Shown piece by piece: positions 1 through 64,000 of a stretch of DNA of 64,000 nucleotides (positions are counted from its first letter, which is position 1; each line of letters begins with the position of its first letter). The stretch comes from Cardiobacterium hominis (GTDB lineage: Bacteria > Pseudomonadota > Gammaproteobacteria > Cardiobacteriales > Cardiobacteriaceae): positions 1,171,501 through 1,235,500 of the forward strand of contig NZ_LR134365.1 of NCBI RefSeq assembly GCF_900637305.1, given 5' to 3'. The notes below the pieces were generated by a model. It was not told where the DNA came from. It worked only from the letters and a program-made list of their open reading frames with translations, and searched no databases. A program made the position numbers and the translations under genes.

Positions 1-474
1 TGCCATTGTTGTTTTTCGCTGCCTCGTTATAGAACGTTCTTAAATCCTCAAAATACAGAGAGATAGATTTGATGGTATCTTCTTTCAAACTTTCATCATC
101 CCAAATTTTTGGATATATGTTTTTCTTTTCAAATTTTTCCATACTAAAATCTTTCAAGTAACTATCAATGATGATGGCGTTTATTTTTTCCACAATTTTT
201 TTACCGTATTAGCTGTAGTACAGGCAGCGTAAAATTCTGAACCAATAATAGTTTCTCCAACAATAAACTCACCGAAATAATGCCCTTCTTTTGGAACGGT
301 AGCCGGTTCTCCGGTAAGCAGGAAATGAAGTGCGTCCCAATAAAAACTTATACTGACATAGCTATTTTTTTTATCATTTACGAGTACTTGTATGATCTCA
401 GATGTTTCTTCGCTTTCCAGCAGGTTTTTGATTTGTGATTCTGTTATGGCGGTATAGCCGGCGTACATACCCAT
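1..474 (-). pseudogene. DUF1877 (YfbM-like) gene, frameshifted and cut by the window edge
   Basis: The N-terminal part starts MGMYAGYTAI, has an AGAGGA ribosome-binding site six bases upstream, and stops after 97 codons. The other minus-strand frame then stays open to the window edge for about 60 codons and carries a typical DUF1877 C-terminus (IYPKIWDDE, then YFEDLRTFYNEAA). The break lies at a run of seven A on the coding strand (plus-strand T run 196-202); one extra A would restore a continuous VKKIVEKINAI. The family is small, cytoplasmic and of unknown function. The gene is strikingly AT-rich beside its GC-rich neighbours, which suggests acquisition. It could be a real pseudogene, a slippage-prone on/off gene, or a homopolymer sequencing error. 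Confidence 0.75.
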
Positions 475-530
475 ATTTTTCCTCTCATGAAGGTTTTGCG
501 GGAAAGAAATTTATATCTTGCCTGTGTTTC

Positions 531-1682
531 TTACGCGCAAGGCGTGTCGTAGCGGCGGCGGTGGTTTTCCAGCGCGGCAAGGCGGTACGGCGCCGGGTTG
601 TGTTGCGGCAGGATGAGGTCTGTCGTGCCGTCCGGGGCGTGCCACCACTCGCGGTAGGTGGTGTAATCCACGGCTTGGCGCGCGGCGAGCAGGGCGCGGT
701 GCGCGTCGCGGCGGCGGTGTTCGCGGTAGTCGGGGTGGATGGTGGCGGCGAGGTATTCGCCGGTGCAGCCGGAGCCGTAGCTGAAGAGGCCGAGGGTTTT
801 GCCGCCGAGGTCGTCGCGGTTATCGAGCATCGCGGCGAGGCTGGCGTAAAGGCTCGCGGTGTAGCTGTTGCCGGTTTCGCGGCTGTAGGTGAGGCCGGCG
901 GCGAGGGTGTCGTCTTGGGCGGTCGCGCCGTTGATGCGGGCGAGGTGGGCGTGCGCTTTGATGCCCATTTTGTTGAACGGCAGGTGGTAGCAGTAGGCGG
1001 CGTGTTCTTCGTAGGCGCGGCCGCCGTTCGCGCGGTAGTCCTGCCAGGCGTGTTCGAGTGCCTTGAGGTAGGCAAGTGTCGAGTATTTGCCGTCCACCAG
1101 CGGGGTTTTGCGGTGGTTGGGGCGCCAGAAGTCGTAGATGTCTTCGCTGTAGAGGCCGCTTTCCGGCGCGATGGTGGCGAGGCGCGGGTTGGCGCTGATG
1201 AGCATGGCGACGGCAGCCGCGCCCTGGGTGGGTTCGGCGGCGCTGTCGAGGTCGTATTTGGCGATGTCGGCGGCGAGGATGAGGACTTTGCGCGCGGGAT
1301 GGCGGGCGATGTGCGCGCAGGCGAGTTGTAGCGCGGCGGTGGCGCTGTAGCAGGCTTGTTTGAGTTCGATGGTGCGGCTGTTGGCGGGGAGTTGCAGCAG
1401 GCGGTGCACGCTGACGGCGGCGGATTTGGCCTGGTCGATGCTGGTTTCGGTGGCAAAGAGGACGGTGTCGATGCCGCCCGTGCCGCCGTCTTGCAGGATG
1501 GGGGCGGCGGCGTTGGCGGCCATGCTGATGATGTCTTCGTCCGGCGGGGCGACGGCCATGCGCTCCTGGCCGATGCCGAGGCGGTATTTGCCGGGGTCAA
1601 TTTGGTGGTGGGCGGCGAGTTCTGCGAGTTCGAGGTAGTAGTGCGGGGTGTAGAAGCTGAGTTGGTCGATGCCGATGTTCAT
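531..1682 (-). CDS. mvaS: hydroxymethylglutaryl-CoA synthase
   Basis: Condenses acetyl-CoA with acetoacetyl-CoA to HMG-CoA, the first committed step of the mevalonate route to isoprenoids; cytoplasmic. The 383-residue product has the usual length for bacterial MvaS. The catalytic residues fall exactly at the positions known from the Enterococcus enzyme: Glu79 (FATETS), Cys111 (QACYSAT) and His233 (HLPFNKMG). I chose the start at MNIGIDQLSF, because the frame upstream reads into the end of the isomerase gene and does not look like protein. It lies 10 bases after fni and is the last gene of the mvaA-fni-mvaS operon. No ribosome-binding site is obvious, so translational coupling is likely. Confidence 0.93.
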   Translation of the reverse strand: MNIGIDQLSFYTPHYYLELAELAAHHQIDPGKYRLGIGQERMAVAPPDEDIISMAANAAAPILQDGGTGGIDTVLFATETSIDQAKSAAVSVHRLLQLPANSRTIELKQACYSATAALQLACAHIARHPARKVLILAADIAKYDLDSAAEPTQGAAAVAMLISANPRLATIAPESGLYSEDIYDFWRPNHRKTPLVDGKYSTLAYLKALEHAWQDYRANGGRAYEEHAAYCYHLPFNKMGIKAHAHLARINGATAQDDTLAAGLTYSRETGNSYTASLYASLAAMLDNRDDLGGKTLGLFSYGSGCTGEYLAATIHPDYREHRRRDAHRALLAARQAVDYTTYREWWHAPDGTTDLILPQHNPAPYRLAALENHRRRYDTPCA

Positions 1683-1692
1683 TGGGTGGCTC

Positions 1693-2715
1693 TTAGGGTA
1701 GGAGTAGGGCGTGGTTGTCGCGCAGGGCGGTGTTGTCGCGGCAGCCGAGGAGGTAGAGGGCGGTGCGGTATTCACGCTCAAGGCGCTTGATGGCGGCGAT
1801 GACGGCGGCGGCGCTGTCTTGCGCGGCGGCGAGGAAGGGCGCGGCGATGCCGCAGAGTTCGGCGCCGAGCAGTACGGCTTTGGCCATGTCGATGCCGTTT
1901 CTGATGCCGCCGCTGGCGATGAGGGTAATGTCCGGGTGCGCGGCGCGGTTGAGACGCAATGCTTCGGCGGTGGTCAGTCCCCAGTCTTGGTAGGTGAGGC
2001 CGAGGGTGTCGGCGGGGTCGCGGCGGCGGTGGTGTTCGATGCGGCTCCACGAGGTGCCGCCACGGCCGGCGAGGTCAAAGTAGCGCACGCCCGCGCCTTT
2101 GCCGAGAGTAATGTCAGCCGGCGAGAGGCCGCTGCCGACTTCTTTTAAGAGCACGGGCACGGGCAATGCGCGCACGACGGCGGCGATTTTGGTGGCGAGT
2201 CCGGCGAAGTTGGTGTCGCCTTCGGGCTGCACCGCTTCTTGCAGCGGGTTCAGATGCAGGTAGAGGCCGTCGGCAGCGAGGGTTTCCACGGCGCGCTGGC
2301 AGTGTTCGGCGGTAAAGCCGTAGTTGAGCTGGACGGCACCGAGGTTGGCAAGGAGAACGGTGTTTGGCGCGGCATCGCGCAGGCGGAAACTCGCCGCAGC
2401 GGCGGGTGTGGTGAACTGCACCCGTTGCGAGCCGACGGCGAGGGCGACGCCGCAGTGTTCGGCGGCTTGCGCGAGGTTGTGGTTGATGCGGCGGATTTCC
2501 GGGTCATCACCGCCGGTCATCGAGGAGATGAGCAGCGGCAGGCGTAGGGTTTTGCCGAGAAATTCGCAGCGGGTATCGACTTCGTCCAGGGCGAGCTCCG
2601 GCAGGGCGCGGTGCGTCAAGCGGATGGCGGCAAAGCCGCTGTCGCCGCGCTCTATCGCCGGGTCTTGCGCGATGGCGTCCAAGTGTTCGCGTTTGCGGCG
2701 CGCGGTGTCGCTCAT
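1693..2715 (-). CDS. fni: type 2 isopentenyl-diphosphate delta-isomerase (FMN-dependent)
   Basis: Interconverts isopentenyl and dimethylallyl diphosphate using reduced FMN. The 340-residue protein has the family's N-terminal RKREHLD, the LISSMTGG strand, GSQR, and the C-terminal phosphate-binding ASGGIRNGIDMAKA of the TIM barrel. This type-2 enzyme is unrelated to the Nudix-type Idi of E. coli and commonly travels with mevalonate genes. Its start codon overlaps the stop of mvaA by four bases (ATGA), so the two are translationally coupled. The gene is GC-rich like its neighbours in the operon. Confidence 0.93.
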   Translation of the reverse strand: MSDTARRKREHLDAIAQDPAIERGDSGFAAIRLTHRALPELALDEVDTRCEFLGKTLRLPLLISSMTGGDDPEIRRINHNLAQAAEHCGVALAVGSQRVQFTTPAAAASFRLRDAAPNTVLLANLGAVQLNYGFTAEHCQRAVETLAADGLYLHLNPLQEAVQPEGDTNFAGLATKIAAVVRALPVPVLLKEVGSGLSPADITLGKGAGVRYFDLAGRGGTSWSRIEHHRRRDPADTLGLTYQDWGLTTAEALRLNRAAHPDITLIASGGIRNGIDMAKAVLLGAELCGIAAPFLAAAQDSAAAVIAAIKRLEREYRTALYLLGCRDNTALRDNHALLLP

Positions 2716-3758
2716 GCGCGGCGTTCCAGCGCGAGGTGGGCGCGCATCAGTTCGCCCGGGTTGGTTTGCGCGGCAAGCAGCGAGAGTTCGCCGCAGAGGA
2801 CGGTGGCGGCGCAGATGGCGGCGAGGCGGCGCGCGTTTTCTCCGGCGGGACGTGCTTCGCGGCAGCCGAGCGCTTGCAGGTGTGCTTCAACGGTGGCGAG
2901 CGTCGCGCCTTTGCCGTTGCCGACGGTGCCGACGATGAGGTTAGGCAGGGTGCAGGAGAAGTAGAGGTCGCCGTCGCGCGTCTCGGCGTGGACGATGCCC
3001 TGTGAGCCTTCGATGATGTTGGCGGCGTCCTGGCCGGTGGCGAGGTAGAAGGCGAGGAGGATGTTGGCGAAGTGGGCGTTGGCGCTGCGCACACTGCCGG
3101 CGAGGATGCCGCCGAGGTGGTTTTTGCGCGAGTTCAGCGCGACGATTTGTTCGGGTGTGGTGCGCAAAAAGCGCTCGCAGATACGGCGCGGGATGGTGAT
3201 TTCGGCGATGACGTTTTTGCCGCGCCCCAAGATACCATTGACCGCGCTCGCTTTTTTGTCGGTGCAGTAGTTGGCGGAGATGGAGCCGTAGGCCAGTTGC
3301 GGGTATTCGGCGAGCAACCAGGTCAGCGCGGCGTCGGCGGCTTTGGTTACCATGTTGTGGCCGGAGGCGTCGCCGGTACTGCATTCGAGGCGCAGATACA
3401 GCAGGTTGCCGACGATTTCGGCGTGCAGGGCAAGCAGGCGGGCAAAACGGCTGGTTTGTGCGATAACGGCGGCGAGTTCTGCCTCGCGCGTGCGGATGGC
3501 TTGCAGTGCCGCAAAAGCCGTTGCGGCGTCGCTGGCGACTAACAGGACGGAACGCGCCATGCGCTCGTCGATGATGGTGCAACGCACGCCGCCGCTGTGT
3601 TCGGCGACTTTCGCGCCGCGTGCGGTTGAGGGCCACAGCGGTGATTCGTAAGTGGCAAGCGGTACGCGGACGGTGTCGTTGATGGCGTTGCCGTGGATGG
3701 TGAGCGGCCCAATCCATTGGGTCGGGATGGGGGTGGTGTGGGTTTCTGTGCGAGCCAT
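2712..3758 (-). CDS. mvaA: hydroxymethylglutaryl-CoA reductase
   Basis: Reduces HMG-CoA to mevalonate, the control step of the pathway. The 348-residue protein carries the catalytic Glu in ATYESPLW (about residue 38), CSTGDASGHNMV (about 127-136), NYCTDKKASAVNGILGRGK with the catalytic Lys (about 163-181), GQDAANIIEGSQ with the catalytic Asp, and a C-terminal AHL that matches the class I SHM histidine. NYCTDKK and GELSL resemble class I (eukaryotic/archaeal, NADPH) enzymes more than class II bacterial ones; the class call is mine. It is the first gene of the operon. I see no mevalonate kinase, phosphomevalonate kinase or decarboxylase in this window. Confidence 0.9.
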   Translation of the reverse strand: MARTETHTTPIPTQWIGPLTIHGNAINDTVRVPLATYESPLWPSTARGAKVAEHSGGVRCTIIDERMARSVLLVASDAATAFAALQAIRTREAELAAVIAQTSRFARLLALHAEIVGNLLYLRLECSTGDASGHNMVTKAADAALTWLLAEYPQLAYGSISANYCTDKKASAVNGILGRGKNVIAEITIPRRICERFLRTTPEQIVALNSRKNHLGGILAGSVRSANAHFANILLAFYLATGQDAANIIEGSQGIVHAETRDGDLYFSCTLPNLIVGTVGNGKGATLATVEAHLQALGCREARPAGENARRLAAICAATVLCGELSLLAAQTNPGELMRAHLALERRA

Positions 3759-3860
3759 TGCCGTGATGCGCGTTTTTTAGGGTGAAAGGGCGTTGAAAGC
3801 GCGCGGATTATAGCATGCAGGCGGCTTCACATTGTGAAACGGCGGTGGCTACGCAGGCAT

Positions 3861-3887
3861 AAAAAAATCGCCGCAAATGCGGCGATT
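3861..3887 (-). terminator. rho-independent terminator after tRNA-Ser
   Basis: On the minus strand, AATCGCCGC and GCGGCGATT pair around a four-base loop and are followed by seven T. It lies just downstream of the tRNA. Confidence 0.8.
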
Positions 3888-3894
3888 AGTATGG

Positions 3895-3984
3895 TGGCGG
3901 AGAGACAGGGATTCGAACCCTGGGAGGGCGTTAACCCCCGTCGGTTTTCAAGACCGGTGCATTAAACCACTCTGCCATCTCTCC
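3895..3984 (-). tRNA. tRNA-Ser(UGA)
   Basis: The 90-base minus-strand gene has the acceptor stem GGAGAGA/TCTCTCC, discriminator G and an encoded CCA end. The T arm reads GGTTCGAATCC. The long variable arm (GGGGGTTAACGCCCTC region) is typical of class II serine tRNAs. The anticodon is TGA (plus-strand TCA at 3948-3950) in the loop CTTGAAA, so it decodes UCA and probably other UCN codons. A strong terminator follows directly. Confidence 0.97.
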
Positions 3985-4066
3985 GAATAGGGCGCGCATC
4001 ATAATGACTCATCCGGATTTTGTCCAGCGTTTTGACGCGGGAAACACATTTCCCGAAAAATAGGCG

Positions 4067-4090
4067 CAAAAAAGCCGGTCGAAACCGGCT
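4067..4090 (-). terminator. terminator of the rplM-rpsI operon
   Basis: On the minus strand, AGCCGGT and ACCGGCT form a stem with a four-base loop, followed by TTTTTT. It lies about 22 bases past the rpsI stop. Confidence 0.85.
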
Positions 4091-4111
4091 TGGTGCGAAA
4101 GCGGGGTGCAA

Positions 4112-4501
4112 TCAGCGTTTAGAGAACTGCGTTGCACGACGGGCTTTGTGCAGACCGACTTTTTTCCGCTCGACTTCACGTGCATCACGGGTCAGGAAGC
4201 CTGCCTTGCGCAGCGGTGCGCGCAGTTCTTCGTTGTAAGCACGCAGGGCGCGGGCGATACCGTGGCGGATGGCACCGGCTTGTCCGGTAGTGCCGCCACC
4301 GCTGACGGTAATGTAGAAGTCAAAATTTTCTTTCATATCGACAACTTCAAGCGGTTGACGAACAACCATACGAGCGGTCTCACGGCCAAAGTATTCGTCC
4401 AACGGCTTTTGGTTGACGATGATATTGCCGCTGCCGCGACGCAGGAAGACGCGCGCTGATGAGGTCTTGCGGCGGCCAGTAGCGTAGTATTGTTCTGACA
4501 T
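4112..4501 (-). CDS. rpsI: 30S ribosomal protein S9
   Basis: Small-subunit ribosomal protein whose basic C-terminal tail reaches the P-site tRNA. The 129-residue sequence has the expected start [16 protein letters not shown], the central [21 protein letters not shown]-type stretch and the invariant ending FSKR. It follows rplM by nine bases in the conserved rplM-rpsI operon and is closed by a terminator. Confidence 0.98.
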
Positions 4502-4510
4502 GGCTAGTCC

Positions 4511-4942
4511 TTAGATTTCCAGGGCAACCGGCTGTTGCGCGCTGTGTTGGTGCTCGCTGCCGGCGTAGATTTTCAGTTTTTTCAGCATGGCGCGTCCCAA
4601 CGGACCACGCGGTAACATGCCTTTTACGGCGATTTCAAGCACTTTGCCAGGATTTCTGGCTTGCATTTCATCGAATGTAGCGCTTTTCAGGTTGCCGATA
4701 TAACCGGTATGGCGGTAGTAAACCTTGTCGTTACGTTTTTTGCCGGTAACGCTAAGTTTTGCTGCGTTGACAACAATAATGTAGTCTCCGGTGTCAATGT
4801 TAGGGGTATATTCAGGTTTATGCTTGCCGCGCAGACGCAGGGCGATCTCACTGGCCAGACGTCCCAGAGTTTTATCTGTAGCGTCAACCAGATACCAATG
4901 ACGCTCCAGCGTGTCAGGCTTGGCAGTAAATGTCTTGGACAT
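4511..4942 (-). CDS. rplM: 50S ribosomal protein L13
   Basis: Early-assembly protein of the large subunit. The 143-residue product (E. coli has 142) shows [16 protein letters not shown] at the N-terminus, the [18 protein letters not shown] core and the C-terminal [22 protein letters not shown] chose MSKTFTAKP as the start because GGAGA lies nine bases upstream and the longer reading adds 22 residues unlike L13. In E. coli L13 represses its own operon through the leader; a repeated hairpin here could do the same. Confidence 0.98.
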
Positions 4943-4999
4943 GGAAATGTTCTCCGAACACGAAAATTGAAGGGCGCGAATGATACCTAAACATTTGCA

Positions 5000-5041
5000 T
5001 CGGCGCAACTTTGTTGATGCGCCGTCTTTGTTGATGCGCCG
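5000..5041 (-). promoter_or_regulatory. rplM leader with a tandem repeat and alternative hairpins
   Basis: A 16-base unit, CTTTGTTGATGCGCCG on the plus strand, occurs at 5009-5024 and again at 5026-5041. In the minus-strand mRNA each copy offers CGGCG...CAAC, which can pair with one GTTGCGCCG just downstream. That gives two mutually exclusive hairpins about 60-100 bases before the rplM start. The pairing is seen in the sequence; a role in L13 autoregulation is inferred from the E. coli precedent. Confidence 0.45.
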
Positions 5042-5169
5042 AGTAATATTTGAGTACTTATAAATTGTTTTTATTCAAAATGTTGACAGTAAGGTGGTGT
5101 TACGCCGTTTTGTAGGATGAAAGACATGCATAAATCTGGATGTGGATGGCAACGACGGTAACGAGCGGG

Positions 5170-5838
5170 TTACGTCCGATCTTTATGTAACAGCTGCCGT
5201 AAAGCGACAGCTGTTCTTTTAGTGTCAGCGCGACGCTGGCTGTAGAAATGGATAAGAGACTGCAAGAGTTGCCTTGTTTCGGGATTTTGCCAATCGGGAT
5301 CGTGATGAAGGAGTCGCTCAAGGTTTTGGCCGTTATAGCCGCGGGAATCAGGCCGTAAAATAGCAATATCATCATTAAAATCAAGTCGATAAAATTCTGC
5401 GTAATGTGCTACTTCGGGCAGTAATCCTAAGTGTGTGAGCAGGGTGTATTCAAATTGGCGCAATGCTAGCGCGTCCACTCTTTGCAAGGCAAGCAGATAT
5501 TGGTGAAACACGGTGGGTGCCGGGTCATCAGGGGGCAATAGCCCTAACAAGATCTCGTTCAGGTAGTGTGCGTGTAGTAGTCGCGCGGGGCGGGGAGTAA
5601 AGTCGTATTGAACTTCGGCCTGCCATAGACTGGCGAGTTCGCCCTTGCGTTGTCCTGAAATTTGGAGTAAGAGAAAAGGAGCGTAGTTGCTTGTTTTTCG
5701 GTGCGTTTTTTTTTGCTGGATACGTGCGCTAGCACGAAAAAGTCCAAAGTTAAGGCTAAATATATCAATAAGATAGTTGTTCTCTTTGTATGGCTTGCGG
5801 TGCAGTGCGAAGGCAGGTTCCTGTTCGAGCGGTATCAT
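5170..5838 (-). CDS. recO: DNA repair protein RecO
   Basis: Recombination mediator that works with RecR to load RecA onto SSB-coated gaps. The 222-residue protein opens with the family pattern (AFALHRKPYKENNYLIDIFS: an OB-fold strand with Lys/Glu), followed by the helical domain with the usual LLPPDDPAPTVFHQYLLALQ and FEYTLLTHLGLLPE stretches. It lacks a zinc-binding cysteine cluster, as many gammaproteobacterial RecO proteins do. It is divergent from pabA with 55 bases between the starts. Base composition is lower in GC than in the mevalonate genes. Confidence 0.9.
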   Translation of the reverse strand: MIPLEQEPAFALHRKPYKENNYLIDIFSLNFGLFRASARIQQKKTHRKTSNYAPFLLLQISGQRKGELASLWQAEVQYDFTPRPARLLHAHYLNEILLGLLPPDDPAPTVFHQYLLALQRVDALALRQFEYTLLTHLGLLPEVAHYAEFYRLDFNDDIAILRPDSRGYNGQNLERLLHHDPDWQNPETRQLLQSLIHFYSQRRADTKRTAVALRQLLHKDRT

Positions 5839-5855
5839 TTGAGCGAAAGATGGTC

Positions 5856-5861
5856 TATAAT
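5856..5861 (+). promoter_or_regulatory. -10 element for pabA-pilBCD-coaE
   Basis: A perfect TATAAT lies about 33 bases before the pabA start in the recO/pabA divergent interval. No good -35 hexamer stands at the right spacing, so this is only a probable promoter. Confidence 0.45.
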
Positions 5862-5893
5862 TGCAATTTGTTTAGAAAAGGCAAGGATTACCT

Positions 5894-6493
5894 GTGCTAT
5901 TGATGATTGATAATTACGATTCGTTTACTTATAACTTGGTGCAGTACTTCGCTGAACTGGGTCAGGATGTGGCTGTCTATCGTAATGATGAAATCAGTGT
6001 TGAGCAAGTGCGCGTCCTCTCGCCAGAGTACATCGTCATCGGTCCAGGCCCTTGTTCGCCAGTGGAAGCAGAAGGGGCGAACGCCATTATTCGCACATTT
6101 GCCGGGAAAATCCCAATGTTGGGCGTTTGCTTGGGGCATCAATGTATGGGGCACGTCTTCGGTGGAAAAGTATTACGTGCGCCTACTGTCATGCATGGCA
6201 AGACGGCTTCTGTTTTTCATACAGATGAAGGGATGTTTCATGGATTATCAAATCCACTTCAGGTGGTACGTTATCATTCGTTGACCGTTTCGCCCCAGCA
6301 TTTGCCACAGGGATTTGTTATGACCGCATGGACACAAGATGATTCGCAGCCAGTTGTGATGGGGATGCGGAATTCTTCTTTGATGATGGAAGGCGTGCAG
6401 TTCCATCCAGAATCGTTTTTAACAGAGTGCGGCCATCAGATGTTAGGTAATTTTATCAAAGCGTTCGCAAGTGACAGGAAGGTTATTGCATGA
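5894..6493 (+). CDS. pabA: aminodeoxychorismate/anthranilate synthase glutamine amidotransferase subunit
   Basis: Class I glutaminase that supplies ammonia to PabB (folate) or TrpE (tryptophan). The 199-residue protein has the oxyanion-hole IGPGPCSP, the nucleophile Cys in GVCLGHQ and the His-Glu pair in FHPES. The VMHGKT motif and the lone position away from trp genes favour PabA, though many bacteria use one subunit for both enzymes. The start is GTG, with AAGGA seven bases upstream. Its stop overlaps the pilB start by four bases, an unusual coupling of folate or tryptophan metabolism with pilus assembly. Confidence 0.9.
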   Translation: MLLMIDNYDSFTYNLVQYFAELGQDVAVYRNDEISVEQVRVLSPEYIVIGPGPCSPVEAEGANAIIRTFAGKIPMLGVCLGHQCMGHVFGGKVLRAPTVMHGKTASVFHTDEGMFHGLSNPLQVVRYHSLTVSPQHLPQGFVMTAWTQDDSQPVVMGMRNSSLMMEGVQFHPESFLTECGHQMLGNFIKAFASDRKVIA

Positions 6494-8184
6494 GTGATTA
6501 TGATCCTTTAATCAGCTATATGGTACAGCACAAAATATGCACACCCGAGCAAATTAGGGAAGTGCAAATTAGTGCGCAGAAAAAACGGGGCAGTTTTTTA
6601 CAACAATTACTGAGTGATGGTTTGATAGACGGTTCACGACTATCGCAAATTAATCGAGAAGTTTACAACTTGCCACAAGTTATGTTGCGCGAATTGGATG
6701 TTAGACGTGAATTAACTGCGCAATTCCCGGAAACCGTTGTGCGAAAACACATGGCGCTTCCTATCTATGCTAATGGTGGACGACTATTTATTGCGACGTT
6801 TGATCCTTCAAACCGTATTATGCTGGAGGAGTTTAAATATCAAGGTAAATTTACTTCTGTTGAACCAATTATAGCGGATATAGGTGTAATAGAAGCACTT
6901 ATAGAGGATCACTACGCTGGTGTAGGCGGGATGGAGAGTGTTTTTGAGGATGAAAATCAAGAACAAGATCTGGATGCCATCAGTGAGGCGCTAGGTAATA
7001 TTGGTGCAAATGAAGAAGAAGCGCCTGTTGTTCGTTTTGTTTCGGGCATGCTAATGGATGCTATTCGTACTGGGGCTTCGGATTTGCACTTTGAGCCTTA
7101 TGAAAATACTTATCGGGTGCGATTCCGCCGAGACGGTGTCTTGCAAGAAGTTGCAGCACCTCCTCCCAGTATTGCAAACCGTATTACTGCACGCTTAAAA
7201 GTTATGGCAAATTTGGATATTGCAGAGAAGCGTGTTCCTCAGGATGGGCGTATTAAACTTCAGGTTTCTGAAACAAAAGCTATCGATTTCCGGGTTAGCT
7301 CATTGCCAACGTTATGGGGAGAAAAAATCGTACTACGTATTCTCGATAGTTCAGCAGCTAAACTAAATATCGATGTTCTTGGCTTTGAACCAGATCAGAA
7401 GCAGCATTATCTCGATGCTATTAGTAAACCCCAAGGTCTAGTATTGGTTACCGGCCCTACTGGCTCAGGTAAAACCGTTTCTCTGTATACCGGGCTATCT
7501 ATTCTGAATAAACCAACTGTTAATATTTCTACTGCTGAAGATCCTGTGGAAATAAACTTACCCGGTATTAACCAGGTTAACGTAAATACCAAGACAGGAT
7601 TGGATTTTGCAGCCGCGCTAAAAGCCTTTTTGCGTCAGGATCCTGATATCATCATGGTTGGGGAGATTCGTGATATCACGACAGGTGAAATTGCCGTAAA
7701 AGCGGCGCAAACGGGGCACTTGGTTTTATCTACATTGCACACTAACGATGTACCACAAACGATTGCACGTTTGGTGAATATCGGGATTCCCTCCTATAAC
7801 ATTGCTGCTAGTGTAAATTTAATCATGGCACAGCGATTGACGCGCCGCTTGTGTAGCCACTGCAAAACGCGTGACCGAAAACATAGTCATGATGAGTTGA
7901 TCGCCTTAGGCTTTGCCGAAGATGAGATTGATGATCTACGGATTTATGCTCCTAAAGGGTGTGAACGTTGCAGTTATCAAGGATATCGTGGTCGCGCGGG
8001 TATTTACCAAGTTGTGCCGATCTCTGAATCGTTGTCAGAAATGATTTTGCATAATGCAGCGGCAGCAGATATTGCTGAACAATGCCAAAAAGAAGGCTAT
8101 TGGGATTTACGTCAATCTGCATTGAATAAAGTACGTCAAGGTCTGACCAGTATTGAAGAGATCTTGCGTGTAACAACTGATTAA
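6490..8184 (+). CDS. pilB: type IV pilus assembly ATPase PilB
   Basis: Cytoplasmic hexameric ATPase that powers pilus extension. The 564-residue protein has an N-terminal MshEN-type domain (about 1-150), Walker A GPTGSGKT (about 321-328), the Asp box EDPVE, Walker B DPDIIMVGEIRD (about 382), the His box HLVLSTLHTND and the zinc-binding pairs CSHC (about 455) and CERC (about 491). The start overlaps the pabA stop. pilC follows after 17 bases with an AAGGAG site. GC content is much lower than in the flanking regions. Confidence 0.97.
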   Translation: MSDYDPLISYMVQHKICTPEQIREVQISAQKKRGSFLQQLLSDGLIDGSRLSQINREVYNLPQVMLRELDVRRELTAQFPETVVRKHMALPIYANGGRLFIATFDPSNRIMLEEFKYQGKFTSVEPIIADIGVIEALIEDHYAGVGGMESVFEDENQEQDLDAISEALGNIGANEEEAPVVRFVSGMLMDAIRTGASDLHFEPYENTYRVRFRRDGVLQEVAAPPPSIANRITARLKVMANLDIAEKRVPQDGRIKLQVSETKAIDFRVSSLPTLWGEKIVLRILDSSAAKLNIDVLGFEPDQKQHYLDAISKPQGLVLVTGPTGSGKTVSLYTGLSILNKPTVNISTAEDPVEINLPGINQVNVNTKTGLDFAAALKAFLRQDPDIIMVGEIRDITTGEIAVKAAQTGHLVLSTLHTNDVPQTIARLVNIGIPSYNIAASVNLIMAQRLTRRLCSHCKTRDRKHSHDELIALGFAEDEIDDLRIYAPKGCERCSYQGYRGRAGIYQVVPISESLSEMILHNAAAADIAEQCQKEGYWDLRQSALNKVRQGLTSIEEILRVTTD

Positions 8185-8201
8185 CTTCAAGGAGTAATCT
8201 T

Positions 8202-9419
8202 ATGGAAACCAAAAAAGAGCTAAAAACCTATCAGTGGAAAGGTAAAAACAAACTGGGGAAAGAAATTTCAGGTGAAAATGATGCTAAAAATGATGCGGTG
8301 TTAAAAGCATTCTTAGCAAAGCAGGGCTTAGTTAATGTTACGGTTAAAGAGAAACCAAAGCCACTGTTTGAGTCTAAAGGTAGGATTAAAAGTAAAGATA
8401 TTTTATTCTTTACTCGGCAGATGGCAACAATGTTACGCGCAGGGATGCCAGTGCTAAGAGCATTAGATCTGGTTGGCGAAAGTATTGAAAAACCATTGGC
8501 AATGCGTGAGATGGTTTTTGATCTCTATGAACGTATTCAAAATGGTGCGACATTAGCAGAAGCAATGCGGGCCCACCCATTGCAATTTGATGATCTTTAT
8601 ACTAGTTTGATCGCAGCAGGTGAAGATGCGGGTATGCTGGAATCTACGATGGATAATATTGCTTTGAACTTGGAAAAAGGTGAAGCAACAAAGAAAAAGG
8701 TAAAGAAAGCTTTAACCTATCCTGCTATTGTTATGGTTTTTGCTATTATTGTAACTGCTATTTTATTAATTAATGTTGTTCCTGTTTTTGCACAATTCTT
8801 TCTTTCGAATGGTGGTGAACTTCCATGGTTGACACAGTTTGTGGTAGATATTTCAAATTTTATGGTGCAAAAAGGGATGTATTTTTTTATTGCATTTGTT
8901 TTCTTAGGATACGTATTCTTTTATGTCAAGAGACGCAATAAAAATGTCCAAGAGAAAACTAATATTGTGATGTTTAAAACGCCTATTATAGGTGGAATAT
9001 TAAAATGCGGTGCCAATGCACGTTTTGCACGCACGATGTCAACTTTATTTAACGCAGGTGTTCCTTTAATGCGAGGATTACAGGCGACGGCCCCTGCCAC
9101 AGGTAGCGTTCTTTATGAACGTGCGGTGTATGAGATTCGCGACGATGTGCAAAATGGTCAACAAATGAGCTTTGCCATGAAAAATACGGGACTATTCCCT
9201 ACTATTGCCGTGCAAATGACGGCGATAGGTGAAGAATCCGGTAACTTGGGAGAAATGCTGGGTCGTGTAGCCACTTATTACGAAGAAGAATTGGATTGGA
9301 GGATTGATAATCTGACTGCTATGATTGAACCTGCTATCATGGCATTCTTAGCCGTAGTAGTGGGCGGTTTAATCATTGCAATGTATCTGCCAATCTTCGA
9401 CTTGGGGAAATTGTTCTAA
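8202..9419 (+). CDS. pilC: type IV pilus inner-membrane platform protein PilC
   Basis: Polytopic inner-membrane protein that couples PilB to pilin extraction and insertion. The 405 residues hold two tandem T2SSF domains (about 60-195 and 265-395), with signatures FFTRQMATMLRAGMPVLRAL and FARTMSTLFNAGVPLMRGL. There are membrane spans near 165-195, 225-245 and 370-395. Its stop overlaps the pilD start by one base. This is the most AT-rich gene in the block; for example 8701-8760 has 18 G/C in 60. Confidence 0.97.
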   Translation: METKKELKTYQWKGKNKLGKEISGENDAKNDAVLKAFLAKQGLVNVTVKEKPKPLFESKGRIKSKDILFFTRQMATMLRAGMPVLRALDLVGESIEKPLAMREMVFDLYERIQNGATLAEAMRAHPLQFDDLYTSLIAAGEDAGMLESTMDNIALNLEKGEATKKKVKKALTYPAIVMVFAIIVTAILLINVVPVFAQFFLSNGGELPWLTQFVVDISNFMVQKGMYFFIAFVFLGYVFFYVKRRNKNVQEKTNIVMFKTPIIGGILKCGANARFARTMSTLFNAGVPLMRGLQATAPATGSVLYERAVYEIRDDVQNGQQMSFAMKNTGLFPTIAVQMTAIGEESGNLGEMLGRVATYYEEELDWRIDNLTAMIEPAIMAFLAVVVGGLIIAMYLPIFDLGKLF

Positions 9420-10300
9420 TGTCTTTTTTATTGAATACAGAAATTTTCCAAACGCCAATCGGTATTTTACTGGTTGGCGTTATTGGTTTAATGGTAGGCA
9501 GTTTTCTTAACGTCGTCATTTATCGCTTGCCGATTATGATGGGACGTGCTGAAAAAATTTATGCTTGGGAAGTTTTACATACGGATAAGGAAGGAGCAGG
9601 AGAAAATCCTTTTGAACCGACGGAGCACTTTAATTTAATGGTACCTGGTTCTCGTTGTCCACATTGCGGCACAGAAATTCGTTTTTGGCAGAATATTCCC
9701 GTAGTGAGTTATTTATTGCAACGTGGGCGCTGTGTAGGATGCGGTACTAAGATTACGATTCGCTACCTTCTGGTAGAAGTATTGTGCGCGGTATTAAGCA
9801 TCTTGGTAGTGCTGAAATACCCAGACCCGTGGCAATTGGCTTTTGCGTTGCTGCTGACCTGGGGGTTGTTGGCCTTGATTTTTATTGATGCCGAACAACA
9901 GATATTGCCCGATGTAATTACTTTGCCACTGATGTGGTTAGGGATCGTTGCGGCCTGCGTTCAGGGCGGGCTTTTCATCGGTTTGCGCGAGAGTGTCATC
10001 GGTGCAATGGTCGGTTATTTGTCCTTGTGGTCTGTCTATTGGCTGTTCCGTTTGGTGACAGGGAAAGAAGGCATGGGTTATGGTGATTTCAAGCTCTTGG
10101 CATTGCTTTGTGCGTGGCAAGGGATTGTGATGTTGCCGTTTATTTTGTTCTTTTCTGCATTGACCGGAATTGTTTTTGCGCTGATCAACCGTATTGGTTA
10201 TGGCGTTCCTATGGCTTTCGGCCCTTATTTGGCGATAGCAGGATGGCTGACGTTTATGTATGGTGGAGAGATCGCCGCAATAACTGGCCTTTCTTTGTAA
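9419..10300 (+). CDS. pilD: prepilin peptidase / N-methyltransferase PilD
   Basis: Integral membrane aspartyl protease that cleaves the prepilin leader and methylates the new N-terminus. The 293-residue protein has the cytoplasmic zinc site CPHCGTE...CVGCGTK (about 80-110) and both catalytic aspartates, in DAEQQILPD and GYGDFK. About eight hydrophobic spans are visible. It follows pilC directly and precedes coaE by one base, the usual gammaproteobacterial order pilB-pilC-pilD-coaE. No pilin gene is in this window. Confidence 0.97.
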   Translation: MSFLLNTEIFQTPIGILLVGVIGLMVGSFLNVVIYRLPIMMGRAEKIYAWEVLHTDKEGAGENPFEPTEHFNLMVPGSRCPHCGTEIRFWQNIPVVSYLLQRGRCVGCGTKITIRYLLVEVLCAVLSILVVLKYPDPWQLAFALLLTWGLLALIFIDAEQQILPDVITLPLMWLGIVAACVQGGLFIGLRESVIGAMVGYLSLWSVYWLFRLVTGKEGMGYGDFKLLALLCAWQGIVMLPFILFFSALTGIVFALINRIGYGVPMAFGPYLAIAGWLTFMYGGEIAAITGLSL

Positions 10301-10301
10301 G

Positions 10302-10925
10302 ATGATTATTGGTTTGACGGGCGGCATAGCCAGTGGCAAGTCTTTGTGCAGCGACTGGTTTGCCGCCCGTGCTATTGCGGTGGTTGATGCGGATGTAGTC
10401 GCACGTACGGTGGTGCATACGGGCTCGCCAGTATTGGGGGAAATTGCTACTGCTTTTGGCGAAGATGTTTTGCAGGCAGATGGCAGTTTGAATCGTGCGC
10501 TGTTGCGTGCGCGTGCTTTTGTCGATGAGGAGTCCAGAGCGCGTTTGAACGCGATTATGCAGCCGCGTATTCGTGAGCGGTTATTGCAGGAATTGGATGG
10601 TGCGGTGCAGCAGCCTTATTGTATTTTGAGTGTACCGCTACTTTTGGAAAACGGTTTGGATAGGCTGTGTGATGCGGTTTTAGCGGTGGATGTTTCTGTG
10701 CAAACGCAATTGTCGCGTGGGAGCCGACGCGATCGGCAGCAGCGGGATGCGATCGCCGCCATTATTGCGGCACAGATTCCACGCGCAGAACGTTTGCGGC
10801 GTTCTCATTTTATTGTCGATAATGAAGGTAGTTCGGCGCAAACTTATTTGCAGTTGGCGCTTTTGCATCAGCGTTTTTTAGCTTGGAATGGCATCGTGGC
10901 TCCGATGAGGGCGCATTCCATATAG
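10302..10925 (+). CDS. coaE: dephospho-CoA kinase
   Basis: Phosphorylates the 3'-hydroxyl of dephospho-CoA in the last step of CoA synthesis. The 207-residue protein starts with the P-loop GLTGGIASGKS, has the DAD substrate motif (VVDADVVAR), the LLENGLD lid region and the late ADIAA-like helical end. It is the last gene of the pilus operon. The opposite-strand luxS ends 49 bases away, with a hairpin between them. Confidence 0.95.
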   Translation: MIIGLTGGIASGKSLCSDWFAARAIAVVDADVVARTVVHTGSPVLGEIATAFGEDVLQADGSLNRALLRARAFVDEESRARLNAIMQPRIRERLLQELDGAVQQPYCILSVPLLLENGLDRLCDAVLAVDVSVQTQLSRGSRRDRQQRDAIAAIIAAQIPRAERLRRSHFIVDNEGSSAQTYLQLALLHQRFLAWNGIVAPMRAHSI

Positions 10926-10948
10926 AAACGGAGCGCCGCAGCGCCCCG
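10924..10948 (-). terminator. hairpin between coaE and luxS
   Basis: On the minus strand, CGGGGCGC pairs with GCGCTCCG (one G-T pair) around a four-base loop, followed by TTTCTAT. It is a moderate terminator for luxS and might also slow coaE transcription. Confidence 0.45.
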
Positions 10949-10973
10949 CTTCCATAAATACGAGACACGGGTA

Positions 10974-11438
10974 TCAAGCAAAAATAGTTTCCCATTCACT
11001 GCGCTTATCGAGCAGCCTTTGCGCCAGCGCTTTGGCCCCTTCCAGACTGTGGCTTGCCGCCCAGCCACATTGCACCTCATTGCAGGCGGGGACTTCCGTC
11101 GCATTCAGCACATCTTTCAGCGTGTCTTCAATCAAATTCAGCGCCGTTTGATAATCCGGCTCATTGAGCAGTGATACATAAAAACCGGTCTGGCAGCCCA
11201 TCGGCGAGATATCGACCACATGCGCATTATGATTGCGTGACAATTCCGCCATTAAATGCTCCAATGAGTGCAGGGCGGGCATTTCCATATGCTCTTTATT
11301 CGGCTGGCAAATGCGTAAATCATATTTGAAAATCACATCGCCGTTTTCTCCCTGTTTCTTGTCAGCAAGGCGTAGATAAGGGGCTTTGACTTTGGTGTGA
11401 TCAAGATTGAAACTCTCAACATTCATGCGTTTTTCCAT
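10974..11438 (-). CDS. luxS: S-ribosylhomocysteine lyase
   Basis: Cleaves S-ribosylhomocysteine to homocysteine and DPD, the precursor of autoinducer-2. The 154-residue protein has the metal ligands in HSLEH, the catalytic Cys in [10 protein letters not shown] and the third ligand in [10 protein letters not shown] chose [10 protein letters not shown] as the start because ACGGAG lies five bases upstream; a second ATG four codons later is also possible. It is a single-gene unit divergent from trhP. Confidence 0.95.
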
Positions 11439-11556
11439 AAGAACTCCGTAAAGAAAAAAATATTGCCGCTTTGGCACGAACCAAAACAGGCGCTATTGTG
11501 CCACAGAAGCGCCCATTCTGCGCCCGCCCCTGATGGCATGCAGGTAACCCACGCTA

Positions 11557-11562
11557 TATAAT
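11557..11562 (+). promoter_or_regulatory. -10 element for trhP
   Basis: TATAAT lies about 32 bases before the start codon and is followed by GCGCGC. The same TATAAT-then-GCGC layout recurs before other genes in this window. The -35 is poor. Confidence 0.45.
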
Positions 11563-11594
11563 GCGCGCCCATTTTTCATATTGAACCGATACTT

Positions 11595-12935
11595 ATGCGA
11601 CACGTCGAACTCCTTGCCCCCGCCGGCTCCATGAAAACCATGCGCTATGCCTTCGCTTACGGCGCGGATGCCGTTTACGCGGGCTCGGCGCGCTATTCCC
11701 TGCGCATGCGCGGCAACGAATTCACCGACGACAACCTGAAAGACGGCATCAGCGAGGCGCACGCGCTGGGCAAACAGTTCTACCTCACTGTCAATACCCA
11801 GCCGCACAACTACAAGCTCGATACCGCCCTGCGCGACCTCGCGCCCGCCATTGCCGCCGGCCCGGACGCGCTCATCATGTCCGACCCTGGCTTGATTATG
11901 GTCGTCAAAGAGGCCTATCCCGAGCTGCCGATTCACCTTTCCGTGCAGGCGAACACCGTCAACTGGGCGACGGTCAAATTCTGGCAACGCAACGGCATCA
12001 GTCGCGTCATCCTCTCGCGTGAGCTCTCGCTCAAAGAAATCGAAGAAATCCGCCAACGCTGCCCCGACATGGAGTTGGAAGTCTTCGTCCATGGCGCGCT
12101 GTGCATGGCCTACTCCGGCCGCTGCCTGCTCTCCGGCTATTTCAACAACCGCGACCCCAACCAAGGCACCTGCACCAACGCCTGCCGCTGGAAATACAAA
12201 ACCCACGGCAGCACCGAAGAGGAAGAAGGCGAATTCATCCCCACCCCCGACCTCATCTTCAGCCCGGACGCGCTCACCGGCATCACCGACGTGCGCGAAC
12301 GCCACCCGCTTGCCGATGGCGTCTACTACCTCGAAGAAGAAAACCGCCCCGGCGAATACATGGAAATCACCGAAGACGAACACGGTACCTACATCATGAA
12401 CAGCCGCGACCTGCGCGCCATCGAACACGTCGGCGAGCTGGTGCGCATCGGTGTGGACTGCCTGAAAATCGAGGGGCGCACCAAATCCTTCTACTACGCG
12501 GCGCGCACCGCGCAGCTCTACCGCCAGGCGATTGACGACGCCTATGCCGGGCGCGACTTTAACCCGCAGCTCAACAGCAAACTGGAAGGCCTTGCCAACC
12601 GTGGCTACACCGACGGCTTCTTCGTCCGCCGGCAAATTAAGGCACAGCAAAACTACAATACCGGCAGCTCCAACGCCGCCACCCAACAATTCGTCGGCGA
12701 AGTCATCGCCTACGACGCCGCGACCGGGCTTGCCACCATTGAAGCAAAAAACCACTTCAAAAGCGGCGACAGCATCGAAATCATCCAGCCGGGCGGCAAC
12801 CGCGAAATCATCCTCGGCGCGCTCTACGACGTGAAAACGGGCGAAACCGTGCCTGCGGCCAAAGGCAGCGGCTGGCAGGTAAAAACAGCGCTTGGCATTG
12901 CCGATGGCTACACCGTGCTGGCGAAAAATCTCTGA
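11595..12935 (+). CDS. trhP: U32-family tRNA 5-hydroxyuridine synthesis protein TrhP (YegQ)
   Basis: Prephenate-dependent factor that hydroxylates U34 of several tRNAs on the way to cmo5U. The 446-residue protein starts ELLAPAGSMKTMRYAFAYGA, as this family does, and carries the U32 signature EVFVHGALCMAYSGRC followed by the cysteines of GTCTNACRWKY that may hold an iron-sulfur cluster. The C-terminal barrel (VGEVIAYD onward) is intact. Length and motifs match YegQ rather than UbiU/UbiV or RlhA. It is a single-gene unit with its own -10 element and terminator. Confidence 0.9.
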   Translation: MRHVELLAPAGSMKTMRYAFAYGADAVYAGSARYSLRMRGNEFTDDNLKDGISEAHALGKQFYLTVNTQPHNYKLDTALRDLAPAIAAGPDALIMSDPGLIMVVKEAYPELPIHLSVQANTVNWATVKFWQRNGISRVILSRELSLKEIEEIRQRCPDMELEVFVHGALCMAYSGRCLLSGYFNNRDPNQGTCTNACRWKYKTHGSTEEEEGEFIPTPDLIFSPDALTGITDVRERHPLADGVYYLEEENRPGEYMEITEDEHGTYIMNSRDLRAIEHVGELVRIGVDCLKIEGRTKSFYYAARTAQLYRQAIDDAYAGRDFNPQLNSKLEGLANRGYTDGFFVRRQIKAQQNYNTGSSNAATQQFVGEVIAYDAATGLATIEAKNHFKSGDSIEIIQPGGNREIILGALYDVKTGETVPAAKGSGWQVKTALGIADGYTVLAKNL

Positions 12936-12951
12936 CCCATCCATCGTCCGC

Positions 12952-12984
12952 AAAAAAAGCCGCTGCATCATCAGCGGCTTTTCC
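12952..12984. terminator. bidirectional terminator between trhP and the DUF4870-like gene
   Basis: AGCCGCTG and CAGCGGCT pair around a six-base loop, with seven A on the left and four T on the right, so it can serve both converging units. Confidence 0.8.
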
Positions 12985-12991
12985 GTTACGG

Positions 12992-13438
12992 CTACAAGCC
13001 CCGTGGCAGCCCCGGCGTGAACGGATTTTTGATGCCCACCCCGCGCGACAATAATTTATAACCGCGCCAAAAGCGGGCAAGCCACAGCGCATAAAGCGCC
13101 ATGCCATAGAAAACGACAAACAGCGTACTCCAGCGCGGCGGCAAAAATACACGGTTGAGCGGGCAGATGACCGGGTCGGCAAACGCGCGCAAGGCGAAAA
13201 AGGCGGCGATGCCGAGCGCGACCGCCATCAGCATCCACAGCGTGCTGAACGCCTGAAAACGAAAATGGCTGGCGAGTGTCGCGTCTTGCGTGCGGCGCCA
13301 TGCGGCAAGCGCCAACACGCTGCCCGCCGGAATGGTCAGCCAGCCGATGAGCGCGCCGACCAAAAACAGGCTGTAAATGTCATGCGCGCGTTTGAGCAGC
13401 GGCTGGCGGAAATAATCCGCCGTTTCATAAGTATTCAT
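12992..13438 (-). CDS. small integral membrane protein (DUF4870-like)
   Basis: A 148-residue protein with three or four hydrophobic spans (about 25-48, 68-90 and 103-122), an N-terminal LKRAHDIYSLFLVG segment and a basic C-terminus, RFWRGYKLLSRG. The layout recalls DUF4870-type membrane proteins, but I cannot name a function. Its start overlaps the end of the MerR-type regulator gene by four bases, so the regulator is made from the same transcript. Confidence 0.7.
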   Translation of the reverse strand: MNTYETADYFRQPLLKRAHDIYSLFLVGALIGWLTIPAGSVLALAAWRRTQDATLASHFRFQAFSTLWMLMAVALGIAAFFALRAFADPVICPLNRVFLPPRWSTLFVVFYGMALYALWLARFWRGYKLLSRGVGIKNPFTPGLPRGL

Positions 13439-13785
13439 CTGTCCTCCAATAAAGATGCGAGTAGCGCCTGCGATTGCCTCAGCAAGACCATCTGCCGCGC
13501 AATCTCCGCCTGTTGGGCGTGCAATGCGCGGCGCAGTTCGGCGCAGAAATCCTGCGGTTCATCGCGCAAACAGTCGCGCATCAGCGCCAGCGTTTTCAGC
13601 GGCAAACCGGCCTGGTTGAGCAGGCGTACTTTGCGCACCAACGCGACATCCGCCGCGTCGTAGAGGCGGTAACCGGCGGCATTGCGCACGGGCGCAAGCA
13701 GTCCCAGTTGCTCGTAAAAACGCAGCATGCGCACGCTGGCACCGCTCTCGCGCGCCAAATCGCCGATTTTCAGCGGGGAAGTCAT
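13435..13785 (-). CDS. MerR-family transcriptional regulator
   Basis: A 116-residue protein with the MerR helix-turn-helix (LKIGDLARESGASVRMLRFYEQLGLLAPVR), the wing (GYRLYDAADVALVRKV) and a C-terminal coiled coil for dimerisation. It lacks the cysteines of metal sensors after the helix, so it may respond to redox or a small ligand, or may regulate without one. I chose MTSPLKIG; a longer reading overlaps the Sel1 gene. It is translationally coupled to the downstream membrane protein. The target is unknown. Confidence 0.85.
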   Translation of the reverse strand: MTSPLKIGDLARESGASVRMLRFYEQLGLLAPVRNAAGYRLYDAADVALVRKVRLLNQAGLPLKTLALMRDCLRDEPQDFCAELRRALHAQQAEIARQMVLLRQSQALLASLLEDR

Positions 13786-13796
13786 GGCCGACAGCT

Positions 13797-14594
13797 TCAG
13801 TTTTCCAGCTTGCGCAGCAGTTGCTTGAGGCTGTAGTAGCGGTCGGTGTCCCACGCCTGATAACGGTTCAGCCATTGCGCGGCCTGCACCGGGTCGGCAT
13901 GCGTGCCGCTGCCCGCCTGATACATTTGCGAAAGGCGAAGCGCCGCCACGGCGTGGCCGCCTTCTGCCGCTTGTTTCATGTAGCGGAAGCCTTGTTGCAG
14001 ATCTTTTGGCAGACCGTAGCGGCCGTTAAGATAGGCCTCGGCGAGGCGGTAGGCAGCTTCGGCATTGCCCGCATTGCTCGCTTTCTGCCACCATGCCAGC
14101 GCCTTGGCCTGGTCTTGCGGCACGCCGGAATCGCCGTCGAGGTAAAGCAGGGCGAGCCACTGCATCGCGTCGCTGTCGCCACGCGCGGCGGCGTTTTCCC
14201 AGTGGCGTTTGGCCTCTGCGATGTTCTCCTTAATCATCGCCTCATAAGTGCCAAGGATGGATTCGGCGGCGGCTTCATGTTGCGCGGCCGCTTGTTCGAG
14301 CCACCGTTGCCCTTGTGCCAGTTCTTCGCTGGCGCTGTGGCGCGACTGGTTGAGATACAGGATGCCGAGCGCGGTCTGCGCCTTGGCGTGGCCTTGTTGC
14401 GCGGCTTTTTCGTACCAGCGCATCGCCGCGGGGATGTCGGGGCTGTCGCCGAGGGCGAGATTTTGTGCCTGGCGGAATTGCGCGGCGGCATCGCTGCTTT
14501 CTGCCCGGGTGGGGGTATTGCTGTCGGCGGCAAGCGCGGGCGGCAATGCGGTGGCAAGGATCAGGGCGAGGAGGAGGGCGAGGTATTGGCGCAT
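13797..14594 (-). CDS. exported Sel1-like repeat protein
   Basis: A 265-residue protein with a signal peptide (MRQYLALLLALILATALPPA, then LAAD) and about five Sel1-type helical repeats of roughly 36 residues (for example AMRWYEKAAQQGHAKAQTAL and ALAWWQKASNAGNAEAAYRL). Such repeats form a solenoid that binds other proteins, and exported forms often act in envelope stress or secretion. The partner is unknown. The MerR-type gene starts 11 bases downstream. Confidence 0.85.
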   Translation of the reverse strand: MRQYLALLLALILATALPPALAADSNTPTRAESSDAAAQFRQAQNLALGDSPDIPAAMRWYEKAAQQGHAKAQTALGILYLNQSRHSASEELAQGQRWLEQAAAQHEAAAESILGTYEAMIKENIAEAKRHWENAAARGDSDAMQWLALLYLDGDSGVPQDQAKALAWWQKASNAGNAEAAYRLAEAYLNGRYGLPKDLQQGFRYMKQAAEGGHAVAALRLSQMYQAGSGTHADPVQAAQWLNRYQAWDTDRYYSLKQLLRKLEN

Positions 14595-14701
14595 GGTGTT
14601 GCTCTGGTTGTGCGGGGTGCGGATTGTAGCGTTATTCCGTTTTTATGCCAGCCGGTTGCACGCGGACACAGGGAATGCAGTTGGGAAGGCTATACGCTGC
14701 G

Positions 14702-16699
14702 CTAACCGCCCCTGGTTTGTAAGCGCACGGTGGCGGCGGGTTTTTCCGGTGGGGTTTGCAGGCGGATGTGGATGTGTGCGTGGTTGCCGCGCTGGTCGCT
14801 GACGTCGAGGTCGTAGTCGCCGTCGCCGGGCGGTTGCCACAGGGTTTGCGGGCTGTGGCTTTGTCGTAGCAGTTGGCGGTTGGCAAGCCAGGTGTAGGGC
14901 GGGACGCCGCCGTCGGTTTGTAAGGTAATCGCCTGGCCGCGGTTTTCGATGGTGGCGTGGTCGGCAGGCGCGGTGATGCGCAGCGCGGGCGCGGGCGGCG
15001 GCGCGATGGTGTTTTCGCGGGTATCCCAGGCGGCCTGCGGCGCGCGGTATTCGCGCGGCGGGTCGGGCAGGGTGGCGGTGATTTGCCGGATGATGGGGAT
15101 GAGCGCTTCGGCGCTGGCGCGTTGGTCGTTGTAGCCGCCGTCGGCGCGACCGCCCCAGAGGAGGATGGTGTAGTCGCGGCTGTAGGCGATTGCCCAGAGG
15201 TCGCGCCAGCCGTAGGCGGTGCCGGTTTTGAGGGCGACGGGTTCGGCGCCGTATTTGAGCGGTCCGCTGCTGTCGCCCACGGTTTGCAGGATTTGGCTGG
15301 TTTGCAGGCAGGCGCGCTGGCTGGCGAGCGGCGCCGGTTTTTCGGGGCGGTAGGTGCAGTTGGCGAGTTGGCGGTAGAGCGCGGCGAGTTCGGTGGCGCG
15401 GATGCCAACGCCGCCCAGGGCGAGGGTGAGGTTGGGCGGGCTGTTGCGCAGGGTGGTGAGGTGCAGGCCGTGTTGTTCGAGCCAGGCGGCGAAGGTGTCC
15501 GGCCCGATGCGCTCCAGCAGGCGCACCGCCGGGGTGTTGCGCGAGCGTTGCAGGGCTTCGCCGAGGGTGATGCGGCCGAGGTATTTTTGGTCGTAGTTGT
15601 CGGGGTTGTAGGGGCCGTCGAGCGGGGTGTCGTCAATGGGGGTGTGCGGGTGCAGGCGGTAGTGATCCAGCGCGTAGAGGGTGATGTAGGGCTTGAGCGC
15701 GCTGCCGGGCGAGCGGATGGCGGTGAGGAGGTTGTTGGCGCCCAGGCGGGTTTTGTCGTGATAGGCGGCGCTGCCGAGGTAGGCGCGGGTTTCGCCGCTG
15801 TCGTTGTCGAGGATGAGCGCGGCGAGGTTGCTGCGCGGCGGGCGGTTCTGCACGGCGGCGGCCAGGATGGTTTCCAGGCGGGTTTGTAGGTTGCGGTCGA
15901 GGGTGGTGCGGGACTCGCCGCGTTTCAGGGCGAGGGCGGCGTAGTGCGGTGCGTGTTGCGGGAAGGGGTGCGGCGCCGGGGCGAGCGGTTCGTGGCTGGC
16001 GTTGTGGTGGGTTTCGTTGTTGATGGTGTGGTTTTTCAGGGCGCGGTCAAGGACACGGTTGCGTGCGGCACGGGCGCGGTCAGGGTCGGCGAGGCGGTTC
16101 GGGTTTTGCGGCAGGGCGATGAGCCAGGCGGCTTCGCCGGTGGAGAGTTCGGCCGGGGTTTTGCCGAAGTAGTACCAGGCGCCGCTGCCGATGCCTTCGA
16201 GGTTGCCGCCCATCGGCGCGAGGCTGGCGTAGCAGCGGAGGATGGTGGTTTTGTCGTAGTGGGTTTCGAGTTGTAGGGCGCGCAGGGTCTGGCGGATTTT
16301 GCCGGAGAGGGTGTGCGGGGTGCGGTAGATGAGGCGCGCCGCCTGCATGGTGAGGGTGGAGGCGCCGCTGCGGATGCCGCCGCCGCGCAGGTTTTCGCCC
16401 AGCGCGCGGATGACGGCGCGCGGGTCGATGCCGTGGTGCTGGTAGTAGCGGCGGTCTTCGTAGTTGAGCAGGAGCGCGGTGTAGTGGGCGGGCAGGGCGC
16501 CGGGCGGCAGGCGGCGTTTGCCGTCGGCGGTGAGGTAGCTGTGCAGCAGCGCGCCGTGCCGGTCGTACACGGCGGGTGAATGGTCGTTGCAGGTGGTGAT
16601 GTCCGGCGGGTAGGCGCGGTCGAGGCGGCGCAGGGTGAGCAGGCCGATGCCGCCGAGGAGGCACAGGGCGAGGGTTATGTGGTATATGGTCTTTTTCAT
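14702..16699 (-). CDS. pbpC: penicillin-binding protein 1C
   Basis: Bifunctional peptidoglycan synthase anchored in the inner membrane. The 665 residues contain an N-terminal anchor (about 5-25), a GT51 glycosyltransferase domain (NYEDRRYYQHHGIDPRA, then GASTLTMQ), a transpeptidase domain (SXXK as SPGSALKP near 329, SRN, KTGTAYG near 491) and a C-terminal BiPBP_C domain (about 575-665). In many gammaproteobacteria pbpC sits next to an alpha-2-macroglobulin gene; none is seen here. It starts divergently from the small gene on the plus strand and lacks a clear ribosome-binding site. Confidence 0.93.
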   Translation of the reverse strand: MKKTIYHITLALCLLGGIGLLTLRRLDRAYPPDITTCNDHSPAVYDRHGALLHSYLTADGKRRLPPGALPAHYTALLLNYEDRRYYQHHGIDPRAVIRALGENLRGGGIRSGASTLTMQAARLIYRTPHTLSGKIRQTLRALQLETHYDKTTILRCYASLAPMGGNLEGIGSGAWYYFGKTPAELSTGEAAWLIALPQNPNRLADPDRARAARNRVLDRALKNHTINNETHHNASHEPLAPAPHPFPQHAPHYAALALKRGESRTTLDRNLQTRLETILAAAVQNRPPRSNLAALILDNDSGETRAYLGSAAYHDKTRLGANNLLTAIRSPGSALKPYITLYALDHYRLHPHTPIDDTPLDGPYNPDNYDQKYLGRITLGEALQRSRNTPAVRLLERIGPDTFAAWLEQHGLHLTTLRNSPPNLTLALGGVGIRATELAALYRQLANCTYRPEKPAPLASQRACLQTSQILQTVGDSSGPLKYGAEPVALKTGTAYGWRDLWAIAYSRDYTILLWGGRADGGYNDQRASAEALIPIIRQITATLPDPPREYRAPQAAWDTRENTIAPPPAPALRITAPADHATIENRGQAITLQTDGGVPPYTWLANRQLLRQSHSPQTLWQPPGDGDYDLDVSDQRGNHAHIHIRLQTPPEKPAATVRLQTRGG

Positions 16700-16716
16700 T
16701 TTGTAAGGAGGGTGTG

Positions 16717-16950
16717 ATGAAATTCGTCTGGTTTTTGTTGTTGGTGGCGGGGCTGTGGGTTTGGCGCGATTGGCAACGGGTGCGGCGGGTACGCGAGCGG
16801 CTGCAGCGGCGGGCGGCGGCGGAAGCGGCGTTCGAGCGGCTGGTGTTTGCGCTGGAGTGTCAGCTTGCCAACGGCGAGATTGACGAGGCGCGTTTTCGTA
16901 TGCTGCGTGATGAGGCGTTTCGCCGTTTGCAGGAGGCGGTGGGGGAGTAG
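16717..16950 (+). CDS. small membrane protein with SHOCT-like C-terminus
   Basis: A 77-residue protein. AAGGAGG lies five bases before the ATG, the strongest ribosome-binding site in this area; a GTG one codon earlier is less well spaced. Residues 2-17 form one hydrophobic span, followed by a basic stretch (RVRRVRERLQRR) and a short helical tail, LANGEIDEARFRMLRDEAF, that resembles a SHOCT domain. The function is unknown. It shares a 17-base divergent interval with pbpC and ends in its own terminator. Confidence 0.7.
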   Translation: MKFVWFLLLVAGLWVWRDWQRVRRVRERLQRRAAAEAAFERLVFALECQLANGEIDEARFRMLRDEAFRRLQEAVGE

Positions 16951-16992
16951 GCGCGGTATGGCGTCTTGTTTTTTAGGAATGTGGATGTGAAA

Positions 16993-17022
16993 CGGGCGGT
17001 GATTAACCGCCCTGTTTTTTTT
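16993..17022 (+). terminator. terminator after the small membrane protein gene
   Basis: GGGCGGT and ACCGCCC pair around GATTA, followed by nine bases that are nearly all T. Confidence 0.8.
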
Positions 17023-17034
17023 GTGTCTGCTGGT

Positions 17035-18270
17035 TCAGGAGGCGCTGACTGCTGCGGTTTTGCGTTGGTCGGCGAGGTCGGCGGCGGCGGTAAAGAGGAC
17101 GTCTGAGGAGGAGTTGAGCGCGGTTTCGGCGCTGTCCTGGATGATGCCGATGAGGACGCCAATGGCGATGACTTGCGCCGAGGTGTCGCCGTCAATGCCG
17201 AGCAGCGAGCAGGCCATCGGGATGAGCATCAGCGAACCGCCGGGGACGCCCGATGCGCCTGCCGCGCCTAATGTCGCGAGGAAGCAGAGCAGGAGCGCAT
17301 TCAGCGGGTGTACCGGCACGTGGATGGTGTTCGCCGCGGCAAGCGAGAGGACGGCGATGGTGATGGCCGCGCCCGCCATGTTGATGGTCGCGCCGAGCGG
17401 GATGCTGATGCTGTAGGTTTCTTCGCGGATGTGCAGTTCTTCGCAGAGGTCGAGGTTGATCGGGATGTTGGCGGCGGAGCTGCGGGTGAAGAAGGCGGGG
17501 ATGCCGCTTTGGGTGAGACAGCGCCAGACGAGCGGGTAGGGGTTTTGGCGCAGGATGGCCCAGACCATCAGCGGGTTCACGATGAGCGCAACCACCGCCA
17601 TGCTGCCGAGGAGGACGGCGATGAGACGGGCGTAGGTGTCAAAGGTGGAGAAGCCGGTGGTGGCGACGGTCGCGGTCACGAGGCCGAAGACGCCGTAGGG
17701 CGCGATGCGGATGACGAGCGAGACGACGTAGTGGATGACGCGCGCGGCATCGTCCAGCACGGTTTTGGTGACGCTGTTGGCGTGGCGCAGGGCAACGCCG
17801 GCAAGAATCGCCCAGGCGAGGATGCCGATGTAGTTGCCGTTGGTGGCGGCGCTGATGGGGTTGTCGGTGATTTTGAAGAGCAGGGTGGTCAGCACTTCTT
17901 TCAGGCTTTCCGGCGCGGTGACGGCTTCGGGGTTGCCGGTCAGGTGCAGGGTGGTGGGGTACCAGGTGCTGGCAAGCACGGCGACGGCGGCCGCGGCAAA
18001 GGTGCCGATGACGTAAAGCACGATGATGGTTTTCAGACCGCGCGCCTGCCCCTGCTGGTGGCGGGAGATGGCGTGGGTGATGAGGACGAAGACGAGGATG
18101 GGCGCGACGGCGCGCAGCGCCTTGGTGAAGAAGTCGCCGAGAATCTGGAAGTATTCGGCGGCCTGCGGCAGTTCGGCGACGAAAAGGATGCGGCCGATGA
18201 GGATGCCGAGCAGCATCGCCAAGAGGATTTGGCGGACGAGCGATTTGCCGAGCCAGCGGAGGAATTGCAT
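17035..18270 (-). CDS. sstT: serine/threonine:sodium symporter
   Basis: Inner-membrane DAACS-family carrier that imports serine and threonine with sodium. The 411-residue protein (E. coli 414) opens LRWLGKSLVRQILLAMLLGI. It has the serine-rich hairpin FFTRSSAANIPINLDLC, the sodium-site region GATINMAGAAITIAVLSLAA, the second hairpin AAGASGVPGGSLMLIP and the late QDSAETALNSSSDV motif. GGTCCT-type sequence precedes the start. It appears to be a single-gene unit. Confidence 0.95.
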   Translation of the reverse strand: MQFLRWLGKSLVRQILLAMLLGILIGRILFVAELPQAAEYFQILGDFFTKALRAVAPILVFVLITHAISRHQQGQARGLKTIIVLYVIGTFAAAAVAVLASTWYPTTLHLTGNPEAVTAPESLKEVLTTLLFKITDNPISAATNGNYIGILAWAILAGVALRHANSVTKTVLDDAARVIHYVVSLVIRIAPYGVFGLVTATVATTGFSTFDTYARLIAVLLGSMAVVALIVNPLMVWAILRQNPYPLVWRCLTQSGIPAFFTRSSAANIPINLDLCEELHIREETYSISIPLGATINMAGAAITIAVLSLAAANTIHVPVHPLNALLLCFLATLGAAGASGVPGGSLMLIPMACSLLGIDGDTSAQVIAIGVLIGIIQDSAETALNSSSDVLFTAAADLADQRKTAAVSAS

Positions 18271-18370
18271 GGGAGGTCCTTGTGGTGGTTGAAAGGGCGG
18301 CTATCTTACTGCCGCACCTGTATTTTCGGCAATCATCTGGCGAGAATAAAAGGGCTGGCGGGGCGGCATG

Positions 18371-18396
18371 AAAAAGCCCCGGCAGTTCCGGGGCTT
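18371..18396 (-). terminator. terminator of the small periplasmic protein gene
   Basis: On the minus strand, AGCCCCGG and CCGGGGCT pair around a five-base loop, followed by TTTTT. Confidence 0.85.
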
Positions 18397-18411
18397 TGGC
18401 AGGGCAGTGCC

Positions 18412-18804
18412 TTATTTGCGCGAATCAAGGAAGATGACTTTGATATTGCGCTTGCCGTCTTCATCGTCCACGTCGTATCCGATGCTGTACAGCGGCACGT
18501 TGCCTTCGGCGTCCATCTTGTTGTATTTCAGCTCGGCGTGTTCCCCGTCCACTTCTTCCGTTTCCGGCTGCAAGCCTTGCTCTTTGGCCTTGGCCTGGAT
18601 AAAGGCGGCAATGTCGGCAACCTTGGCATCGGTGGCGACGGTGAAATCGATGCCGCCGGTGCCGTCGTCTTCGCCTTCCACGAAGGTTACTTTTTCCGGC
18701 AGGAAGACTTCGGCAGGGACGCTTTTCAGGTCTTTCAGCGGGGTGTCGGCGAAAGCGGCAACGGATACCAGGGTCATGGCAGCGGCGAGCAGGGATTTTT
18801 TCAT
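18412..18804 (-). CDS. small exported protein of unknown function
   Basis: A 130-residue protein with a clear signal peptide (MKKSLLAAAMTLVSVAAFA, cleavage before DTP) and an acidic mature part rich in Asp and Glu (EGEDDGTGG, DVDDEDGKR). I chose MKKSLL, since GGAG lies seven bases upstream. The mature part may be a small alpha/beta domain (KVADIAAFIQAKAKEQGLQP). I do not recognise the family. It is a single-gene unit with its own terminator. Confidence 0.75.
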   Translation of the reverse strand: MKKSLLAAAMTLVSVAAFADTPLKDLKSVPAEVFLPEKVTFVEGEDDGTGGIDFTVATDAKVADIAAFIQAKAKEQGLQPETEEVDGEHAELKYNKMDAEGNVPLYSIGYDVDDEDGKRNIKVIFLDSRK

Positions 18805-18969
18805 GTAAGACTCCAATCTGTTTGGGGATAAAGGAAGGCGCCAAAGCGCGGGCGCATCCTACTATGATTCGCAGGCGCTTTCCAAGACGGTTTGGCATTT
18901 TCCTGCGCGCCCCGCGTGCAAGCGCCGCAGACTTACCCTTAATCAAGAAAGTAGGCGCGGGTTCGGTTA

Positions 18970-18975
18970 TATAAT
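18970..18975 (+). promoter_or_regulatory. -10 element for the SCO1/thioredoxin/propeller operon
   Basis: TATAAT lies about 31 bases before the first start codon. No convincing -35 is seen. Confidence 0.4.
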
Positions 18976-19005
18976 GCTAACGCCCTTCACAACCGGAGAC
19001 CCTCC

Positions 19006-19671
19006 ATGACCCGCACGTTTCGTACCCTGCTTGCCAGCGCCCTGCTTGCTGCTGCCGTCCCGACCGTTTTCGCCGAAGACGCCAAACCTGTCGGCGAACC
19101 CGCCAAAGCGGCGGAAAGCGCCAGCGAACCGGCACAACAACCCCAGCCGGAAGGCTACCATTTCGCCCTGACCGGCCCGGGAAACCAGGCCGTTACCGAC
19201 GCGAGCGAGCCGTTCAAGGACAAATACCTGCTAGTCGCTTTCGGCTTCACCTCCTGCCCGGACGTCTGCCCGACCACCCTCTACGAATTCGCGCAGATGC
19301 TGAAAATCGTCAAGGCGCCGGAGAAAATCCAGCCCGTCTTCATCAGCATCGACCCGCTGCGCGACGATTCCGAGCGCTTAAACCAGTACACCGGCTACTT
19401 CGACAAACGCATCGTCGGCCTGACCGGCGCGATGGCCGACATCGAAGCCACCGCCAAGCGCTACAGCGCCACCTTCGGCTACCGTCACAACGGCAAAAAA
19501 GTCGTGCCGCCCGACCTGCCGGAAGGCTACACCGTCTATCACAGCACCATGATTTACCTGCTCTCGCCGGAGCGCGAACTCATTGACGCCTTCGATTACC
19601 AAAGCGGCGCGGACAAACTGGCGCGCGACATCGACAAAGCCATCAGCAAAGCAGAAGGCGGCAAATCATGA
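19006..19671 (+). CDS. SCO1/SenC-family periplasmic protein
   Basis: A 221-residue exported protein: signal peptide of about 23 residues ending FAED, an Ala/Pro/Glu-rich linker, then the SCO1 thioredoxin fold. The copper/redox motif is CPDVCP (FTSCPDVCPTT) and the distal histidine lies in VYHSTMIYLL. SCO proteins deliver copper to, or reduce, cytochrome oxidase CuA or other cuproenzymes. Here the leader looks cleavable, with no membrane anchor, so the protein may be soluble. Its stop overlaps the next start by four bases. Confidence 0.9.
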   Translation: MTRTFRTLLASALLAAAVPTVFAEDAKPVGEPAKAAESASEPAQQPQPEGYHFALTGPGNQAVTDASEPFKDKYLLVAFGFTSCPDVCPTTLYEFAQMLKIVKAPEKIQPVFISIDPLRDDSERLNQYTGYFDKRIVGLTGAMADIEATAKRYSATFGYRHNGKKVVPPDLPEGYTVYHSTMIYLLSPERELIDAFDYQSGADKLARDIDKAISKAEGGKS

Positions 19672-20168
19672 AGCGCCTGACCATCACCCTGCTCGCCGCC
19701 CTCCTGGGCGGCGTTGCGCAAGCAGCCGACTGCATCCCGCCGGAAGGCTTCCAGCCGGCAAGCTCACCGGCACCGCTGCACGACATCATCAAGCGCGACG
19801 CCAAACAGCGCGTCGCCCTGCTCAACGTCTGGGCCATCTGGTGCGCGCCCTGCCGCAAAGAACTGCCGCTGCTCGACAACATCGCACAGGACGAAAACGC
19901 GCCGCTGGAAATCATCACCCTGAACCTCGGCGACGACCCGGCAGTCATCGACAAAATCTACGACGAACTGCACATTACCGCCCTGCCGCGCGACAACCAC
20001 GGCGACCACGCCCTGCTGAAAACCCTCGGCGGCGTCGGCCTGCCGCTGTCTGTCTGGTACGTGGATGACAAAATGATTGCTAAAAGCGCGGGCGCGCTGC
20101 ACGACGGCGACGCCCTCGTCGCCTACGCCCGCTGTCTGAACGATAACCGCGAAGGAAGCCAGCCATGA
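19668..20168 (+). CDS. periplasmic TlpA-like thioredoxin
   Basis: A 166-residue protein with a signal peptide ending VAQA and a thioredoxin fold whose active site is WCAPCRKELPLL. This is the reductant type found with cytochrome maturation and copper proteins. A late cis-proline region (GLPLSVWYV) is present. Two further cysteines (ADC at the mature N-terminus and ARC near the end) may form an extra disulfide. It overlaps both neighbours by four bases, so it probably serves the SCO1 protein, the propeller, or both. Confidence 0.87.
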   Translation: MKRLTITLLAALLGGVAQAADCIPPEGFQPASSPAPLHDIIKRDAKQRVALLNVWAIWCAPCRKELPLLDNIAQDENAPLEIITLNLGDDPAVIDKIYDELHITALPRDNHGDHALLKTLGGVGLPLSVWYVDDKMIAKSAGALHDGDALVAYARCLNDNREGSQP

Positions 20169-21370
20169 AACGCCGCCAACTCCTCCTCGCCACAGGCGCC
20201 GCCGCACTCGCCCGCCCGCTGTGGGCACTACAACCGCCCGGCAACGCCGCGGCAACGCCGGTCGCCACAAGCGCGCCGCCCGAAACTGCCGCCCCGCAAA
20301 GCCTCTACGACCCGACGCGCTACGTCTTCGTCGCCGACAAGGGCATGAGTAACATTGCCGTCGTCGATCTCGAAGAAGAACGCCAGGTGGACACCCTGCG
20401 CTCGCCCGTCGCCATCCGCACCTTCGCCAGCAGCACCGACAAACCCTGGCTGGCGATTAGCGACCAGCGCCGCTACGCCATCACCCTCATTAACCTCGAA
20501 ACCCGCGACATCCAGGAAATCCCGCTGCCCAGCCGCGCCTTCCGCCTCACCTTCGTCCCGGAAAGCAGCAAAATCGCCGTCACCCTCGAAGACCGCGTCG
20601 GCATGATTGACTACCGCAGCGGCGAAGTGAACATCCTCGAAAAAACCTTCCAGAACCTCTACACTCGCTTCAACACCATCTTCAGCGTTTACAGCCAGAC
20701 CTTCTGGGTACTGCAAGAAAACACCCCGCTCATCTACCAATACAGCTACAGCGACCCGGCAAAAGGCTGGCAAACCATCGACATCGGCGAAACCCGTGGC
20801 TTGGGCAGCGGCGCGCCGAGCTTTGAAGACCGCCTCATCGCCTTCAACACCTACTACGCCGACGAAGGCATCATCTACTTCGCCGACACCGGCAAAGTCA
20901 TCAAAACCGGGCCGCTCTACGACTCCAAGCAGCTGAACGAACGGCTGCTCGAACCCTTCATCGACAACGGCATGAAACACGTCATCTTCGGCGACCTGGG
21001 CGGCAACATCCTCATCTACGAACCCGACGTCAGCGACGAACCCAAGCGGCTCCAACTGGGCTACCGCCCGCGCAAATTCCGCACCGGCTGGCTCGACCGC
21101 TACCTCGTTGTCGGCGGCGACCGCCACCTCAGCATCCATCCCTTCGACAACCTCGAAGAACGCATCCAGCTGGATTTCGGCTACGACGAAGACGTCACCG
21201 ACATGTGGATCAGCGGCGACAGCAAACTGGTGCTTTACAGCAAAGAATACAAACCCGTGCTCTCGCGCTACAACCTGCAAACCCAGGAAAGCCTGCCGGA
21301 CATCCGCCTAAACGGCATCGTCCAGGCCGACTGGATCCGCATGGGCAGCACCAACAACGTCTGCTACTGA
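20165..21370 (+). CDS. Tat-exported beta-propeller protein
   Basis: A 401-residue protein whose N-terminus MKRRQLLLATGAAALARP is a twin-arginine signal. The rest shows repeated blade-like strands (YVFVADKGMSNIAVVDLE, DRVGMIDYRSGE, GGNILIYEPDV, DRHLSIHPFDN), as in YncE or the methylamine dehydrogenase heavy chain. Tat export implies folding, perhaps with a cofactor, in the cytoplasm. It ends in NNVCY with a lone cysteine. The function is not recognised; its operon partners suggest a redox or copper role in the periplasm. Confidence 0.8.
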   Translation: MKRRQLLLATGAAALARPLWALQPPGNAAATPVATSAPPETAAPQSLYDPTRYVFVADKGMSNIAVVDLEEERQVDTLRSPVAIRTFASSTDKPWLAISDQRRYAITLINLETRDIQEIPLPSRAFRLTFVPESSKIAVTLEDRVGMIDYRSGEVNILEKTFQNLYTRFNTIFSVYSQTFWVLQENTPLIYQYSYSDPAKGWQTIDIGETRGLGSGAPSFEDRLIAFNTYYADEGIIYFADTGKVIKTGPLYDSKQLNERLLEPFIDNGMKHVIFGDLGGNILIYEPDVSDEPKRLQLGYRPRKFRTGWLDRYLVVGGDRHLSIHPFDNLEERIQLDFGYDEDVTDMWISGDSKLVLYSKEYKPVLSRYNLQTQESLPDIRLNGIVQADWIRMGSTNNVCY

Positions 21371-21462
21371 AGCGGCTGTAGCCGCTTCCCCGCTGCGCAG
21401 GGGGGCGGAAAATGCAAATTGCAAACACGCCTTGATGCAAAATCCAATGGAATCAACCGCCG

Positions 21463-21957
21463 ATGAATCCCCGCATCACCCTCGCACCCTGTCGCGGCGA
21501 ACACTATCCCGCACTCACCGCTTACCAACTGTCCGGCGAGCAGGCCGAATTCTCGCGCTCACCCAGTGACTGGTTAAGCGGCAACATCGCGTTCAGTGCG
21601 GCGCAGCTGGCGGTAACCATTCTGCGTGACGACGAACCCATCGGCTTCTTTGTCCTTGATAGCGGCGCCGACCACGACGCATACAGCGCTAACCCACACG
21701 CCGCGCTGCTGCGCTCCATGTCGCTTCACCCCAGACATCAGGGCAACGGCTATGCCCGCGCCGCGCTTGCGCCAGCCACGCTGGATGCGTTCATCCGTGC
21801 GCATCTGCCCGGTTGCGACGAAATCGTCCTTGGCGTCAATCATGCCAACCGTGCCGCCATCCGCCTCTATCAGCGCGCCGGTTTTGAGGACACCGGCCGC
21901 ACCTATGACGGTCTGAAAGGGCTGCAATTTATTTACCACCGCGTGCTGGCGCATTAA
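21463..21957 (+). CDS. GNAT-family N-acetyltransferase
   Basis: A 164-residue GNAT-fold protein with the acetyl-CoA pyrophosphate loop HPRHQGNGYARAAL and the C-terminal NHANRAAIRLYQRAGFEDTG that ends most GNAT domains. It resembles spermidine/aminoglycoside-type acetyltransferases such as YjaB or SpeG only in general layout; the substrate cannot be told. It follows the propeller gene after 92 bases that contain a hairpin (21371-21386) without a T run, and ends at a strong terminator. Confidence 0.85.
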   Translation: MNPRITLAPCRGEHYPALTAYQLSGEQAEFSRSPSDWLSGNIAFSAAQLAVTILRDDEPIGFFVLDSGADHDAYSANPHAALLRSMSLHPRHQGNGYARAALAPATLDAFIRAHLPGCDEIVLGVNHANRAAIRLYQRAGFEDTGRTYDGLKGLQFIYHRVLAH

Positions 21958-21971
21958 GGGTAATGCGCGCC

Positions 21972-22010
21972 GCAAAGAGAAAGGCTGCCGGAGCAGCCTT
22001 TTTCTTTGCA
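21972..22010. terminator. bidirectional terminator between the GNAT gene and efeU
   Basis: A long palindrome: GCAAAGA...AAAGGCTGC, loop CGGA, GCAGCCTTT...TCTTTGC. A and T runs flank the core on both sides, so it can end both converging units. Confidence 0.85.
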
Positions 22011-22025
22011 GGGATTGGCGCGGTT

Positions 22026-23738
22026 TCAATGTTTATGCCGGAACAGTCTGCCGATGGCGGGGATGAGCGCGAGGTAGAGCGCTTGGGCGGCGATGCTTTC
22101 CCAGTTGGGATAGAAGCCGATGTTGGGCAGGGAGGGCAGGGCGCTCACCGCGTGGGTCGGCAGGATTTGGGTGAGTTGCAGCGCGTGGATGCTGACGCCC
22201 AGGATTTTGAAGCCGAGCGCGTAGATAAGCCAGGTCATCACTTTGAACATGAGGTGCATCGGCAGGCGCAGGCTGCCCTGGTTCATCAGCACGGCGATAA
22301 ACGCGAGCAGGGCGACGGCGAGGCCGATGCCGGCCAGCAGGTCGCCGGTGGTGATTTGCGGCAGCATGCCGACGTAGAAAAGGATGGTCTCCGCGCCTTC
22401 GCGGAAGACGGCGAGGAAGCTCAGGAGTATCATGGAGACAAGGCTGCCGGTGGCGAGCGCTTGTGCCACTTGTTTGTCCACGAATTTTTTCCAGCCTTCG
22501 ATGCTGGATTTGCTGTGCAGCCAGGCGCCGATGAAGAGCATCATGATGACGGCGACGATGCCGACCGCACCTTCGAGGATTTCGCGGTTGGTGCCGGCGG
22601 CGGCGAGGCTGGGGAAGAGGCGTTGCAGGGCGATGGCGCCGATGATGCTGGCGACAAGTCCCAGCGCGGCGCCGCCGTAAACCCAGCGTTTGGCGTGTGG
22701 CTGGCGCGCGGCGTTGAGTGCTGCGATGAGCGCCATGACGACGAGCAGCGCTTCGACGCCTTCGCGCAGGAGAACGAGCATGGCGTCAATGATGCCGTAG
22801 CTGGCGCTGATGTCGATGGCTTTGAGGTCACTCACCAGGGTTTGCAGGCGGGCGATGTTCGCAGGCTCGCTGCCTTTGCTCATGATGACCGGCAGTTCGC
22901 TTTCAACGCGGGCGTATAGTGCACCGTCGCGGGTTTGCACGTCGCCTTCAAAGATGGGCCATTGTTGGATGAAGGTGCCGATGTCGCTGCTGGCGCTCGC
23001 GCTGTCGCCGTTTTGCAGGGCGGTGAGCGCCTGTTCGAGGAGGTTGATGCCGTCCGGCAGGGTTTGCGGCGCGTTGGCGGCGACTTGCGGCTGGAGGGTG
23101 TTGCCCGCTTTGAAGTCGTTCAGGGCGTCACCGAGGCGTTGCGCCTGTTTTTCCATTTCGGGGTAGTTCGGCGGCTCGGCGAGCATGGCGACGCGCAGGA
23201 AGGCCATGGCGTTTTCGATTTGTCCGTAGTGGCCGAGGCTGGTTTCGCGCACGATTTTTTCGTTGAGCGTCCAGGTGCTGTTGAAGCGTTTGTAGATGGT
23301 TTGTGCGTCTTCGAGGTTATGCGCGACGACGGCGTCGTGCAGTTGGTCATAGACCGGCATCACCCGCTTGGCGAAGGCTTGGCGGGCGGCGGCGTAGTCC
23401 ACCGGGTTTTGTTCTTTTTCAAAGGTGTAGAGCGCGCGCGACAGGCTTTCGAGGCTGGCGGCGTCCGGGCGGGCGAGGGCGGCATCAAGTGCGGCGCTGA
23501 CTTTTTGTCCGGCGGGCGAGTCGTGGTTGTCGAGCGCGGTAAAGGTTTGTTTGATGGCTTGCAGGTGCGGGGTGGCGCGGGCGCGGTCGTTTTGTTTGAC
23601 GGCGCTCATGGCGTCGGAGAGTTCGATAAAGAGCGGGCTGGTGTTTACCGCCGCCTGCACCGCGCCGCCCACGAGGGCGAGCGCGAGGACGAACAGCAGG
23701 CTAATTTTGTGTAAACAGTGTTTTGCCGAGGTAGTCAT
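22026..23738 (-). CDS. efeU: FTR1-family iron permease (EfeU-like) with periplasmic extension
   Basis: Inner-membrane iron importer. The 570 residues comprise a signal-like N-terminus, a helical domain of about 270 residues probably in the periplasm, then a seven-span FTR1 domain (about 310-565) with both REGxE iron motifs: LREGVEALL and FREGAETILF. E. coli EfeU lacks the long extension; related forms are known in other bacteria. The start overlaps the end of efeB by 38 bases. No later start would keep the leader peptide. It is the last gene of efeO-efeB-efeU. Confidence 0.9.
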   Translation of the reverse strand: MTTSAKHCLHKISLLFVLALALVGGAVQAAVNTSPLFIELSDAMSAVKQNDRARATPHLQAIKQTFTALDNHDSPAGQKVSAALDAALARPDAASLESLSRALYTFEKEQNPVDYAAARQAFAKRVMPVYDQLHDAVVAHNLEDAQTIYKRFNSTWTLNEKIVRETSLGHYGQIENAMAFLRVAMLAEPPNYPEMEKQAQRLGDALNDFKAGNTLQPQVAANAPQTLPDGINLLEQALTALQNGDSASASSDIGTFIQQWPIFEGDVQTRDGALYARVESELPVIMSKGSEPANIARLQTLVSDLKAIDISASYGIIDAMLVLLREGVEALLVVMALIAALNAARQPHAKRWVYGGAALGLVASIIGAIALQRLFPSLAAAGTNREILEGAVGIVAVIMMLFIGAWLHSKSSIEGWKKFVDKQVAQALATGSLVSMILLSFLAVFREGAETILFYVGMLPQITTGDLLAGIGLAVALLAFIAVLMNQGSLRLPMHLMFKVMTWLIYALGFKILGVSIHALQLTQILPTHAVSALPSLPNIGFYPNWESIAAQALYLALIPAIGRLFRHKH

Positions 23739-24909
23739 TTTCGTCTTTTACTCCGGGGAAGCAGGCGAAGATGCCGCTGCCGATGTGGGTGATGTATTCG
23801 TTCATTTTGTCCACGTTGCCAAAGGCGTTCTGGATGTCGATGAAGGCTTTGGGGTCTTTTTGGTAGGAGAGGAACAGCAAGCCGGTGTCGAACTGGCTTT
23901 TGTCGTCTATGCCGCTGGCGTAGGAAAAGGAGCGGCGCAGGATGTTGTGGCCGGTGGCGTGTGCCAGGCGGGCGTGCGAGGTTTCGGGCATCGCCGGTTC
24001 GCCCTTGTCGTTTTTGAGGCTAAGGTTGATGGGTTCGTGTTCTTCGTGCTGTCCCATCGGCGCGCCGCTGTCGCGGTAGCGGCCAAAGGTGTTGTGCTGT
24101 TCGCCGAGGCTGGTGCGGTCCCAGGTTTCTAAAAACATTTTGATGCGCCGCGCGATGAGGTAGCTGCCGCCTTTGAGCCAGCCATCGCTCTCTACCCAGA
24201 CGACTTTGTCGAGGTTTTCGCCGCTGAAGTTGGCGGTGCCGTCTTTGAAGGCGAAGAGGTTGCGCGGGGTTTCGCTGGCGCTGTCGTAGGAGTTGAAGCC
24301 CGCCTGGCTCCAGCGCATGGTGAGGTTCAAGCGCGCACCGCGCACGAGGTTGCGCACCGCGTGGAAGGCGACTTGCGGGTCATCGGCGCAGGCCTGGATG
24401 CAGAGGTCGCCGCCGGTGTAGGCCGCTTGCAGTTGGTCGCGCGGGAAGTGCGGCAGGTCGGCGAGTTCGGCCGGGCGCAGGTGCTCCATTTTCAGCTTGC
24501 TGAAGAAGCTGGGGCTGACGCCAAAGGTGAGGGTGAGATTGTGCGGGTTGAGGCTGTCTGCTTCGCCGGTGTCGGTCGGCGGGATGTAGAGGTTTTTGCT
24601 GTAGGGTTTGACGTGCTCGCCGCGGGTGAGGTTCAGGCTGTAGGCCGTCCACAGCTGGAACATTTCCTGGATTTTTTCGCGGTCATCGCTGTGCAGGTCG
24701 GCGACGAGGAAGTAGATATGTTTTTGTGCCGGGGTAGTGATGCCCGCCTGATGGCTGCCGTAGAAGGGGATTTCGTTATGCGCGGGCGGGTTGGTGGCGG
24801 CAGGCGGGCAGGGTGCGCCTTCTGCTTTCGCAGCAGTGCCGGCAACGAGGCCGGCACTGATGATTCCGCATTGTTTGATAAAACCCCGACGCGATGGTGC
24901 ATCTGTCAT
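23701..24909 (-). CDS. efeB: deferrochelatase/peroxidase EfeB (DyP-type, Tat-exported)
   Basis: Haem-containing DyP-type peroxidase of the ferrous-iron uptake complex, in the periplasm. The 402-residue protein has a twin-arginine leader (SRRGFIKQCGIISAGLVAG), the DyP motif FAFKDGTAN with the catalytic Asp, and the distal-side GRYRDSGAPMG arginine. Known roles are oxidation of iron for uptake by the FTR1 permease, or iron release from haem; which applies here is not decided. It sits between efeO (23 bases upstream) and efeU (overlapping). Confidence 0.93.
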   Translation of the reverse strand: MTDAPSRRGFIKQCGIISAGLVAGTAAKAEGAPCPPAATNPPAHNEIPFYGSHQAGITTPAQKHIYFLVADLHSDDREKIQEMFQLWTAYSLNLTRGEHVKPYSKNLYIPPTDTGEADSLNPHNLTLTFGVSPSFFSKLKMEHLRPAELADLPHFPRDQLQAAYTGGDLCIQACADDPQVAFHAVRNLVRGARLNLTMRWSQAGFNSYDSASETPRNLFAFKDGTANFSGENLDKVVWVESDGWLKGGSYLIARRIKMFLETWDRTSLGEQHNTFGRYRDSGAPMGQHEEHEPINLSLKNDKGEPAMPETSHARLAHATGHNILRRSFSYASGIDDKSQFDTGLLFLSYQKDPKAFIDIQNAFGNVDKMNEYITHIGSGIFACFPGVKDENDYLGKTLFTQN

Positions 24910-24932
24910 TTTATGGCCTTGTGGTTGGTGGG

Positions 24933-25790
24933 TTATTCGATGATGACGCCCATTTGTGCGAGCGGTTCGCCGAGTTTGTTCACCGCTTCGGCGAGTGCCT
25001 TGATTTCGTCTTTGCTCAGGGTGTCGTAACCGGCGTAGTCGTAGCTGCCGTCTTTCGCCTTGTTGTGCTTGTCGAGCAGGGCGTTCACCGCTTTGAACTG
25101 GGCTTCGATTTCGCCAGCGAGTTTTTTGTCTTTGGCTTCCAGCGCAGGCTTGAACAGTTCGAAGATTTTTTCGGCGCCTTCGATGTTGGCCTTGAAGTCA
25201 AAGAGATCGGTCTTGGAGAAGATGTCTTCTTCGCCGGTAATCTTGGTGGTGGATACTTCGTTCAGGAGGTCAACCGCACCGGTAACCATCAGCTGCGGGG
25301 TGACGTCCACCGTCGGGATTTTGGCGCGCAGTTCTTTGATGTCTTTCACCAGTTGGTCGGCGATTTCTTCGGTGCCCTTGGTGGTTTTGTCTTCCCAGAG
25401 GATGCGCTCGATTTTGTGGAAACCGGTCCAGATGGCGGTTGCGTGTTTTTCGGCGTCGGCGTCATCTTTGGCCTTGCCTGCTTCTTTCACTTCGGCGGTG
25501 AGGTCGGCGAGACGGGCGTCGATACGCGGGTCAAGGTCGCCAAAGCTCTCGGCGATCGGCTCGGAGCGCTCGTAGTACATGCGCGCGACGGCATAGACTT
25601 TCTTGGCGTTTTCCAGATCGCCTTTCTTCAGGTAATCGGCGAATTTTTCGGTGTCCGCCAGCAGCAGGTCAATCTGCTCGACGACGAATTTTTTGTACGC
25701 TTCGGTTTCCTTGGAAAGGTCGGCAGCAGCGCTGGCGTTGAAGGAAAGCACGCTGAAGCCAAGAGCAAGGGCAAGGGTTTTCAGTTTCAT
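24933..25790 (-). CDS. efeO: EfeO/EfeM-type periplasmic iron-binding protein (M75 family)
   Basis: Periplasmic partner of the EfeUOB iron importer. The 285-residue protein has a signal peptide (MKLKTLALALGFSVLSFNAS) and an M75 imelysin-like helical domain with the HxxE metal motif in GFHKIERILWE. E. coli EfeO is about 90 residues longer because of an N-terminal cupredoxin domain, which is absent here, so this is the shorter EfeM form. I chose MKLKTL, with GGAG five bases upstream; a longer in-frame extension has no such site. It is the first gene of the operon. Confidence 0.9.
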   Translation of the reverse strand: MKLKTLALALGFSVLSFNASAAADLSKETEAYKKFVVEQIDLLLADTEKFADYLKKGDLENAKKVYAVARMYYERSEPIAESFGDLDPRIDARLADLTAEVKEAGKAKDDADAEKHATAIWTGFHKIERILWEDKTTKGTEEIADQLVKDIKELRAKIPTVDVTPQLMVTGAVDLLNEVSTTKITGEEDIFSKTDLFDFKANIEGAEKIFELFKPALEAKDKKLAGEIEAQFKAVNALLDKHNKAKDGSYDYAGYDTLSKDEIKALAEAVNKLGEPLAQMGVIIE

Positions 25791-25999
25791 GGAGACTCCA
25801 TTGGACAGGGTTTGCGAAGATGTGAACGAAAGCCGCAGCGGGGCGGTTTTGCCGCGCGGCAGGATGGTCAAATTCGGAAACATTCTCAAATGATTTTTTG
25901 TTGCAAGTTACGTTTAAAAATACTTGCTGATTAGGCGGATAGCTGTGCGAAAGCGTGTTTTGCCACAGGCAGGTTTGCACTGTGTGTGATGAATTCGCC

Positions 26000-26020
26000 A
26001 TAATAACGCTTTCAATTATC
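26000..26020 (+). promoter_or_regulatory. AT-rich inverted repeat before the second FTR1 gene
   Basis: ATAAT and ATTAT face each other across ten bases, about 20 bases before the start codon in the efeO/FTR1 divergent interval. The place fits a regulator of both units, but the sequence is not a good Fur-box match, so identity is open. Confidence 0.25.
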
Positions 26021-26037
26021 CTGGAGAAAATTCCGTC

Positions 26038-27924
26038 ATGACCGCCTGCCGCCGTTTCATCGCCTGTTTGCTGCTTCTTTGTATGTTGCCACTCGCCGCG
26101 CAGGATTTTCGCGCCTTTGCCGACGACATCGCGCAGCGGCTGGATGCCACCAACGAGCTCTACCAGCAGGGCAAGACCGATGAGGCGAAGCAGAAGGTGC
26201 AGATGGCCTATTTTGAGGTCTTTGAAAACCTGGAAGGGCCGATTCGCATCAATATTTCCGCGCAAAAGAGCGCGGAGATGGAAGCGGAATTTGGCAATAT
26301 CCGCCGCCTGATTGGCAACGGCGCGCCGCAGGAGGAAGTGCAGCAGCGCCTGCAAGCGTTGCGCGACGAGGTGCAAAAGGTCGTGCCGGTCTTGGAAAGC
26401 GGTCACAAGCTGGTAGCGCATGGCTCGCATTCGGCGCTTGACGGCATTGACCCCGGCTGGGCGGTGGCCTATCAGGCGCTGGATGACAATCTCGCCGCCG
26501 CCGTCTCCGCTTTTGAAAAGGGTAACGGCGCCGAGGCGAAAAAACGTGTGCAGCAGGCGCAGTACGACGGCTTCAAAAACAGCGATATGGAAACCACCAT
26601 CCGCATGCAAAAATCGGCACGGGCGGCGGAGGTGATTAACCGCCAATTTGCCGCGCTGATGAAACAGGCGGATTCTGACGACACCATCGACGCCTTCGGC
26701 TACAGCGTCAGCACCCTGCTCGGTGACGTGCAGGACGCGCTGCAAGGCGTCCCCGCGCCGGCAAGCGCCGCGGCGCCGGTGGAAGACACGGCAAGCGCGG
26801 GCAAGGACTGGTCGGGCACACAGAAGGAATTGCTGGCGGCGCTGGCGCAAGCAACGCAGACCTACCAGGCGGGCGACACCGCCAAAGCGGTCGGCCAGGT
26901 GCAAGACACTTATTTCGACATCTTTGAAGCGAGCGGCATGGAAAACGCCGTCGGCGCGCGCGACGCCAACTTCAAAACCGAACTGGAAGGGCATTTCACC
27001 AAAATCGTCGGCCTGATGAACGCGGGCAAAGACGTCGCCAGCATCCAGCAAGAAATCGCCGCCTTCTCCGCCGGTCTCGACAAGGCGCTGGAACTGCTTG
27101 GCGGCAACCAGGGCGGCATCGCGCTGTTCTTCTTCAGCCTGACCATCATCCTGCGCGAGGGGCTGGAAGCGCTGCTCATCGTCGCCGCGGTCATTGCGTA
27201 CATTCACAAAAGCGGGCATGGTGACAAGCAAAAAGTCATCAACAACTCCGTCTGCTGGGCGCTGGGCGCAAGCGTCATCACCGCGCTGCTGTTCCAATGG
27301 CTGCTCACCAACGCTGCCGCCGGGCGCGAAATCCTCGAAGGTGTCACCATGCTGATAGCCACCGTCATGCTCTTTGGCATGAGCTACTGGCTGCTCTCCA
27401 AGGTGGAAGCGCAGCACTGGAAGGCGTACCTACAGAAAAAAATCGGCACCTCGCTCTCGCAAGGCTCGCTCATCGGCCTGTGGCTGACCAGCTTCCTTGC
27501 CGTCTATCGCGAAGGCGCGGAAACCGTGCTGTTCTACTTCGCCCTCGCTGCCGACGCCAAAACCGCGCTGGATTATGGCTATCTGTTCGGCGGGCTGGCG
27601 GTGGGCATCGTCATCCTCGCCGTGGTGTACCTCATCATGCGCTACAGCGTGGTGCGCCTGCCGCTCAAACCCTTCTTCATCTTCACCGGCATCTTCATGT
27701 ACCTGATGGCGTTCATCTTCGCCGGCAAAGGCGTCGCCGAACTCATCGAAGGCAAAGCCTTCACCCCGACGCTGATTGGCGACGGCACCCTCTTCCCGAA
27801 ATGGATGGGCGACTGGCTCGGCATCATGCCCTATCGGGAAACGCTCCTGCCGCAACTCGTACTGCTCGCCGCCGCGCTCTTCGCCCTCTGGGTGCTGTTC
27901 GGGCGCAAAAAAACGACTTCCTAA
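26038..27924 (+). CDS. FTR1-family iron permease, FetM-like
   Basis: A second FTR1 permease. The 628 residues include a signal peptide, a long periplasmic region of about 340 residues made of two related halves (each with QAYFEVFE- or DTYFDIFE-like segments: AYFEVFENLEGPIR and TYFDIFEASGMENA), and a seven-span FTR1 domain with LREGLEALL and YREGAETVLF. This architecture matches the FetM permease that pairs with a P19/FetP protein, encoded 29 bases downstream. GGAGA lies ten bases before the ATG. It diverges from efeOBU across 247 bases. Confidence 0.9.
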   Translation: MTACRRFIACLLLLCMLPLAAQDFRAFADDIAQRLDATNELYQQGKTDEAKQKVQMAYFEVFENLEGPIRINISAQKSAEMEAEFGNIRRLIGNGAPQEEVQQRLQALRDEVQKVVPVLESGHKLVAHGSHSALDGIDPGWAVAYQALDDNLAAAVSAFEKGNGAEAKKRVQQAQYDGFKNSDMETTIRMQKSARAAEVINRQFAALMKQADSDDTIDAFGYSVSTLLGDVQDALQGVPAPASAAAPVEDTASAGKDWSGTQKELLAALAQATQTYQAGDTAKAVGQVQDTYFDIFEASGMENAVGARDANFKTELEGHFTKIVGLMNAGKDVASIQQEIAAFSAGLDKALELLGGNQGGIALFFFSLTIILREGLEALLIVAAVIAYIHKSGHGDKQKVINNSVCWALGASVITALLFQWLLTNAAAGREILEGVTMLIATVMLFGMSYWLLSKVEAQHWKAYLQKKIGTSLSQGSLIGLWLTSFLAVYREGAETVLFYFALAADAKTALDYGYLFGGLAVGIVILAVVYLIMRYSVVRLPLKPFFIFTGIFMYLMAFIFAGKGVAELIEGKAFTPTLIGDGTLFPKWMGDWLGIMPYRETLLPQLVLLAAALFALWVLFGRKKTTS

Positions 27925-27953
27925 CCCGCTCACAAACCTTACAGGAGGCAAAA

Positions 27954-28508
27954 ATGAGCATCAAAAAAAGCGCAATGGCAACCGCCATCCTCATGACCGC
28001 AGGCAGCGCCTTCGCCTTCACCGAATATCCGGCAGGCGAACCGCAAACCATCAACGAGATGGAAATTGCCGCTGTTTACCTGCAACCGATCGACATGGAG
28101 CCGCGCGGCATGGGCCTTTCCGCCGCCGAAGCGGACGTCCACCTCGAAGCGGACATCCACGCTACCAAAGGCAACCAAAACGGCTTTGGCGAAGGCGAAT
28201 GGATCCCCTACCTGACCATCACCTACACCCTGGAAAACCTCGACACCAAAGCCAAACAAGAAGGCACCTTCATGCCGATGGTCGCGAGCGACGGCCCGCA
28301 CTACGGGCAGAACATCAAAATGCTCGGCGTGGGCAACTACAAAGTCACCTACCACATCGAGCCGCCGCCGAAAGCGGGCATGCATCGCCACACCGACGCG
28401 GACACCGGCGTGGGCAAATGGTGGAAACCGTTTGACGTCTCTTACGAGTTCAAATACACCGGCCTCGACAAGAGCAAAGGACAAGAAGCTCCGAAAGTGA
28501 AGAACTAA
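27954..28508 (+). CDS. P19/FetP-type periplasmic iron transport protein
   Basis: A 184-residue exported protein of the Tp34/P19 iron-transport family. Known members are dimers with a copper site that help iron reach the FTR1 permease. The signal peptide is MSIKKSAMATAILMTAGSAFA. Likely metal ligands are the Met residues of DMEPRGMGLS and the His residues of HLEADIH and MHRHTD. The AGGAGG site six bases before the ATG fixes the start; the open frame runs further upstream through the permease gene but is not coding there. A terminator follows. Confidence 0.92.
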   Translation: MSIKKSAMATAILMTAGSAFAFTEYPAGEPQTINEMEIAAVYLQPIDMEPRGMGLSAAEADVHLEADIHATKGNQNGFGEGEWIPYLTITYTLENLDTKAKQEGTFMPMVASDGPHYGQNIKMLGVGNYKVTYHIEPPPKAGMHRHTDADTGVGKWWKPFDVSYEFKYTGLDKSKGQEAPKVKN

Positions 28509-28517
28509 ACGGGCAAA

Positions 28518-28545
28518 GAAAAACGGGCTTCGCGCCCGTTTTTTT
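28518..28545 (+). terminator. terminator after the P19/FetP gene
   Basis: ACGGGC and GCCCGT pair around TTCGC, followed by seven T. Confidence 0.85.
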
Positions 28546-28557
28546 ATGGTGTTGTCT

Positions 28558-29016
28558 CTACTGATAGCGCTTGCCGCGCAACTCCAGCCAGCCGTCAGCA
28601 TGACGCCCGCCGGGGTCGCGGTGCGTCCAGTGGATGACGCCGCCGCGCGCGTTCGTCTCGTATTGACCGCAGAAGGCGACGTTGTCGGCAGTCTGCAAAT
28701 CGGGCAGGCGCGGCGCGAGGTCGATGTTATGCGCGACCAGTACCGTTTTGCCCGCGCCGATGTCGAGGATGAAGCGCTGATGGCGGCTGCCCTCGGTATC
28801 GTCCTTCAGCACTTTTTTCACCTGCCCCGCGCCGCATACCGCCGCGCCGCCACGGTTCTGCGCGATGACCTGATACAGCGCGGCGTTAGCGTTGCGCGCT
28901 TCCGGTGCAGGTTGCGGCAGTTGCGATGGCGTCTCGCGCAGATTGCCGAACCAGATGGCGGCGAGTAAAAACGGCAGCGCTGCCAGTTGCCAGCGCCAGG
29001 GGAGACGGTTGCGCAT
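28558..29016 (-). CDS. DUF3465 protein, membrane-anchored
   Basis: A 152-residue protein with an N-terminal span (WQLAALPFLLAAIWFG) and a DUF3465 domain: HQRFILDIGAGKTVLVAHNI, then FCGQYETNARGGVIHWTHRD and GWLELRGKRYQ at the end. The domain is thought to be OB-fold-like and periplasmic; no function is established that I know of. It lies seven bases after slyX in a three-gene unit headed by a tautomerase gene. Confidence 0.85.
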   Translation of the reverse strand: MRNRLPWRWQLAALPFLLAAIWFGNLRETPSQLPQPAPEARNANAALYQVIAQNRGGAAVCGAGQVKKVLKDDTEGSRHQRFILDIGAGKTVLVAHNIDLAPRLPDLQTADNVAFCGQYETNARGGVIHWTHRDPGGRHADGWLELRGKRYQ

Positions 29017-29023
29017 GATGACC

Positions 29024-29236
29024 TCAATAATGCGGCGGGATTTCTTCCGCCAGATTGCGCGGCGGCGTATCGCCGCGTTCCTGTAACTGTTGCCAGAGCA
29101 GGCGCAACTGCCCCTGCTGCAAATCCAGCGCCGCGCGCAGTTCGACGACCGCCGCGTTCAGCGTCGCCAGCAAATCCTCCTGATACGCCAGGCGAATTTC
29201 CAGCTGCGCGAGGCGTTCCTCGTCGCCTTCGCTCAT
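29024..29236 (-). CDS. slyX: SlyX-family protein
   Basis: A 70-residue coiled-coil protein: [20 protein letters not shown] followed by [15 protein letters not shown] and the invariant ending PPHY. SlyX is widespread in proteobacteria but its function is not settled. Its start overlaps the end of the tautomerase gene by four bases. Confidence 0.92.
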
Positions 29237-29421
29237 TTGCGATCCAGCCGCAACTCGCCGCCCTGGGCGAAGTTTTCCGGCTTCATGTCTTCGATGCTGA
29301 TCCAGATGGCAGACTCTGCCACGCCGAGCGATTCACTCACCGCGCGCGTGACCGCTTTGACCATCGCACGCTTCTGTTCGACCGTGCGGCCTTCTACTAA
29401 TTTCACGTTGATAACGGGCAT
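29233..29421 (-). CDS. 4-oxalocrotonate tautomerase-family enzyme
   Basis: A 62-residue protein with the catalytic Pro1 once Met is removed ([13 protein letters not shown]) and the family's [19 protein letters not shown] segment. Members form hexamers and catalyse keto-enol tautomerisation; the true substrate is unknown. GAGGTG lies five bases before this ATG, which decides the start against a 16-residue longer reading. It is the first gene of the tautomerase-slyX-DUF3465 unit, divergent from purC. Confidence 0.88.
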
Positions 29422-29473
29422 AAAACACCTCGGGTTAGTGGAAGAAAACCGGATTATAACAGGCGACAATCGC

Positions 29474-29479
29474 TATAAT
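29474..29479 (+). promoter_or_regulatory. -10 element for purC-purM
   Basis: CTATAATA lies about 33 bases before the purC start and is followed by GC-rich sequence. No good -35 is seen. A PurR operator was not recognised. Confidence 0.4.
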
Positions 29480-29512
29480 ACGGCGGCTTTCAATTCACAA
29501 CCGAGGTGTACC

Positions 29513-30238
29513 ATGGAAAAACGCGCGCTGCTCTATACCGGCAAATCCAAAGCCATCTACGCGACCGATGACCCCGATCTCGTCATCATCCATTACAACG
29601 ACGACGCCACTGCGGGCAACGGTGCCAAGCACGAAATCATCGAAGGCAAAGGCATCCTCAACAACCGCATCGCCACGCTCATTTTCCGTGCGCTCATCGC
29701 CGCCGGCATCCCGACGCATTACCGCGACACCCTGAACGAACGCGAGCAACTCTGCGAAAAAGTAGAGATTATTCCGCTCGAAGTCATCGTGCGTAACGTC
29801 ATCGCCGGCTCCATGGCAGCCCGCCTCGGCTTTGAAGAAGGCAGCGAAACCGAATACCCCATCTTCGAAATCTGCTACAAAAACGACGCCCTGGGCGACC
29901 CGCTCATCAACGACGACCACGCCGTCGCCCTCGGAATCGCAAGCTACGAAGACTTAGACCGCATCTACGAACTCACCGACCAAATCAACGCCACCCTGTT
30001 TGACATCTTCGACGAATGCGACGTGCTGCTGGTGGACTTCAAAATCGAATTCGGCCGCACCGCCGACGGCGAAATCGTGCTGGCTGACGAAATCAGCCCG
30101 GACAGCTGCCGCCTGTGGGACGCCGACACCCTCGAAAAACTCGACAAAGACCGCTTCCGCCGCGACATGGGCGGGCTGCTTGAAGCCTATCAGGACATCC
30201 TCGACCGTCTCGAAGAACGCGAGGAAAACGACGCATGA
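29513..30238 (+). CDS. purC: phosphoribosylaminoimidazole-succinocarboxamide synthase
   Basis: Joins CAIR and aspartate with ATP to form SAICAR in purine synthesis. The 241-residue protein has the family's [20 protein letters not shown] start, [13 protein letters not shown], the [11 protein letters not shown] strand and [20 protein letters not shown] lies before the ATG. Its stop overlaps the purM start by four bases; the pairing of purC with purM in one operon differs from E. coli. Confidence 0.96.
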
Positions 30239-31230
30239 GCCTCGACTACAAAAGCGCGGGCGTGGACAAAGAAGCGGGTTATGACACCGTTGAGCGCATC
30301 AAGCGCTACGCGGGCGCGACCCACAACGCCCGCGTCCTCGGACAAATTGGCGCCTTTGGCGCCTTTTACGACTTGAGCGGCTACCAGCACCCCATCCTCG
30401 TCTCCGGCACCGACGGCGTCGGCACCAAGCTGAAAATCGCCTTTGCCCTCGGCAAATACGACACCATCGGCATTGATGCCGTCGCCATGTGCGTCAACGA
30501 CATCCTCTGCCACGGCGCCGCGCCGCAATACTTCCTCGACTACCTCGCCTGCGGCAAACTCGAACCCGAAGTCGCCGCCGACATCGTCAAAGGCGTCGCC
30601 GACGGCTGCGCGCAGGCGAATGCGGCGCTCATCGGCGGCGAAACCGCGGAAATGCCCGGCTTCTATCAGACGGGCGAATACGACATCGCAGGCTTTGCCG
30701 TCGGCGTTGTGGAAAAAGCCGACCTCATCGACGGCAGCAAAGTCGCGGCGGGCGACGTCCTCATCGGCCTGCCGTCTTCCGGCTACCACAGCAACGGCTA
30801 CTCGCTGCTGCGCAAAATCTTTACCGACCTTGACGCCGTCGTGGACGGCAAGAGCATCGGCGAACACTTGCTGACCCCGACCAAAATCTACGTCAAACCC
30901 GTACTTGCCGCACTCGCCGCGCACCGCGTGCATGGCCTCGCGCACATCACCGGCGGCGGCCTGCCGGAAAACCTGCCGCGCGCCTACGGCAAAGGCCTCA
31001 CCGCCGTGGTGGACACCGCGACCTTCCCGCGCCCGCCGCTGCTGGACGCCATCCTCGCGCACGTCAAAAAAGACGAATGCTACGGCACCTTCAACATGGG
31101 CATCGGCTTCATCCTCATCGCCCCGCCGGGCGAGGCGGATGCCATCATCGCCACGCTCAAGGCGCACGGCGAAGACGCGCGCATCATCGGGCGGATGGAA
31201 GCGGGCGACGCGCCGCTGCGCTTGCAATAA
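30235..31230 (+). CDS. purM: phosphoribosylformylglycinamidine cyclo-ligase
   Basis: Closes the imidazole ring to give AIR from FGAM. The 331-residue protein shows the PurM start [13 protein letters not shown], the ATP/Mg loop [15 protein letters not shown], the [20 protein letters not shown] helix, [13 protein letters not shown] and [13 protein letters not shown]. It is translationally coupled to purC. In many gammaproteobacteria purM pairs with purN, which is not seen here. A strong terminator follows. Confidence 0.96.
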
Positions 31231-31254
31231 CCCTGCCATATAAACGGCAATCCA

Positions 31255-31284
31255 TGAAAAAAGGCGCCTCGGGCGCCTTTTTTG
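31255..31284. terminator. bidirectional terminator after purM
   Basis: AAGGCGCC and GGCGCCTT pair around a three-base loop, with A runs to the left and T runs to the right. It also serves the opposing metallopeptidase gene. Confidence 0.88.
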
Positions 31285-31288
31285 CGGG

Positions 31289-32002
31289 CTACATCAACAC
31301 GCCATGCTCACGGCGGAAGCGCTCCAGCGACGCCTTGCGCGCCTGCCAGTCCGGCTGCACCGCCCGCATCAGCGCGTAGAAGGCCGCGCCGTGATGATGC
31401 TCCTGCAAATGGCACAGCTCATGGATGATGACGTGCGCGATGAGCGCGGGTGGGTACTGGATGAGGCGGGTGTTGAAGGTGAGGATGCCGTCGCGGCGGC
31501 AGTTGCCCCAACTGCGGCGCATGGCACGGTAACGCAGCGGCGGCAACGCCCGTACCCACGGACAACGGCCAGCTTCCACGGCGACCATGGCGGGCAGATG
31601 CGCGGCGCTTTGTTGCTGGTGAAAACGGCGGAAGGCGGCGGCAAGCGCGTCTTCATCGCCGGGCGCGGCGATGAGGATATCGCCTGCGTGGTGAATGTCG
31701 CGTGTGGCATCCTGCGCCAGTCGCAGACGCAGCGGCTCGCCCAAGAGCCAATGCGTGCTGCCATCGGCGTAAGGCGAGGGGAGGGCGGCTTCCTGCGGGC
31801 GGGCGCGGCGGGCAATCCAGTCGAGATGCTCGCGGATGAAGCGCAAGATGTCGGCGGGTTTGCTACGCGGCGGATGCGAGAGGTAAATCTTGCCGTCCGC
31901 GTCAATCGAGAGACGCAGACGGCGGTTGTTGCGCCGTGGCGGACGGCAATGGATGCGCCAGGTTTGTCCGGCGTGCGGGATGTCCAGGACGGTCGGGCTC
32001 AT
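31289..32002 (-). CDS. YgjP-like (M48-type) metal-dependent hydrolase
   Basis: A 237-residue protein with the zinc motif HELCH (about 194-198), followed by the conserved HHHGAAFYALM, and the upstream RRSWGNCRRDGILTFNTRLI typical of the DUF45/YgjP family. Known relatives are cytoplasmic zincins of uncertain role, often linked to restriction or nucleotide metabolism loci. It starts 15 bases after aroG and is likely in the same transcript. Confidence 0.88.
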   Translation of the reverse strand: MSPTVLDIPHAGQTWRIHCRPPRRNNRRLRLSIDADGKIYLSHPPRSKPADILRFIREHLDWIARRARPQEAALPSPYADGSTHWLLGEPLRLRLAQDATRDIHHAGDILIAAPGDEDALAAAFRRFHQQQSAAHLPAMVAVEAGRCPWVRALPPLRYRAMRRSWGNCRRDGILTFNTRLIQYPPALIAHVIIHELCHLQEHHHGAAFYALMRAVQPDWQARKASLERFRREHGVLM

Positions 32003-32017
32003 GCGGGAGCGGTGCGG

Positions 32018-33085
32018 TTAATCCCGCCCCATCCGCTTTTCTACCGCTTCCGCCAGTTGCTCCAGCAGCGCTTCCGTATCTTCCCAGCCGATGCAGGCGT
32101 CGGTGATACTTTGCCCGTAGGTGAGCGGTTTGCCGGGTTCGAGTTTTTGTGCGCCTTCGACCAGATGGCTTTCTACCATCACGCCGAAGATGTTCTGCTC
32201 GCCAGCGGCGATTTGCGCGGCGACGTCAGCGGCGGCATCGAGCTGGCGTTTGTGCTGTTTGTGGCTGTTGGCGTGGCTGCAATCAACCATGATTTTGTCC
32301 TGCACGCCGGCGCGGCGCAGCGCGGCGACCGCTTCACGCACGTGGGCGGCGCTGTAGTTCGGACCGTTGTTGCCGCCGCGCAGGATGAGGTGGCAGTCTT
32401 CGTTGCCGTTGGTGGTGACGATGGCGGAATGCCCCAGTTTGGTGACGGAGAGGAAGCTGTGAACCGCTTGCGCCGAGGCGATGGCGTCGATGGCGATTTG
32501 CACGTCGCCGTTGGTGCCGTTTTTGAAGCCGATCGGGCAGGAGAGGCCGGAGGCGAGCTGGCGGTGCACCTGGCTTTCGGTGGTACGCGCGCCGACCGCG
32601 CCCCAGCTGACGAGGTCTGCGATGTACTGCGGGATGATCATGTCGAGGTATTCGACGGCGACCGGCATGCCTTTGTCGGCGGTGTCGAGCAGCAGTTTGC
32701 GCCCGATGCGCAGGCCGTCGTTGATGGCAAACGAGCCGTCCAGATGCGGGTCGTTGAGCAGGCCTTTCCAGCCAACGGTGGTGCGCGGTTTTTCAAAATA
32801 GACGCGCATGACGATGCACAGTTGCTCGCGGTATTTTTCGCGCAAGGGCAGGAGGCGGTCGGCATATTCGTTCGCCGCTTTGACGTCGTGGATGGAGCAG
32901 GGGCCGATGACGACCAAGAGGCGCGGGTCGTTGTCGTGCAGGATGGCGTGGATGTCGCGCCGCGCCTGGTGCACGGTTTCGGCGGCGCGTTCGCTCACCG
33001 GGTAGCGCTCCAGCAGGGCGACAGGCGGCAAGAGTTCTTGGATGCGGGCAATCCGCAAGTCATCGGTCTGGTGCATGGTGGTCAT
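32018..33085 (-). CDS. aroG: 3-deoxy-7-phosphoheptulonate synthase (AroG-type)
   Basis: First enzyme of the shikimate pathway: joins PEP and erythrose-4-phosphate. The roughly 355-residue type I DAHP synthase closely follows AroG: DDLRIARIQELLPPVALLE, LLVVIGPCSIHD, MRVYFEKPRTTVGWKGL, GARTTESQVHRQLASG, ESHLVEG and SITDACIGWEDTE. An alternative ATG nine bases downstream has a slightly better-placed ACGGA and fits E. coli AroG equally well. Feedback specificity (Phe, Tyr or Trp) cannot be read with certainty. Confidence 0.95.
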   Translation of the reverse strand: MTTMHQTDDLRIARIQELLPPVALLERYPVSERAAETVHQARRDIHAILHDNDPRLLVVIGPCSIHDVKAANEYADRLLPLREKYREQLCIVMRVYFEKPRTTVGWKGLLNDPHLDGSFAINDGLRIGRKLLLDTADKGMPVAVEYLDMIIPQYIADLVSWGAVGARTTESQVHRQLASGLSCPIGFKNGTNGDVQIAIDAIASAQAVHSFLSVTKLGHSAIVTTNGNEDCHLILRGGNNGPNYSAAHVREAVAALRRAGVQDKIMVDCSHANSHKQHKRQLDAAADVAAQIAAGEQNIFGVMVESHLVEGAQKLEPGKPLTYGQSITDACIGWEDTEALLEQLAEAVEKRMGRD

Positions 33086-33145
33086 CCGTAATATCGTTGA
33101 GGGTCGGCAAAGATAGCGCAAAACGCGGCGCAGACAAAGCGCTGT

Positions 33146-33151
33146 TATACT
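33146..33151 (+). promoter_or_regulatory. -10 element for prlC
   Basis: TATACT lies about 34 bases before the prlC start in the aroG/prlC divergent interval. The -35 is not convincing. Confidence 0.4.
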
Positions 33152-33184
33152 CGCCACCCTTTGCAGCAACCCACAGGAATCCCC

Positions 33185-35218
33185 ATGACCGACCACAACC
33201 CGCTTTACCAGCCCGCCGACGTTCCCGCCTTTGCCGCCATCCGCCCCGAACATGCCGCCGTCATCCCGCAGATTCTCCAGGAAAACCGCGCCGCCATTGA
33301 AGACCTCATCGCGCGCGGCGATTACAGTTGGGACGGCCTGATGCAGCCGCTGGAGCGCCTGGAAAACCGCCTCGCCAAAGCCGTCTCGCCGGTCGCGCAC
33401 CTGCACGCGGTAACCAGCACCGACGACTGGCGCGCCGCCTACGAAGCGCTCCTGCCCGAACTTACCGCCTACGCCAGCGACCTCGGCCAGCACGAAGGCC
33501 TTTACCGCGCCATCAAAAGCCTGCGCGACAGCGCCGCTTACGCCACGCTCACCGCATCGCGGCGCAAAGTCATCGACGACGCGCTGAAAAACTTCGAGCG
33601 CAGCGGCATTGGTCTTGCGCCCGCCGCACAGGCGCGTTACAAGGAAATCAGCCTGCGTCTGGCCGAGCTGGGCACGCAGTTCGCCAACCACGTGCTGGAC
33701 GCCACCAACGCCTGGCATCTGCACCTGCCCGACGACAGCCGCCTCGCTGGCATTCCCGACAGCGCCCGCGCGCTGATGGCAGACCTTGCCCGCCAGCACG
33801 GCGAAGACGGCTACCGCATCACCCTGGATGCGCCGGTGGTCATCCCCGTCCTCAGCTACGCCGACGACCGCGAGCTGCGCGCGACCGTTTACCGCGCCTA
33901 CAACCTCCGCGCCAGCGAACTGGCCGATGACGGCAAATACGACAACGCCGCCATCATTGCCGAAACCGTTGCCCTGCGTTTTGAGCTGGCAAAACTGCTG
34001 GGCTTTGCCGACTACGCCGCCTATTCCGTGGATAACAAAATGGCGCCGGACAGCGCGGCGGTCATCGCCTTCCTCGAAGACCTCGTCGCCAAAGGCAAGG
34101 CGGCGGGCGAGGCGGACATGGCGGCGCTGCGCGAATATGCCACACGTGCGCTGAACCTCGCCGAGCTGCAACCGTGGGACATCGCCTACGCCGCCGAAAA
34201 ACAGCGGCAAGCGCTGTACGCCCTCTCGCAGGAAGACCTGCGCCCCTACTTCCCCATCAGCCAGGTACTGCAAGGACTGTTCACCATCTGCGAGCGCCTC
34301 TTTGCCGTGCGCTTCCGCGAAAACCCGGCGCTTGCCACCTGGCACGCCGACGCGCGCGGCTACGACATGACCGACGCCGACGGCAACTTGCGCGCCCGCT
34401 TCTACCTTGACCCCTACGCGCGCGCGAAAAAACGCGGCGGTGCTTGGATGGACAGCGCCGTTTCCCGCTTTGCCGATGATGATGCGCTGCAACTGCCGGT
34501 CGCTTACCTCGTCTGCAACTTCACCCCGCCGGTCGGCGACCAAGAGGCCTGCCTCACCCACCAGGAAGTCACCACCCTTTTCCACGAATTCGGCCACGGC
34601 CTGCACCACATGCTGACCACCGTCGGCGAATACAGCGTCGCCGGGATTAACGGCGTCGAATGGGATGCGGTCGAACAACCCAGCCAGTTCATGGAAAACT
34701 TCTGCTACGAGCGCGACTGCCTGCGCCTCATGACCCGCCACCATGAGACGGGCGAACCGCTGCCGGATGCGCTCTACGCCAAACTCATCGCGGCGAAAAA
34801 CTACCAAAGCGCGATGGCGCTGCTGCGGCAAATGGAATTCTCCCTCTTTGACATCCGCCTGCACTGCGCCGAAAACGCGGGCAAAGACGCGCTTGCCGTG
34901 CACCGCGCGGTACGCGAACACGTCGCCGTTACCCCCGCCTATGCCGACAACCGCTTCCCGATGAGTTTCCAGCACATCTTCGCCGGAGGCTACGCGGCGG
35001 GCTATTACAGCTACAAATGGGCGGAAGTATTATCTGCGGACAGCTTCGCCGCCTTTGAAGAAGAAGGCGTGCTGAATCCGGCAACCGGCGCGCGTTTCCG
35101 CGACGAAATACTGGCCGTCGGCGGCAGCCGCCCCAGCATGGAAAGTTTCATCGCCTTCCGCGGCCGCGCCCCGCAGGTGGATGCGCTGTTGCGCCACAGC
35201 GGCATTCAGCAGCCATAA
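33185..35218 (+). CDS. prlC: oligopeptidase A (M3 zinc metallopeptidase)
   Basis: Cytoplasmic endopeptidase that degrades short peptides, including cleaved signal peptides. The 677-residue protein has the zinc motif FHEFGHGLHH (HEFGH near 467), the M3 third-ligand region QPSQFMENFCYE and the substrate-loop segment IFAGGYAAGYYSYKWAEV. I chose MTDHNPLYQ as the start, since it matches OpdA N-termini; the frame extends eight codons upstream without support. A strong terminator follows. Confidence 0.95.
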   Translation: MTDHNPLYQPADVPAFAAIRPEHAAVIPQILQENRAAIEDLIARGDYSWDGLMQPLERLENRLAKAVSPVAHLHAVTSTDDWRAAYEALLPELTAYASDLGQHEGLYRAIKSLRDSAAYATLTASRRKVIDDALKNFERSGIGLAPAAQARYKEISLRLAELGTQFANHVLDATNAWHLHLPDDSRLAGIPDSARALMADLARQHGEDGYRITLDAPVVIPVLSYADDRELRATVYRAYNLRASELADDGKYDNAAIIAETVALRFELAKLLGFADYAAYSVDNKMAPDSAAVIAFLEDLVAKGKAAGEADMAALREYATRALNLAELQPWDIAYAAEKQRQALYALSQEDLRPYFPISQVLQGLFTICERLFAVRFRENPALATWHADARGYDMTDADGNLRARFYLDPYARAKKRGGAWMDSAVSRFADDDALQLPVAYLVCNFTPPVGDQEACLTHQEVTTLFHEFGHGLHHMLTTVGEYSVAGINGVEWDAVEQPSQFMENFCYERDCLRLMTRHHETGEPLPDALYAKLIAAKNYQSAMALLRQMEFSLFDIRLHCAENAGKDALAVHRAVREHVAVTPAYADNRFPMSFQHIFAGGYAAGYYSYKWAEVLSADSFAAFEEEGVLNPATGARFRDEILAVGGSRPSMESFIAFRGRAPQVDALLRHSGIQQP

Positions 35219-35239
35219 ATAAAACCGCGCGCCATCGTA

Positions 35240-35267
35240 AAAAAACCGCCCTTTCGGGCGGTTTTTT
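35240..35267. terminator. bidirectional terminator between prlC and ugd
   Basis: ACCGCCC and GGGCGGT pair around TTTC, with an A run to the left and six T to the right. Confidence 0.88.
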
Positions 35268-35283
35268 GTCGGGCAAAGCGGCA

Positions 35284-36654
35284 TCAGGAGGCGATGGCTT
35301 CTGCCAGCGGCAGGTGCTTCTGCCCGCGGCCGACGCCGATGTAGTGGAAGCCGAGGTGGTAGAGGTCTTCCGGGTGGTACTGGTTGCGGCCGTCGATGAT
35401 GAGCAGGTGGCGCATTTTGCGGCGCAGGCGCTCGAAGTCCGGCTCGCGGAATTCCGGCCATTCGGTGACGAGCATCAGCGCGTCGGCGGCGGCGGTCGCG
35501 CTGTAGGCATCGTCGGTGAAGGTGAGGTCGCCGCGTTGTTGGGCGGGTTGGGGCAGGGCGGCGCGGGCGGTGTGCTGGGCGACGGGGTCGTAGGCGCGCA
35601 CTTTGGCGCCCGCTTCAAGCAGCGCTTCGATGAGGTCGATGCTCGGCGCTTCGCGCATGTCGTCGGTGCCGGGTTTGAAGGCCAGTCCCCAGACGGCGAT
35701 GGTTTTGCCTTTGAGGTTGTCGCCCAGTTCGGCGCGCAGTTTTTGGTAGAGGCGGTTTTTTTGGTGGCGGTTGCGGGTTTCGACGGCGTGCAGGACGTGC
35801 GGTTCGTAGCCTGTGCTTTCGGCCATGCTGACCAGTGCGCGCACGTCTTTGGGGAAGCAGGAGCCGCCATAGCCCGCGCCGGGGTGGATAAAGCGCGGGC
35901 CGATGCGCGGGTCGCTGCCGATGCCAAGACGGACGTTTTCGACGTCCACGCCGAGGTGTTCGCAGATGCCCGCGATTTCGTTCATGAAGGAGATGCGGGT
36001 GGCGAGCATGGCGTTGGCGGCGTATTTGGTCATTTCGGCGTCGCGCACGTTCATGGCGATGAGGCGCGCGCCTTGTGCGGTGAGCGGGGCGTAGAGCGCC
36101 TGCATTTGCGCGTGCGCGGCTTCGTTGTCGGCGCCGATGATGATGCGGTCGGGGTACATGAAGTCGCGGATGGCAACGCCTTCTTTGAGGAATTCGGGGT
36201 TGGAGACGACGTCGTAGGCGATGTTTTTGCCGCGCGCGGCGAGCGCTTCGGCGATGACGGCGCGCACTTTTTCGGCGGTGCCGACGGGGACGGTGGATTT
36301 GTTGATGATGATGGCCGGGTGTTCGAGGTTTTCGCCGATTTGCCGGGCGACGGCGAGGACGTGGCGGAGGTCTGCCGAGCCGTCTTCATCCGGCGGGGTG
36401 CCGACGGCGATGCAGTAGATGTGCGCGTCGTCCATTGCTTCGTGCAGGCAGGTGGTGAAGTTGAGGCGGCCGCTCGCGTGGTTTTTTTCGACGATGGTGT
36501 CAAGGCCGGGTTCGTAGATGGGCAGGATGCCATTTTTGAGGTTGTCGATTTTTTGCGGGCAGATGTCCACGCAGGTGACGTGGTGGCCGATGTCGGCGAA
36601 GCAGCTGCCTGCGACGAGGCCGACGTATCCGGTGCCGATTACTACTACGTTCAT
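35284..36654 (-). CDS. ugd: UDP-glucose 6-dehydrogenase
   Basis: Oxidises UDP-glucose to UDP-glucuronate with two NAD, a precursor for capsule, LPS or lipid A sugars. The 456-residue protein has the NAD motif VIGTGYVGLVAGSCFADIG, the KSTVPVGTAEKV segment, the catalytic Cys in GYGGSCFPKD (about residue 260) and the second Rossmann half (IAVWGLAFKPGTDDMREAPS). It appears to be a single-gene unit; the glycan cluster four kilobases away could use its product, but that link is only positional. Confidence 0.96.
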   Translation of the reverse strand: MNVVVIGTGYVGLVAGSCFADIGHHVTCVDICPQKIDNLKNGILPIYEPGLDTIVEKNHASGRLNFTTCLHEAMDDAHIYCIAVGTPPDEDGSADLRHVLAVARQIGENLEHPAIIINKSTVPVGTAEKVRAVIAEALAARGKNIAYDVVSNPEFLKEGVAIRDFMYPDRIIIGADNEAAHAQMQALYAPLTAQGARLIAMNVRDAEMTKYAANAMLATRISFMNEIAGICEHLGVDVENVRLGIGSDPRIGPRFIHPGAGYGGSCFPKDVRALVSMAESTGYEPHVLHAVETRNRHQKNRLYQKLRAELGDNLKGKTIAVWGLAFKPGTDDMREAPSIDLIEALLEAGAKVRAYDPVAQHTARAALPQPAQQRGDLTFTDDAYSATAAADALMLVTEWPEFREPDFERLRRKMRHLLIIDGRNQYHPEDLYHLGFHYIGVGRGQKHLPLAEAIAS

Positions 36655-36726
36655 GGTCTTCTCCTGGGTTGGGTGTAGGTTTTGGAAAGGGTTTGGGTGC
36701 GGGGTTTGTCAGGGTGTTGGCGCTGT

Positions 36727-36794
36727 GCGGGGTGTTTGCTGGGATTCTGTGCTTTTGCGCTGCATGGTTTTGTCGCTGCGCGGGGTGTTTGCTG
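36727..36794. repeat. 15-base direct repeat upstream of ugd
   Basis: GCGGGGTGTTTGCTG occurs at 36727-36741 and 36780-36794, 53 bases apart, in the otherwise gene-free interval 36655-36920. Nothing coding is seen there. Confidence 0.6.
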
Positions 36795-36805
36795 CCCCCT
36801 CCCCA

Positions 36806-36828
36806 GCCCTCCCCCACGGGGGAGGGGC
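36806..36828. repeat. GC-rich palindrome, copy 1
   Basis: CCTCCCCC and GGGGGAGG pair around two bases. It resembles the C-rich/G-rich stems at 42098, 43411 and 45381. There is no T run, so it is not a normal terminator. Confidence 0.55.
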
Positions 36829-36920
36829 AGAACGGCGGCAGCAGGCAACCCGCGGCGCGACGACTTGTGTGGCTGTTTTTTGGTAAAAGCGTTGTGCATG
36901 GGCGTGTTTCCGTTATTCGC

Positions 36921-38240
36921 TCAACACGGCAGGCGCAGGGTGATTTGCAGGCCGCCGAGGGCGCTGCGGCCGAGTTCGAGGCTGCCGTCGTAGGTTTCGG
37001 CGAGGTCGGCGGCGATGGGGATGCCAAGGCCGTTGCCGGCGGTGCTTTGGTCGAAGCGTTCGCCGCGGCGGGGGACGCGGGCGATTTGTTCGTCGGTGAG
37101 GCCGGGGCCGTCGTCTTCGATGGTGATTTGGATGTGGCCGCGTTTGGCATCGGCAAAGTGGCGCGCTTCGGTGCGGACGCGGCTGGCCGCCCATTTGCCC
37201 GCGTTGTCGAGCAGGTTGCCGAGCATTTCTTCGAGGTCGGTTTGTTCGGCGCGCAGGTGCAGGTCGCCGTCGGTGTGCAGTTGCCAGTCAAGGTTTCGCG
37301 CGGCGTGCAGGCGGCGCATGAGGGCGGTGAGTTGGGCGAGGCTTGCCGCGAGGTCGATGCGGCGCATGTCGCCCGCGCCGCTGCCCGCGCGGGCCAGGTG
37401 GCGCTCGATGAGGCGGTTCATGTTGTCGATGTGTTGGCGGGTGTGTTCGTTGTGCGCTTCGCTGCCGAGCAGGGCGAGTGGTTTTTTCAGGGCGTGGCTG
37501 AGGTCGGCGGCGTGGCCGCGGGCGCGGGCGACGATGCGCGCGTTGCGCTCCAGCATGTCGTCGATTTCGCGCGCCAGCGGGTCGAGGTCGGGGCCGTAGC
37601 CGGTGCCGACGCGGGTTTGTTCGCCGCTGTGGATGGCACGCAGGGCGTGGTGCAGGCGGCGCAGCGGGGTGAGGCCGAGGTGGATTTGCAGCCACAGCGA
37701 GAGGAGCAGGGTGATGATCATGCCCATCAGCATGAGGATGAGGATGCTGTCGAGGCGGCTGAGTTCGGTGTCGGTCGCTTGTGCCGGGCCGTAGGTGTGC
37801 AGGGTGATGGTGCGCCCGCCGAGGGTTTGTTCGCGTTTGATGCCGAGCAGCGGCTCGCCGGTCGGGCCGGTCAGGCGGTAGAGGGCGGGGTCGCGGCTGA
37901 TGCGGGTGGCGTTTTCGGGGTTGAGGCTGCTGTCCCAGAGGGAGCGCGAGTGTTTGTGGTTTTGGCCGTCGTCGAGTTGCCAGTACCAGCCGGAGAAGAT
38001 GGTGCGGTATTCTTCGGGGGCGAGTGCCGGGTCGTGGTAGATGTGGCCGCTGTCGCCCGCGCGCAGGCTGCTCGCGAGGCGGTCGGCGCGTTCGTTCAGG
38101 GTCGCCGCCATGCTGCGCAGGATGGTGTTGTGCAGGCGGTCGCGCAGCAGGTAGCCGCCGCCCGCCATCAGGGCGAGGGTGGTGAGGATGCCAAGGATGA
38201 GCAGGCGCTGCGAGAGGCCGAGGTTTTCGCGCAGGGTCAT
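36921..38240 (-). CDS. PhoQ-like sensor histidine kinase
   Basis: A 439-residue inner-membrane kinase: spans near 12-32 and 165-185 enclose a periplasmic sensor of about 130 residues, then HAMP, a PhoQ-type H box HAADLSHALKKPLALL (His near 248), N box EEMLGNLLDNAGKWA, and G boxes EDDGPGLTDEQ and GNGLGIPIAADLAE. The sensor is not strongly acidic, so magnesium sensing as in PhoQ is uncertain. Its start overlaps the regulator gene by four bases. Confidence 0.92.
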   Translation of the reverse strand: MTLRENLGLSQRLLILGILTTLALMAGGGYLLRDRLHNTILRSMAATLNERADRLASSLRAGDSGHIYHDPALAPEEYRTIFSGWYWQLDDGQNHKHSRSLWDSSLNPENATRISRDPALYRLTGPTGEPLLGIKREQTLGGRTITLHTYGPAQATDTELSRLDSILILMLMGMIITLLLSLWLQIHLGLTPLRRLHHALRAIHSGEQTRVGTGYGPDLDPLAREIDDMLERNARIVARARGHAADLSHALKKPLALLGSEAHNEHTRQHIDNMNRLIERHLARAGSGAGDMRRIDLAASLAQLTALMRRLHAARNLDWQLHTDGDLHLRAEQTDLEEMLGNLLDNAGKWAASRVRTEARHFADAKRGHIQITIEDDGPGLTDEQIARVPRRGERFDQSTAGNGLGIPIAADLAETYDGSLELGRSALGGLQITLRLPC

Positions 38241-38914
38241 GTGTCGTCCTTCGGGGTTTCGGCGGCGAGCATGAAGCCGCGGCCGCGGATGGTGTGCAGG
38301 AGCGGTACGCCCAGTTTGCGGCGGATGCGGCTGATGAGGACGTCCAGCGTGTTGGAGTCGGGGTCGCTGTCGCGCGCATAGACGTGTTCGAGGATTTCGC
38401 CACGGCTGACGACGGTGCCCGGCTGGTGCATGAGGTAGGCGAGGATGCGTTCTTCTTGCGCGGTGAGGGTGAGGCGGCGGCCGTCCAGGTGGAAGCGCGC
38501 TTGCAGGGTGTCGTAGCTCAGGCTGCCGACGTGCAGGGTGGTGTCGGCGTGGCCGCGGCTACGGCGTAGCAGGGCGCGCAGGCGCAGCACGACTTCTTCG
38601 TGCAGGAAGGGTTTGGTGAGGTAGTCGTCCGCGCCCGCGTTGAAGCCGGCGAGTTTGTCGCTCCAGCGGCTGCGCCCGGTGAGGATGAGGACGGGGTAGG
38701 TCTGGCCTTGTTCGCGCCAGTGGGTGAGCAGGCTGATGCCGTCCATGCCAGGCAGGCCGAGGTCAAGTACGGCGGCGTCGTAGGTTTCGGTGCTGCCGAG
38801 GAAGGCGGCTTCGTTGCCGTCGTGCGCGGTTTCGGCAATCATCCCCGCTTCTTGCAGGACGTTCGCGAGGCTTTGCGCCAGCTCGCGGTCGTCTTCGACG
38901 ATGAGGATTCGCAT
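38237..38914 (-). CDS. OmpR/PhoP-family response regulator
   Basis: A 225-residue regulator with an N-terminal receiver (acidic pair ED, phospho-acceptor Asp near 51 in AAVLDLGLPG, Lys in YLTKPF) and a C-terminal winged helix (LTAQEERILAYLMHQPG, then SNTLDVLISRIRRKLG). The order with the kinase matches PhoPQ/QseBC-like systems. The start shares one base with the stop of the PepSY gene upstream. Targets are unknown; autoregulation of the operon is common for such systems. Confidence 0.93.
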   Translation of the reverse strand: MRILIVEDDRELAQSLANVLQEAGMIAETAHDGNEAAFLGSTETYDAAVLDLGLPGMDGISLLTHWREQGQTYPVLILTGRSRWSDKLAGFNAGADDYLTKPFLHEEVVLRLRALLRRSRGHADTTLHVGSLSYDTLQARFHLDGRRLTLTAQEERILAYLMHQPGTVVSRGEILEHVYARDSDPDSNTLDVLISRIRRKLGVPLLHTIRGRGFMLAAETPKDDT

Positions 38915-39603
38915 CAGCGCACCTCGATTTCGTCTTCGCTCAGCGGGCGGCCGCTGAAGGGGTCAAGCGAGATTTCGGTCAGGGTGCCGTCGTCGAGTTG
39001 CAGGTCGATTTCGTAGAAGGGGCGGGCGTTGCGATCATATTTGAGTTCCACTTCCAGTACGTGTCCGGGGTGGTTTTTTTGTAGCGCGTCCAGCAGGTCG
39101 GCCAGCGGTTTCATCCCGGCGGGCAGGTGGTCAAATTCGGCGACGGCTTCGCCGTTTTGTGCATCAACAAAGACGTCGTGACTGCGCCCGGCGTCGTCCA
39201 TGATGCGGATTTGGTAGAAGTAGCGCTCTTGGTGGCGGCGCAGGTCGAGGTCAACGACGCGCCCCGGCTGTTGTGCCAGCGCCTGGCGCAGCAGCTCTGC
39301 CGCGGGCAGGAGTCGCAGCGGTGCTTCCGGCGCGACTTCTTCGCCGGTCATGGCGTCAATGTGGATTTCCTGCCGCTCGCCGCCGACGGAAAGCAGTTTG
39401 ACTTCGTAAATGTTGCGACCGCTGCGGTTGCGGTCCAGCTCCACATCCAGCACGCGCCCCGGATAGCGCGCCTGCACCGCGGCAAGGATTTCAGCGAGCG
39501 GCTTGAAGCGCCCGGCCTGCACGGCTTGGCGCGCCGTGTCCTGGTCGGCGGTGAAGGCGGCCAGCAAGACACTGGCGGGAAGGAGGAGGAAAAATCGTTT
39601 CAT
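38914..39603 (-). CDS. exported protein with three PepSY-like units
   Basis: A 229-residue protein with a signal peptide (MKRFFLLLPASVLLAAFT) and three similar units, each with a helix then strands of the pattern GRVLDVELDRNRSGRNIYEV (ending IDAMTG, VDAQNG or LDPFSG). These are PepSY-type domains, often found in periplasmic inhibitors or sensors. AGGA lies seven bases before this ATG; a start two codons earlier is possible. As first gene of the operon, ahead of a regulator and kinase, it may modulate the sensor. Confidence 0.85.
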   Translation of the reverse strand: MKRFFLLLPASVLLAAFTADQDTARQAVQAGRFKPLAEILAAVQARYPGRVLDVELDRNRSGRNIYEVKLLSVGGERQEIHIDAMTGEEVAPEAPLRLLPAAELLRQALAQQPGRVVDLDLRRHQERYFYQIRIMDDAGRSHDVFVDAQNGEAVAEFDHLPAGMKPLADLLDALQKNHPGHVLEVELKYDRNARPFYEIDLQLDDGTLTEISLDPFSGRPLSEDEIEVR

Positions 39604-39711
39604 GGGCATATCCTGACAGAAGGCGTTTGAACGAAACGTGAACCGCCCTGTCAAAGACCGTTCACGAAGATTTTGCGATAATCCGCCGCACCATAAACCA
39701 GACCCGCTTTC

Positions 39712-40854
39712 ATGAACAACGCCCCGCGCATCGCCCTCTATTCACACGACACCATGGGACTCGGCCACATCCGCCGTACCTCGCTCCTCGCCCGCGCCCT
39801 GCGCCGCCCGCCGCTCAATGCGCACGTACTGCTCCTCTCCGGCATCCGCGAATCCGGCGCCTACCCGCTGCCGGACGGCATCGACAGCATCACCCTGCCC
39901 GCCTACCGCAAACGCGGCGACGGCAGCTACGGCGCCCGCGCGCTGGGCATCCCGCTCGATGACCTCATCGCCCTGCGCAGCCAGACACTTGCCGCCGCGC
40001 TGGACGCCTTCGCGCCCGACCTCCTCATCGTGGATAACGTCGCCCGCGGCGCGCTCGGCGAACTGGACGCAAGCCTCGCCCGGCAACGCGCGCGCGGTTG
40101 CCGCATCGTCCTCGGCCTGCGCGACATCATCGACGAACCCGCAGCCGTCGCCCGCCAATGGCAAAAACTGCGCACCCTCGACACCATCCGCGACTACTAC
40201 GACGCCGTCTGGATATACGGCGACGCCCGCCTCTACGACACCGTCGCCGCCTACGGCCTCGCCGCCGCGGACAAACCCATTACCTACCTCGGCTACCCCG
40301 ACCCGCTCCAGCGTGCAGAAACCAGCCCCGCCTCCGACAACGATGCCCCCTACGCCCTCTGCCTCCTCGGTGGCGGGCAGGACGGCTACGCCCTCGCCGA
40401 AGCCTTCGCCCGCACCACCCTGCCCGACGGCTGGCGCGCCATCCTGCTGACCGGGGCGATGATGCCCGCCGCCGAACGCGCCCAACTCGCCGCCATCCTC
40501 GCCGACCGCCCCGACTACCAACTGCTCGAATTCACCCCCGAACCGCTGGCGCTGATGCGCGGCGCGCGCGCCATCATCGCCATGAGCGGCTACAACACCA
40601 CCCTCGAACTGCTCGCGCTCAACGCCCCCATGCTGCTCGTGCCGCGCATCAAACCGCGGCGCGAACAATGGCTGCGCGCCGTGCGCCTTGCCGAACTCGG
40701 CCTTGCCGACTGCCTGCACCCGGACGAACTCAGCCCCGCCCGCCTCAGCGCCTGGTTGGCAGACGCCCGCCCGCGCAAAACCGCCCGCGACCGGCTCGAC
40801 TTCAACGGCCTGGAACACATCAACCGCGAAACCCTCGCCCTGCTCACACCATAA
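39712..40854 (+). CDS. MurG-like (GT28-type) glycosyltransferase
   Basis: A 380-residue GT-B protein. The N-terminal half has the glycine loop SHDTMGLGHIRRTSLLARAL; the C-terminal half has CLLGGGQDGYALAEAFA and MSGYNTTLELLALNAPMLLV, like the nucleotide-sugar site of MurG. Acceptor and donor are unknown. It resembles the COG4671-type predicted glycosyltransferases. It is the first gene of the glycan cluster, 11 bases before the next glycosyltransferase. GATAAT with an upstream TGC (39677-39682) may be its extended -10. Confidence 0.82.
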   Translation: MNNAPRIALYSHDTMGLGHIRRTSLLARALRRPPLNAHVLLLSGIRESGAYPLPDGIDSITLPAYRKRGDGSYGARALGIPLDDLIALRSQTLAAALDAFAPDLLIVDNVARGALGELDASLARQRARGCRIVLGLRDIIDEPAAVARQWQKLRTLDTIRDYYDAVWIYGDARLYDTVAAYGLAAADKPITYLGYPDPLQRAETSPASDNDAPYALCLLGGGQDGYALAEAFARTTLPDGWRAILLTGAMMPAAERAQLAAILADRPDYQLLEFTPEPLALMRGARAIIAMSGYNTTLELLALNAPMLLVPRIKPRREQWLRAVRLAELGLADCLHPDELSPARLSAWLADARPRKTARDRLDFNGLEHINRETLALLTP

Positions 40855-40865
40855 AAGGAACGACC

Positions 40866-42071
40866 ATGACCGACGCCCCCATCGCCTACATCCTCAAACG
40901 CTACCCGCGCTTCTCCGAAACCTTCGTCGTCAACGAAATCCTCGCCCACGAAGCCGCCGGACAAGCCATCGAAATCTACGCCCTCGGCCCCGTACAAGAA
41001 ACCCACTTCCAGGAAGCCATCGCCCGCGTGCGTGCGCCGGTGCGCCGCATCCGCCACCAATACCACGACACCGAACTCTACTGGCAACTGCTCACCAAAG
41101 CCCACGCCACCCTGCCCGCCTTCGACGCCAACGCCGCGCTTGCCGAAAACCACAGCGCCGCCACCATTGGCCAGGCGGCAGTACTGGCGCTCAAAATCCA
41201 CGAACGCGGCATCCGCCACCTGCACGCCCACTTCGGCACCCAGGCGGCGACCATCGCCCGCCTCGCCGCGCGCTTTGCCGCCGTCACCTACAGCATCACC
41301 GCACACGCCAAAGACATCTACCACGAATACAGCGAACCGGTGAACCTCGCCCGCAAAATCGCCGACGCCGCCTTCACCATCACCGTCTCCGACTACAACC
41401 TCGCCCACCTGCGCGAACAATACCCCGCTGAAGCGCCCGTGTACCGCATCTACAACGGACTCGACCTCGAACAATTCCCCTACCACGCGCCCGAAAACCG
41501 CCCGCCGCACCTCCTCGCCGTCGGCCGCCTCGTCGAAAAAAAAGGCTTCCCCGACCTCATAGACGCCATCGCCACCCTGCGCGAACGCGGCATAAACTGC
41601 ACCTGCGACATCATCGGCGACGGTAACCAGCGCGAGACACTCGCCGCACACATCGCCCGCTTACAACTTGCCGACCGCGTGCGCCTCCTCGGCAACCGCA
41701 GCCAGGCAGAAGTCAAAAACCACATCCGGCAGGCGGCGATGCTCATCGCCCCCAGCATCATCAGCGCTGACGGCGACCGCGACGGCCTGCCGACCATCCT
41801 CGTCGAAGCCATGGCGCTCGGCACCCCGTGCATCAGCACAAACATCGTCGGCATCCCCGAACTCGTGCGCGACGGCGACACCGGCCTGCTCGCCCCGCCC
41901 AACGACCCGCCCGCACTCGCCGACACCATCGCCCGCCTGCTCAACGACCCGGCACTCGCCGTGCGCCTCGCGACCAACGCCCGCGCCCTCATCGAACGTG
42001 ACTACAACATCCACGCCAACACCGCCCAACTACGCGAACACATCCGCGCCAGCATCGCGGCGCAAAAATAA
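40866..42071 (+). CDS. GT4-family glycosyltransferase
   Basis: A 401-residue retaining glycosyltransferase of the GT-B fold: YILKRYPRFSETFVVNEI at the N-terminus, the LLAVGRLVEKKGFPDLIDAI strand-loop and the family's late EX7E region (DGLPTILVEAMALGTPCIST). The N-terminus resembles colanic-acid/exopolysaccharide transferases such as WcaL or AmsK. AAGGAA lies six bases before the ATG. The substrate is unknown. Confidence 0.88.
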   Translation: MTDAPIAYILKRYPRFSETFVVNEILAHEAAGQAIEIYALGPVQETHFQEAIARVRAPVRRIRHQYHDTELYWQLLTKAHATLPAFDANAALAENHSAATIGQAAVLALKIHERGIRHLHAHFGTQAATIARLAARFAAVTYSITAHAKDIYHEYSEPVNLARKIADAAFTITVSDYNLAHLREQYPAEAPVYRIYNGLDLEQFPYHAPENRPPHLLAVGRLVEKKGFPDLIDAIATLRERGINCTCDIIGDGNQRETLAAHIARLQLADRVRLLGNRSQAEVKNHIRQAAMLIAPSIISADGDRDGLPTILVEAMALGTPCISTNIVGIPELVRDGDTGLLAPPNDPPALADTIARLLNDPALAVRLATNARALIERDYNIHANTAQLREHIRASIAAQK

Positions 42072-42097
42072 AATACCGCCCTCTCCGCCAGCCAGCC

Positions 42098-42200
42098 CCC
42101 TCCCTCGCAGGACGCGTAGCGTCCGCAGCGGGGGAGGGCAGGGGAGGGGGGGGTGAAAATTTGCGAAGCGACAACCTTCCCAATATACATACCCCCCACC
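42098..42200. repeat. GC-rich palindrome with conserved flank, copy 2
   Basis: CCCTCCCTCGC (42098-42108) pairs with GCGGGGGAGGG (42128-42138), 10 of 11 plus one wobble, around a perfect inner stem GGACGC-GTA-GCGTCC. The flank at 42163-42200 (GCGAAGCGACAACC...CCCAATA) recurs at 45461-45495 beside copy 4. It fills the gap between the two GT4 genes. Confidence 0.7.
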
Positions 42201-42236
42201 CGCTACCGCGTATGTAAAACCAACAGCAAACCCGAC

Positions 42237-43391
42237 ATGAAAAAACACATCGCCTACCTCTGCGCCGACCCCGGCATCCCCGTCTATGGCAACAAAGGCG
42301 CGTCTATCCACGTACAAAACATCATCCGTGCCTTCATCCGCGCCGGACACCGCGTCACCCTCTTTGCCAACCGCATCGACGGCACCCCGCCGCCGGGACT
42401 CGAAACCGTCCACCTCGTGCCGCTGCCCGCGCCGCCCAAAGGCGACAACGAAACCCGCGCCCGCGCCATCCTTGCCGCGCACGACACCATCACCGCCGCC
42501 ATCGCCGCGCACGCCCCCTACGACCTCCTCTACGAACGCTACTCCCTCTGGAGTGACATCGGCATGCGCTACGCCGAAGCGGCGGACATCCCATCCGTCC
42601 TCGAAGTCAACGCGCCGCTCATCGACGAACAACGCACCCACCGCGAACTCGTCCTGCCCGCCGAAGCCGAAACCATCGCCAAGAGCGCCTTTTCCCGTGC
42701 CCGCGAACTCATCGCCGTCTCGCCCGGCGTCGCCGCCTACCTCAAAAACTGGCCGCACCGGCGCATCACCACCCTCGCCAACGGCGTTGAACCCCAAACC
42801 TTCGCCGCCGCCCTGCCCATCCGCGCCGCCCGCCGCGACGGAGAGACCCGCATCGGCTTCCTCGGCACCCTCAAACCCTGGCACGGCCTGCCGCTCCTGG
42901 TTGAAGCCTTCGCCCGCGTCCACGCCGAACACCCCACCGCGCGCCTGCACATCATCGGCGACGGCCCCGGCAGGGCAGACCTCGAAACCGACCTTGCCGC
43001 CCGCGGCCTCACTCCCTACGCCCACATCAGCGGCAGCATCGCCGCCGCCGACGTTCCCGCCGCCCTCGGCCAAATCGATATCGCCACCGCCCCCTACCCG
43101 GCGCAGGACAACTTCTACTTCTCGCCGCTGAAAATCTACGAATACCACGCCGCCGGACTACCCGTCATCACCAGCCGCGTCGGCCACCTCGCCGAAGTCG
43201 TGCACGACGGCGAAGACGGCCTGCTCGTGCCGCCGGACGACCCACAAGCACTCGCCGACGCCATCCTCTCCCTCGCCCGCAACCCCGCGCACCGCACCCA
43301 CCTCGGCGACGCCGGCCGCATCCGCGTCGCCCGCGAACACAGCTGGGAAAGCGTCGCCGCAAAAATCCTCGCGCTGGCGGAAGAAACCTGA
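42237..43391 (+). CDS. GT4-family glycosyltransferase (second)
   Basis: A 384-residue GT-B protein: AYLCADPGIPVYGNKGASIH at the N-terminus, IGFLGTLKPWHGLPLLVEAF, IIGDGPGRADLE, and the EX7E region with SPLKIYEYHAAGLPVITS. The N-terminal glycine-rich loop and GASIHV are like those of GT4 enzymes in polysaccharide clusters. The repeat-containing gap before it could separate expression from the first two genes, but no terminator is seen. Confidence 0.88.
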   Translation: MKKHIAYLCADPGIPVYGNKGASIHVQNIIRAFIRAGHRVTLFANRIDGTPPPGLETVHLVPLPAPPKGDNETRARAILAAHDTITAAIAAHAPYDLLYERYSLWSDIGMRYAEAADIPSVLEVNAPLIDEQRTHRELVLPAEAETIAKSAFSRARELIAVSPGVAAYLKNWPHRRITTLANGVEPQTFAAALPIRAARRDGETRIGFLGTLKPWHGLPLLVEAFARVHAEHPTARLHIIGDGPGRADLETDLAARGLTPYAHISGSIAAADVPAALGQIDIATAPYPAQDNFYFSPLKIYEYHAAGLPVITSRVGHLAEVVHDGEDGLLVPPDDPQALADAILSLARNPAHRTHLGDAGRIRVAREHSWESVAAKILALAEET

Positions 43392-43410
43392 CACCCGCCA
43401 TCCCAAACAC

Positions 43411-43444
43411 CCCACCCCCTGTGGGTGAGGGGTAGGGGTGGGGT
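43411..43444. repeat. GC-rich palindrome, copy 3
   Basis: CCCCACCCC (43411-43419) pairs perfectly with GGGGTGGGG (43436-43444) across 16 bases, just after the second GT4 gene. It is a shorter member of the same dispersed family. Confidence 0.6.
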
Positions 43445-43525
43445 TACTGACAGCACGCACGCAGCCACATCGCCCTGCCCCAGCAGACCCTAAACACAAA
43501 CACCCTGCCCAACAACAAAAAAACC

Positions 43526-45322
43526 ATGACCCACACCCCCATCCGCCGCGTCCTGCACCGCTTCCGCCCCTACCTGCACGGCCAACTGCCGCTGCTCCTC
43601 GCCTCGCTCGCCGCCCTGCTCGGCATGACCCTGATGCGCCTCCTCGAGCCCTGGCCGCTCGCCTGGATCGTCGATAACCTCCTCAAAAACAAAACCCCAC
43701 CGCTCGGCCTCACCACCAACCAACTCATCTGGGCGAGCGCCCTCGCCGTCATCGCCTTCGCCGCCCTGCGCGCCCTGTGCGGCTACCTCTCCACCATCGG
43801 CTTTGCCCGCATCGGCACCCAAGTCCTGAGCCGCGTGCGCAACGACCTCTACAACCAACTCCTCACCCTGCCGCTCTCCTACCACCAAAAAATGCGCCCC
43901 GGCGACCTCACCCTGCGCCTGGTGAATGACGTCTCCCAACTCAAAGAAGTCACCGTCTCCGCCCTCCTGCCCATGCTCGCCAACATCTTCGTCCTTGCGG
44001 GCATGTTCGCCGTCATGCTCGCGCTGAACTGGCAACTGGCACTACTCTCCCTCATCCCGCTGCCCGTCATGTGGTACTCCGCCAAACACAGCAGCCGCCT
44101 CATCCACGAAGCCAGCCGCCGCACCCGCAGCCGCGAAGGCGCACTGGCTGCCACCGCATCCGAAAGCATGGCCGCCATCCGTACCGTCCAATCCCTCACC
44201 CTCGAAAACAAATTCCGCCACCTCTTTGAAGGCAGCGACGACAAAGCCATGAACGCCGACATGAGCACCAAACGCCTCTCCGCCGGCCTCGAACGCACCA
44301 TCGACCTCCTCGTCGCCTGCGCCACCGCGCTCGTCCTCTGGCAGGGCGCGCGCCAAGTCCTCGCCGGCCAACTGAGCGCGGGCGACCTGCTCGTCTTCAT
44401 CTCCTACCTCAAAAACAGCATGCGCCCCGTGCGCGAATACGCCAAATACGCCGGCCGCCTCTCCAAAGCGCTGGCCTCCGCCGAACGCATCGCCGACATC
44501 CTCGACGAAACCCCGGAAATCACCGACGACCCCTACAGCCGCCCGGCGCCGCCACTGCGCGGCCGCATCAACCTGCGCAACCTCCACTTCCACTACCCCG
44601 GCAACCCCAAAAAAACCTTCGACGGCCTCGACCTCGAAATCGCCGCGGGCGAACACATCGCCATCGTCGGCCCCTCCGGCATCGGCAAATCCACCCTGGC
44701 GGCGCTACTCCTGCGCCTCTACCAACCACAACAAGGCCGCATCGAAATCGACGGGCACGACATCCGCCGCTTCCAACTCGCCAGCCTGCGCGCACAAATC
44801 GGCCTCCTGCCACAAGACGCGCTCCTCTTTGCGACCAGCATCCGCGACAACCTCACCTGCGCCGCCGGACGCGCCGTCAGCGAACGCGAAACCATCGCTG
44901 CCGCCAAACTCGCCAACGCGCACGACTTCATCATGGCGCAGCCCGACGGCTACAACACCCAAATCGGCGAACGCGGCGCGACCCTCTCCGGCGGCCAGCG
45001 CCAGCGCCTGGCCATCGCGCGCGTCGCCCTGCGCCGCTGCCCCATCCTCATCCTCGACGAACCCACCACCGGCCTGGACCGCCACAGCGAAACCGTCGTC
45101 CGCCACGCCATCGAACGCCTCATCGCCAACCGCACCGCACTAATGATTACCCACGACCTTGACCTCGCGGCGCGTGCCGACCGCATCCTCTACATCCAGG
45201 ACGGCAAAATCGGCGAAAGCGGCACCCACCAAGAACTCCTCGCCAAAGGCGGGCTCTACGCCGCGCTGTGGCGCATGCACCGCCAGGCCATGCAACCAGA
45301 GCCCGACGCGCGCAGCGCCTGA
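43526..45322 (+). CDS. half-size ABC exporter (MsbA/PglK-like)
   Basis: A 598-residue transporter: six membrane spans (about 20-300) fused to an ATPase with Walker A GPSGIGKST (about 381), Q loop GLLPQDALLF, signature LSGGQRQRLAIARV (about 486), Walker B ILILDEPTTGLD and H loop THD. Half-size exporters work as homodimers and move lipids, lipid-linked glycans or drugs outward. With three glycosyltransferases ahead and two kinase-like genes behind, a glycolipid flippase is the most likely role; the substrate is inferred, not shown. Confidence 0.92.
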   Translation: MTHTPIRRVLHRFRPYLHGQLPLLLASLAALLGMTLMRLLEPWPLAWIVDNLLKNKTPPLGLTTNQLIWASALAVIAFAALRALCGYLSTIGFARIGTQVLSRVRNDLYNQLLTLPLSYHQKMRPGDLTLRLVNDVSQLKEVTVSALLPMLANIFVLAGMFAVMLALNWQLALLSLIPLPVMWYSAKHSSRLIHEASRRTRSREGALAATASESMAAIRTVQSLTLENKFRHLFEGSDDKAMNADMSTKRLSAGLERTIDLLVACATALVLWQGARQVLAGQLSAGDLLVFISYLKNSMRPVREYAKYAGRLSKALASAERIADILDETPEITDDPYSRPAPPLRGRINLRNLHFHYPGNPKKTFDGLDLEIAAGEHIAIVGPSGIGKSTLAALLLRLYQPQQGRIEIDGHDIRRFQLASLRAQIGLLPQDALLFATSIRDNLTCAAGRAVSERETIAAAKLANAHDFIMAQPDGYNTQIGERGATLSGGQRQRLAIARVALRRCPILILDEPTTGLDRHSETVVRHAIERLIANRTALMITHDLDLAARADRILYIQDGKIGESGTHQELLAKGGLYAALWRMHRQAMQPEPDARSA

Positions 45323-45380
45323 CCTTGCTGCCACCGCTAATCTGCCCCTCCCTAGGGCTGTTTGCATTTCAGCGGATAAG

Positions 45381-45495
45381 CCCCTCTCCCTCTGGGACAA
45401 GCATTGCTCGTCCGTAGGACGAGAGAGGGGTTGGGGTGAGGGCAGCAAATATGAAAAACCGCGTAGCGACAAACCCCAATAACATCCACCCCAAC
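45381..45495. repeat. GC-rich palindrome with conserved flank, copy 4
   Basis: CCCCTCTC (45381-45388) pairs with GAGAGGGG (45423-45430); inside, GGACAAGCA faces TGCTCGTCC. The flank GCGTAGCGACAAACC...CCAATAACAT (45461-45495) matches that of copy 2. It lies between the ABC exporter and the first kinase-like gene. Confidence 0.7.
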
Positions 45496-45512
45496 AACCC
45501 ACAAACCAAACC

Positions 45513-46640
45513 ATGCACCCCGCCGAACAAGCCCTCATCGCCCGCGACCCCGCGCTCCCCGGCCTCGCCCTGCTGCTGGACGACCGCGCCCTCAGCGCCG
45601 CGCTCACCCCGCACCTGACCGGACACAGCATCGCCCGCGTCACCTACCTGCGCTACAAACCGCAGACCCACTGCCTCGCCGCGCTGCGCCTTGACGACCA
45701 CAGCGGCAACACACAAACCCTCTGGGCCAAAGCCCTGCCCGCCGCCAGCCACGACTGGCAATGGCAAAGCGCCCGCCTCGACAAACGCCACGGCGGCCAG
45801 CGCCTCACCCTGCCCGCGGCACACCTCCTCCTCGCCAGCCCCGAACACGACCGCCGCCTGCGCGTCGCCCTGCCCGCAGGCGCCACCATCCTGCGCTACA
45901 AACCCGAACGCCGCCTCGTCGCCCGCCACCACGACCAACTCCTGCGCTACACCACCGCCGCCGACTACCCCGCGACCCTGCGCGCCATCCAAATCGGCGC
46001 GACTTGCGGCGGCGCGCCGCTCACCGCCTGCGACGGCGCACAACAGCGCATCCAGACCGCCTGGCTCGAAGGCGAAACCCTCACCACACCCGACCCCGTC
46101 CAGCTGCGACAAACCGGCGCACAGCTTGCCGCCCTGCACCGTGCCGCCGTACCAGCGGAACTGCCCGTGCGTCCTGACGAAAACCAGGCACTCGCACAAA
46201 CCCTCGCCACCATTCACACCATCAGCCCGGCGCATAGCGAACGCCTACGCGCCCTCATCAAGCGCACCCAAGACGGCCTTGCTCGCGTGCGCAGCGCGCC
46301 CTGTCACAACCACGGCGACCCCTCGCCCGACCAAACCCTGCGCCGCCCGGACGGCACATACTGCCTCATCGACTGGGACAACACCTGCCTCGCCCCGCCC
46401 GAAAGCGACCTCGGCACCTACCTCGGCAAAACCCACGCGCGCCACCCCGATACCCGCCTGCAAGAGCTCGCCGCCGCGCTGCTGCACGACTACGACGCCC
46501 CCTACGACCGCGCCGCCCTCTACCATTACACCGCCGCCGCCCTCATCCGCCTCCTGCCCGAAGGCTTCCGCCAGCGCCGCCCCGACTGGCCGCAGCACCT
46601 CGAACGCCTCCTCGAAAGCGCCGAAAACCTGGAACTATGA
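45513..46640 (+). CDS. APH-fold phosphotransferase (first of a pair)
   Basis: A 375-residue protein of the aminoglycoside-phosphotransferase/choline-kinase fold. The catalytic loop reads NHGDPSPDQTL: the catalytic Asp is present, but the usual Asn five residues later is Gln. The metal-binding segment is LIDWDNTCLAPPESDLG. A Gln at that place is also known in maltokinases, so a sugar or glycan substrate is plausible and drug resistance unlikely. It overlaps the second kinase-like gene by four bases. Confidence 0.82.
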   Translation: MHPAEQALIARDPALPGLALLLDDRALSAALTPHLTGHSIARVTYLRYKPQTHCLAALRLDDHSGNTQTLWAKALPAASHDWQWQSARLDKRHGGQRLTLPAAHLLLASPEHDRRLRVALPAGATILRYKPERRLVARHHDQLLRYTTAADYPATLRAIQIGATCGGAPLTACDGAQQRIQTAWLEGETLTTPDPVQLRQTGAQLAALHRAAVPAELPVRPDENQALAQTLATIHTISPAHSERLRALIKRTQDGLARVRSAPCHNHGDPSPDQTLRRPDGTYCLIDWDNTCLAPPESDLGTYLGKTHARHPDTRLQELAAALLHDYDAPYDRAALYHYTAAALIRLLPEGFRQRRPDWPQHLERLLESAENLEL

Positions 46641-47581
46641 CCCACGAACTCTCCCCCGCGACCAACCCCGCCTACATACAAACCGCGCTGCGCGAAGCCC
46701 TGCAGCAGCCTGACCTCAAACTGCGCGACCTCGAACTACTGCGCCACAAACCCGGCCGCCGCGCGCTCATCGCCTACACCATCGCGCGCCCCGGACAGCC
46801 GCTGCAAACCCTGCTCGGCAAACAGCGCGTCAAAGGCGTGGACAAACACGGCTACCACATCCAGCGCGCCCTGTGGCAACAAGGCTTCGACCTGCCCGGC
46901 CTCGCCGTACCCGAAGCGCTCGCCCTCCTCCCCGACGCCCGCCTCTGGCTCCAGCGCAAAGCCGCAGGCGAACCCGCCACCCGCTACCTCACGCCCGACA
47001 GCCCGCCCGCCCTGTGGGCGCGCATCGGTGCGGCAATAGCCAGCCTGCACCGCACCAATATCACGACGGAGCGCCGCTGGAACATCGCCGACGAACTCGC
47101 ACTCTTGCACGACCGCCTCAACAAAGCCGCCGCGCTACACCCCCTGCTGACAGAACGCATCACCGCACTCCTGCCCGCGCTGGACGCCCTCGGCGCGACA
47201 CTTGCCGACCGCCCCGCCTGTGGCATCCACCGCGACTGCTACCCCGACCAAATCCTCGTGGCGGACGCGGGCGCGCACCTCACCTGGCTGGACCTTGACC
47301 TCTACTGCCACGGCGACCCGGCGCTGGACGTCGGCAACTTCCTCGCGCACATGACCGAGCACGCGCTACGCCACTACGGCGACGCGGCCGCCCTTGCCGC
47401 CCAAGAAAACGCGCTGCAACAACACTACCAACAAGAAACCGGCACCGCGCCGGAAGCCATCGCCGCCTGGACGACCCTGGCGCTTGCCCGCCACATCTAC
47501 CTCAGCACCCAATTCCCCGAACGGCACCACACCACCGCGCCGCTCCTCGCCCTCTGCGAACAACGCCTGCAAAAACCCTAA
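46637..47581 (+). CDS. APH-fold phosphotransferase (second of a pair)
   Basis: A 314-residue APH-fold protein with IHRDCYPDQILV as catalytic loop (again Gln in place of Asn) and WLDLDLYCHGDPALDVGNFL as metal site and following helix. The shared PDQ motif makes the two neighbours one subfamily, though overall they differ and probably have distinct acceptors. No nucleotide-sugar or antibiotic function is evident. It is the last gene of the uniform GC-rich part of the glycan cluster. Confidence 0.82.
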   Translation: MTHELSPATNPAYIQTALREALQQPDLKLRDLELLRHKPGRRALIAYTIARPGQPLQTLLGKQRVKGVDKHGYHIQRALWQQGFDLPGLAVPEALALLPDARLWLQRKAAGEPATRYLTPDSPPALWARIGAAIASLHRTNITTERRWNIADELALLHDRLNKAAALHPLLTERITALLPALDALGATLADRPACGIHRDCYPDQILVADAGAHLTWLDLDLYCHGDPALDVGNFLAHMTEHALRHYGDAAALAAQENALQQHYQQETGTAPEAIAAWTTLALARHIYLSTQFPERHHTTAPLLALCEQRLQKP

Positions 47582-47691
47582 CCGCGTCAGACCTTCACCG
47601 CCCCGTCATGGAATTCCATCCGCGCCGCTACTATACTTCGCGGCCAAATCCATTTCGGGCAGGCCGACCAACTGCCCCGCACGAGGAAAAC

Positions 47692-49548
47692 ATGAGCACT
47701 ATCACCCTCTACACCGTCTATCACAAAGCTGCGCACATTCTGCAAAACCCTTACATCACCCCAATACAAGTGGGCGGTGGCGACGATATTGCCGGCATCC
47801 ATTACCGCGACAACCAAGGCGACAATATCGCAGCAAAAAACGACAGCTATTGCGAACTCACCGCGCAATACTGGATGTGGAAACAAGATCACGAATCCGA
47901 TTACATCGGCTTGATGCACTACCGCCGCTTCTTCGATTTCAATACCACTGCCCAGCGCAAAGCGAATGTATACGGCATTATCGAAGAACCTGCCTTTAAT
48001 TTGGATTTCAGCAAAAAATACGGACTCACTCCCGAAAACCTGCGCGCACAAATCGAAGGTTACGACATTATCCTGCCCCATCCTTGGGATGTCCGTCCGG
48101 CAGGGTGGGACAACTTGCGCCATAACTACACCGCTTCACCCCACCACCACGAGCGCGACCTGAATATCACCCGCGACGTCATTGCGGCACATTACCCCGA
48201 TTACCTATCCAGTTTTGACGAAGTCATGCAGGCGCGTAACGGCTATTTCACCAATATGTTTATCATGCGTCGCGCATTATTCGCCGAATACTCTGCCTGG
48301 CTGTTTGCCGTTTTGGCTGAAGTAGAAAAACGCGCGGATATCTCCGCCTATGACACGCAAGAAAAACGTGTCTTTGGCTATCTCTCCGAGCGCCTGCTTA
48401 ATGTCTGGTTGAAAAAGAAGATGGCCGAACAGCCCCAACTAAAAATCAATCACCTGCGCCGCGTCTTTATTTTTGATACGACGGCCAAATCCTGGTATGC
48501 CCAGCCTGTCCAAACCGATAAACCCGTAGTCAGCGTCGTTATCGCCTCCGATGACAACTACACCCCGCATTTGGGTGCGCTTATCTGCTCCATTCTCGAT
48601 CATTTCCCGGCCGATAAATACCTTGACCTGATTATCCTCGACGGGGGTATTTCTGCGCTGAACCGCAAATTATTGATGCGGCTATTGCCAACGCACGCCA
48701 ATATCCAGTTTCTCGAACTGAAAGACGAGTTTCAGCAATTGGCGACGCATATGCATTTCTCTCGCGCCACCTTTTACCGCCTGATTCTCGACAAACTCAT
48801 TCCGGGGCGGGATAAAGTGCTCTATATTGATTGTGACACCATCGTCCTGGATGACATCAGCACATTATTTGATACCCCGCTCGGGGATCATGCCATAGGC
48901 GCCGTATTTGACTACATCATGCACCATTTTTGCCTGAATGATGTGCTCTCCATTGATACTACCGGCAGCCTGCCTGCCAAACGCTATTTGCATGATTACG
49001 TCGGTCTGGAAGATGGCTGGCAACGCTATTTCCAGGCGGGCGTCATTTTGTTCAATATGGAAAAACTGCGCCGGCTCGATTTGTCGGAAGTCATGATTAG
49101 CGACTTGCTCAACAAACGTTATTGGTTCCTCGATCAGGATATTCTTAATAAATACTTCCTGGGGGATGTCGTCTATCTGGATCCGCGCTGGAATAGCGTC
49201 AACAGCGTACAAAATATTTATCAAGGATTGCCCGCTACCTATATTGCGGAATTGAAGACGACAGAAACTGACCCCAAGATTATTCATTACGCGGGATTTG
49301 AAACCAAACCCTGGAATAACCGCTATGCCGAATTGGCAGAATATTATTTCTACTATCTGCGGCAGACATTCTGGTATGAGCCCGTGATGTTCGCCCTGGA
49401 GCGGCGAGAGCAGGGTAACGGTACGACGTCAGCACCGCCTGGACGCGGCATTTTCTGGCGGATAGGTCAGAAGTGCTGGAAAATGATGCCACTATTTGCC
49501 CGGCGACGTTTGCACCGCGTCAAAGAATATTTGAAGCGGAAGTTGTGA
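47692..49548 (+). CDS. DUF4422 - GT8 fusion glycosyltransferase
   Basis: A 618-residue protein in two parts. Residues 1-270 are a DUF4422 domain (TLYTVYHKAAHI, then YIGLMHYRRFFDF), found in galactofuranose- and capsule-type transferases. Residues 280-600 are a GT8 domain with the metal-binding DxD in LYIDCDTIVLDD (about 378) and the LNKYFLGDVVYLD region, as in LPS glucosyl/galactosyltransferases. The basic C-terminus may bind the membrane. It has its own upstream interval with TATACT at 47632-47637 and is less GC-rich than the genes before it, so it may have been added later. Confidence 0.88.
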   Translation: MSTITLYTVYHKAAHILQNPYITPIQVGGGDDIAGIHYRDNQGDNIAAKNDSYCELTAQYWMWKQDHESDYIGLMHYRRFFDFNTTAQRKANVYGIIEEPAFNLDFSKKYGLTPENLRAQIEGYDIILPHPWDVRPAGWDNLRHNYTASPHHHERDLNITRDVIAAHYPDYLSSFDEVMQARNGYFTNMFIMRRALFAEYSAWLFAVLAEVEKRADISAYDTQEKRVFGYLSERLLNVWLKKKMAEQPQLKINHLRRVFIFDTTAKSWYAQPVQTDKPVVSVVIASDDNYTPHLGALICSILDHFPADKYLDLIILDGGISALNRKLLMRLLPTHANIQFLELKDEFQQLATHMHFSRATFYRLILDKLIPGRDKVLYIDCDTIVLDDISTLFDTPLGDHAIGAVFDYIMHHFCLNDVLSIDTTGSLPAKRYLHDYVGLEDGWQRYFQAGVILFNMEKLRRLDLSEVMISDLLNKRYWFLDQDILNKYFLGDVVYLDPRWNSVNSVQNIYQGLPATYIAELKTTETDPKIIHYAGFETKPWNNRYAELAEYYFYYLRQTFWYEPVMFALERREQGNGTTSAPPGRGIFWRIGQKCWKMMPLFARRRLHRVKEYLKRKL

Positions 49549-49556
49549 GGTGATGA

Positions 49557-49582
49557 GAAAAACGCGCCATATGGCGCGTTTT

Positions 49583-49585
<3 letters not shown>
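49557..49585. terminator. bidirectional terminator between the fusion GT and ftsB
   Basis: A perfect 20-base palindrome of AACGCGCCAT and ATGGCGCGTT with A and T runs on both sides. Confidence 0.88.
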
Positions 49586-55181
<5,596 letters not shown>

Positions 55182-55245
55182 TGGCAATCCGTAAATTCGG
55201 CGGGAATGGGCGGGAGATTGTACGGCAGCAGGGGCGCAATGTATT

Positions 55246-55251
55246 TATAAT
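55246..55251 (+). promoter_or_regulatory. -10 element for ribF-ileS
   Basis: TATAAT followed by GCGCGC lies about 26 bases before the ribF start. No good -35 is visible. Confidence 0.45.
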
Positions 55252-55277
55252 GCGCGCTTTTTCACCCGCGAGGATTC

Positions 55278-56219
55278 ATGCAGATTCACCGTTGGCAGCG
55301 CCGTTTGGCATTGCCGCAGCCCGTCGCGCTCACCATCGGCAATTTCGATGGCGTGCACCGTGGGCATCAGGCCATTTTGCAGACGCTGTTGGCAGAAGCG
55401 GCGCGCGAGGATTTGGCGCCGGTGCTGCTCAGTTTTTTCCCGCATCCGAAGGCGCTGGTGTCAGGCGAGTCGCCGTCGCTTTTGACCCCCCTGCGCGACC
55501 GCGCCCACTGGCTCGCCGCAGCCGGGTTGCCGCATTGGCTGCTGCTGTCGTTCACCCGCGCGCTGATGCAGAAAGCGCCGGCCGATTTTATTCGCGATTA
55601 TTTGTTGCCATTGCGCCTGCGTTTTTTGTTGGTCGGCGATGATTTCCGCTTTGGCTATCGCGGCCAGGGCGATTTCGCGCTGTTGCAACGTTTTGCCGAT
55701 GAGTGCGGCTTTCGCGTGCAATCACTCGCCACCGTCAGCGCCGACGGCGCGCGCATTTCCAGTTCGCGTATCCGCGCCGCGTTGGCCGCGCATGATTTGG
55801 ACGGCGCGCGCGCCCTGCTCGGGCATGACCTCACGTTCACCGGCAAAGTGCGCCACGGCGATGGCCGCGGCCGCGCCCTGCATACGCCGACGGCCAATCT
55901 GCACCTGCCCGCCAGCTGGTGTTTACCGGATGGCGTCTATGTGGTACAAGTAGCGCCCCCGCAGCCGGGCGCCTTGCACTGGGGCGTCGCCAATGTCGGC
56001 ACCACGCCCACTTTTGGCGGCATCCGCCGCAAGCTGGAAGTGCATGTTTTTGAGCAGAACGCCGCGCTTTACGGGCAGACGCTGCGCGTTCACATCCGCC
56101 ATTATTTGCGCGACGTGCGCCGTTTTGCCGACGCCGCCGCACTCCAGGCGCAAATCCGCGACGATATCGCCCGCGCCCACGCTTTTATCAATCAGGAACT
56201 CCCTCATGGCAGACTATAA
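55278..56219 (+). CDS. ribF: bifunctional riboflavin kinase / FAD synthetase
   Basis: Makes FMN and FAD from riboflavin. The 313-residue protein has an N-terminal FAD synthetase domain (LTIGNFDGVHRGHQAIL, then VGDDFRFGYRGQGD and ISSSRIRAAL) and a C-terminal kinase domain (GKVRHGDGRGRALHTPTANL, where most relatives have LGxPTAN). The ileS start lies inside its 3' end, overlapping by 14 bases. It is divergent from tilS. Confidence 0.95.
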   Translation: MQIHRWQRRLALPQPVALTIGNFDGVHRGHQAILQTLLAEAAREDLAPVLLSFFPHPKALVSGESPSLLTPLRDRAHWLAAAGLPHWLLLSFTRALMQKAPADFIRDYLLPLRLRFLLVGDDFRFGYRGQGDFALLQRFADECGFRVQSLATVSADGARISSSRIRAALAAHDLDGARALLGHDLTFTGKVRHGDGRGRALHTPTANLHLPASWCLPDGVYVVQVAPPQPGALHWGVANVGTTPTFGGIRRKLEVHVFEQNAALYGQTLRVHIRHYLRDVRRFADAAALQAQIRDDIARAHAFINQELPHGRL

Positions 56220-58977
56220 AGATACGTTGAACCTTCCCGAAACCGCTTTTCCGATGCGCGGCAATCTGCCGCAGCGTGAGCCGGAGATGCTGGCCTTCTG
56301 GGAAAAGGCCGATATTTACGGCAAACAGCGCGCCGCCTTCGCTGATGCGCCGAAATTCATCCTGCACGACGGCCCGCCCTATGCCAACGGTGCCATTCAC
56401 GTCGGCCATGCGCTTAACAAAATCCTGAAAGATATCATCACCAAATCCCGCCATTTGCTCGGCTTTAACAGCCCCTACATTCCCGGCTGGGACTGCCACG
56501 GCCTGCCGATTGAGCAGAAAGTGGAGCAGCAAATCGGCAAACCGGGCGCCAAAGTCAGCGCCACCGAATTCCGCGCCGCCTGCCGCGCTTATGCGGCGAG
56601 CCAGATCGAACTGCAAAAAGCCGATTTCATCCGCCTTGGCGTCTTTGGCGATTGGGCGCATCCCTATCTCACCATGCAGCCGCAGACCGAAGCGGGCATC
56701 GTCCGCGCCCTGCGCGACATCGTTGCCCGCGGCCATGTGGTGCGCGGTTACAAGCCGGTGAACTGGTGTCTGGACTGCCGCTCCTCGCTTGCCGAAGCGG
56801 AAGTGGAATATGAAGACAAAACCTCCGATTCCATTGACGTCCGCTTTGCCGTGCGTGAACCGGCGGAACTGGCGCGGCGCATGGGCAGCGACGTTGTGCC
56901 GCCCGCGGTGGACGTCATCATCTGGACGACCACACCGTGGACCTTGCCCGCCAACCTCGCCGTCAGCGTCCACCCCGAACACGACTACGCCCTCATCGAA
57001 GGCGAGGGGCGCTGGTTCGTCATCGCGCAAGAAATGATGGACAGCGTGCGCGAGCGCTGGGGCATCAGCGCGCCGTGGACCGTACACGCCACCGCCAAAG
57101 GCGTCGCGCTGGACCGCCTGCCGCTTGCCCACCCCTTCATCGAGCGCGACTCGCTTCTTATCAACGGCGAACACGTTACGCTGGATGCCGGTACCGGCTG
57201 CGTTCACACCGCACCCGCGCACGGCGTCGAAGACTTTGAAATCTGCCGCCAGTACGGCATCGAAGTCGTCAATCCCGTCCTGCCGGACGGCAGCTTCAGC
57301 AGTGACACCCCGTACTTCGCGGGCGAAAACGTCTTCAAAGCCAACCCCAAAGTCGTCGAACTGCTGCGCGAACAAGGCCGCCTCGTCCACCACGAAGCCA
57401 TCCGCCACAGCTACCCGCACTGCTGGCGCCACCACAGCCCGACCATCTACCGCGCCACCGCGCAATGGTTCATCAGCATGGACAAAGCCGGACTGCGCCA
57501 GACCGCGCTGGATGGCCTGCAACACGTGCGCTTCACCCCCGAATGGGGACGCAGCCGCCTCACCAACATGATTGCCGACCGCCCCGACTGGGGCATCACC
57601 CGCCAGCGCTACTGGGGCGTGCCGCTCTGCTTCGTCCAGCACAAAGAAACGGGCGAACTGCACCCGGACATCCTCAACATCATGGACAAAGCCGCCGCCG
57701 TCATCGAAAAAGACGGCATCGAAGCATGGTTCACCCTGGCGCTGGAAGAACTCATCCCGGCCGCCGACCTCGCCCACTACGAAAAACTGAACGACGTCCT
57801 CGACGTCTGGTTCGACTCCGGCACCACCCACTACGCCGTCCTGCGCCAACGCGACGACATCGGCTATCCCGCCGACCTCTACCTCGAAGGCAGCGACCAG
57901 CACCGCGGCTGGTTCCACTCCTCGCTGCTCACCGGCTGCGCCATTGACGGCCATCCGCCCTACAAAGGCCTGCTCACCCACGGCTTCACCGTGGACGAAA
58001 GCGGGCGCAAAATGAGCAAATCGCTCGGCAACGTCGTCGAACCCCAAAAAGTCATCAACAACCTCGGCGCGGACATCCTCCGCCTCTGGGTATCGTCTGC
58101 CGACTACAGCGCCGAAGTCAGCCTCTCCGACAACATCCTGAAACAGCGCGCCGATGCCTACCGCCGCATCCGCAACACCTGCCGCTTCCTGCTTGCCAAC
58201 CTGCACGACTTCGACCCGACCAAACACGCCGTGCCGACAGACGAACTGCTGGCGCTTGACCGCTACGCCATCGCCCGTGCCGATGCCCTGCAAAAAACCA
58301 TCATCGCCGCCTACGAAAACTACGAATTTCACCTGATTTACCAGCAGCTCTTCAACTTCTGCGCGGTCGAAATGGGCGGCTTCTACCTCGACATCATCAA
58401 AGACCGCCAATACACCATCGCCACCGACAACCGCGCGCGCCGCTCCGCACAAACCGCCATCTGGCACATCCTCGAAGCGATGGTGCGCTGGCTTGCGCCC
58501 ATCCTGAGCTTCACCGCCGAAGAAATCTGGCAACACATGCCGGGTGCGCGCGAAGAATCCGTCTTCCTCAGCCGCTTCTACGACGGCCTCGTTAGCTACG
58601 ACAGCGCCTTTGACGCCGCCTACTGGGCAGACCTCATCCGCGTGCGCGAAGACGTAAACGTCGCATTGGAAAACGCGCGCAAAGACGGCATCATCGGCGG
58701 CTCGCTCGAGGCGGCGCTGCACATCACCGCACCAGAGGCGACCTATCAAAACCTCGCCCGCCTGGGTGATGAACTACGCTTCCTCTTCATCACCTCGGCC
58801 GTCAGCCTGGAAAAAAGCGATGCGCTCGCCGTCACCGTACAAAAAGCCGACGGCGACAAATGCGAACGCTGCTGGCATATCTTGCCGACGGTCAATCACG
58901 ACCCCGCCTACCCCGGCCTCTGCCCGCGCTGCGTGGAAAACGTCGCGCACGGTGGCGAAATAAGGCATTACGTCTGA
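56206..58977 (+). CDS. ileS: isoleucine-tRNA ligase
   Basis: Charges tRNA(Ile). The 923-residue class I synthetase has [13 protein letters not shown] as the HIGH box (about 65-68), the editing domain ([19 protein letters not shown]), KMSKSLGN as the KMSKS box (about 603) and the C-terminal zinc site CERCWH...CPRCVEN. I chose [20 protein letters not shown] as the start, the conserved N-terminus. The usual downstream lspA is absent; a terminator follows directly. Confidence 0.98.
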   Translation: [923 protein letters not shown]

Positions 58978-58984
58978 CGATACG

Positions 58985-59011
58985 AAAAGGCTGCTACGGC
59001 AGCCTTTTTTA
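58985..59011 (+). terminator. terminator after ileS
   Basis: AAGGCTGC and GCAGCCTT pair around TACG, followed by six T. Confidence 0.88.
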
Positions 59012-59272
59012 TCGCCGTGGGAAAGCTTCACTTTTCTCAATATTACCAAATGCACATTGAGGCGTAACCTTGAACCTTTTCCCTATACCTGCAAAGAAAA
59101 CCTGAAAAAACCGGAATTAACATTAACCTATAAAAACAGCACGCGAAAAAGACGCTATGCGGATACTTGCAAAGAACAAACATTACATTAAGATGTCCAC
59201 CAGTCATGTGCCTCTGGCTTGTGGCTAGAAAATTTCCTTTATCTCTAAATCTTAAATACAGGTAGATTCAAG
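59012..59272. other. AT-rich interval before the surface lipoprotein gene
   Basis: No gene, clear repeat or recognised operator is seen in this roughly 260-base interval. It is much more AT-rich than the surroundings and must hold the promoter of the lipoprotein gene, but I could not pick a convincing -35/-10 pair or a Fur box. Confidence 0.5.
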
Positions 59273-61375
59273 ATGAAACTAACGAACCTTTCTCTGGCAG
59301 TCATGGTAGCAGTCGGTGTTGCCGCCTGTGGTGGCAGTGGCGATGACAACAGCAACAAGCCCGCAGATCCGCCCAAACAACCCACGCCGAACCAGCCGCA
59401 GCAACCTCAACAACCGGAAGCGCAAACCAACCCGCAGCAAGCGGTTGACCCGACCGGCACCCATGTCGTGGATGACAAAGACCTCACCAAACAAAACACC
59501 GTCGGCACCCTGCAATACATCCGCCGCGATGGCTCCCAGTACGACCGCGTGCTGAACCCGAGCAAACCGGCGTCTGCTTCACCGTTGCTTGGTACCACGC
59601 TGAACGAACAGAACCCGCGCTTGACCAACATCGTCTTAGCGCGTCAAGACATCACCCGCGCCGATGGCACCCCGGTTAAAGCACAATTCACCGGTAGCGA
59701 TAACCCGATGCCGCTGAAAGCCAATGGTGAAATCATTCAGGACTCTGTAACTAATAGCAATAGCCTGCAACAAGAAAACTTTAGAAATGTTGATGTTCTA
59801 GCAGGCATGTATGACCTTCATGCCAATCAGCTGGAAACAGATAGCACGGATACGAGCAAACTGAAAGAAGCTGAAGCCAAGCACTTCAAAACGGACAATC
59901 TGGACGAACGCAACCAATTTAGCCGCAGAATGACGGACAGAACTTTCGAGTACGATGTTGTCAATGATGAAAGATTCCCGTCAACACTCTACACTCCTGC
60001 TGGTGGTGCTCCAACTGATATGCCGCTTACTGCCATTCTCTCGCCGACGACTCATACCATTATGGTTGGCGGAAACCCTACATATCCGTGGAAAGATATT
60101 AATGGCAATGAATTCACAGTATATAAAAGAACATTGCCTGCGGTTGGCAATGGTAAAGCCAGTACGGTAGTTACGCCCGCAGACGCTACGGAACGTAAAT
60201 TTGGTAAAGATCTGGTCTGGTGGAGTGCGCCGCAAACCGCTTTCGAAAATACCTTCACCCGTAATGGTGGCAAAACAACAGCAACTGATCCGGCTTTTGA
60301 AGATGGTACTATTGCCGGTGTACCTAACAAGGCCAGAAAATTTGCTGGTGATATCGAAAACAGTCACGCTGCAACCAATGGTTTGATTCGTATCGGCAGT
60401 ATTAATTATAACTCAGGCGCTGCGCCTACTCTTCCGACATTGGGACAAGAACTCAATTTCAATAAAGAAACCAATAAATGGGAAGATCACCATAATACGA
60501 CGACGCGAATTTTCGGCCGTTACCACCTTGCTACCGTTGATGGCAAGAATAACGAGTTAAAACCTGTCGCACTCAATAGCTTTAGCGGCGTTAGAAGTTT
60601 TGCTGCGGCCTATGAAGAAGGGGATAAAAATAAAATTACCCAATACAGCATCGGCGCAATTCCCAGCACGCTGAAACATGTCCAATATGGTCGCGTCACG
60701 ACCAATCTGGATTTGGATGCCGGTCAAGACGGTTATCCCGATGGCTTCATCCGCAGTCCGTTTGCCAACAAGGGTGACGATAACACCGTCGATAACTACT
60801 TCTACCGCGGTACCGATGCGACCACCATCGAGCAAATGGCGGCGCTGCCGAGCAACCAGACAGCGGTTTATAACGGCCATGCGCTGATGTACGGCATTGA
60901 CAACAGCTATCACGGCAGCGGCGGCCGCAATCTGCCGAACGCTTTTGCCGGTACGGCATCTGGCATTGGCTTGGGTAACTTCGTTGAAGCCCGTGTCGAT
61001 TTCGGCAAGAAACGCGTCTTGGGCGAAGTCTATAACGAATGGCTGCTGGATCCGAGCAAAGCCGCGACAACCCGTGACAAACTGGTTCGCTTCCAGGGCA
61101 ATATCACCGGTAACACCGTCATTGGTTCTGCCGACCGCACTTACGTCGCAGGCGATGATTGCGCTATCTTCAAGGCATCCTTCTTCGGCGAAAAAGCAGA
61201 AGAAATGGGCGGCTCATTTAACACCGTCCAGGATACCTCCAAATACGGCGATGCCTACGGGCAAAACGACTGGGGCGGCGTATTTGGCGCAAGCAAAGGC
61301 AGCGCTACCAGCAACACCTTCCAGGGTGATGACGGCAACAATAACTACGGCCAAAACAACTACAGCCAGTTATAA
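59273..61375 (+). CDS. TbpB-like surface lipoprotein (Slam-type)
   Basis: A 700-residue lipoprotein: the lipobox VAAC puts the acylated Cys at residue 19, followed by GGSGDDN and a Pro/Gln-rich linker (about 28-55). The C-terminus (about 623-675) has the TbpB/fHbp-type barrel pattern FKASFFGEKAEEMGGSF, then GGVFGASKG. Such proteins sit on the cell surface, often exported by Slam, and bind host transferrin, haemoproteins or complement factors; the ligand here is unknown. The middle (about codons 155-480) is less GC-rich than both ends, which suggests a mosaic gene. Confidence 0.8.
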   Translation: MKLTNLSLAVMVAVGVAACGGSGDDNSNKPADPPKQPTPNQPQQPQQPEAQTNPQQAVDPTGTHVVDDKDLTKQNTVGTLQYIRRDGSQYDRVLNPSKPASASPLLGTTLNEQNPRLTNIVLARQDITRADGTPVKAQFTGSDNPMPLKANGEIIQDSVTNSNSLQQENFRNVDVLAGMYDLHANQLETDSTDTSKLKEAEAKHFKTDNLDERNQFSRRMTDRTFEYDVVNDERFPSTLYTPAGGAPTDMPLTAILSPTTHTIMVGGNPTYPWKDINGNEFTVYKRTLPAVGNGKASTVVTPADATERKFGKDLVWWSAPQTAFENTFTRNGGKTTATDPAFEDGTIAGVPNKARKFAGDIENSHAATNGLIRIGSINYNSGAAPTLPTLGQELNFNKETNKWEDHHNTTTRIFGRYHLATVDGKNNELKPVALNSFSGVRSFAAAYEEGDKNKITQYSIGAIPSTLKHVQYGRVTTNLDLDAGQDGYPDGFIRSPFANKGDDNTVDNYFYRGTDATTIEQMAALPSNQTAVYNGHALMYGIDNSYHGSGGRNLPNAFAGTASGIGLGNFVEARVDFGKKRVLGEVYNEWLLDPSKAATTRDKLVRFQGNITGNTVIGSADRTYVAGDDCAIFKASFFGEKAEEMGGSFNTVQDTSKYGDAYGQNDWGGVFGASKGSATSNTFQGDDGNNNYGQNNYSQL

Positions 61376-61430
61376 GCCACTTTCCAACCGAAGTTAGTCA
61401 CAACGACGCTCCGTCTGCTCCGGCAGACAA

Positions 61431-61460
61431 AACGGCCACGCAAGTGGCCGTTTCTTTTTT
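61431..61460 (+). terminator. terminator after the lipoprotein gene
   Basis: ACGGCCAC and GTGGCCGT pair around GCAA, followed by TTTCTTTTTT. Another hairpin (GTCTGC-TCCG-GCAGAC) stands just upstream. Confidence 0.82.
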
Positions 61461-61486
61461 GCCCGTGCATCCGTATGAGGCTTTAG

Positions 61487-61530
61487 GAGGATTGCTATAC
61501 CGCGCGATGCTGCATGAGGATTGCTATACT
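61487..61530 (+). promoter_or_regulatory. tandem repeat with two extended -10 elements
   Basis: GAGGATTGCTATAC occurs at 61487-61500 and 61516-61529, a 29-base period. Each copy holds TGCTATAC(C/T), an extended -10; the second copy gives TATACT at 61525-61530, about 30 bases before the epimerase start. Two stacked promoters or a promoter duplication are likely. Confidence 0.5.
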
Positions 61531-61560
61531 GCGCACTCCTCCCTAAATTAGGAAACCGCA

Positions 61561-62430
61561 ATGTACCGCCTCGAAAACGAACACCTCGCCGTAACCATCG
61601 CCCCGCACGGTGGCGAACTGCAAAGCCTCATCCACCGCGAGCGCGAATACCTCTGGCAGGGCGATGCGCGCTACTGGGCACGGCGCGCGCCCGTCCTCTT
61701 CCCCATCGTCGGCAAACTCAAAGACGGCCGCTACCACTACCACGGCCACGACTACCGCCTGCCGCAGCACGGTTTCGCGCGCGACCAGGATTTCCACCTC
61801 GTCGAACACGACGAACACAGCCTCACCTACCGCCTCGAAGACAGCGGAGAAAGCGGCGAAAACTACCCCTTCGCCTTCGTGCTTGACCTCAGCTACACCC
61901 TGCGTGGCGACACCCTGCGCGTCGGCTGGCAGGTGCACAACCCCGCCGACCAGGAGCTGCTCTTTTCCATCGGCGGCCATCCCGCCTTCAACCTGCCGCT
62001 GGCCGACGGCGACAGCTTTGCCGACCACATAATTACCCTCGACGGCCCCGGCATTGCCCGACTGGGCTGGCAGGACGGTCTGCTTGACCCCACGCCGCGC
62101 CCCACAGAGACCGCCTTTGCCCTCGATTACGCGCAGTTTGCGAACGACGCCCTCATCTACCACACCCCCGGCGCGGCCCGCATCACCCTGCGCGGCAAAA
62201 CGCCCGCGCCCGTGCTCACCGTCAGCTACGACGACCTGCCCTACCTCGGCTTGTGGACACCCGCCGACAAACAGGCGCCGTTCCTTTGCATCGAACCCTG
62301 GGCGGGCGTGATGGACAGCGCCAGCCACGACGGCAACCTCGAAAACAAACTGGGCATCCAGCGCCTTGCCGCGCACGCCGACTGGCAACGCCACTACGAC
62401 ATCCGCATTCACGACGAGGCACAATCATGA
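61561..62430 (+). CDS. aldose 1-epimerase family protein (LacX-like)
   Basis: A 289-residue beta-sandwich protein of the GalM superfamily: YRLENEHLAVTIAPHGGELQ, WARRAPVLFPIVGKL, the central GGHPAFNLPL with the His likely to act as acid, and the C-terminal LCIEPWAGVMDS with the catalytic Glu. It resembles the LacX subgroup whose sugar is not settled, rather than galactose mutarotase of a gal operon. AGGAAA lies seven bases before the ATG. It overlaps gph by four bases. Confidence 0.88.
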   Translation: MYRLENEHLAVTIAPHGGELQSLIHREREYLWQGDARYWARRAPVLFPIVGKLKDGRYHYHGHDYRLPQHGFARDQDFHLVEHDEHSLTYRLEDSGESGENYPFAFVLDLSYTLRGDTLRVGWQVHNPADQELLFSIGGHPAFNLPLADGDSFADHIITLDGPGIARLGWQDGLLDPTPRPTETAFALDYAQFANDALIYHTPGAARITLRGKTPAPVLTVSYDDLPYLGLWTPADKQAPFLCIEPWAGVMDSASHDGNLENKLGIQRLAAHADWQRHYDIRIHDEAQS

Positions 62431-63101
62431 CCATCCGCGCCATCGCCTTTGATCTCGACGGTACCCTCTGCCACACCCTGCCCGACCTCGTCGCCGCCGC
62501 CAACGCCAGCCGCGCCCACATGGGGCTGCCGCCGCTGCCGGATGCCACCATCGAAAGCTATATCGGCGACGGCATCCCGCGCCTGGTGCATCGCGTCCTC
62601 ACCAACAGCCGCGATGGCGACGCCGACGCGCCGCCCGCCGCACACGCCGAAGTCTATCGCTATTTCACCGCCTACTATCTTGAGCATTTGAGCGACAAAA
62701 CCCGCCCCTACCCGCAAGTGCCGGAAACCCTCGCCGCCCTCGCGCAGCGCGGCATCGCGCTTGCCGTCATCACCAACAAAAACGAAGCGCACGCCAAGCA
62801 GCTACTCGCCGATCTTGACCTTGCGCACTACTTCGCGCGCATCTACGGCGGCGACAGCCTCGCGGAAAAAAAACCGTCGCCGCTGCCGCTTACGACCACC
62901 GCCGCCGCCTTCGGCATTACGCCCGGCGAAATGCTGATGGTGGGCGATTCTGCCAACGACATCCTCGCCGGCAAAGCGGCGGGCTGCCCGACCGTTGCCG
63001 TCACCTACGGCTACGCCGACGTCCGCGCCTTGCAACAAACCCCGGCCACCCGCGCCGATTACCTCATTGACCAGTTCGCTGAACTGCTCACCCTTGTCTA
63101 A
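62427..63101 (+). CDS. gph: phosphoglycolate phosphatase (HAD family)
   Basis: Hydrolyses 2-phosphoglycolate, a product of DNA repair. The 224-residue HAD protein has the nucleophile motif AFDLDGTLCHTLPDL, the Ser/Thr motif AVITNKNE, the Lys in GGDSLAEKKPSP and the acidic motif MLMVGDSANDILAGKAAG. The start at MTIRAIAFDLDG overlaps the epimerase stop. A general sugar-phosphate phosphatase cannot be excluded, as HAD substrates are hard to read from motifs. Confidence 0.88.
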   Translation: MTIRAIAFDLDGTLCHTLPDLVAAANASRAHMGLPPLPDATIESYIGDGIPRLVHRVLTNSRDGDADAPPAAHAEVYRYFTAYYLEHLSDKTRPYPQVPETLAALAQRGIALAVITNKNEAHAKQLLADLDLAHYFARIYGGDSLAEKKPSPLPLTTTAAAFGITPGEMLMVGDSANDILAGKAAGCPTVAVTYGYADVRALQQTPATRADYLIDQFAELLTLV

Positions 63102-63121
63102 CCCCAAGCAAAGGAAAACCC

Positions 63122-64000
63122 ATGACAAAAACCCTCCGCAGCCTGTGTGCCGCCGCACTCATCGCCCTTGCCGGCCTGCCAGCCAGCGCACAACAACTCA
63201 GTGACGCAGAGCGCGAAGCCAAAATGCAAGCCCTGCTTGCCCAGGCCGAACCGGGGCCGAAAACCGTCGATCTCGGCGCGCAGGCCAGCCTGCAACTGCC
63301 TGCCGGCATGGCCTTTTTACCGAAAAAACCGGCAAACGAGCTGATGGAACTGGCAGGAAACAGCGCCGATCCTGACCGCTACGGCATCATCATCCCCACC
63401 GGCGAAGCAGACGACTGGATGGCCGATCTTAGCTACACCGAGGCTGGCTACATCAAGGACGACGACGCCAAAAACTGGGACGTTGATGCCCTGCTGAAAA
63501 ACATCAAGGAAGGCACCAAAGAGCAAAACAAACAGCGCGCCCAACAAGGCATCCCGCCGCTGGAAGTGGGCGGCTGGGTAGAGAAACCGCACTATGACGC
63601 CAGCACCCAGCGCCTCATCTACTCGGTGGATGCCAAAACCGTGGGCAATGCCACCAGCAGCGTCAATTACAACACTTACGCGCTCGGCCGCTACGGTTAC
63701 ATCAGCCTCAACTTCGTCACCGAAATGGATGCCATCGAACGCTTCAAACCCACCGCGCAGCAACTGCTTGCCGCCATTGAATACCGCGCCGGTCAGCGTT
63801 ATGCCGATTTCAACCCCACCACCGATAAGATTGCCGAATACGGCATTGCCGCGCTGGTCGGCGGCCTGGCGGCGAAAAAACTCGGCCTGCTCGCGGTCAT
63901 CGCCGCCTTTGCCGTCAAATTCAGCAAACTGCTGATTGTGGGTGCGGTCGGCGTTATCTACGGCGTGAAAAAACTCTTTGGCGGACGCCGCCGCGAGGAA
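63122..64000 (+). CDS. DUF2167 membrane protein, partial
   Basis: An open frame of 293 codons that runs off the window. It has a signal peptide (MTKTLRSLCAAALIALAGLP, then ASAQQ) and the DUF2167 pattern: GPKTVDLGAQASLQLPAGMA, GYIKDDDAKNWDVDALL, VGGWVEKPHYD and NYNTYALGRYGY. A C-terminal hydrophobic region (ALVGGLAAKKLGLLAVIAAF and on) and a basic end, FGGRRREE, indicate an inner-membrane anchor. The function is not known. It follows gph after 20 bases with an AAGGAAA site. Confidence 0.85.
   Translation, partial: MTKTLRSLCAAALIALAGLPASAQQLSDAEREAKMQALLAQAEPGPKTVDLGAQASLQLPAGMAFLPKKPANELMELAGNSADPDRYGIIIPTGEADDWMADLSYTEAGYIKDDDAKNWDVDALLKNIKEGTKEQNKQRAQQGIPPLEVGGWVEKPHYDASTQRLIYSVDAKTVGNATSSVNYNTYALGRYGYISLNFVTEMDAIERFKPTAQQLLAAIEYRAGQRYADFNPTTDKIAEYGIAALVGGLAAKKLGLLAVIAAFAVKFSKLLIVGAVGVIYGVKKLFGGRRREE

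Follow-up and report, generated by a model that had tools for sequence, protein, structure and literature searches.

The three overlapping genes described here lie in a stretch of 64,000 nucleotides from Cardiobacterium hominis (the window, meaning the whole stretch that was analysed). On balance, they seem to form a periplasmic copper-delivery module with an exported beta-propeller-like protein, which we call PROP, as the copper-handling partner, and with the copper nitrite reductase NirK as the most likely client in the Cardiobacteriaceae. This reading is based on gene order, on co-occurrence and on the invariance of the C-terminal tail of PROP. The features concerned are as follows.

19006 to 19671, plus strand: predicted SCO1/SenC-type copper chaperone, 221 aa, with a cleavable signal peptide; codons of C84 from 19255, C88 from 19267 and H179 at 19540-19542.
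19668 to 20168, plus strand: TlpA-like periplasmic thioredoxin, 166 aa, with WCAPC; C59 at 19842-19844.
20165 to 21370, plus strand: PROP, exported beta-propeller-like protein of an unnamed family (subgroup A), 401 aa, with a Tat-like signal.
21341 to 21367, plus strand: C-terminal tail of PROP, M393-GSTNNV-C400-Y401, with the Met and Cys invariant in 17 of 17 members.

An earlier note on this DNA had read it as three open reading frames, each overlapping the next by four bases, and as encoding an SCO1-like protein, a WCAPC thioredoxin and a propeller-like protein. The coordinates are correct, and both junctions are ATGA overlaps (SCO1/TlpA at 19668-19671 and TlpA/PROP at 20165-20168). The first product is a member of the SCO1/SenC family (PF02630, E=6e-34, 117 bits against a cut-off of 22.8), and the CPDVCP motif (C84 and C88) and the distal His (H179) pointed out in the note are invariant among the nine relatives compared. 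The second is indeed a secreted protein with a thioredoxin fold and a WCxxC motif; it matches Thioredoxin_8 (E=1.6e-6) and the TlpA, DsbE and ResA models (E=1e-9 to 1e-12), its scores being below the equivalog cut-offs of the latter, so that it is assigned at the family level only. The absence of a nearby cytochrome oxidase gene, also claimed in the note, is true for the window; a cbb3 oxidase and a quinol NO reductase (the latter at about 1.56 Mb) are encoded elsewhere in this genome, G000, which consists of one contig of 2.67 Mb.

PROP itself has no match above cut-off to a curated family in Pfam or NCBIfam, and these collections gave no match for the PROP family either, NCBIfam having been run over all 17 members. 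The window protein is 75% identical to a protein of Cardiobacterium valvarum. An AlphaFold2 model built from five sequences (mean pLDDT 70, pTM 0.71) is all-beta, and its top PDB fold matches are beta-propellers, namely NirN, the d1 domain of NirS, NirF and AztD, with NirN/NirS ranking first; the propeller-like nature proposed for the third protein is thereby supported. A sequence search of the PDB with PROP returned generic propeller repeats only. As generic propeller similarity is expected, the modelled matches would support a propeller fold and little more. The signal sequence begins MKRRQLLL and is Tat-like, as it had been read before, but the NCBIfam Tat model TIGR01409, which does report EfeB, does not report it. 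Moreover, the twin arginine is found in Cardiobacterium PROP and in one paralogue, whereas the orthologues next to nirK have ordinary signals without RR. Tat export thus does not seem to be a conserved property, and the argument from a Tat signal to a folded cofactor protein would fail.

Profile searches covered 32 genomes from the order, 369 from the class, 399 from the phylum and 395 from a second order, and full-length PROP relatives were found in the Cardiobacteriales and in one other genus only, which is presumably Vibrio-like, judging from its genome shape. Partial matches in other Gammaproteobacteria were rejected as members, since they seem to be generic YVTN/YncE-type propellers or off-frame, without the Cys tail. 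A PROP tree resolves subgroups A, B, C, D and V, with long branches and an unsure root. Subgroup A contains the window protein and its orthologues, and SCO1 adjoins the orthologue in eight of eight genomes from four genera, so this gene order is not due to chance. Subgroup B comes from two genomes and lies downstream of a TlpA gene (L035, L037). Subgroup C is present in every genome that has subgroup A and is mostly located downstream of a PCuAC gene; PROP paralogues adjoin PCuAC at L038, L039, L040, L041 and L043. Subgroup D, in G013, has the order SCO1-TlpA-PCuAC-PROP, and subgroup V, in the Vibrio-like G729 and G621, belongs to a cluster of PCuAC, an NrfH-like tetrahaem cytochrome, a cytochrome c-Lcl_C protein (Lcl_C denoting DUF1566 domains), PROP, SCO1, TlpA and a small cytochrome c (L155:5543-11239 and L156:4358-9695). 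Because subgroups D and V both have the full set, it can fairly be inferred that one ancestral SCO1-TlpA-PCuAC-PROP module was later split among paralogues. The Vibrio-like cluster seems to encode an undescribed reductase of the periplasm, together with genes for copper maturation. Octahaem sulfite reductase, a haem-copper enzyme, was considered as the enzyme of this cluster and rejected, the protein being a cytochrome c with Lcl_C domains. A decaying version of the cluster was seen in G962 (L162:5276-7200, on G962:C5), where PROP and SCO1 are fragmented with stops, TlpA and the cytochrome c are intact, and the upstream enzyme genes were not seen adjoining.

By the earlier note's own test, propeller homologues that mostly occur without SCO1 or thioredoxin genes would have spoken against its reading. 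We found the opposite: SCO1, a thioredoxin or PCuAC adjoins or clusters with PROP at 19 of 22 loci, or at 19 of the 20 whose neighbours can be read. The remaining three are subgroup C loci, one in G008 without such a neighbour and those of G011 and G002 at contig ends. The family is undescribed and almost always stands next to copper chaperones. A literature search for papers that combine PCuAC and a propeller, or that deal with a nitrite reductase of Cardiobacterium, found nothing relevant. G008 also encodes a natural SCO1-TlpA fusion protein of 351 aa (G008:C12, L142:5521-6576) with PCuAC immediately after it, which directly supports the idea that SCO1 and TlpA act together.

A conserved signature of the family lies at its C terminus. 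The sole invariant Met and Cys, M393 and C400 in window numbering, fall within the last nine residues in all 17 aligned members, several of which are just 18-25% identical to the window protein. Every member ends in the pattern M-x6-C-[Y/F/H], with Met at -9 and Cys always penultimate (-2), and the terminal residue is Tyr in subgroup A, Phe in subgroup B and His in subgroups C, D and V. Other propellers that the PROP profile matches weakly are without this tail. As candidate soft ligands, the Met and Cys would suit Cu(I). The last seven residues have low confidence in the AlphaFold2 model, which could reflect either a mobile arm or a thin alignment. No conserved His column was found among the 17 members, across all subgroups, and this argues against a classical copper or haem enzyme.

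The earlier note had proposed that the propeller could itself be a novel copper or redox enzyme, with SCO1 and TlpA as its dedicated maturation factors. What stands is that the operon is a real unit tied to copper-site maturation factors. Copper and haem enzymes do occur among propellers (NosZ, NirS), and PROP is secreted, shares the operon and the fold, and gives NirN/NirS as its best fold match. The enzyme itself is where the proposal falters: there is no conserved His and no CXXCH in PROP, its single invariant Met and Cys both sit in the last nine residues, a complete NirK adjoins PROP in five relatives and is the more obvious client, and the tail alone is common to paralogues whose chaperones differ. 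We therefore regard an enzymatic PROP as quite improbable; it is probably a copper-delivery accessory instead. A rather unlikely explanation, though one that deserves consideration, is that PROP carries no metal and is a scaffold or thiol client, its single Cys being joined to SCO1 or TlpA by a mixed disulfide, which would time copper release. TlpA-like partners reduce cysteine thiols, and the one invariant penultimate Cys and the almost constant presence of SCO1, TlpA or PCuAC alongside PROP would fit such a role. However, the PCuAC-only pairs of subgroup C have no neighbouring thioredoxin, and the invariant Met, together with the terminal His of subgroups C, D and V, fits a soft metal site better.

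The evidence for NirK as the client of the copper-delivery module is of two kinds. The order SCO1-PROP-nirK is found in G005, G007, G008, G010 and G011, which represent three genera, and the nirK product has multicopper/NirK domains; in G005, G007 and G010 the set is immediately preceded by a gene for a NorB-type quinol NO reductase. Against this, nirK is not next to SCO1-TlpA-PROP in Cardiobacterium itself; in G000 it is located at G000:C1:658927-660057 with the ligand motifs HNIDFH and HCAPGG..MIPWH intact. In addition, nirK and subgroup A PROP occur in the same 8 of 12 Cardiobacteriaceae genomes and are both missing from the other 4, which at the genus level means four genera with against three without, so that phylogenetic dependence limits the weight of this co-occurrence; the synteny across three genera is the stronger part of the support. 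Beside an intact nirK, the subgroup A gene is frameshifted once in G005 (in a C run) and several times in G007 (L034:8280-9500 and L036:8250-9450), and these copies still encode the tail. In G007 the quinol NO reductase and the subgroup C gene are split as well, and these other broken genes suggest sequencing error. If the frameshifts are real, PROP would be dispensable.

Alternatively, the module may serve the CuB centre of cbb3 or of another haem-copper oxidase, the nirK linkage being a matter of operon convenience. Sco and PCuAC are known to assist in oxidase assembly (Thompson 2012, as cited in PMC13006917), and in G013 cbb3 and the complete SCO1-TlpA-PCuAC-PROP set occur without NirK. We consider this unlikely, because G004, with its complete set of clustered cbb3 genes, lacks SCO1, PCuAC, subgroup A PROP and nirK, indicating that the set tracks NirK and not the oxidase. 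Likewise, G012, G018 and G022, from another family, have oxidases without SCO1, PCuAC or PROP, and G008 has its separate SCO1-TlpA fusion and PCuAC besides SCO1-PROP-nirK. The presence of the module without NirK in G013 and in the Vibrio-like genomes does indicate that the PROP family is not NirK-specific.

FNR-like boxes, defined by at least 9 of 10 matching positions, are present before nirK in G000, G001, G002 and G005, before the nirK-containing operons of G007, G008, G010 and G011, before the PCuAC-PROP operons (subgroup C) of G000 and G001 and before the SCO1-TlpA fusion of G008. The background rate was 25 of 330 genes, several of these being divergent partners that share one box. No good FNR-like box was found before the window operon, where the best candidate (7/10) was equalled by 44% of shuffles. 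These boxes would connect the module in part with anaerobic respiration, not in the window itself.

Close to the operon, at 22026-27924 of the window, are EfeUOB-type iron uptake genes. FTR1, EfeB (a DyP peroxidase) and an EfeO with the imelysin part alone lie on the minus strand, and another FTR1, of 628 aa, is divergently oriented; both long FTR1 proteins have N-terminal extensions and lack a cupredoxin domain. In G002 these genes are directly downstream, and the operon could be thought to belong with them, supplying copper for iron oxidation. We give hardly any credence to this, as the genes are not near the operon in C. valvarum or in the five nirK-linked genomes, and the link was rejected as a general property for that reason. 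In addition, the window EfeO matches only the imelysin half of EfeO models, there is no cupredoxin domain that would point to copper, and neither EfeO nor FTR1b is preceded by an FNR-like box. On the other side of the operon, a small secreted protein of 129-130 aa is encoded on the opposite strand (18412-18804); it has no Pfam or NCBIfam match, and a conserved counterpart precedes the SCO1 operon in C. valvarum (phmmer 2e-34). Farther away, at 6490-10300, lie the type IV pilus genes pilB, pilC and pilD, in this order; they were identified by sequence reading rather than by family search.

Several known systems resemble the copper-delivery module in part. The haem d1 propellers NirF, NirN and NirS include the top fold match of the PROP model, and NirF has an accessory role for a nitrite reductase. 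However, these propellers are 13-16% identical to PROP, which has neither the conserved haem d1 His nor a cytochrome domain and is linked to NirK, not NirS; with no NCBIfam or Pfam match and a fold match only, membership of this group was rejected. The copper propellers NosZ and L-NosZ, with their CuZ His cluster and CuA domain, were rejected as well, since PROP has no conserved His and no cupredoxin domain match; L-NosZ gave a weak partial match to one distant PROP member only. Sco-TlpA-PCuAC delivery to oxidases involves identical chaperone and reductant families, also clustered, but here a propeller is added and, in five genomes, nirK replaces the oxidase genes. AztD is a propeller metallochaperone whose tail, disordered in the metal-free state, carries a C-terminal His that serves as a metal ligand (PMC6689063). 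Like PROP as we propose it, AztD is secreted, has a beta-propeller fold and passes metal on to a partner protein, and it is among the top fold matches. In contrast, AztD has His-rich sites (a central pore His triad and HxxHxD) where PROP has only Met and Cys, and it is encoded beside the aztABC zinc ABC importer, whereas the neighbours of PROP are SCO1, TlpA, PCuAC, nirK and the quinol NO reductase. PROP was not accepted as an AztD member, having neither these His columns nor the aztABC context. In Neisseria gonorrhoeae, the PCuAC protein AccA was shown in 2026 to insert copper directly into the NirK enzyme AniA (PMC13006917). This is again a periplasmic copper chaperone that loads NirK, and PCuAC adjoins PROP paralogues here; PROP is unrelated to it in sequence, and PMC13006917 mentions neither a propeller nor TlpA. 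Its authors note that some bacteria with NirK have no AccA, and an unidentified metallochaperone is mentioned there only as the other possibility besides direct loading (PMC13006917). In our reading, PROP would resemble AccA and AztD in its way of working, yet it does not show those hallmarks of AztD, NosZ and the haem d1 propellers that were tested.

From these data we infer that the tail binds copper and that NirK is the client, and also the direction of transfer and the mechanism. In the proposed sequence of events, TlpA would keep thiols reduced, SCO1 would be the copper carrier and the secreted PROP would cooperate with both in copper handling. PROP would probably present or receive Cu(I) via its flexible tail (Met393, Cys400 and the aromatic or His end) and, in the Cardiobacteriaceae, would help to load NirK, the most likely client of the set. 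The paralogous propellers may pair with TlpA alone or with PCuAC, and PROP relatives outside the Cardiobacteriaceae may serve other periplasmic respiratory enzymes. A more far-reaching idea, which we put forward tentatively as a possibility with the odds somewhat against it, is that PROP represents a new family of propeller-based periplasmic copper chaperones that hold Cu(I) on a Met-x6-Cys-(His/aromatic) tail and load NirK together with SCO1 and TlpA, the paralogues being specialised by their partner chaperone. The supply of copper to NirK, an enzyme of key importance in denitrification, is only now being elucidated, and this operon provides a concrete candidate set together with an undescribed protein family. 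If the idea is true, copper would join the metals that are handled by propeller chaperones.

What the first reader, a model, noticed from the sequence alone, without database searches (positions are those of the whole stretch)
39712..47581. Glycan cluster with three transferases, a half-size ABC exporter and two PDQ-type kinases
Six genes on one strand: a MurG-like GT, two GT4, an MsbA/PglK-like exporter and two APH-fold proteins. Both APH proteins keep the catalytic Asp (HGD, HRD) but share Gln where Asn is normal (PDQ), as in maltokinases. No polymerase, Wzx or Wzy is present. This suggests a short glycan or glycolipid that is built and phosphorylated inside and then flipped by the exporter. 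I do not know a described system with this set.
Basis: partly seen in the sequence, partly recalled or inferred. Interest (0 to 1): 0.75.

Follow-up and report, generated by a model that had tools for sequence, protein, structure and literature searches.

The report
Conserved glycan-export operon with paired kinases
Six neighbouring genes form a set that is kept in almost the same order in many bacterial phyla and one archaeon, probably a machine that builds, phosphorylates and exports an acidic sugar chain; I found no published description of it.

Summary
At 39712-47581 lie six same-strand genes: a GT28-type glycosyltransferase (A), two GT4 transferases (B, C), a half-size ABC exporter (D) and two APH-fold kinases (E, F) with intact catalytic motifs. 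E and F are fused in most beta- and gammaproteobacteria; F is alone in most cyanobacteria. Best reading: synthesis and export of a glucuronate-containing glycan by a route distinct from Wzx/Wzy, Wzm/Wzt and synthase systems, with kinases acting on the glycan or its primer. Substrate, chain length and lipid linkage are not shown. The window's genome has no detectable AlgE-like barrel, and the block was probably acquired horizontally; its closest relatives are in Lautropia. No open-access paper found describes this gene set.

The parts
39712..40854 (+). A: GT28-type (GT-B) glycosyltransferase, 380 aa
   Evidence: Pfam PF04101; many invariant columns in 25 homologs; AF2 model pLDDT 91, GT-B fold nearest to OleD/CalG-type enzymes
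40866..42071 (+). B: GT4 glycosyltransferase, 401 aa (EpsE/WcaL-like)
   Evidence: Pfam PF00534 135 bits; EPS_EpsE 202 bits, below its cut-off of 400
42237..43391 (+). C: GT4 glycosyltransferase, 384 aa (a GTG start at 42153 is also open)
   Evidence: Pfam PF13692, PF13439
43526..45322 (+). D: half-size ABC exporter, 598 aa
   Evidence: PF00664 + PF00005; MsbA_rel 439 bits and MsbA 432 bits, both below equivalog cut-offs
45513..46640 (+). E: APH-fold kinase 1, 375 aa, HGD..PDQ..IDWD
   Evidence: PF01636; family alignment: D269 in 37/37, Q274 in 34/37, D287 in 37/37 rows that cover the site
46637..47581 (+). F: APH-fold kinase 2, 314 aa, HRD..PDQ..LDLD; overlaps E by 4 bp (ATGA)
   Evidence: PF01636; D200, D219, D221 in 63/63, Q205 in 56/63 rows; AF2 pLDDT 95.7; APH/choline-kinase-like fold
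38914..39654 (-). PepSY-domain protein, divergent from A; linked accessory
   Evidence: PF03413, three repeats; same place in all four Lautropia loci, 46-51% identity
38237..38914 (-). OmpR/PmrA-type response regulator; linked regulator
   Evidence: PF00072 + PF00486; 74-76% to the regulator next to the operon in Lautropia; regulators beside the operon in many other loci
36921..38240 (-). sensor histidine kinase of that pair
   Evidence: PF02518; 50-54% to Lautropia
35284..36654 (-). UDP-glucose 6-dehydrogenase (TuaD type), likely supplier of UDP-glucuronate; the only match in this genome
   Evidence: NCBIfam TuaD 507 bits (cut-off 700), NDP-sugDHase over cut-off; single match in the genome; 65-69% to the linked copy in Lautropia

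Best explanation
A horizontally mobile, cross-phylum cassette that makes and exports an acidic (glucuronate-containing) cell-surface or secreted glycan. UDP-glucose dehydrogenase supplies UDP-GlcA. The transferases A, B and C assemble the glycan on the cytosolic side. The paired APH-fold kinases E and F phosphorylate the growing glycan or its primer (start unit or end cap). The half-size exporter D moves the product over the inner membrane. In most diderm relatives a beta-barrel (AlgE-like or OprB) then passes it over the outer membrane. A linked two-component system controls expression. Shown here by sequence: the gene set, its conserved order, intact active sites, the recurring barrel, dehydrogenase and regulator, and the fusion of E with F. 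Inferred: the glycan's acidity, the kinases' substrate, the order of phosphorylation and export, and whether the carrier is a lipid.
For: 58 of 58 loci with at least 8.5 kb downstream of A have B, C and D; 56 in order; 57 with a kinase. They span Pseudomonadota, Cyanobacteriota, Planctomycetota, Gemmatimonadota, Chloroflexota, Actinomycetota, Nitrospirota, Deferribacterota and the archaeon Methanoperedens; contigs from Acidobacteriota and Deinococcota end early but start the same way. Distances of A-D correlate, r 0.76-0.92. Kinase catalytic residues are near-invariant in E and F; Gln at the Mg site as in a GlcN kinase, where Q305 binds Mg (PMC6520443). E-F fused in about 20 loci. Barrel at the operon end: Alginate_exp in 16 loci plus 3 more, OprB in 18. 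E. coli plasmids carry the full set with barrel and dehydrogenase. Dehydrogenases of two distinct types are linked: Ugd type in Pasteurellaceae and E. coli, TuaD type in Lautropia, the window and a planctomycete. More distant A-B clusters sit near a polysaccharide lyase or an alginate-lyase-family gene.
Against: No biochemical or chemical data. No AlgE-like barrel was found in the window's genome, and Pasteurellaceae loci show none nearby, so outer-membrane passage is unexplained there. Most cyanobacteria have only F and the one fully covered planctomycete locus has no kinase, so neither kinase is strictly required. UGDH lies within 10 kb in only 9 of 80 loci. The 80 loci were chosen as the closest relatives of A; in a draw of 299 Pseudomonadota genomes no other genome had a close copy, only 31-37% relatives, mostly with another ABC protein and no kinase found.
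Confidence: 0.6

Rival explanations
1. One reading: A, B and C build a short glycolipid on a membrane lipid, E and F phosphorylate it, and D flips the phosphoglycolipid MsbA/PglK-style; it stays in the envelope.
For: D is closest to MsbA-like families and A shares the GT28 C-terminal domain with lipid-acting MurG. The window and Pasteurellaceae lack the barrel.
Against: The barrel at the operon end in about 37 relatives points to export out of the cell. A's modelled fold is nearer to OleD/CalG-type enzymes than to MurG. No lipid-modifying or priming gene is in the cassette.
Confidence: 0.25
2. E and F are ordinary sugar kinases that supply sugar phosphates for a nucleotide sugar; the glycan itself is not phosphorylated.
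For: The catalytic loops match sugar kinases such as GlcN kinase and maltokinase.
Against: No nucleotidyltransferase or mutase travels with the cassette among the conserved neighbours. Two kinases fused in tandem is unusual for salvage.
Confidence: 0.13
3. Drug resistance and efflux locus: APH enzymes inactivate drugs and D pumps them out.
For: Fold resemblance to aminoglycoside and macrolide kinases and of D to multidrug ABC exporters.
Against: Always tied to three glycosyltransferases and often to a polysaccharide-type barrel and UGDH. No NCBIfam resistance model is reached.
Confidence: 0.02

Closest known systems
ABC-transporter-dependent O-antigen/capsule systems with a terminal kinase (WbdA-D with Wzm/Wzt)
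   Same: Cytosolic GT4 assembly, a protein-kinase-like enzyme acting on the glycan, ATP-driven export (from general knowledge, not tested here)
   Different: Exporter is a single half-size exporter instead of Wzm plus Wzt; two APH-type kinases; AlgE/OprB barrel in relatives instead of Wza or Lpt
Synthase-dependent alginate secretion (AlgE barrel)
   Same: AlgE-family outer-membrane barrel in many beta/gammaproteobacterial copies; uronate precursor supply
   Different: No GT2 synthase among the cassette genes; exporter is of ABC type; no such barrel found in the window's genome
NdvA/ChvA cyclic glucan exporter and MsbA/PglK flippases
   Same: Half-size ABC exporter for a carbohydrate or glycolipid
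   Different: D stays below the curated cut-offs of all of these, and its neighbours differ
Maltokinase and glucosamine kinase (SjGlcNK)
   Same: Protein-kinase-like fold, HGDxxxxQ catalytic loop, DxD loop
   Different: No solved maltokinase or GlcN kinase matched by sequence; different gene context
Rhizobial GT28-GT4 clusters (S. meliloti pSymB, locus L085)
   Same: A-B pair, an ABC protein, UGDH within about 15 kb in 6 of 20 sampled genomes, a polysaccharide lyase nearby in S. meliloti
   Different: A only 31-37% identical and in a separate clade; about 905-aa ABC protein, extra GT28-like gene, no APH kinases found

Membership tests
Wzx/Wzy-dependent polysaccharide system | Wzx flippase, Wzy polymerase and a priming transferase in the cluster | tested here: not met
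   No such family among the six genes and close neighbours; priming enzyme only about 200 kb away
ABC-dependent (Wzm/Wzt, KpsMT) system | separate ABC-2 permease and nucleotide-binding subunit | tested here: not met
   D has ABC_membrane and ABC_tran in one chain
Synthase-dependent alginate-type system | GT2 synthase plus AlgE barrel | tested here: not met
   No GT2 synthase in the cassette; AlgE-like barrel present in relatives but not found in the window's genome
MsbA (lipid A flippase) | NCBIfam MsbA equivalog cut-off | tested here: not met
   432 bits against 602
PglK | NCBIfam PglK equivalog cut-off | tested here: not met
   177 bits against 1000
MurG | NCBIfam murG equivalog cut-off | tested here: not met
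   21.6 bits against 250.25
APH-fold small-molecule kinase superfamily | Pfam APH above cut-off, catalytic Asp, Mg-binding Asp, kinase fold | tested here: met
   for E and F; fold for F only
Maltokinase / GlcN kinase | sequence relation to the family | tested here: not met
   No solved maltokinase or GlcN kinase matched by phmmer (F) or by the F profile; fold resemblance only, 4u94 TMq 0.61
Maltokinase / GlcN kinase | Gln in the catalytic loop as Mg ligand | tested here: met
   E 34/37, F 56/63; compare Q305 of SjGlcNK
WbdD-type chain-terminating kinase | phosphorylation of the glycan's terminal sugar | not testable with these tools
   needs biochemistry

The most novel reading that the evidence does not exclude
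An undescribed class of glycan secretion machine, present in many bacterial phyla and an archaeon, in which a pair of APH-type kinases phosphorylates (primes or caps) a uronate glycan and thereby licenses its export by a half-size ABC exporter and a swappable outer-membrane barrel.
Probability: 0.35. Interest if true: 0.85.

Novelty: new variant of a known kind. Interest (0 to 1): 0.62.

Why it matters
Bacterial glycan export is usually sorted into Wzx/Wzy, Wzm/Wzt and synthase routes. A compact cassette kept in nearly fixed order from cyanobacteria to enterobacteria (including E. coli plasmids) and an archaeon, with conserved kinases as its oddest part, would be a further route. It poses a direct question: what do the kinases phosphorylate, and does D export only the phosphorylated form? 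The cassette also occurs in mucosal bacteria such as Aggregatibacter and Pasteurella.

Tried and rejected
Drug-resistance reading: rejected on context. LPS decoration as the general role: rejected because the cassette also occurs in an archaeon, an actinomycete and cyanobacteria. S. [quoted passage not shown] AlgE-like barrel in the window's own genome: searched twice, not found (the second query was a single Lautropia protein, a weak probe). The downstream DUF4422+GT8 gene (47692-49548) is not counted as a part: different base composition and not among the conserved neighbours. Promoter scan gave nothing above chance. Seven literature searches looked for the gene set, its families or its E. 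coli plasmid carriers and found no description; two others looked at APS and at kinase motifs. Subscription papers are not held, so a described member cannot be excluded. The conservation counts rest on 80 loci chosen by similarity to A; a draw not chosen that way showed that the close cassette is uncommon.

Full report
Observation. The HGD/HRD and PDQ motifs are read directly from the sequence. A is only weakly MurG-like, and D is MsbA-like rather than PglK-like. No flippase, polymerase or Wzm/Wzt gene lies in the cluster.

Conservation. A search for A in GTDB species genomes gave 204 relatives; the best 80 loci were kept with up to 10 kb on each side. Scanning them for the other window genes showed that all 58 loci with at least 8.5 kb downstream of A have B, C and D, 56 of them in the order A-B-C-D, and 57 have at least one of the two kinases. 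The two order exceptions are of the kind seen in gammaproteobacterial bins that read A-D-E-C-B-F. The loci come from ten bacterial phyla and from Candidatus Methanoperedens; for Acidobacteriota and Deinococcota the contigs end before the set is complete. Pairwise distances of A, B, C and D correlate (r 0.76-0.92), as expected if they travel together; shared taxonomy also contributes to this number.

Kinases. Three layouts occur: E and F as separate neighbours (window, Methanoperedens, several cyanobacteria, E. coli plasmids), E-F fused in one protein of about 780 aa (Lautropia, Lampropedia, Pasteurellaceae, most Enterobacterales, Paracoccus), and F alone (most cyanobacteria). The planctomycete locus with full coverage has neither. 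Because the window and the E. coli copy sit inside groups with the fused form, they may be secondary splits. The catalytic Asp and Mg-binding Asp are essentially invariant in both families; Gln stands at the Mg-ligand position in 34/37 E and 56/63 F rows. But F matches no solved maltokinase by sequence, and its confident model (pLDDT 95.7) is about equally distant from many APH-fold kinases.

In Proteobacteria the gene right after EF/F is a Pfam Alginate_exp barrel (16 loci, plus three more found by tblastn), in cyanobacteria an OprB barrel (18 loci). Two different barrel families in the same slot is good evidence that the product leaves the cell. UDP-glucose dehydrogenase is linked in Pasteurellaceae and E. 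coli plasmids (Ugd type) and, as a distant subtype, in Lautropia, the window and a planctomycete (TuaD type). In the window it is the only such gene found in the genome. E. coli plasmids carry A-B-C-D-E-F, alginate export protein and nucleotide sugar dehydrogenase as eight consecutive genes; 18 of 5426 complete E. coli genomes have it, all on plasmids. Histidine kinase and response regulator genes of different types lie near the operon in roughly a third of loci.

Origin in this genome. Only 1 of 12 genomes of the window's family has A. For A-D the nearest relatives are Lautropia, and the PepSY-regulator-kinase-UGDH block beside it is shared with Lautropia too. Horizontal acquisition as one block is the simplest reading; the direction is not shown.

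Wider family. In an even draw of 299 Pseudomonadota genomes, 23 others have an A relative; the 20 inspected are 31-37% identical and 19 of them keep an A-B pair. Most are a rhizobial type with a different, about 905-aa ABC protein and no kinase found, and six of the 20 have UGDH within about 15 kb. Two gammaproteobacteria have kinases and a barrel. A tree separates this group from the cassette. The S. meliloti copy lies beside a polysaccharide lyase, and a Manganitrophus plasmid copy beside an alginate-lyase-family gene and two phosphotransferases; both hint at an acidic polysaccharide.

Mechanism. The most likely scheme is UDP-GlcA supply, assembly by A-C, phosphorylation of primer or chain by E/F, export by D, and passage over the outer membrane by the barrel where present. 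Only the gene content, order, active-site conservation and linkage are shown. A sugar-salvage role of the kinases is less likely (0.13). Drug efflux is very unlikely.

Limits. Structures were predicted for A and F only. No paper found in the open-access library describes the set, but subscription papers are not held.

Noticed in passing
window 45340-45500 (between D and E): A dispersed repeat of about 100 bp fills most of the D-E gap; a search of the genome with this stretch gave 57 matching places. Other GC-rich, repeat-like spacers lie between B and C (42072-42236) and C and D (43392-43525), in an operon that is tightly packed in relatives.
   Followed up: partly
window 47692-49548, +: DUF4422 plus GT8 two-domain glycosyltransferase directly after the operon, in a stretch of lower GC (about 0.52 against 0.65); it occupies the slot where relatives have the AlgE-like barrel.
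   Followed up: partly
L082 (E. coli plasmid p1RM9088) 11998-22176: Complete eight-gene version including barrel and UGDH, at 99% or more identity in 18 of 5426 complete E. coli genomes, always on plasmids; in this plasmid it lies near F4-like fimbrial genes.
   Followed up: partly
L086 (Candidatus Manganitrophus plasmid) 9016-18999: Related cluster with GT28, GT4, alginate-lyase-family protein, two phosphotransferases and a second GT28-like transferase on a 34-kb plasmid.
   Followed up: no
L085 (S. meliloti pSymB) 323-16852: Rhizobial relative with adenylate/guanylate cyclase, polysaccharide lyase, an ABC importer, GT28, GT4, GT, a 903-aa ABC protein and a Crp/Fnr regulator: possibly a cyclic-nucleotide-controlled glycan system.
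   Followed up: no

Follow-up and report, generated by a model that had tools for sequence, protein, structure and literature searches.

The window analysed here, a 64,000-nucleotide stretch of the Cardiobacterium hominis genome (G000; 2.67 Mb in one contig), contains on its forward strand a gene for a predicted lipoprotein, flanked by housekeeping genes whose names were assigned from Pfam domains: ribF, ileS, an aldose epimerase, a HAD hydrolase, tilS and pyrG. The open reading frame at 59273-61375 (+), whose coordinates proved exact, begins with ATG and encodes 700 amino acids. Its upstream neighbor was confirmed by Pfam as ileS, as had been proposed. The features of the locus are as follows, with the basis of each in brackets.

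58984-59009, forward strand: terminator hairpin after ileS, parting the gene from ileS (fold of -15.9 kcal/mol; absent from the consensus-scan list)
59167-59194, forward strand: promoter-like TTGCAA-16-TAAGAT (upstream alignment; absent from the consensus-scan list)
59273-61375, forward strand: probable surface-lipoprotein gene, mature protein ~74 kDa (open reading frame and Pfam)
59273-59329, forward strand: signal peptide and lipobox with predicted acylated Cys19 (sequence)
59420-59824, forward strand: residues 50-184, a conserved N-terminal part without a known domain (alignment; Pfam without match)
59825-60232, forward strand: hypervariable middle, residues 185-320 (identity with the 184k paralogue)
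60365-61306, forward strand: TbpB-like lobe (handle and barrel), residues 365-678 (AF2 model, pTM 0.70; Z 16.4 to TbpB)
60845-61297, forward strand: eight-stranded barrel, Pfam TbpB_B_D, residues 525-675 (Pfam and model)
61430-61453, forward strand: the gene's own terminator (terminator scan and fold)

Nothing was listed upstream of the gene by the consensus promoter scan; the TTGCAA-16-TAAGAT site aligns with the upstream regions of short copies of the gene in the same genome and in two related genomes. Hairpin sequences resembling the gene's terminator stand 3' of the other five homologous loci in the genome. Between this terminator and the aldose epimerase gene, two 29-bp direct repeats that are 83% alike occupy positions 61477-61534.

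The place after ileS had been described in the first-pass annotation as one where lspA often stands. This applies to all eight genomes from outside the genus in which ileS was matched; there, lspA lies at most 700 bp after ileS (35-45 bp between match ends in six genomes, 157 bp and split in G011, and 656 bp in G004). It does not extend to the genus of the window, where lspA is found 1.15 Mb from ileS in G000 and 105 kb from it in the genus mate Cardiobacterium valvarum NCTC13294 (G002); in G001, no lspA was found. Since ileS in C. valvarum is followed by other frames, comprising neither lspA nor a member of the gene family (its two family genes are located at 2.45 Mb and 2.46 Mb), the departure of lspA from ileS looks like a trait of the genus rather than an effect of the window gene, and displacement of lspA by the window gene was rejected on the same grounds. 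As a separate observation, only fragments containing stop codons or a frame change were matched for lspA of G011 (Rappaport israeli; L084-L086).

The C-terminal lobe and its relation to TbpB

The sequence anatomy supports the first-pass description of a clear lipobox, a C-terminal barrel motif and a middle part with no recognised domain. The lipobox, located by eye and by alignment, reads ...VGVAACGGS and contains Cys19, and this cysteine is invariant among 14 aligned homologues. The Pfam family TbpB_B_D matches residues 525-675 with an E-value of 1.2e-31 and is also found in all 13 aligned family members, while the Pfam scan of the window protein returned no other family above its cut-off. 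The NCBIfam model NF041636 (slam_lipo), which recognises six of the 13 family members, does not match the window protein. The factor H-binding type of domain, FHBP_C, scored 17.3 bits against a cut-off of 28.1, and an assignment to fHbp was rejected for this reason.

The AF2 model of the whole protein is poor (mean pLDDT 41), being weak outside the barrel and giving no usable model of residues 1-365. Modeled alone, the lobe of residues 365-678 reaches a pTM of 0.70, with eight strands and a pLDDT above 78 for most of the barrel strands. Its best matches among 999 chains are TbpB (Z 16.4), NHBA (15.8), LbpB (15.4), fHbp (14.3), HpuA (13.7), and HphA (13.6), in agreement with Foldseek. A single-protein sequence search of solved structures gave no matches, and a profile search of them returned only TbpB 5kkx (E 0.064) and one unrelated chain (0.89). 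Pfam and structure prediction thus both bear out the TbpB-like fold that had been proposed.

The window protein shares the C-terminal handle and eight-stranded barrel with the Slam-dependent surface lipoproteins TbpB, LbpB, HpuA, fHbp, and NHBA, as well as with the haemophore HphA; the lipobox is shared with the Slam-dependent lipoproteins, and a Slam gene stands beside relatives of the window gene. Unlike these lipoproteins, however, its one lobe is preceded by about 350 residues without a known domain, and its family is multi-copy, with no Slam adjacent in G000. According to PMC5449769, a variable N-terminal part precedes the barrel in most lipoproteins encoded next to Slam. Another TbpB-like lipoprotein, Lip40 of Actinobacillus pleuropneumoniae, is smaller, judging by its name, and was compared by its authors with Cardiobacterium hominis lipoproteins (PMC4660844).

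The label of TbpB-like surface lipoprotein therefore needs to be divided, because fold and lipobox agree with it, but TbpB itself was rejected: the protein has one TbpB_B_D barrel rather than two, and a Pfam scan of six neighboring genes in the window revealed neither a TonB-dependent receptor nor TbpA. The broader proposal, that the product is either a genuine TbpB or a lipoprotein that binds host iron or heme (a haemophore) and works with a TonB-dependent receptor, draws on the resemblance of the lobe to TbpB, HpuA, and HphA, the similarity to the C-terminal lobe of TbpB being at a Z of about 16. It is nevertheless unlikely, given the single barrel and the housekeeping enzymes encoded by the six scanned neighbors, and a ligand is not deducible from the fold.

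Linkage of the family to Slam genes

The search for Slam genes proposed in the first-pass annotation identified two in the window genome, with E-values of 6e-89 and 1e-83, one of them from the clade described below, and Slam genes beside family genes in relatives. All 12 genomes of the bacterial family contain Slam genes, and a Slam gene adjoins a family gene in six of these genomes and at all four Psychrobacter loci. With the initial Met of the Slam frame as the end point of each distance, the family gene is followed by a same-strand Slam gene at 183 bp in G001, 50 bp in G006, 94 bp in G007, 704 bp in G011, and 446 bp in G004, and at 98-106 bp in Psychrobacter (L095-L098), while in C. valvarum the two genes are divergent and 349 bp apart. 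Neither Slam gene of G000 has a family copy beside it.

A tree was built from 22 Slam sequences (25 before three duplicates were dropped); G009 and G010 are not represented in it, and G008 lacks one of its Slam genes and G005 its further ones. The linked Slams all fall in one clade of 13, with an SH-aLRT support of 92 against the tool's mark of 95. The G000 Slam at 1328693 groups with the two linked Slams of the same genus, to which it is 77% and 69% identical. Counted as sequences, which are not independent events, a family gene is present in the locus for 10 of the 13 Slams of this clade and for none of the eight of the other (Fisher p 0.001); without the four Psychrobacter loci, which had been fetched through the family gene, the counts become 6/9 and 0/8 (p 0.009). 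The SlamB loci L105 and L106 begin near a contig end, so that one side is little covered, and the G005 Slam (L113), on a long branch outside both clades, enters neither count.

Several further features were observed at these loci. In G005, a protein with two TbpB_B_D matches (L113:2830-4764) is encoded just before the Slam gene, at a place where other genomes have the one-barrel family. In C. valvarum, the family genes and the Slam gene are flanked by three arrays of tandem repeats, each repeat being about 100 bp long (L050:5008-6513, 9520-11064, and 11948-13043). The gene that follows Slam in Psychrobacter sp. ANT_WB68 encodes FtsX and MacB_PCD domains, which are carried by LolC/E proteins.

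The fold matches of the lobe, the linkage of the family to Slam, and the stronger divergence of the middle than of the flanks make it quite probable that the product is a surface lipoprotein with one lobe, dependent on Slam and distinct from TbpB itself. Counted against this explanation are the position of the G000 family copies away from Slam, the failure of the slam_lipo model to match, the clade support of 92, and the poor model of the whole protein. A neighboring Slam gene is usual for such lipoproteins and not obligatory. A lipoprotein facing the periplasm from the outer membrane would be an alternative as to location, and it is very improbable in view of both the Slam linkage in relatives and a fold class that is that of surface lipoproteins.

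On the preferred reading of a Slam-dependent surface lipoprotein, the protein would be exported by Sec and lipidated, after which the Lol pathway would carry it to the outer membrane. The Slam encoded at G000:C1:1328693 would then recognise the C-terminal lobe and pass the lipoprotein to the surface, where the N-terminal and middle parts would be displayed outside. Least certain are the last steps, in which the middle may meet host ligands or antibodies and diversify, and the lobe may be held constant by the export machinery. A comparable route of Sec, lipidation, Lol with Skp, and then Slam is described in PMC9090332, with Slam proposed to read a C-terminal motif, and in PMC8406197 it is proposed that such cargo is divided into an effector part at the N-terminus and an export part at the C-terminus. 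The window protein's anatomy fits this effector/export split.

Family copies and the variable middle

Family members occur in nine of the 12 genomes searched within the bacterial family; beyond it, homologues comprise the four Psychrobacter loci and weak matches in Actinobacillus and Aggregatibacter. The window genome has six homologous loci, of which five are intact and one is without its 5' half. The intact ones are the window gene (700 aa), 184k (669 aa), 78k (1029 aa), 1465k (987 aa), and 1469k (1063 aa), the last of which has a GTG start and is tandem to 1465k, forming the sole side-by-side pair among the six. The long copies have about 300 extra residues in the middle, an insert in which Pfam found no domain. 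The sixth locus, 665k, starts at a position corresponding to residue 498 of the protein from 1465k, to which it is 65% identical, and has an open frame of about 508 codons with no lipobox; no convincing N-terminal remnant was detected within 14 kb around it. This copy (L036:5919-7442), whose frame is intact and which adjoins, as judged by eye, a serine dehydratase-like gene, may be a silent cassette or a relic.

Both the 184k copy and the G001 copy stand beside a similar kind of gene (of the pyruvate phosphate dikinase type in G000 by Pfam, with a similar start in G001 by eye), so that 184k looks like the positional counterpart of the G001 copy, leaving the window gene as an apparent additional one. 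Upstream of 184k (L035, minus strand), a run of seven G between promoter-like hexamers, about 78-84 bp before the start at 6345, is a possible slippage site. On a wider scale, G000 has 25 TbpB_B_D matches above the cut-off, and the other 11 genomes of the bacterial family have 4-12 matches each; three consecutive barrel matches, one in a frame with a TAG, lie at G000:C1:2048322-2050208.

The first-pass annotation had interpreted the protein as a mosaic with a swapped ligand-binding region, and had described the middle as less GC-rich. The compositional statement is correct: GC3 amounts to 103/160 in residues 1-160, 143/340 in residues 161-500, and 134/200 in residues 501-700 (chi-square p 2e-9). 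The argument for a mosaic drawn from it is weakened because the dip is present in all five short homologues compared (p 7.5e-5, 8e-4, 2e-3, 3e-9, and 0.017). Hypervariability of the middle between copies is upheld, but there is neither a donor nor a near-identical tract to support a swap: of 369 genomes of the class searched with residues 174-312, only that of the window gave a match, namely the window itself, so the remaining 368 yielded no donor, and synonymous codons revealed no nearly identical tract in any comparison of copies. For want of such tracts, recent gene conversion among the copies was rejected.

The comparison of copies is more specific. Between the window gene and 184k, 29 of 121 positions (24%) are identical in residues 185-320 and 385 of 510 (75%) in the flanks, whereas between 184k and its G001 counterpart the corresponding values are 69/129 (53%) and 390/511 (76%). 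Because the middles differ between the two comparisons (Fisher p 2.5e-6) and the flanks do not (p 0.77), the middle of the window copy appears to have departed from its sisters beyond what the flanks predict, and, as far as sequence comparison reaches, its exchange is possible. One reading treats the middle as a surface-exposed linker or loop under weak constraint, changing fast by point substitution and small indels with no exchange. It may well be right, falling somewhat short of probable, and is favored by the variation of the middle in length and sequence within the family (the long copies having about 300 aa more), the lack of a Pfam domain in both short and long forms, and the generality of the GC3 dip; it leaves unexplained why, although the flanks have diverged equally, the middles of 184k and G001 resemble each other and that of the window copy stands apart. 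That contrast is instead accommodated by antigenic exchange, in which recombination between strains or copies would have swapped the middle as a cassette, a reading that also draws on the low GC3 of the window gene, which runs to about residue 500, further than in 184k, and on the presence of the 5'-less 665k copy with its intact frame. The missing donor and tracts, together with the shared GC3 dip, keep the cassette reading tentative.

The Dichelobacter cluster and implications for the family

Dichelobacter nodosus VPI 2340 has four homologues arranged in two convergent pairs (contigs L092 and L093), with blastp E-values of about 1e-54 to 1e-57. One of them has a complete start and lipobox. 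A shared core sequence occurs at five places, with one upstream (5') head joining two different bodies and another head also joining two; 13 genes from outside Dichelobacter were tested for this core, and none had it. The genes omp1A-D of D. nodosus reportedly undergo site-specific inversion, a report attributed to Moses et al. 1995; the layout of the cluster matches the Omp1 inversion system, and the presumed size of Omp1, ~75 kDa, is similar to that of the mature window protein. Judged by its layout, the cluster is likely to be Omp1, and if so, Omp1 is a member of the Slam-linked family. The literature searched on Cardiobacterium and Dichelobacter surface lipoproteins, with few subscription journals covered, contained no link between Omp1 and Slam. 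The window genome does not share this switch: the G000 copies are mostly dispersed, five of the six have their own start and lipobox, and the core was absent from the genes tested.

It is conceivable, if rather doubtful, that the shuffling cluster of D. nodosus and the dispersed G000 copies represent one Slam-exported antigen family, in which the C-terminal lobe would serve as an unchanging module for export, while the N-terminal and middle parts would be surface modules open to interchange. Variation of the latter would come from inversion in Dichelobacter, and in Cardiobacterium from dispersal, duplication, and possibly recombination with the 5'-less copy.

The genus Cardiobacterium includes bacteria that cause human endocarditis. 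If the interpretation is true, Cardiobacterium would have a large set of probable surface lipoproteins, judging from the 25 barrel matches, with only two export genes, and Slam substrates would also include the D. nodosus cluster that switches and is likely to be the Omp1 antigen. The association of the family with a single Slam clade offers a direct test of export specificity.
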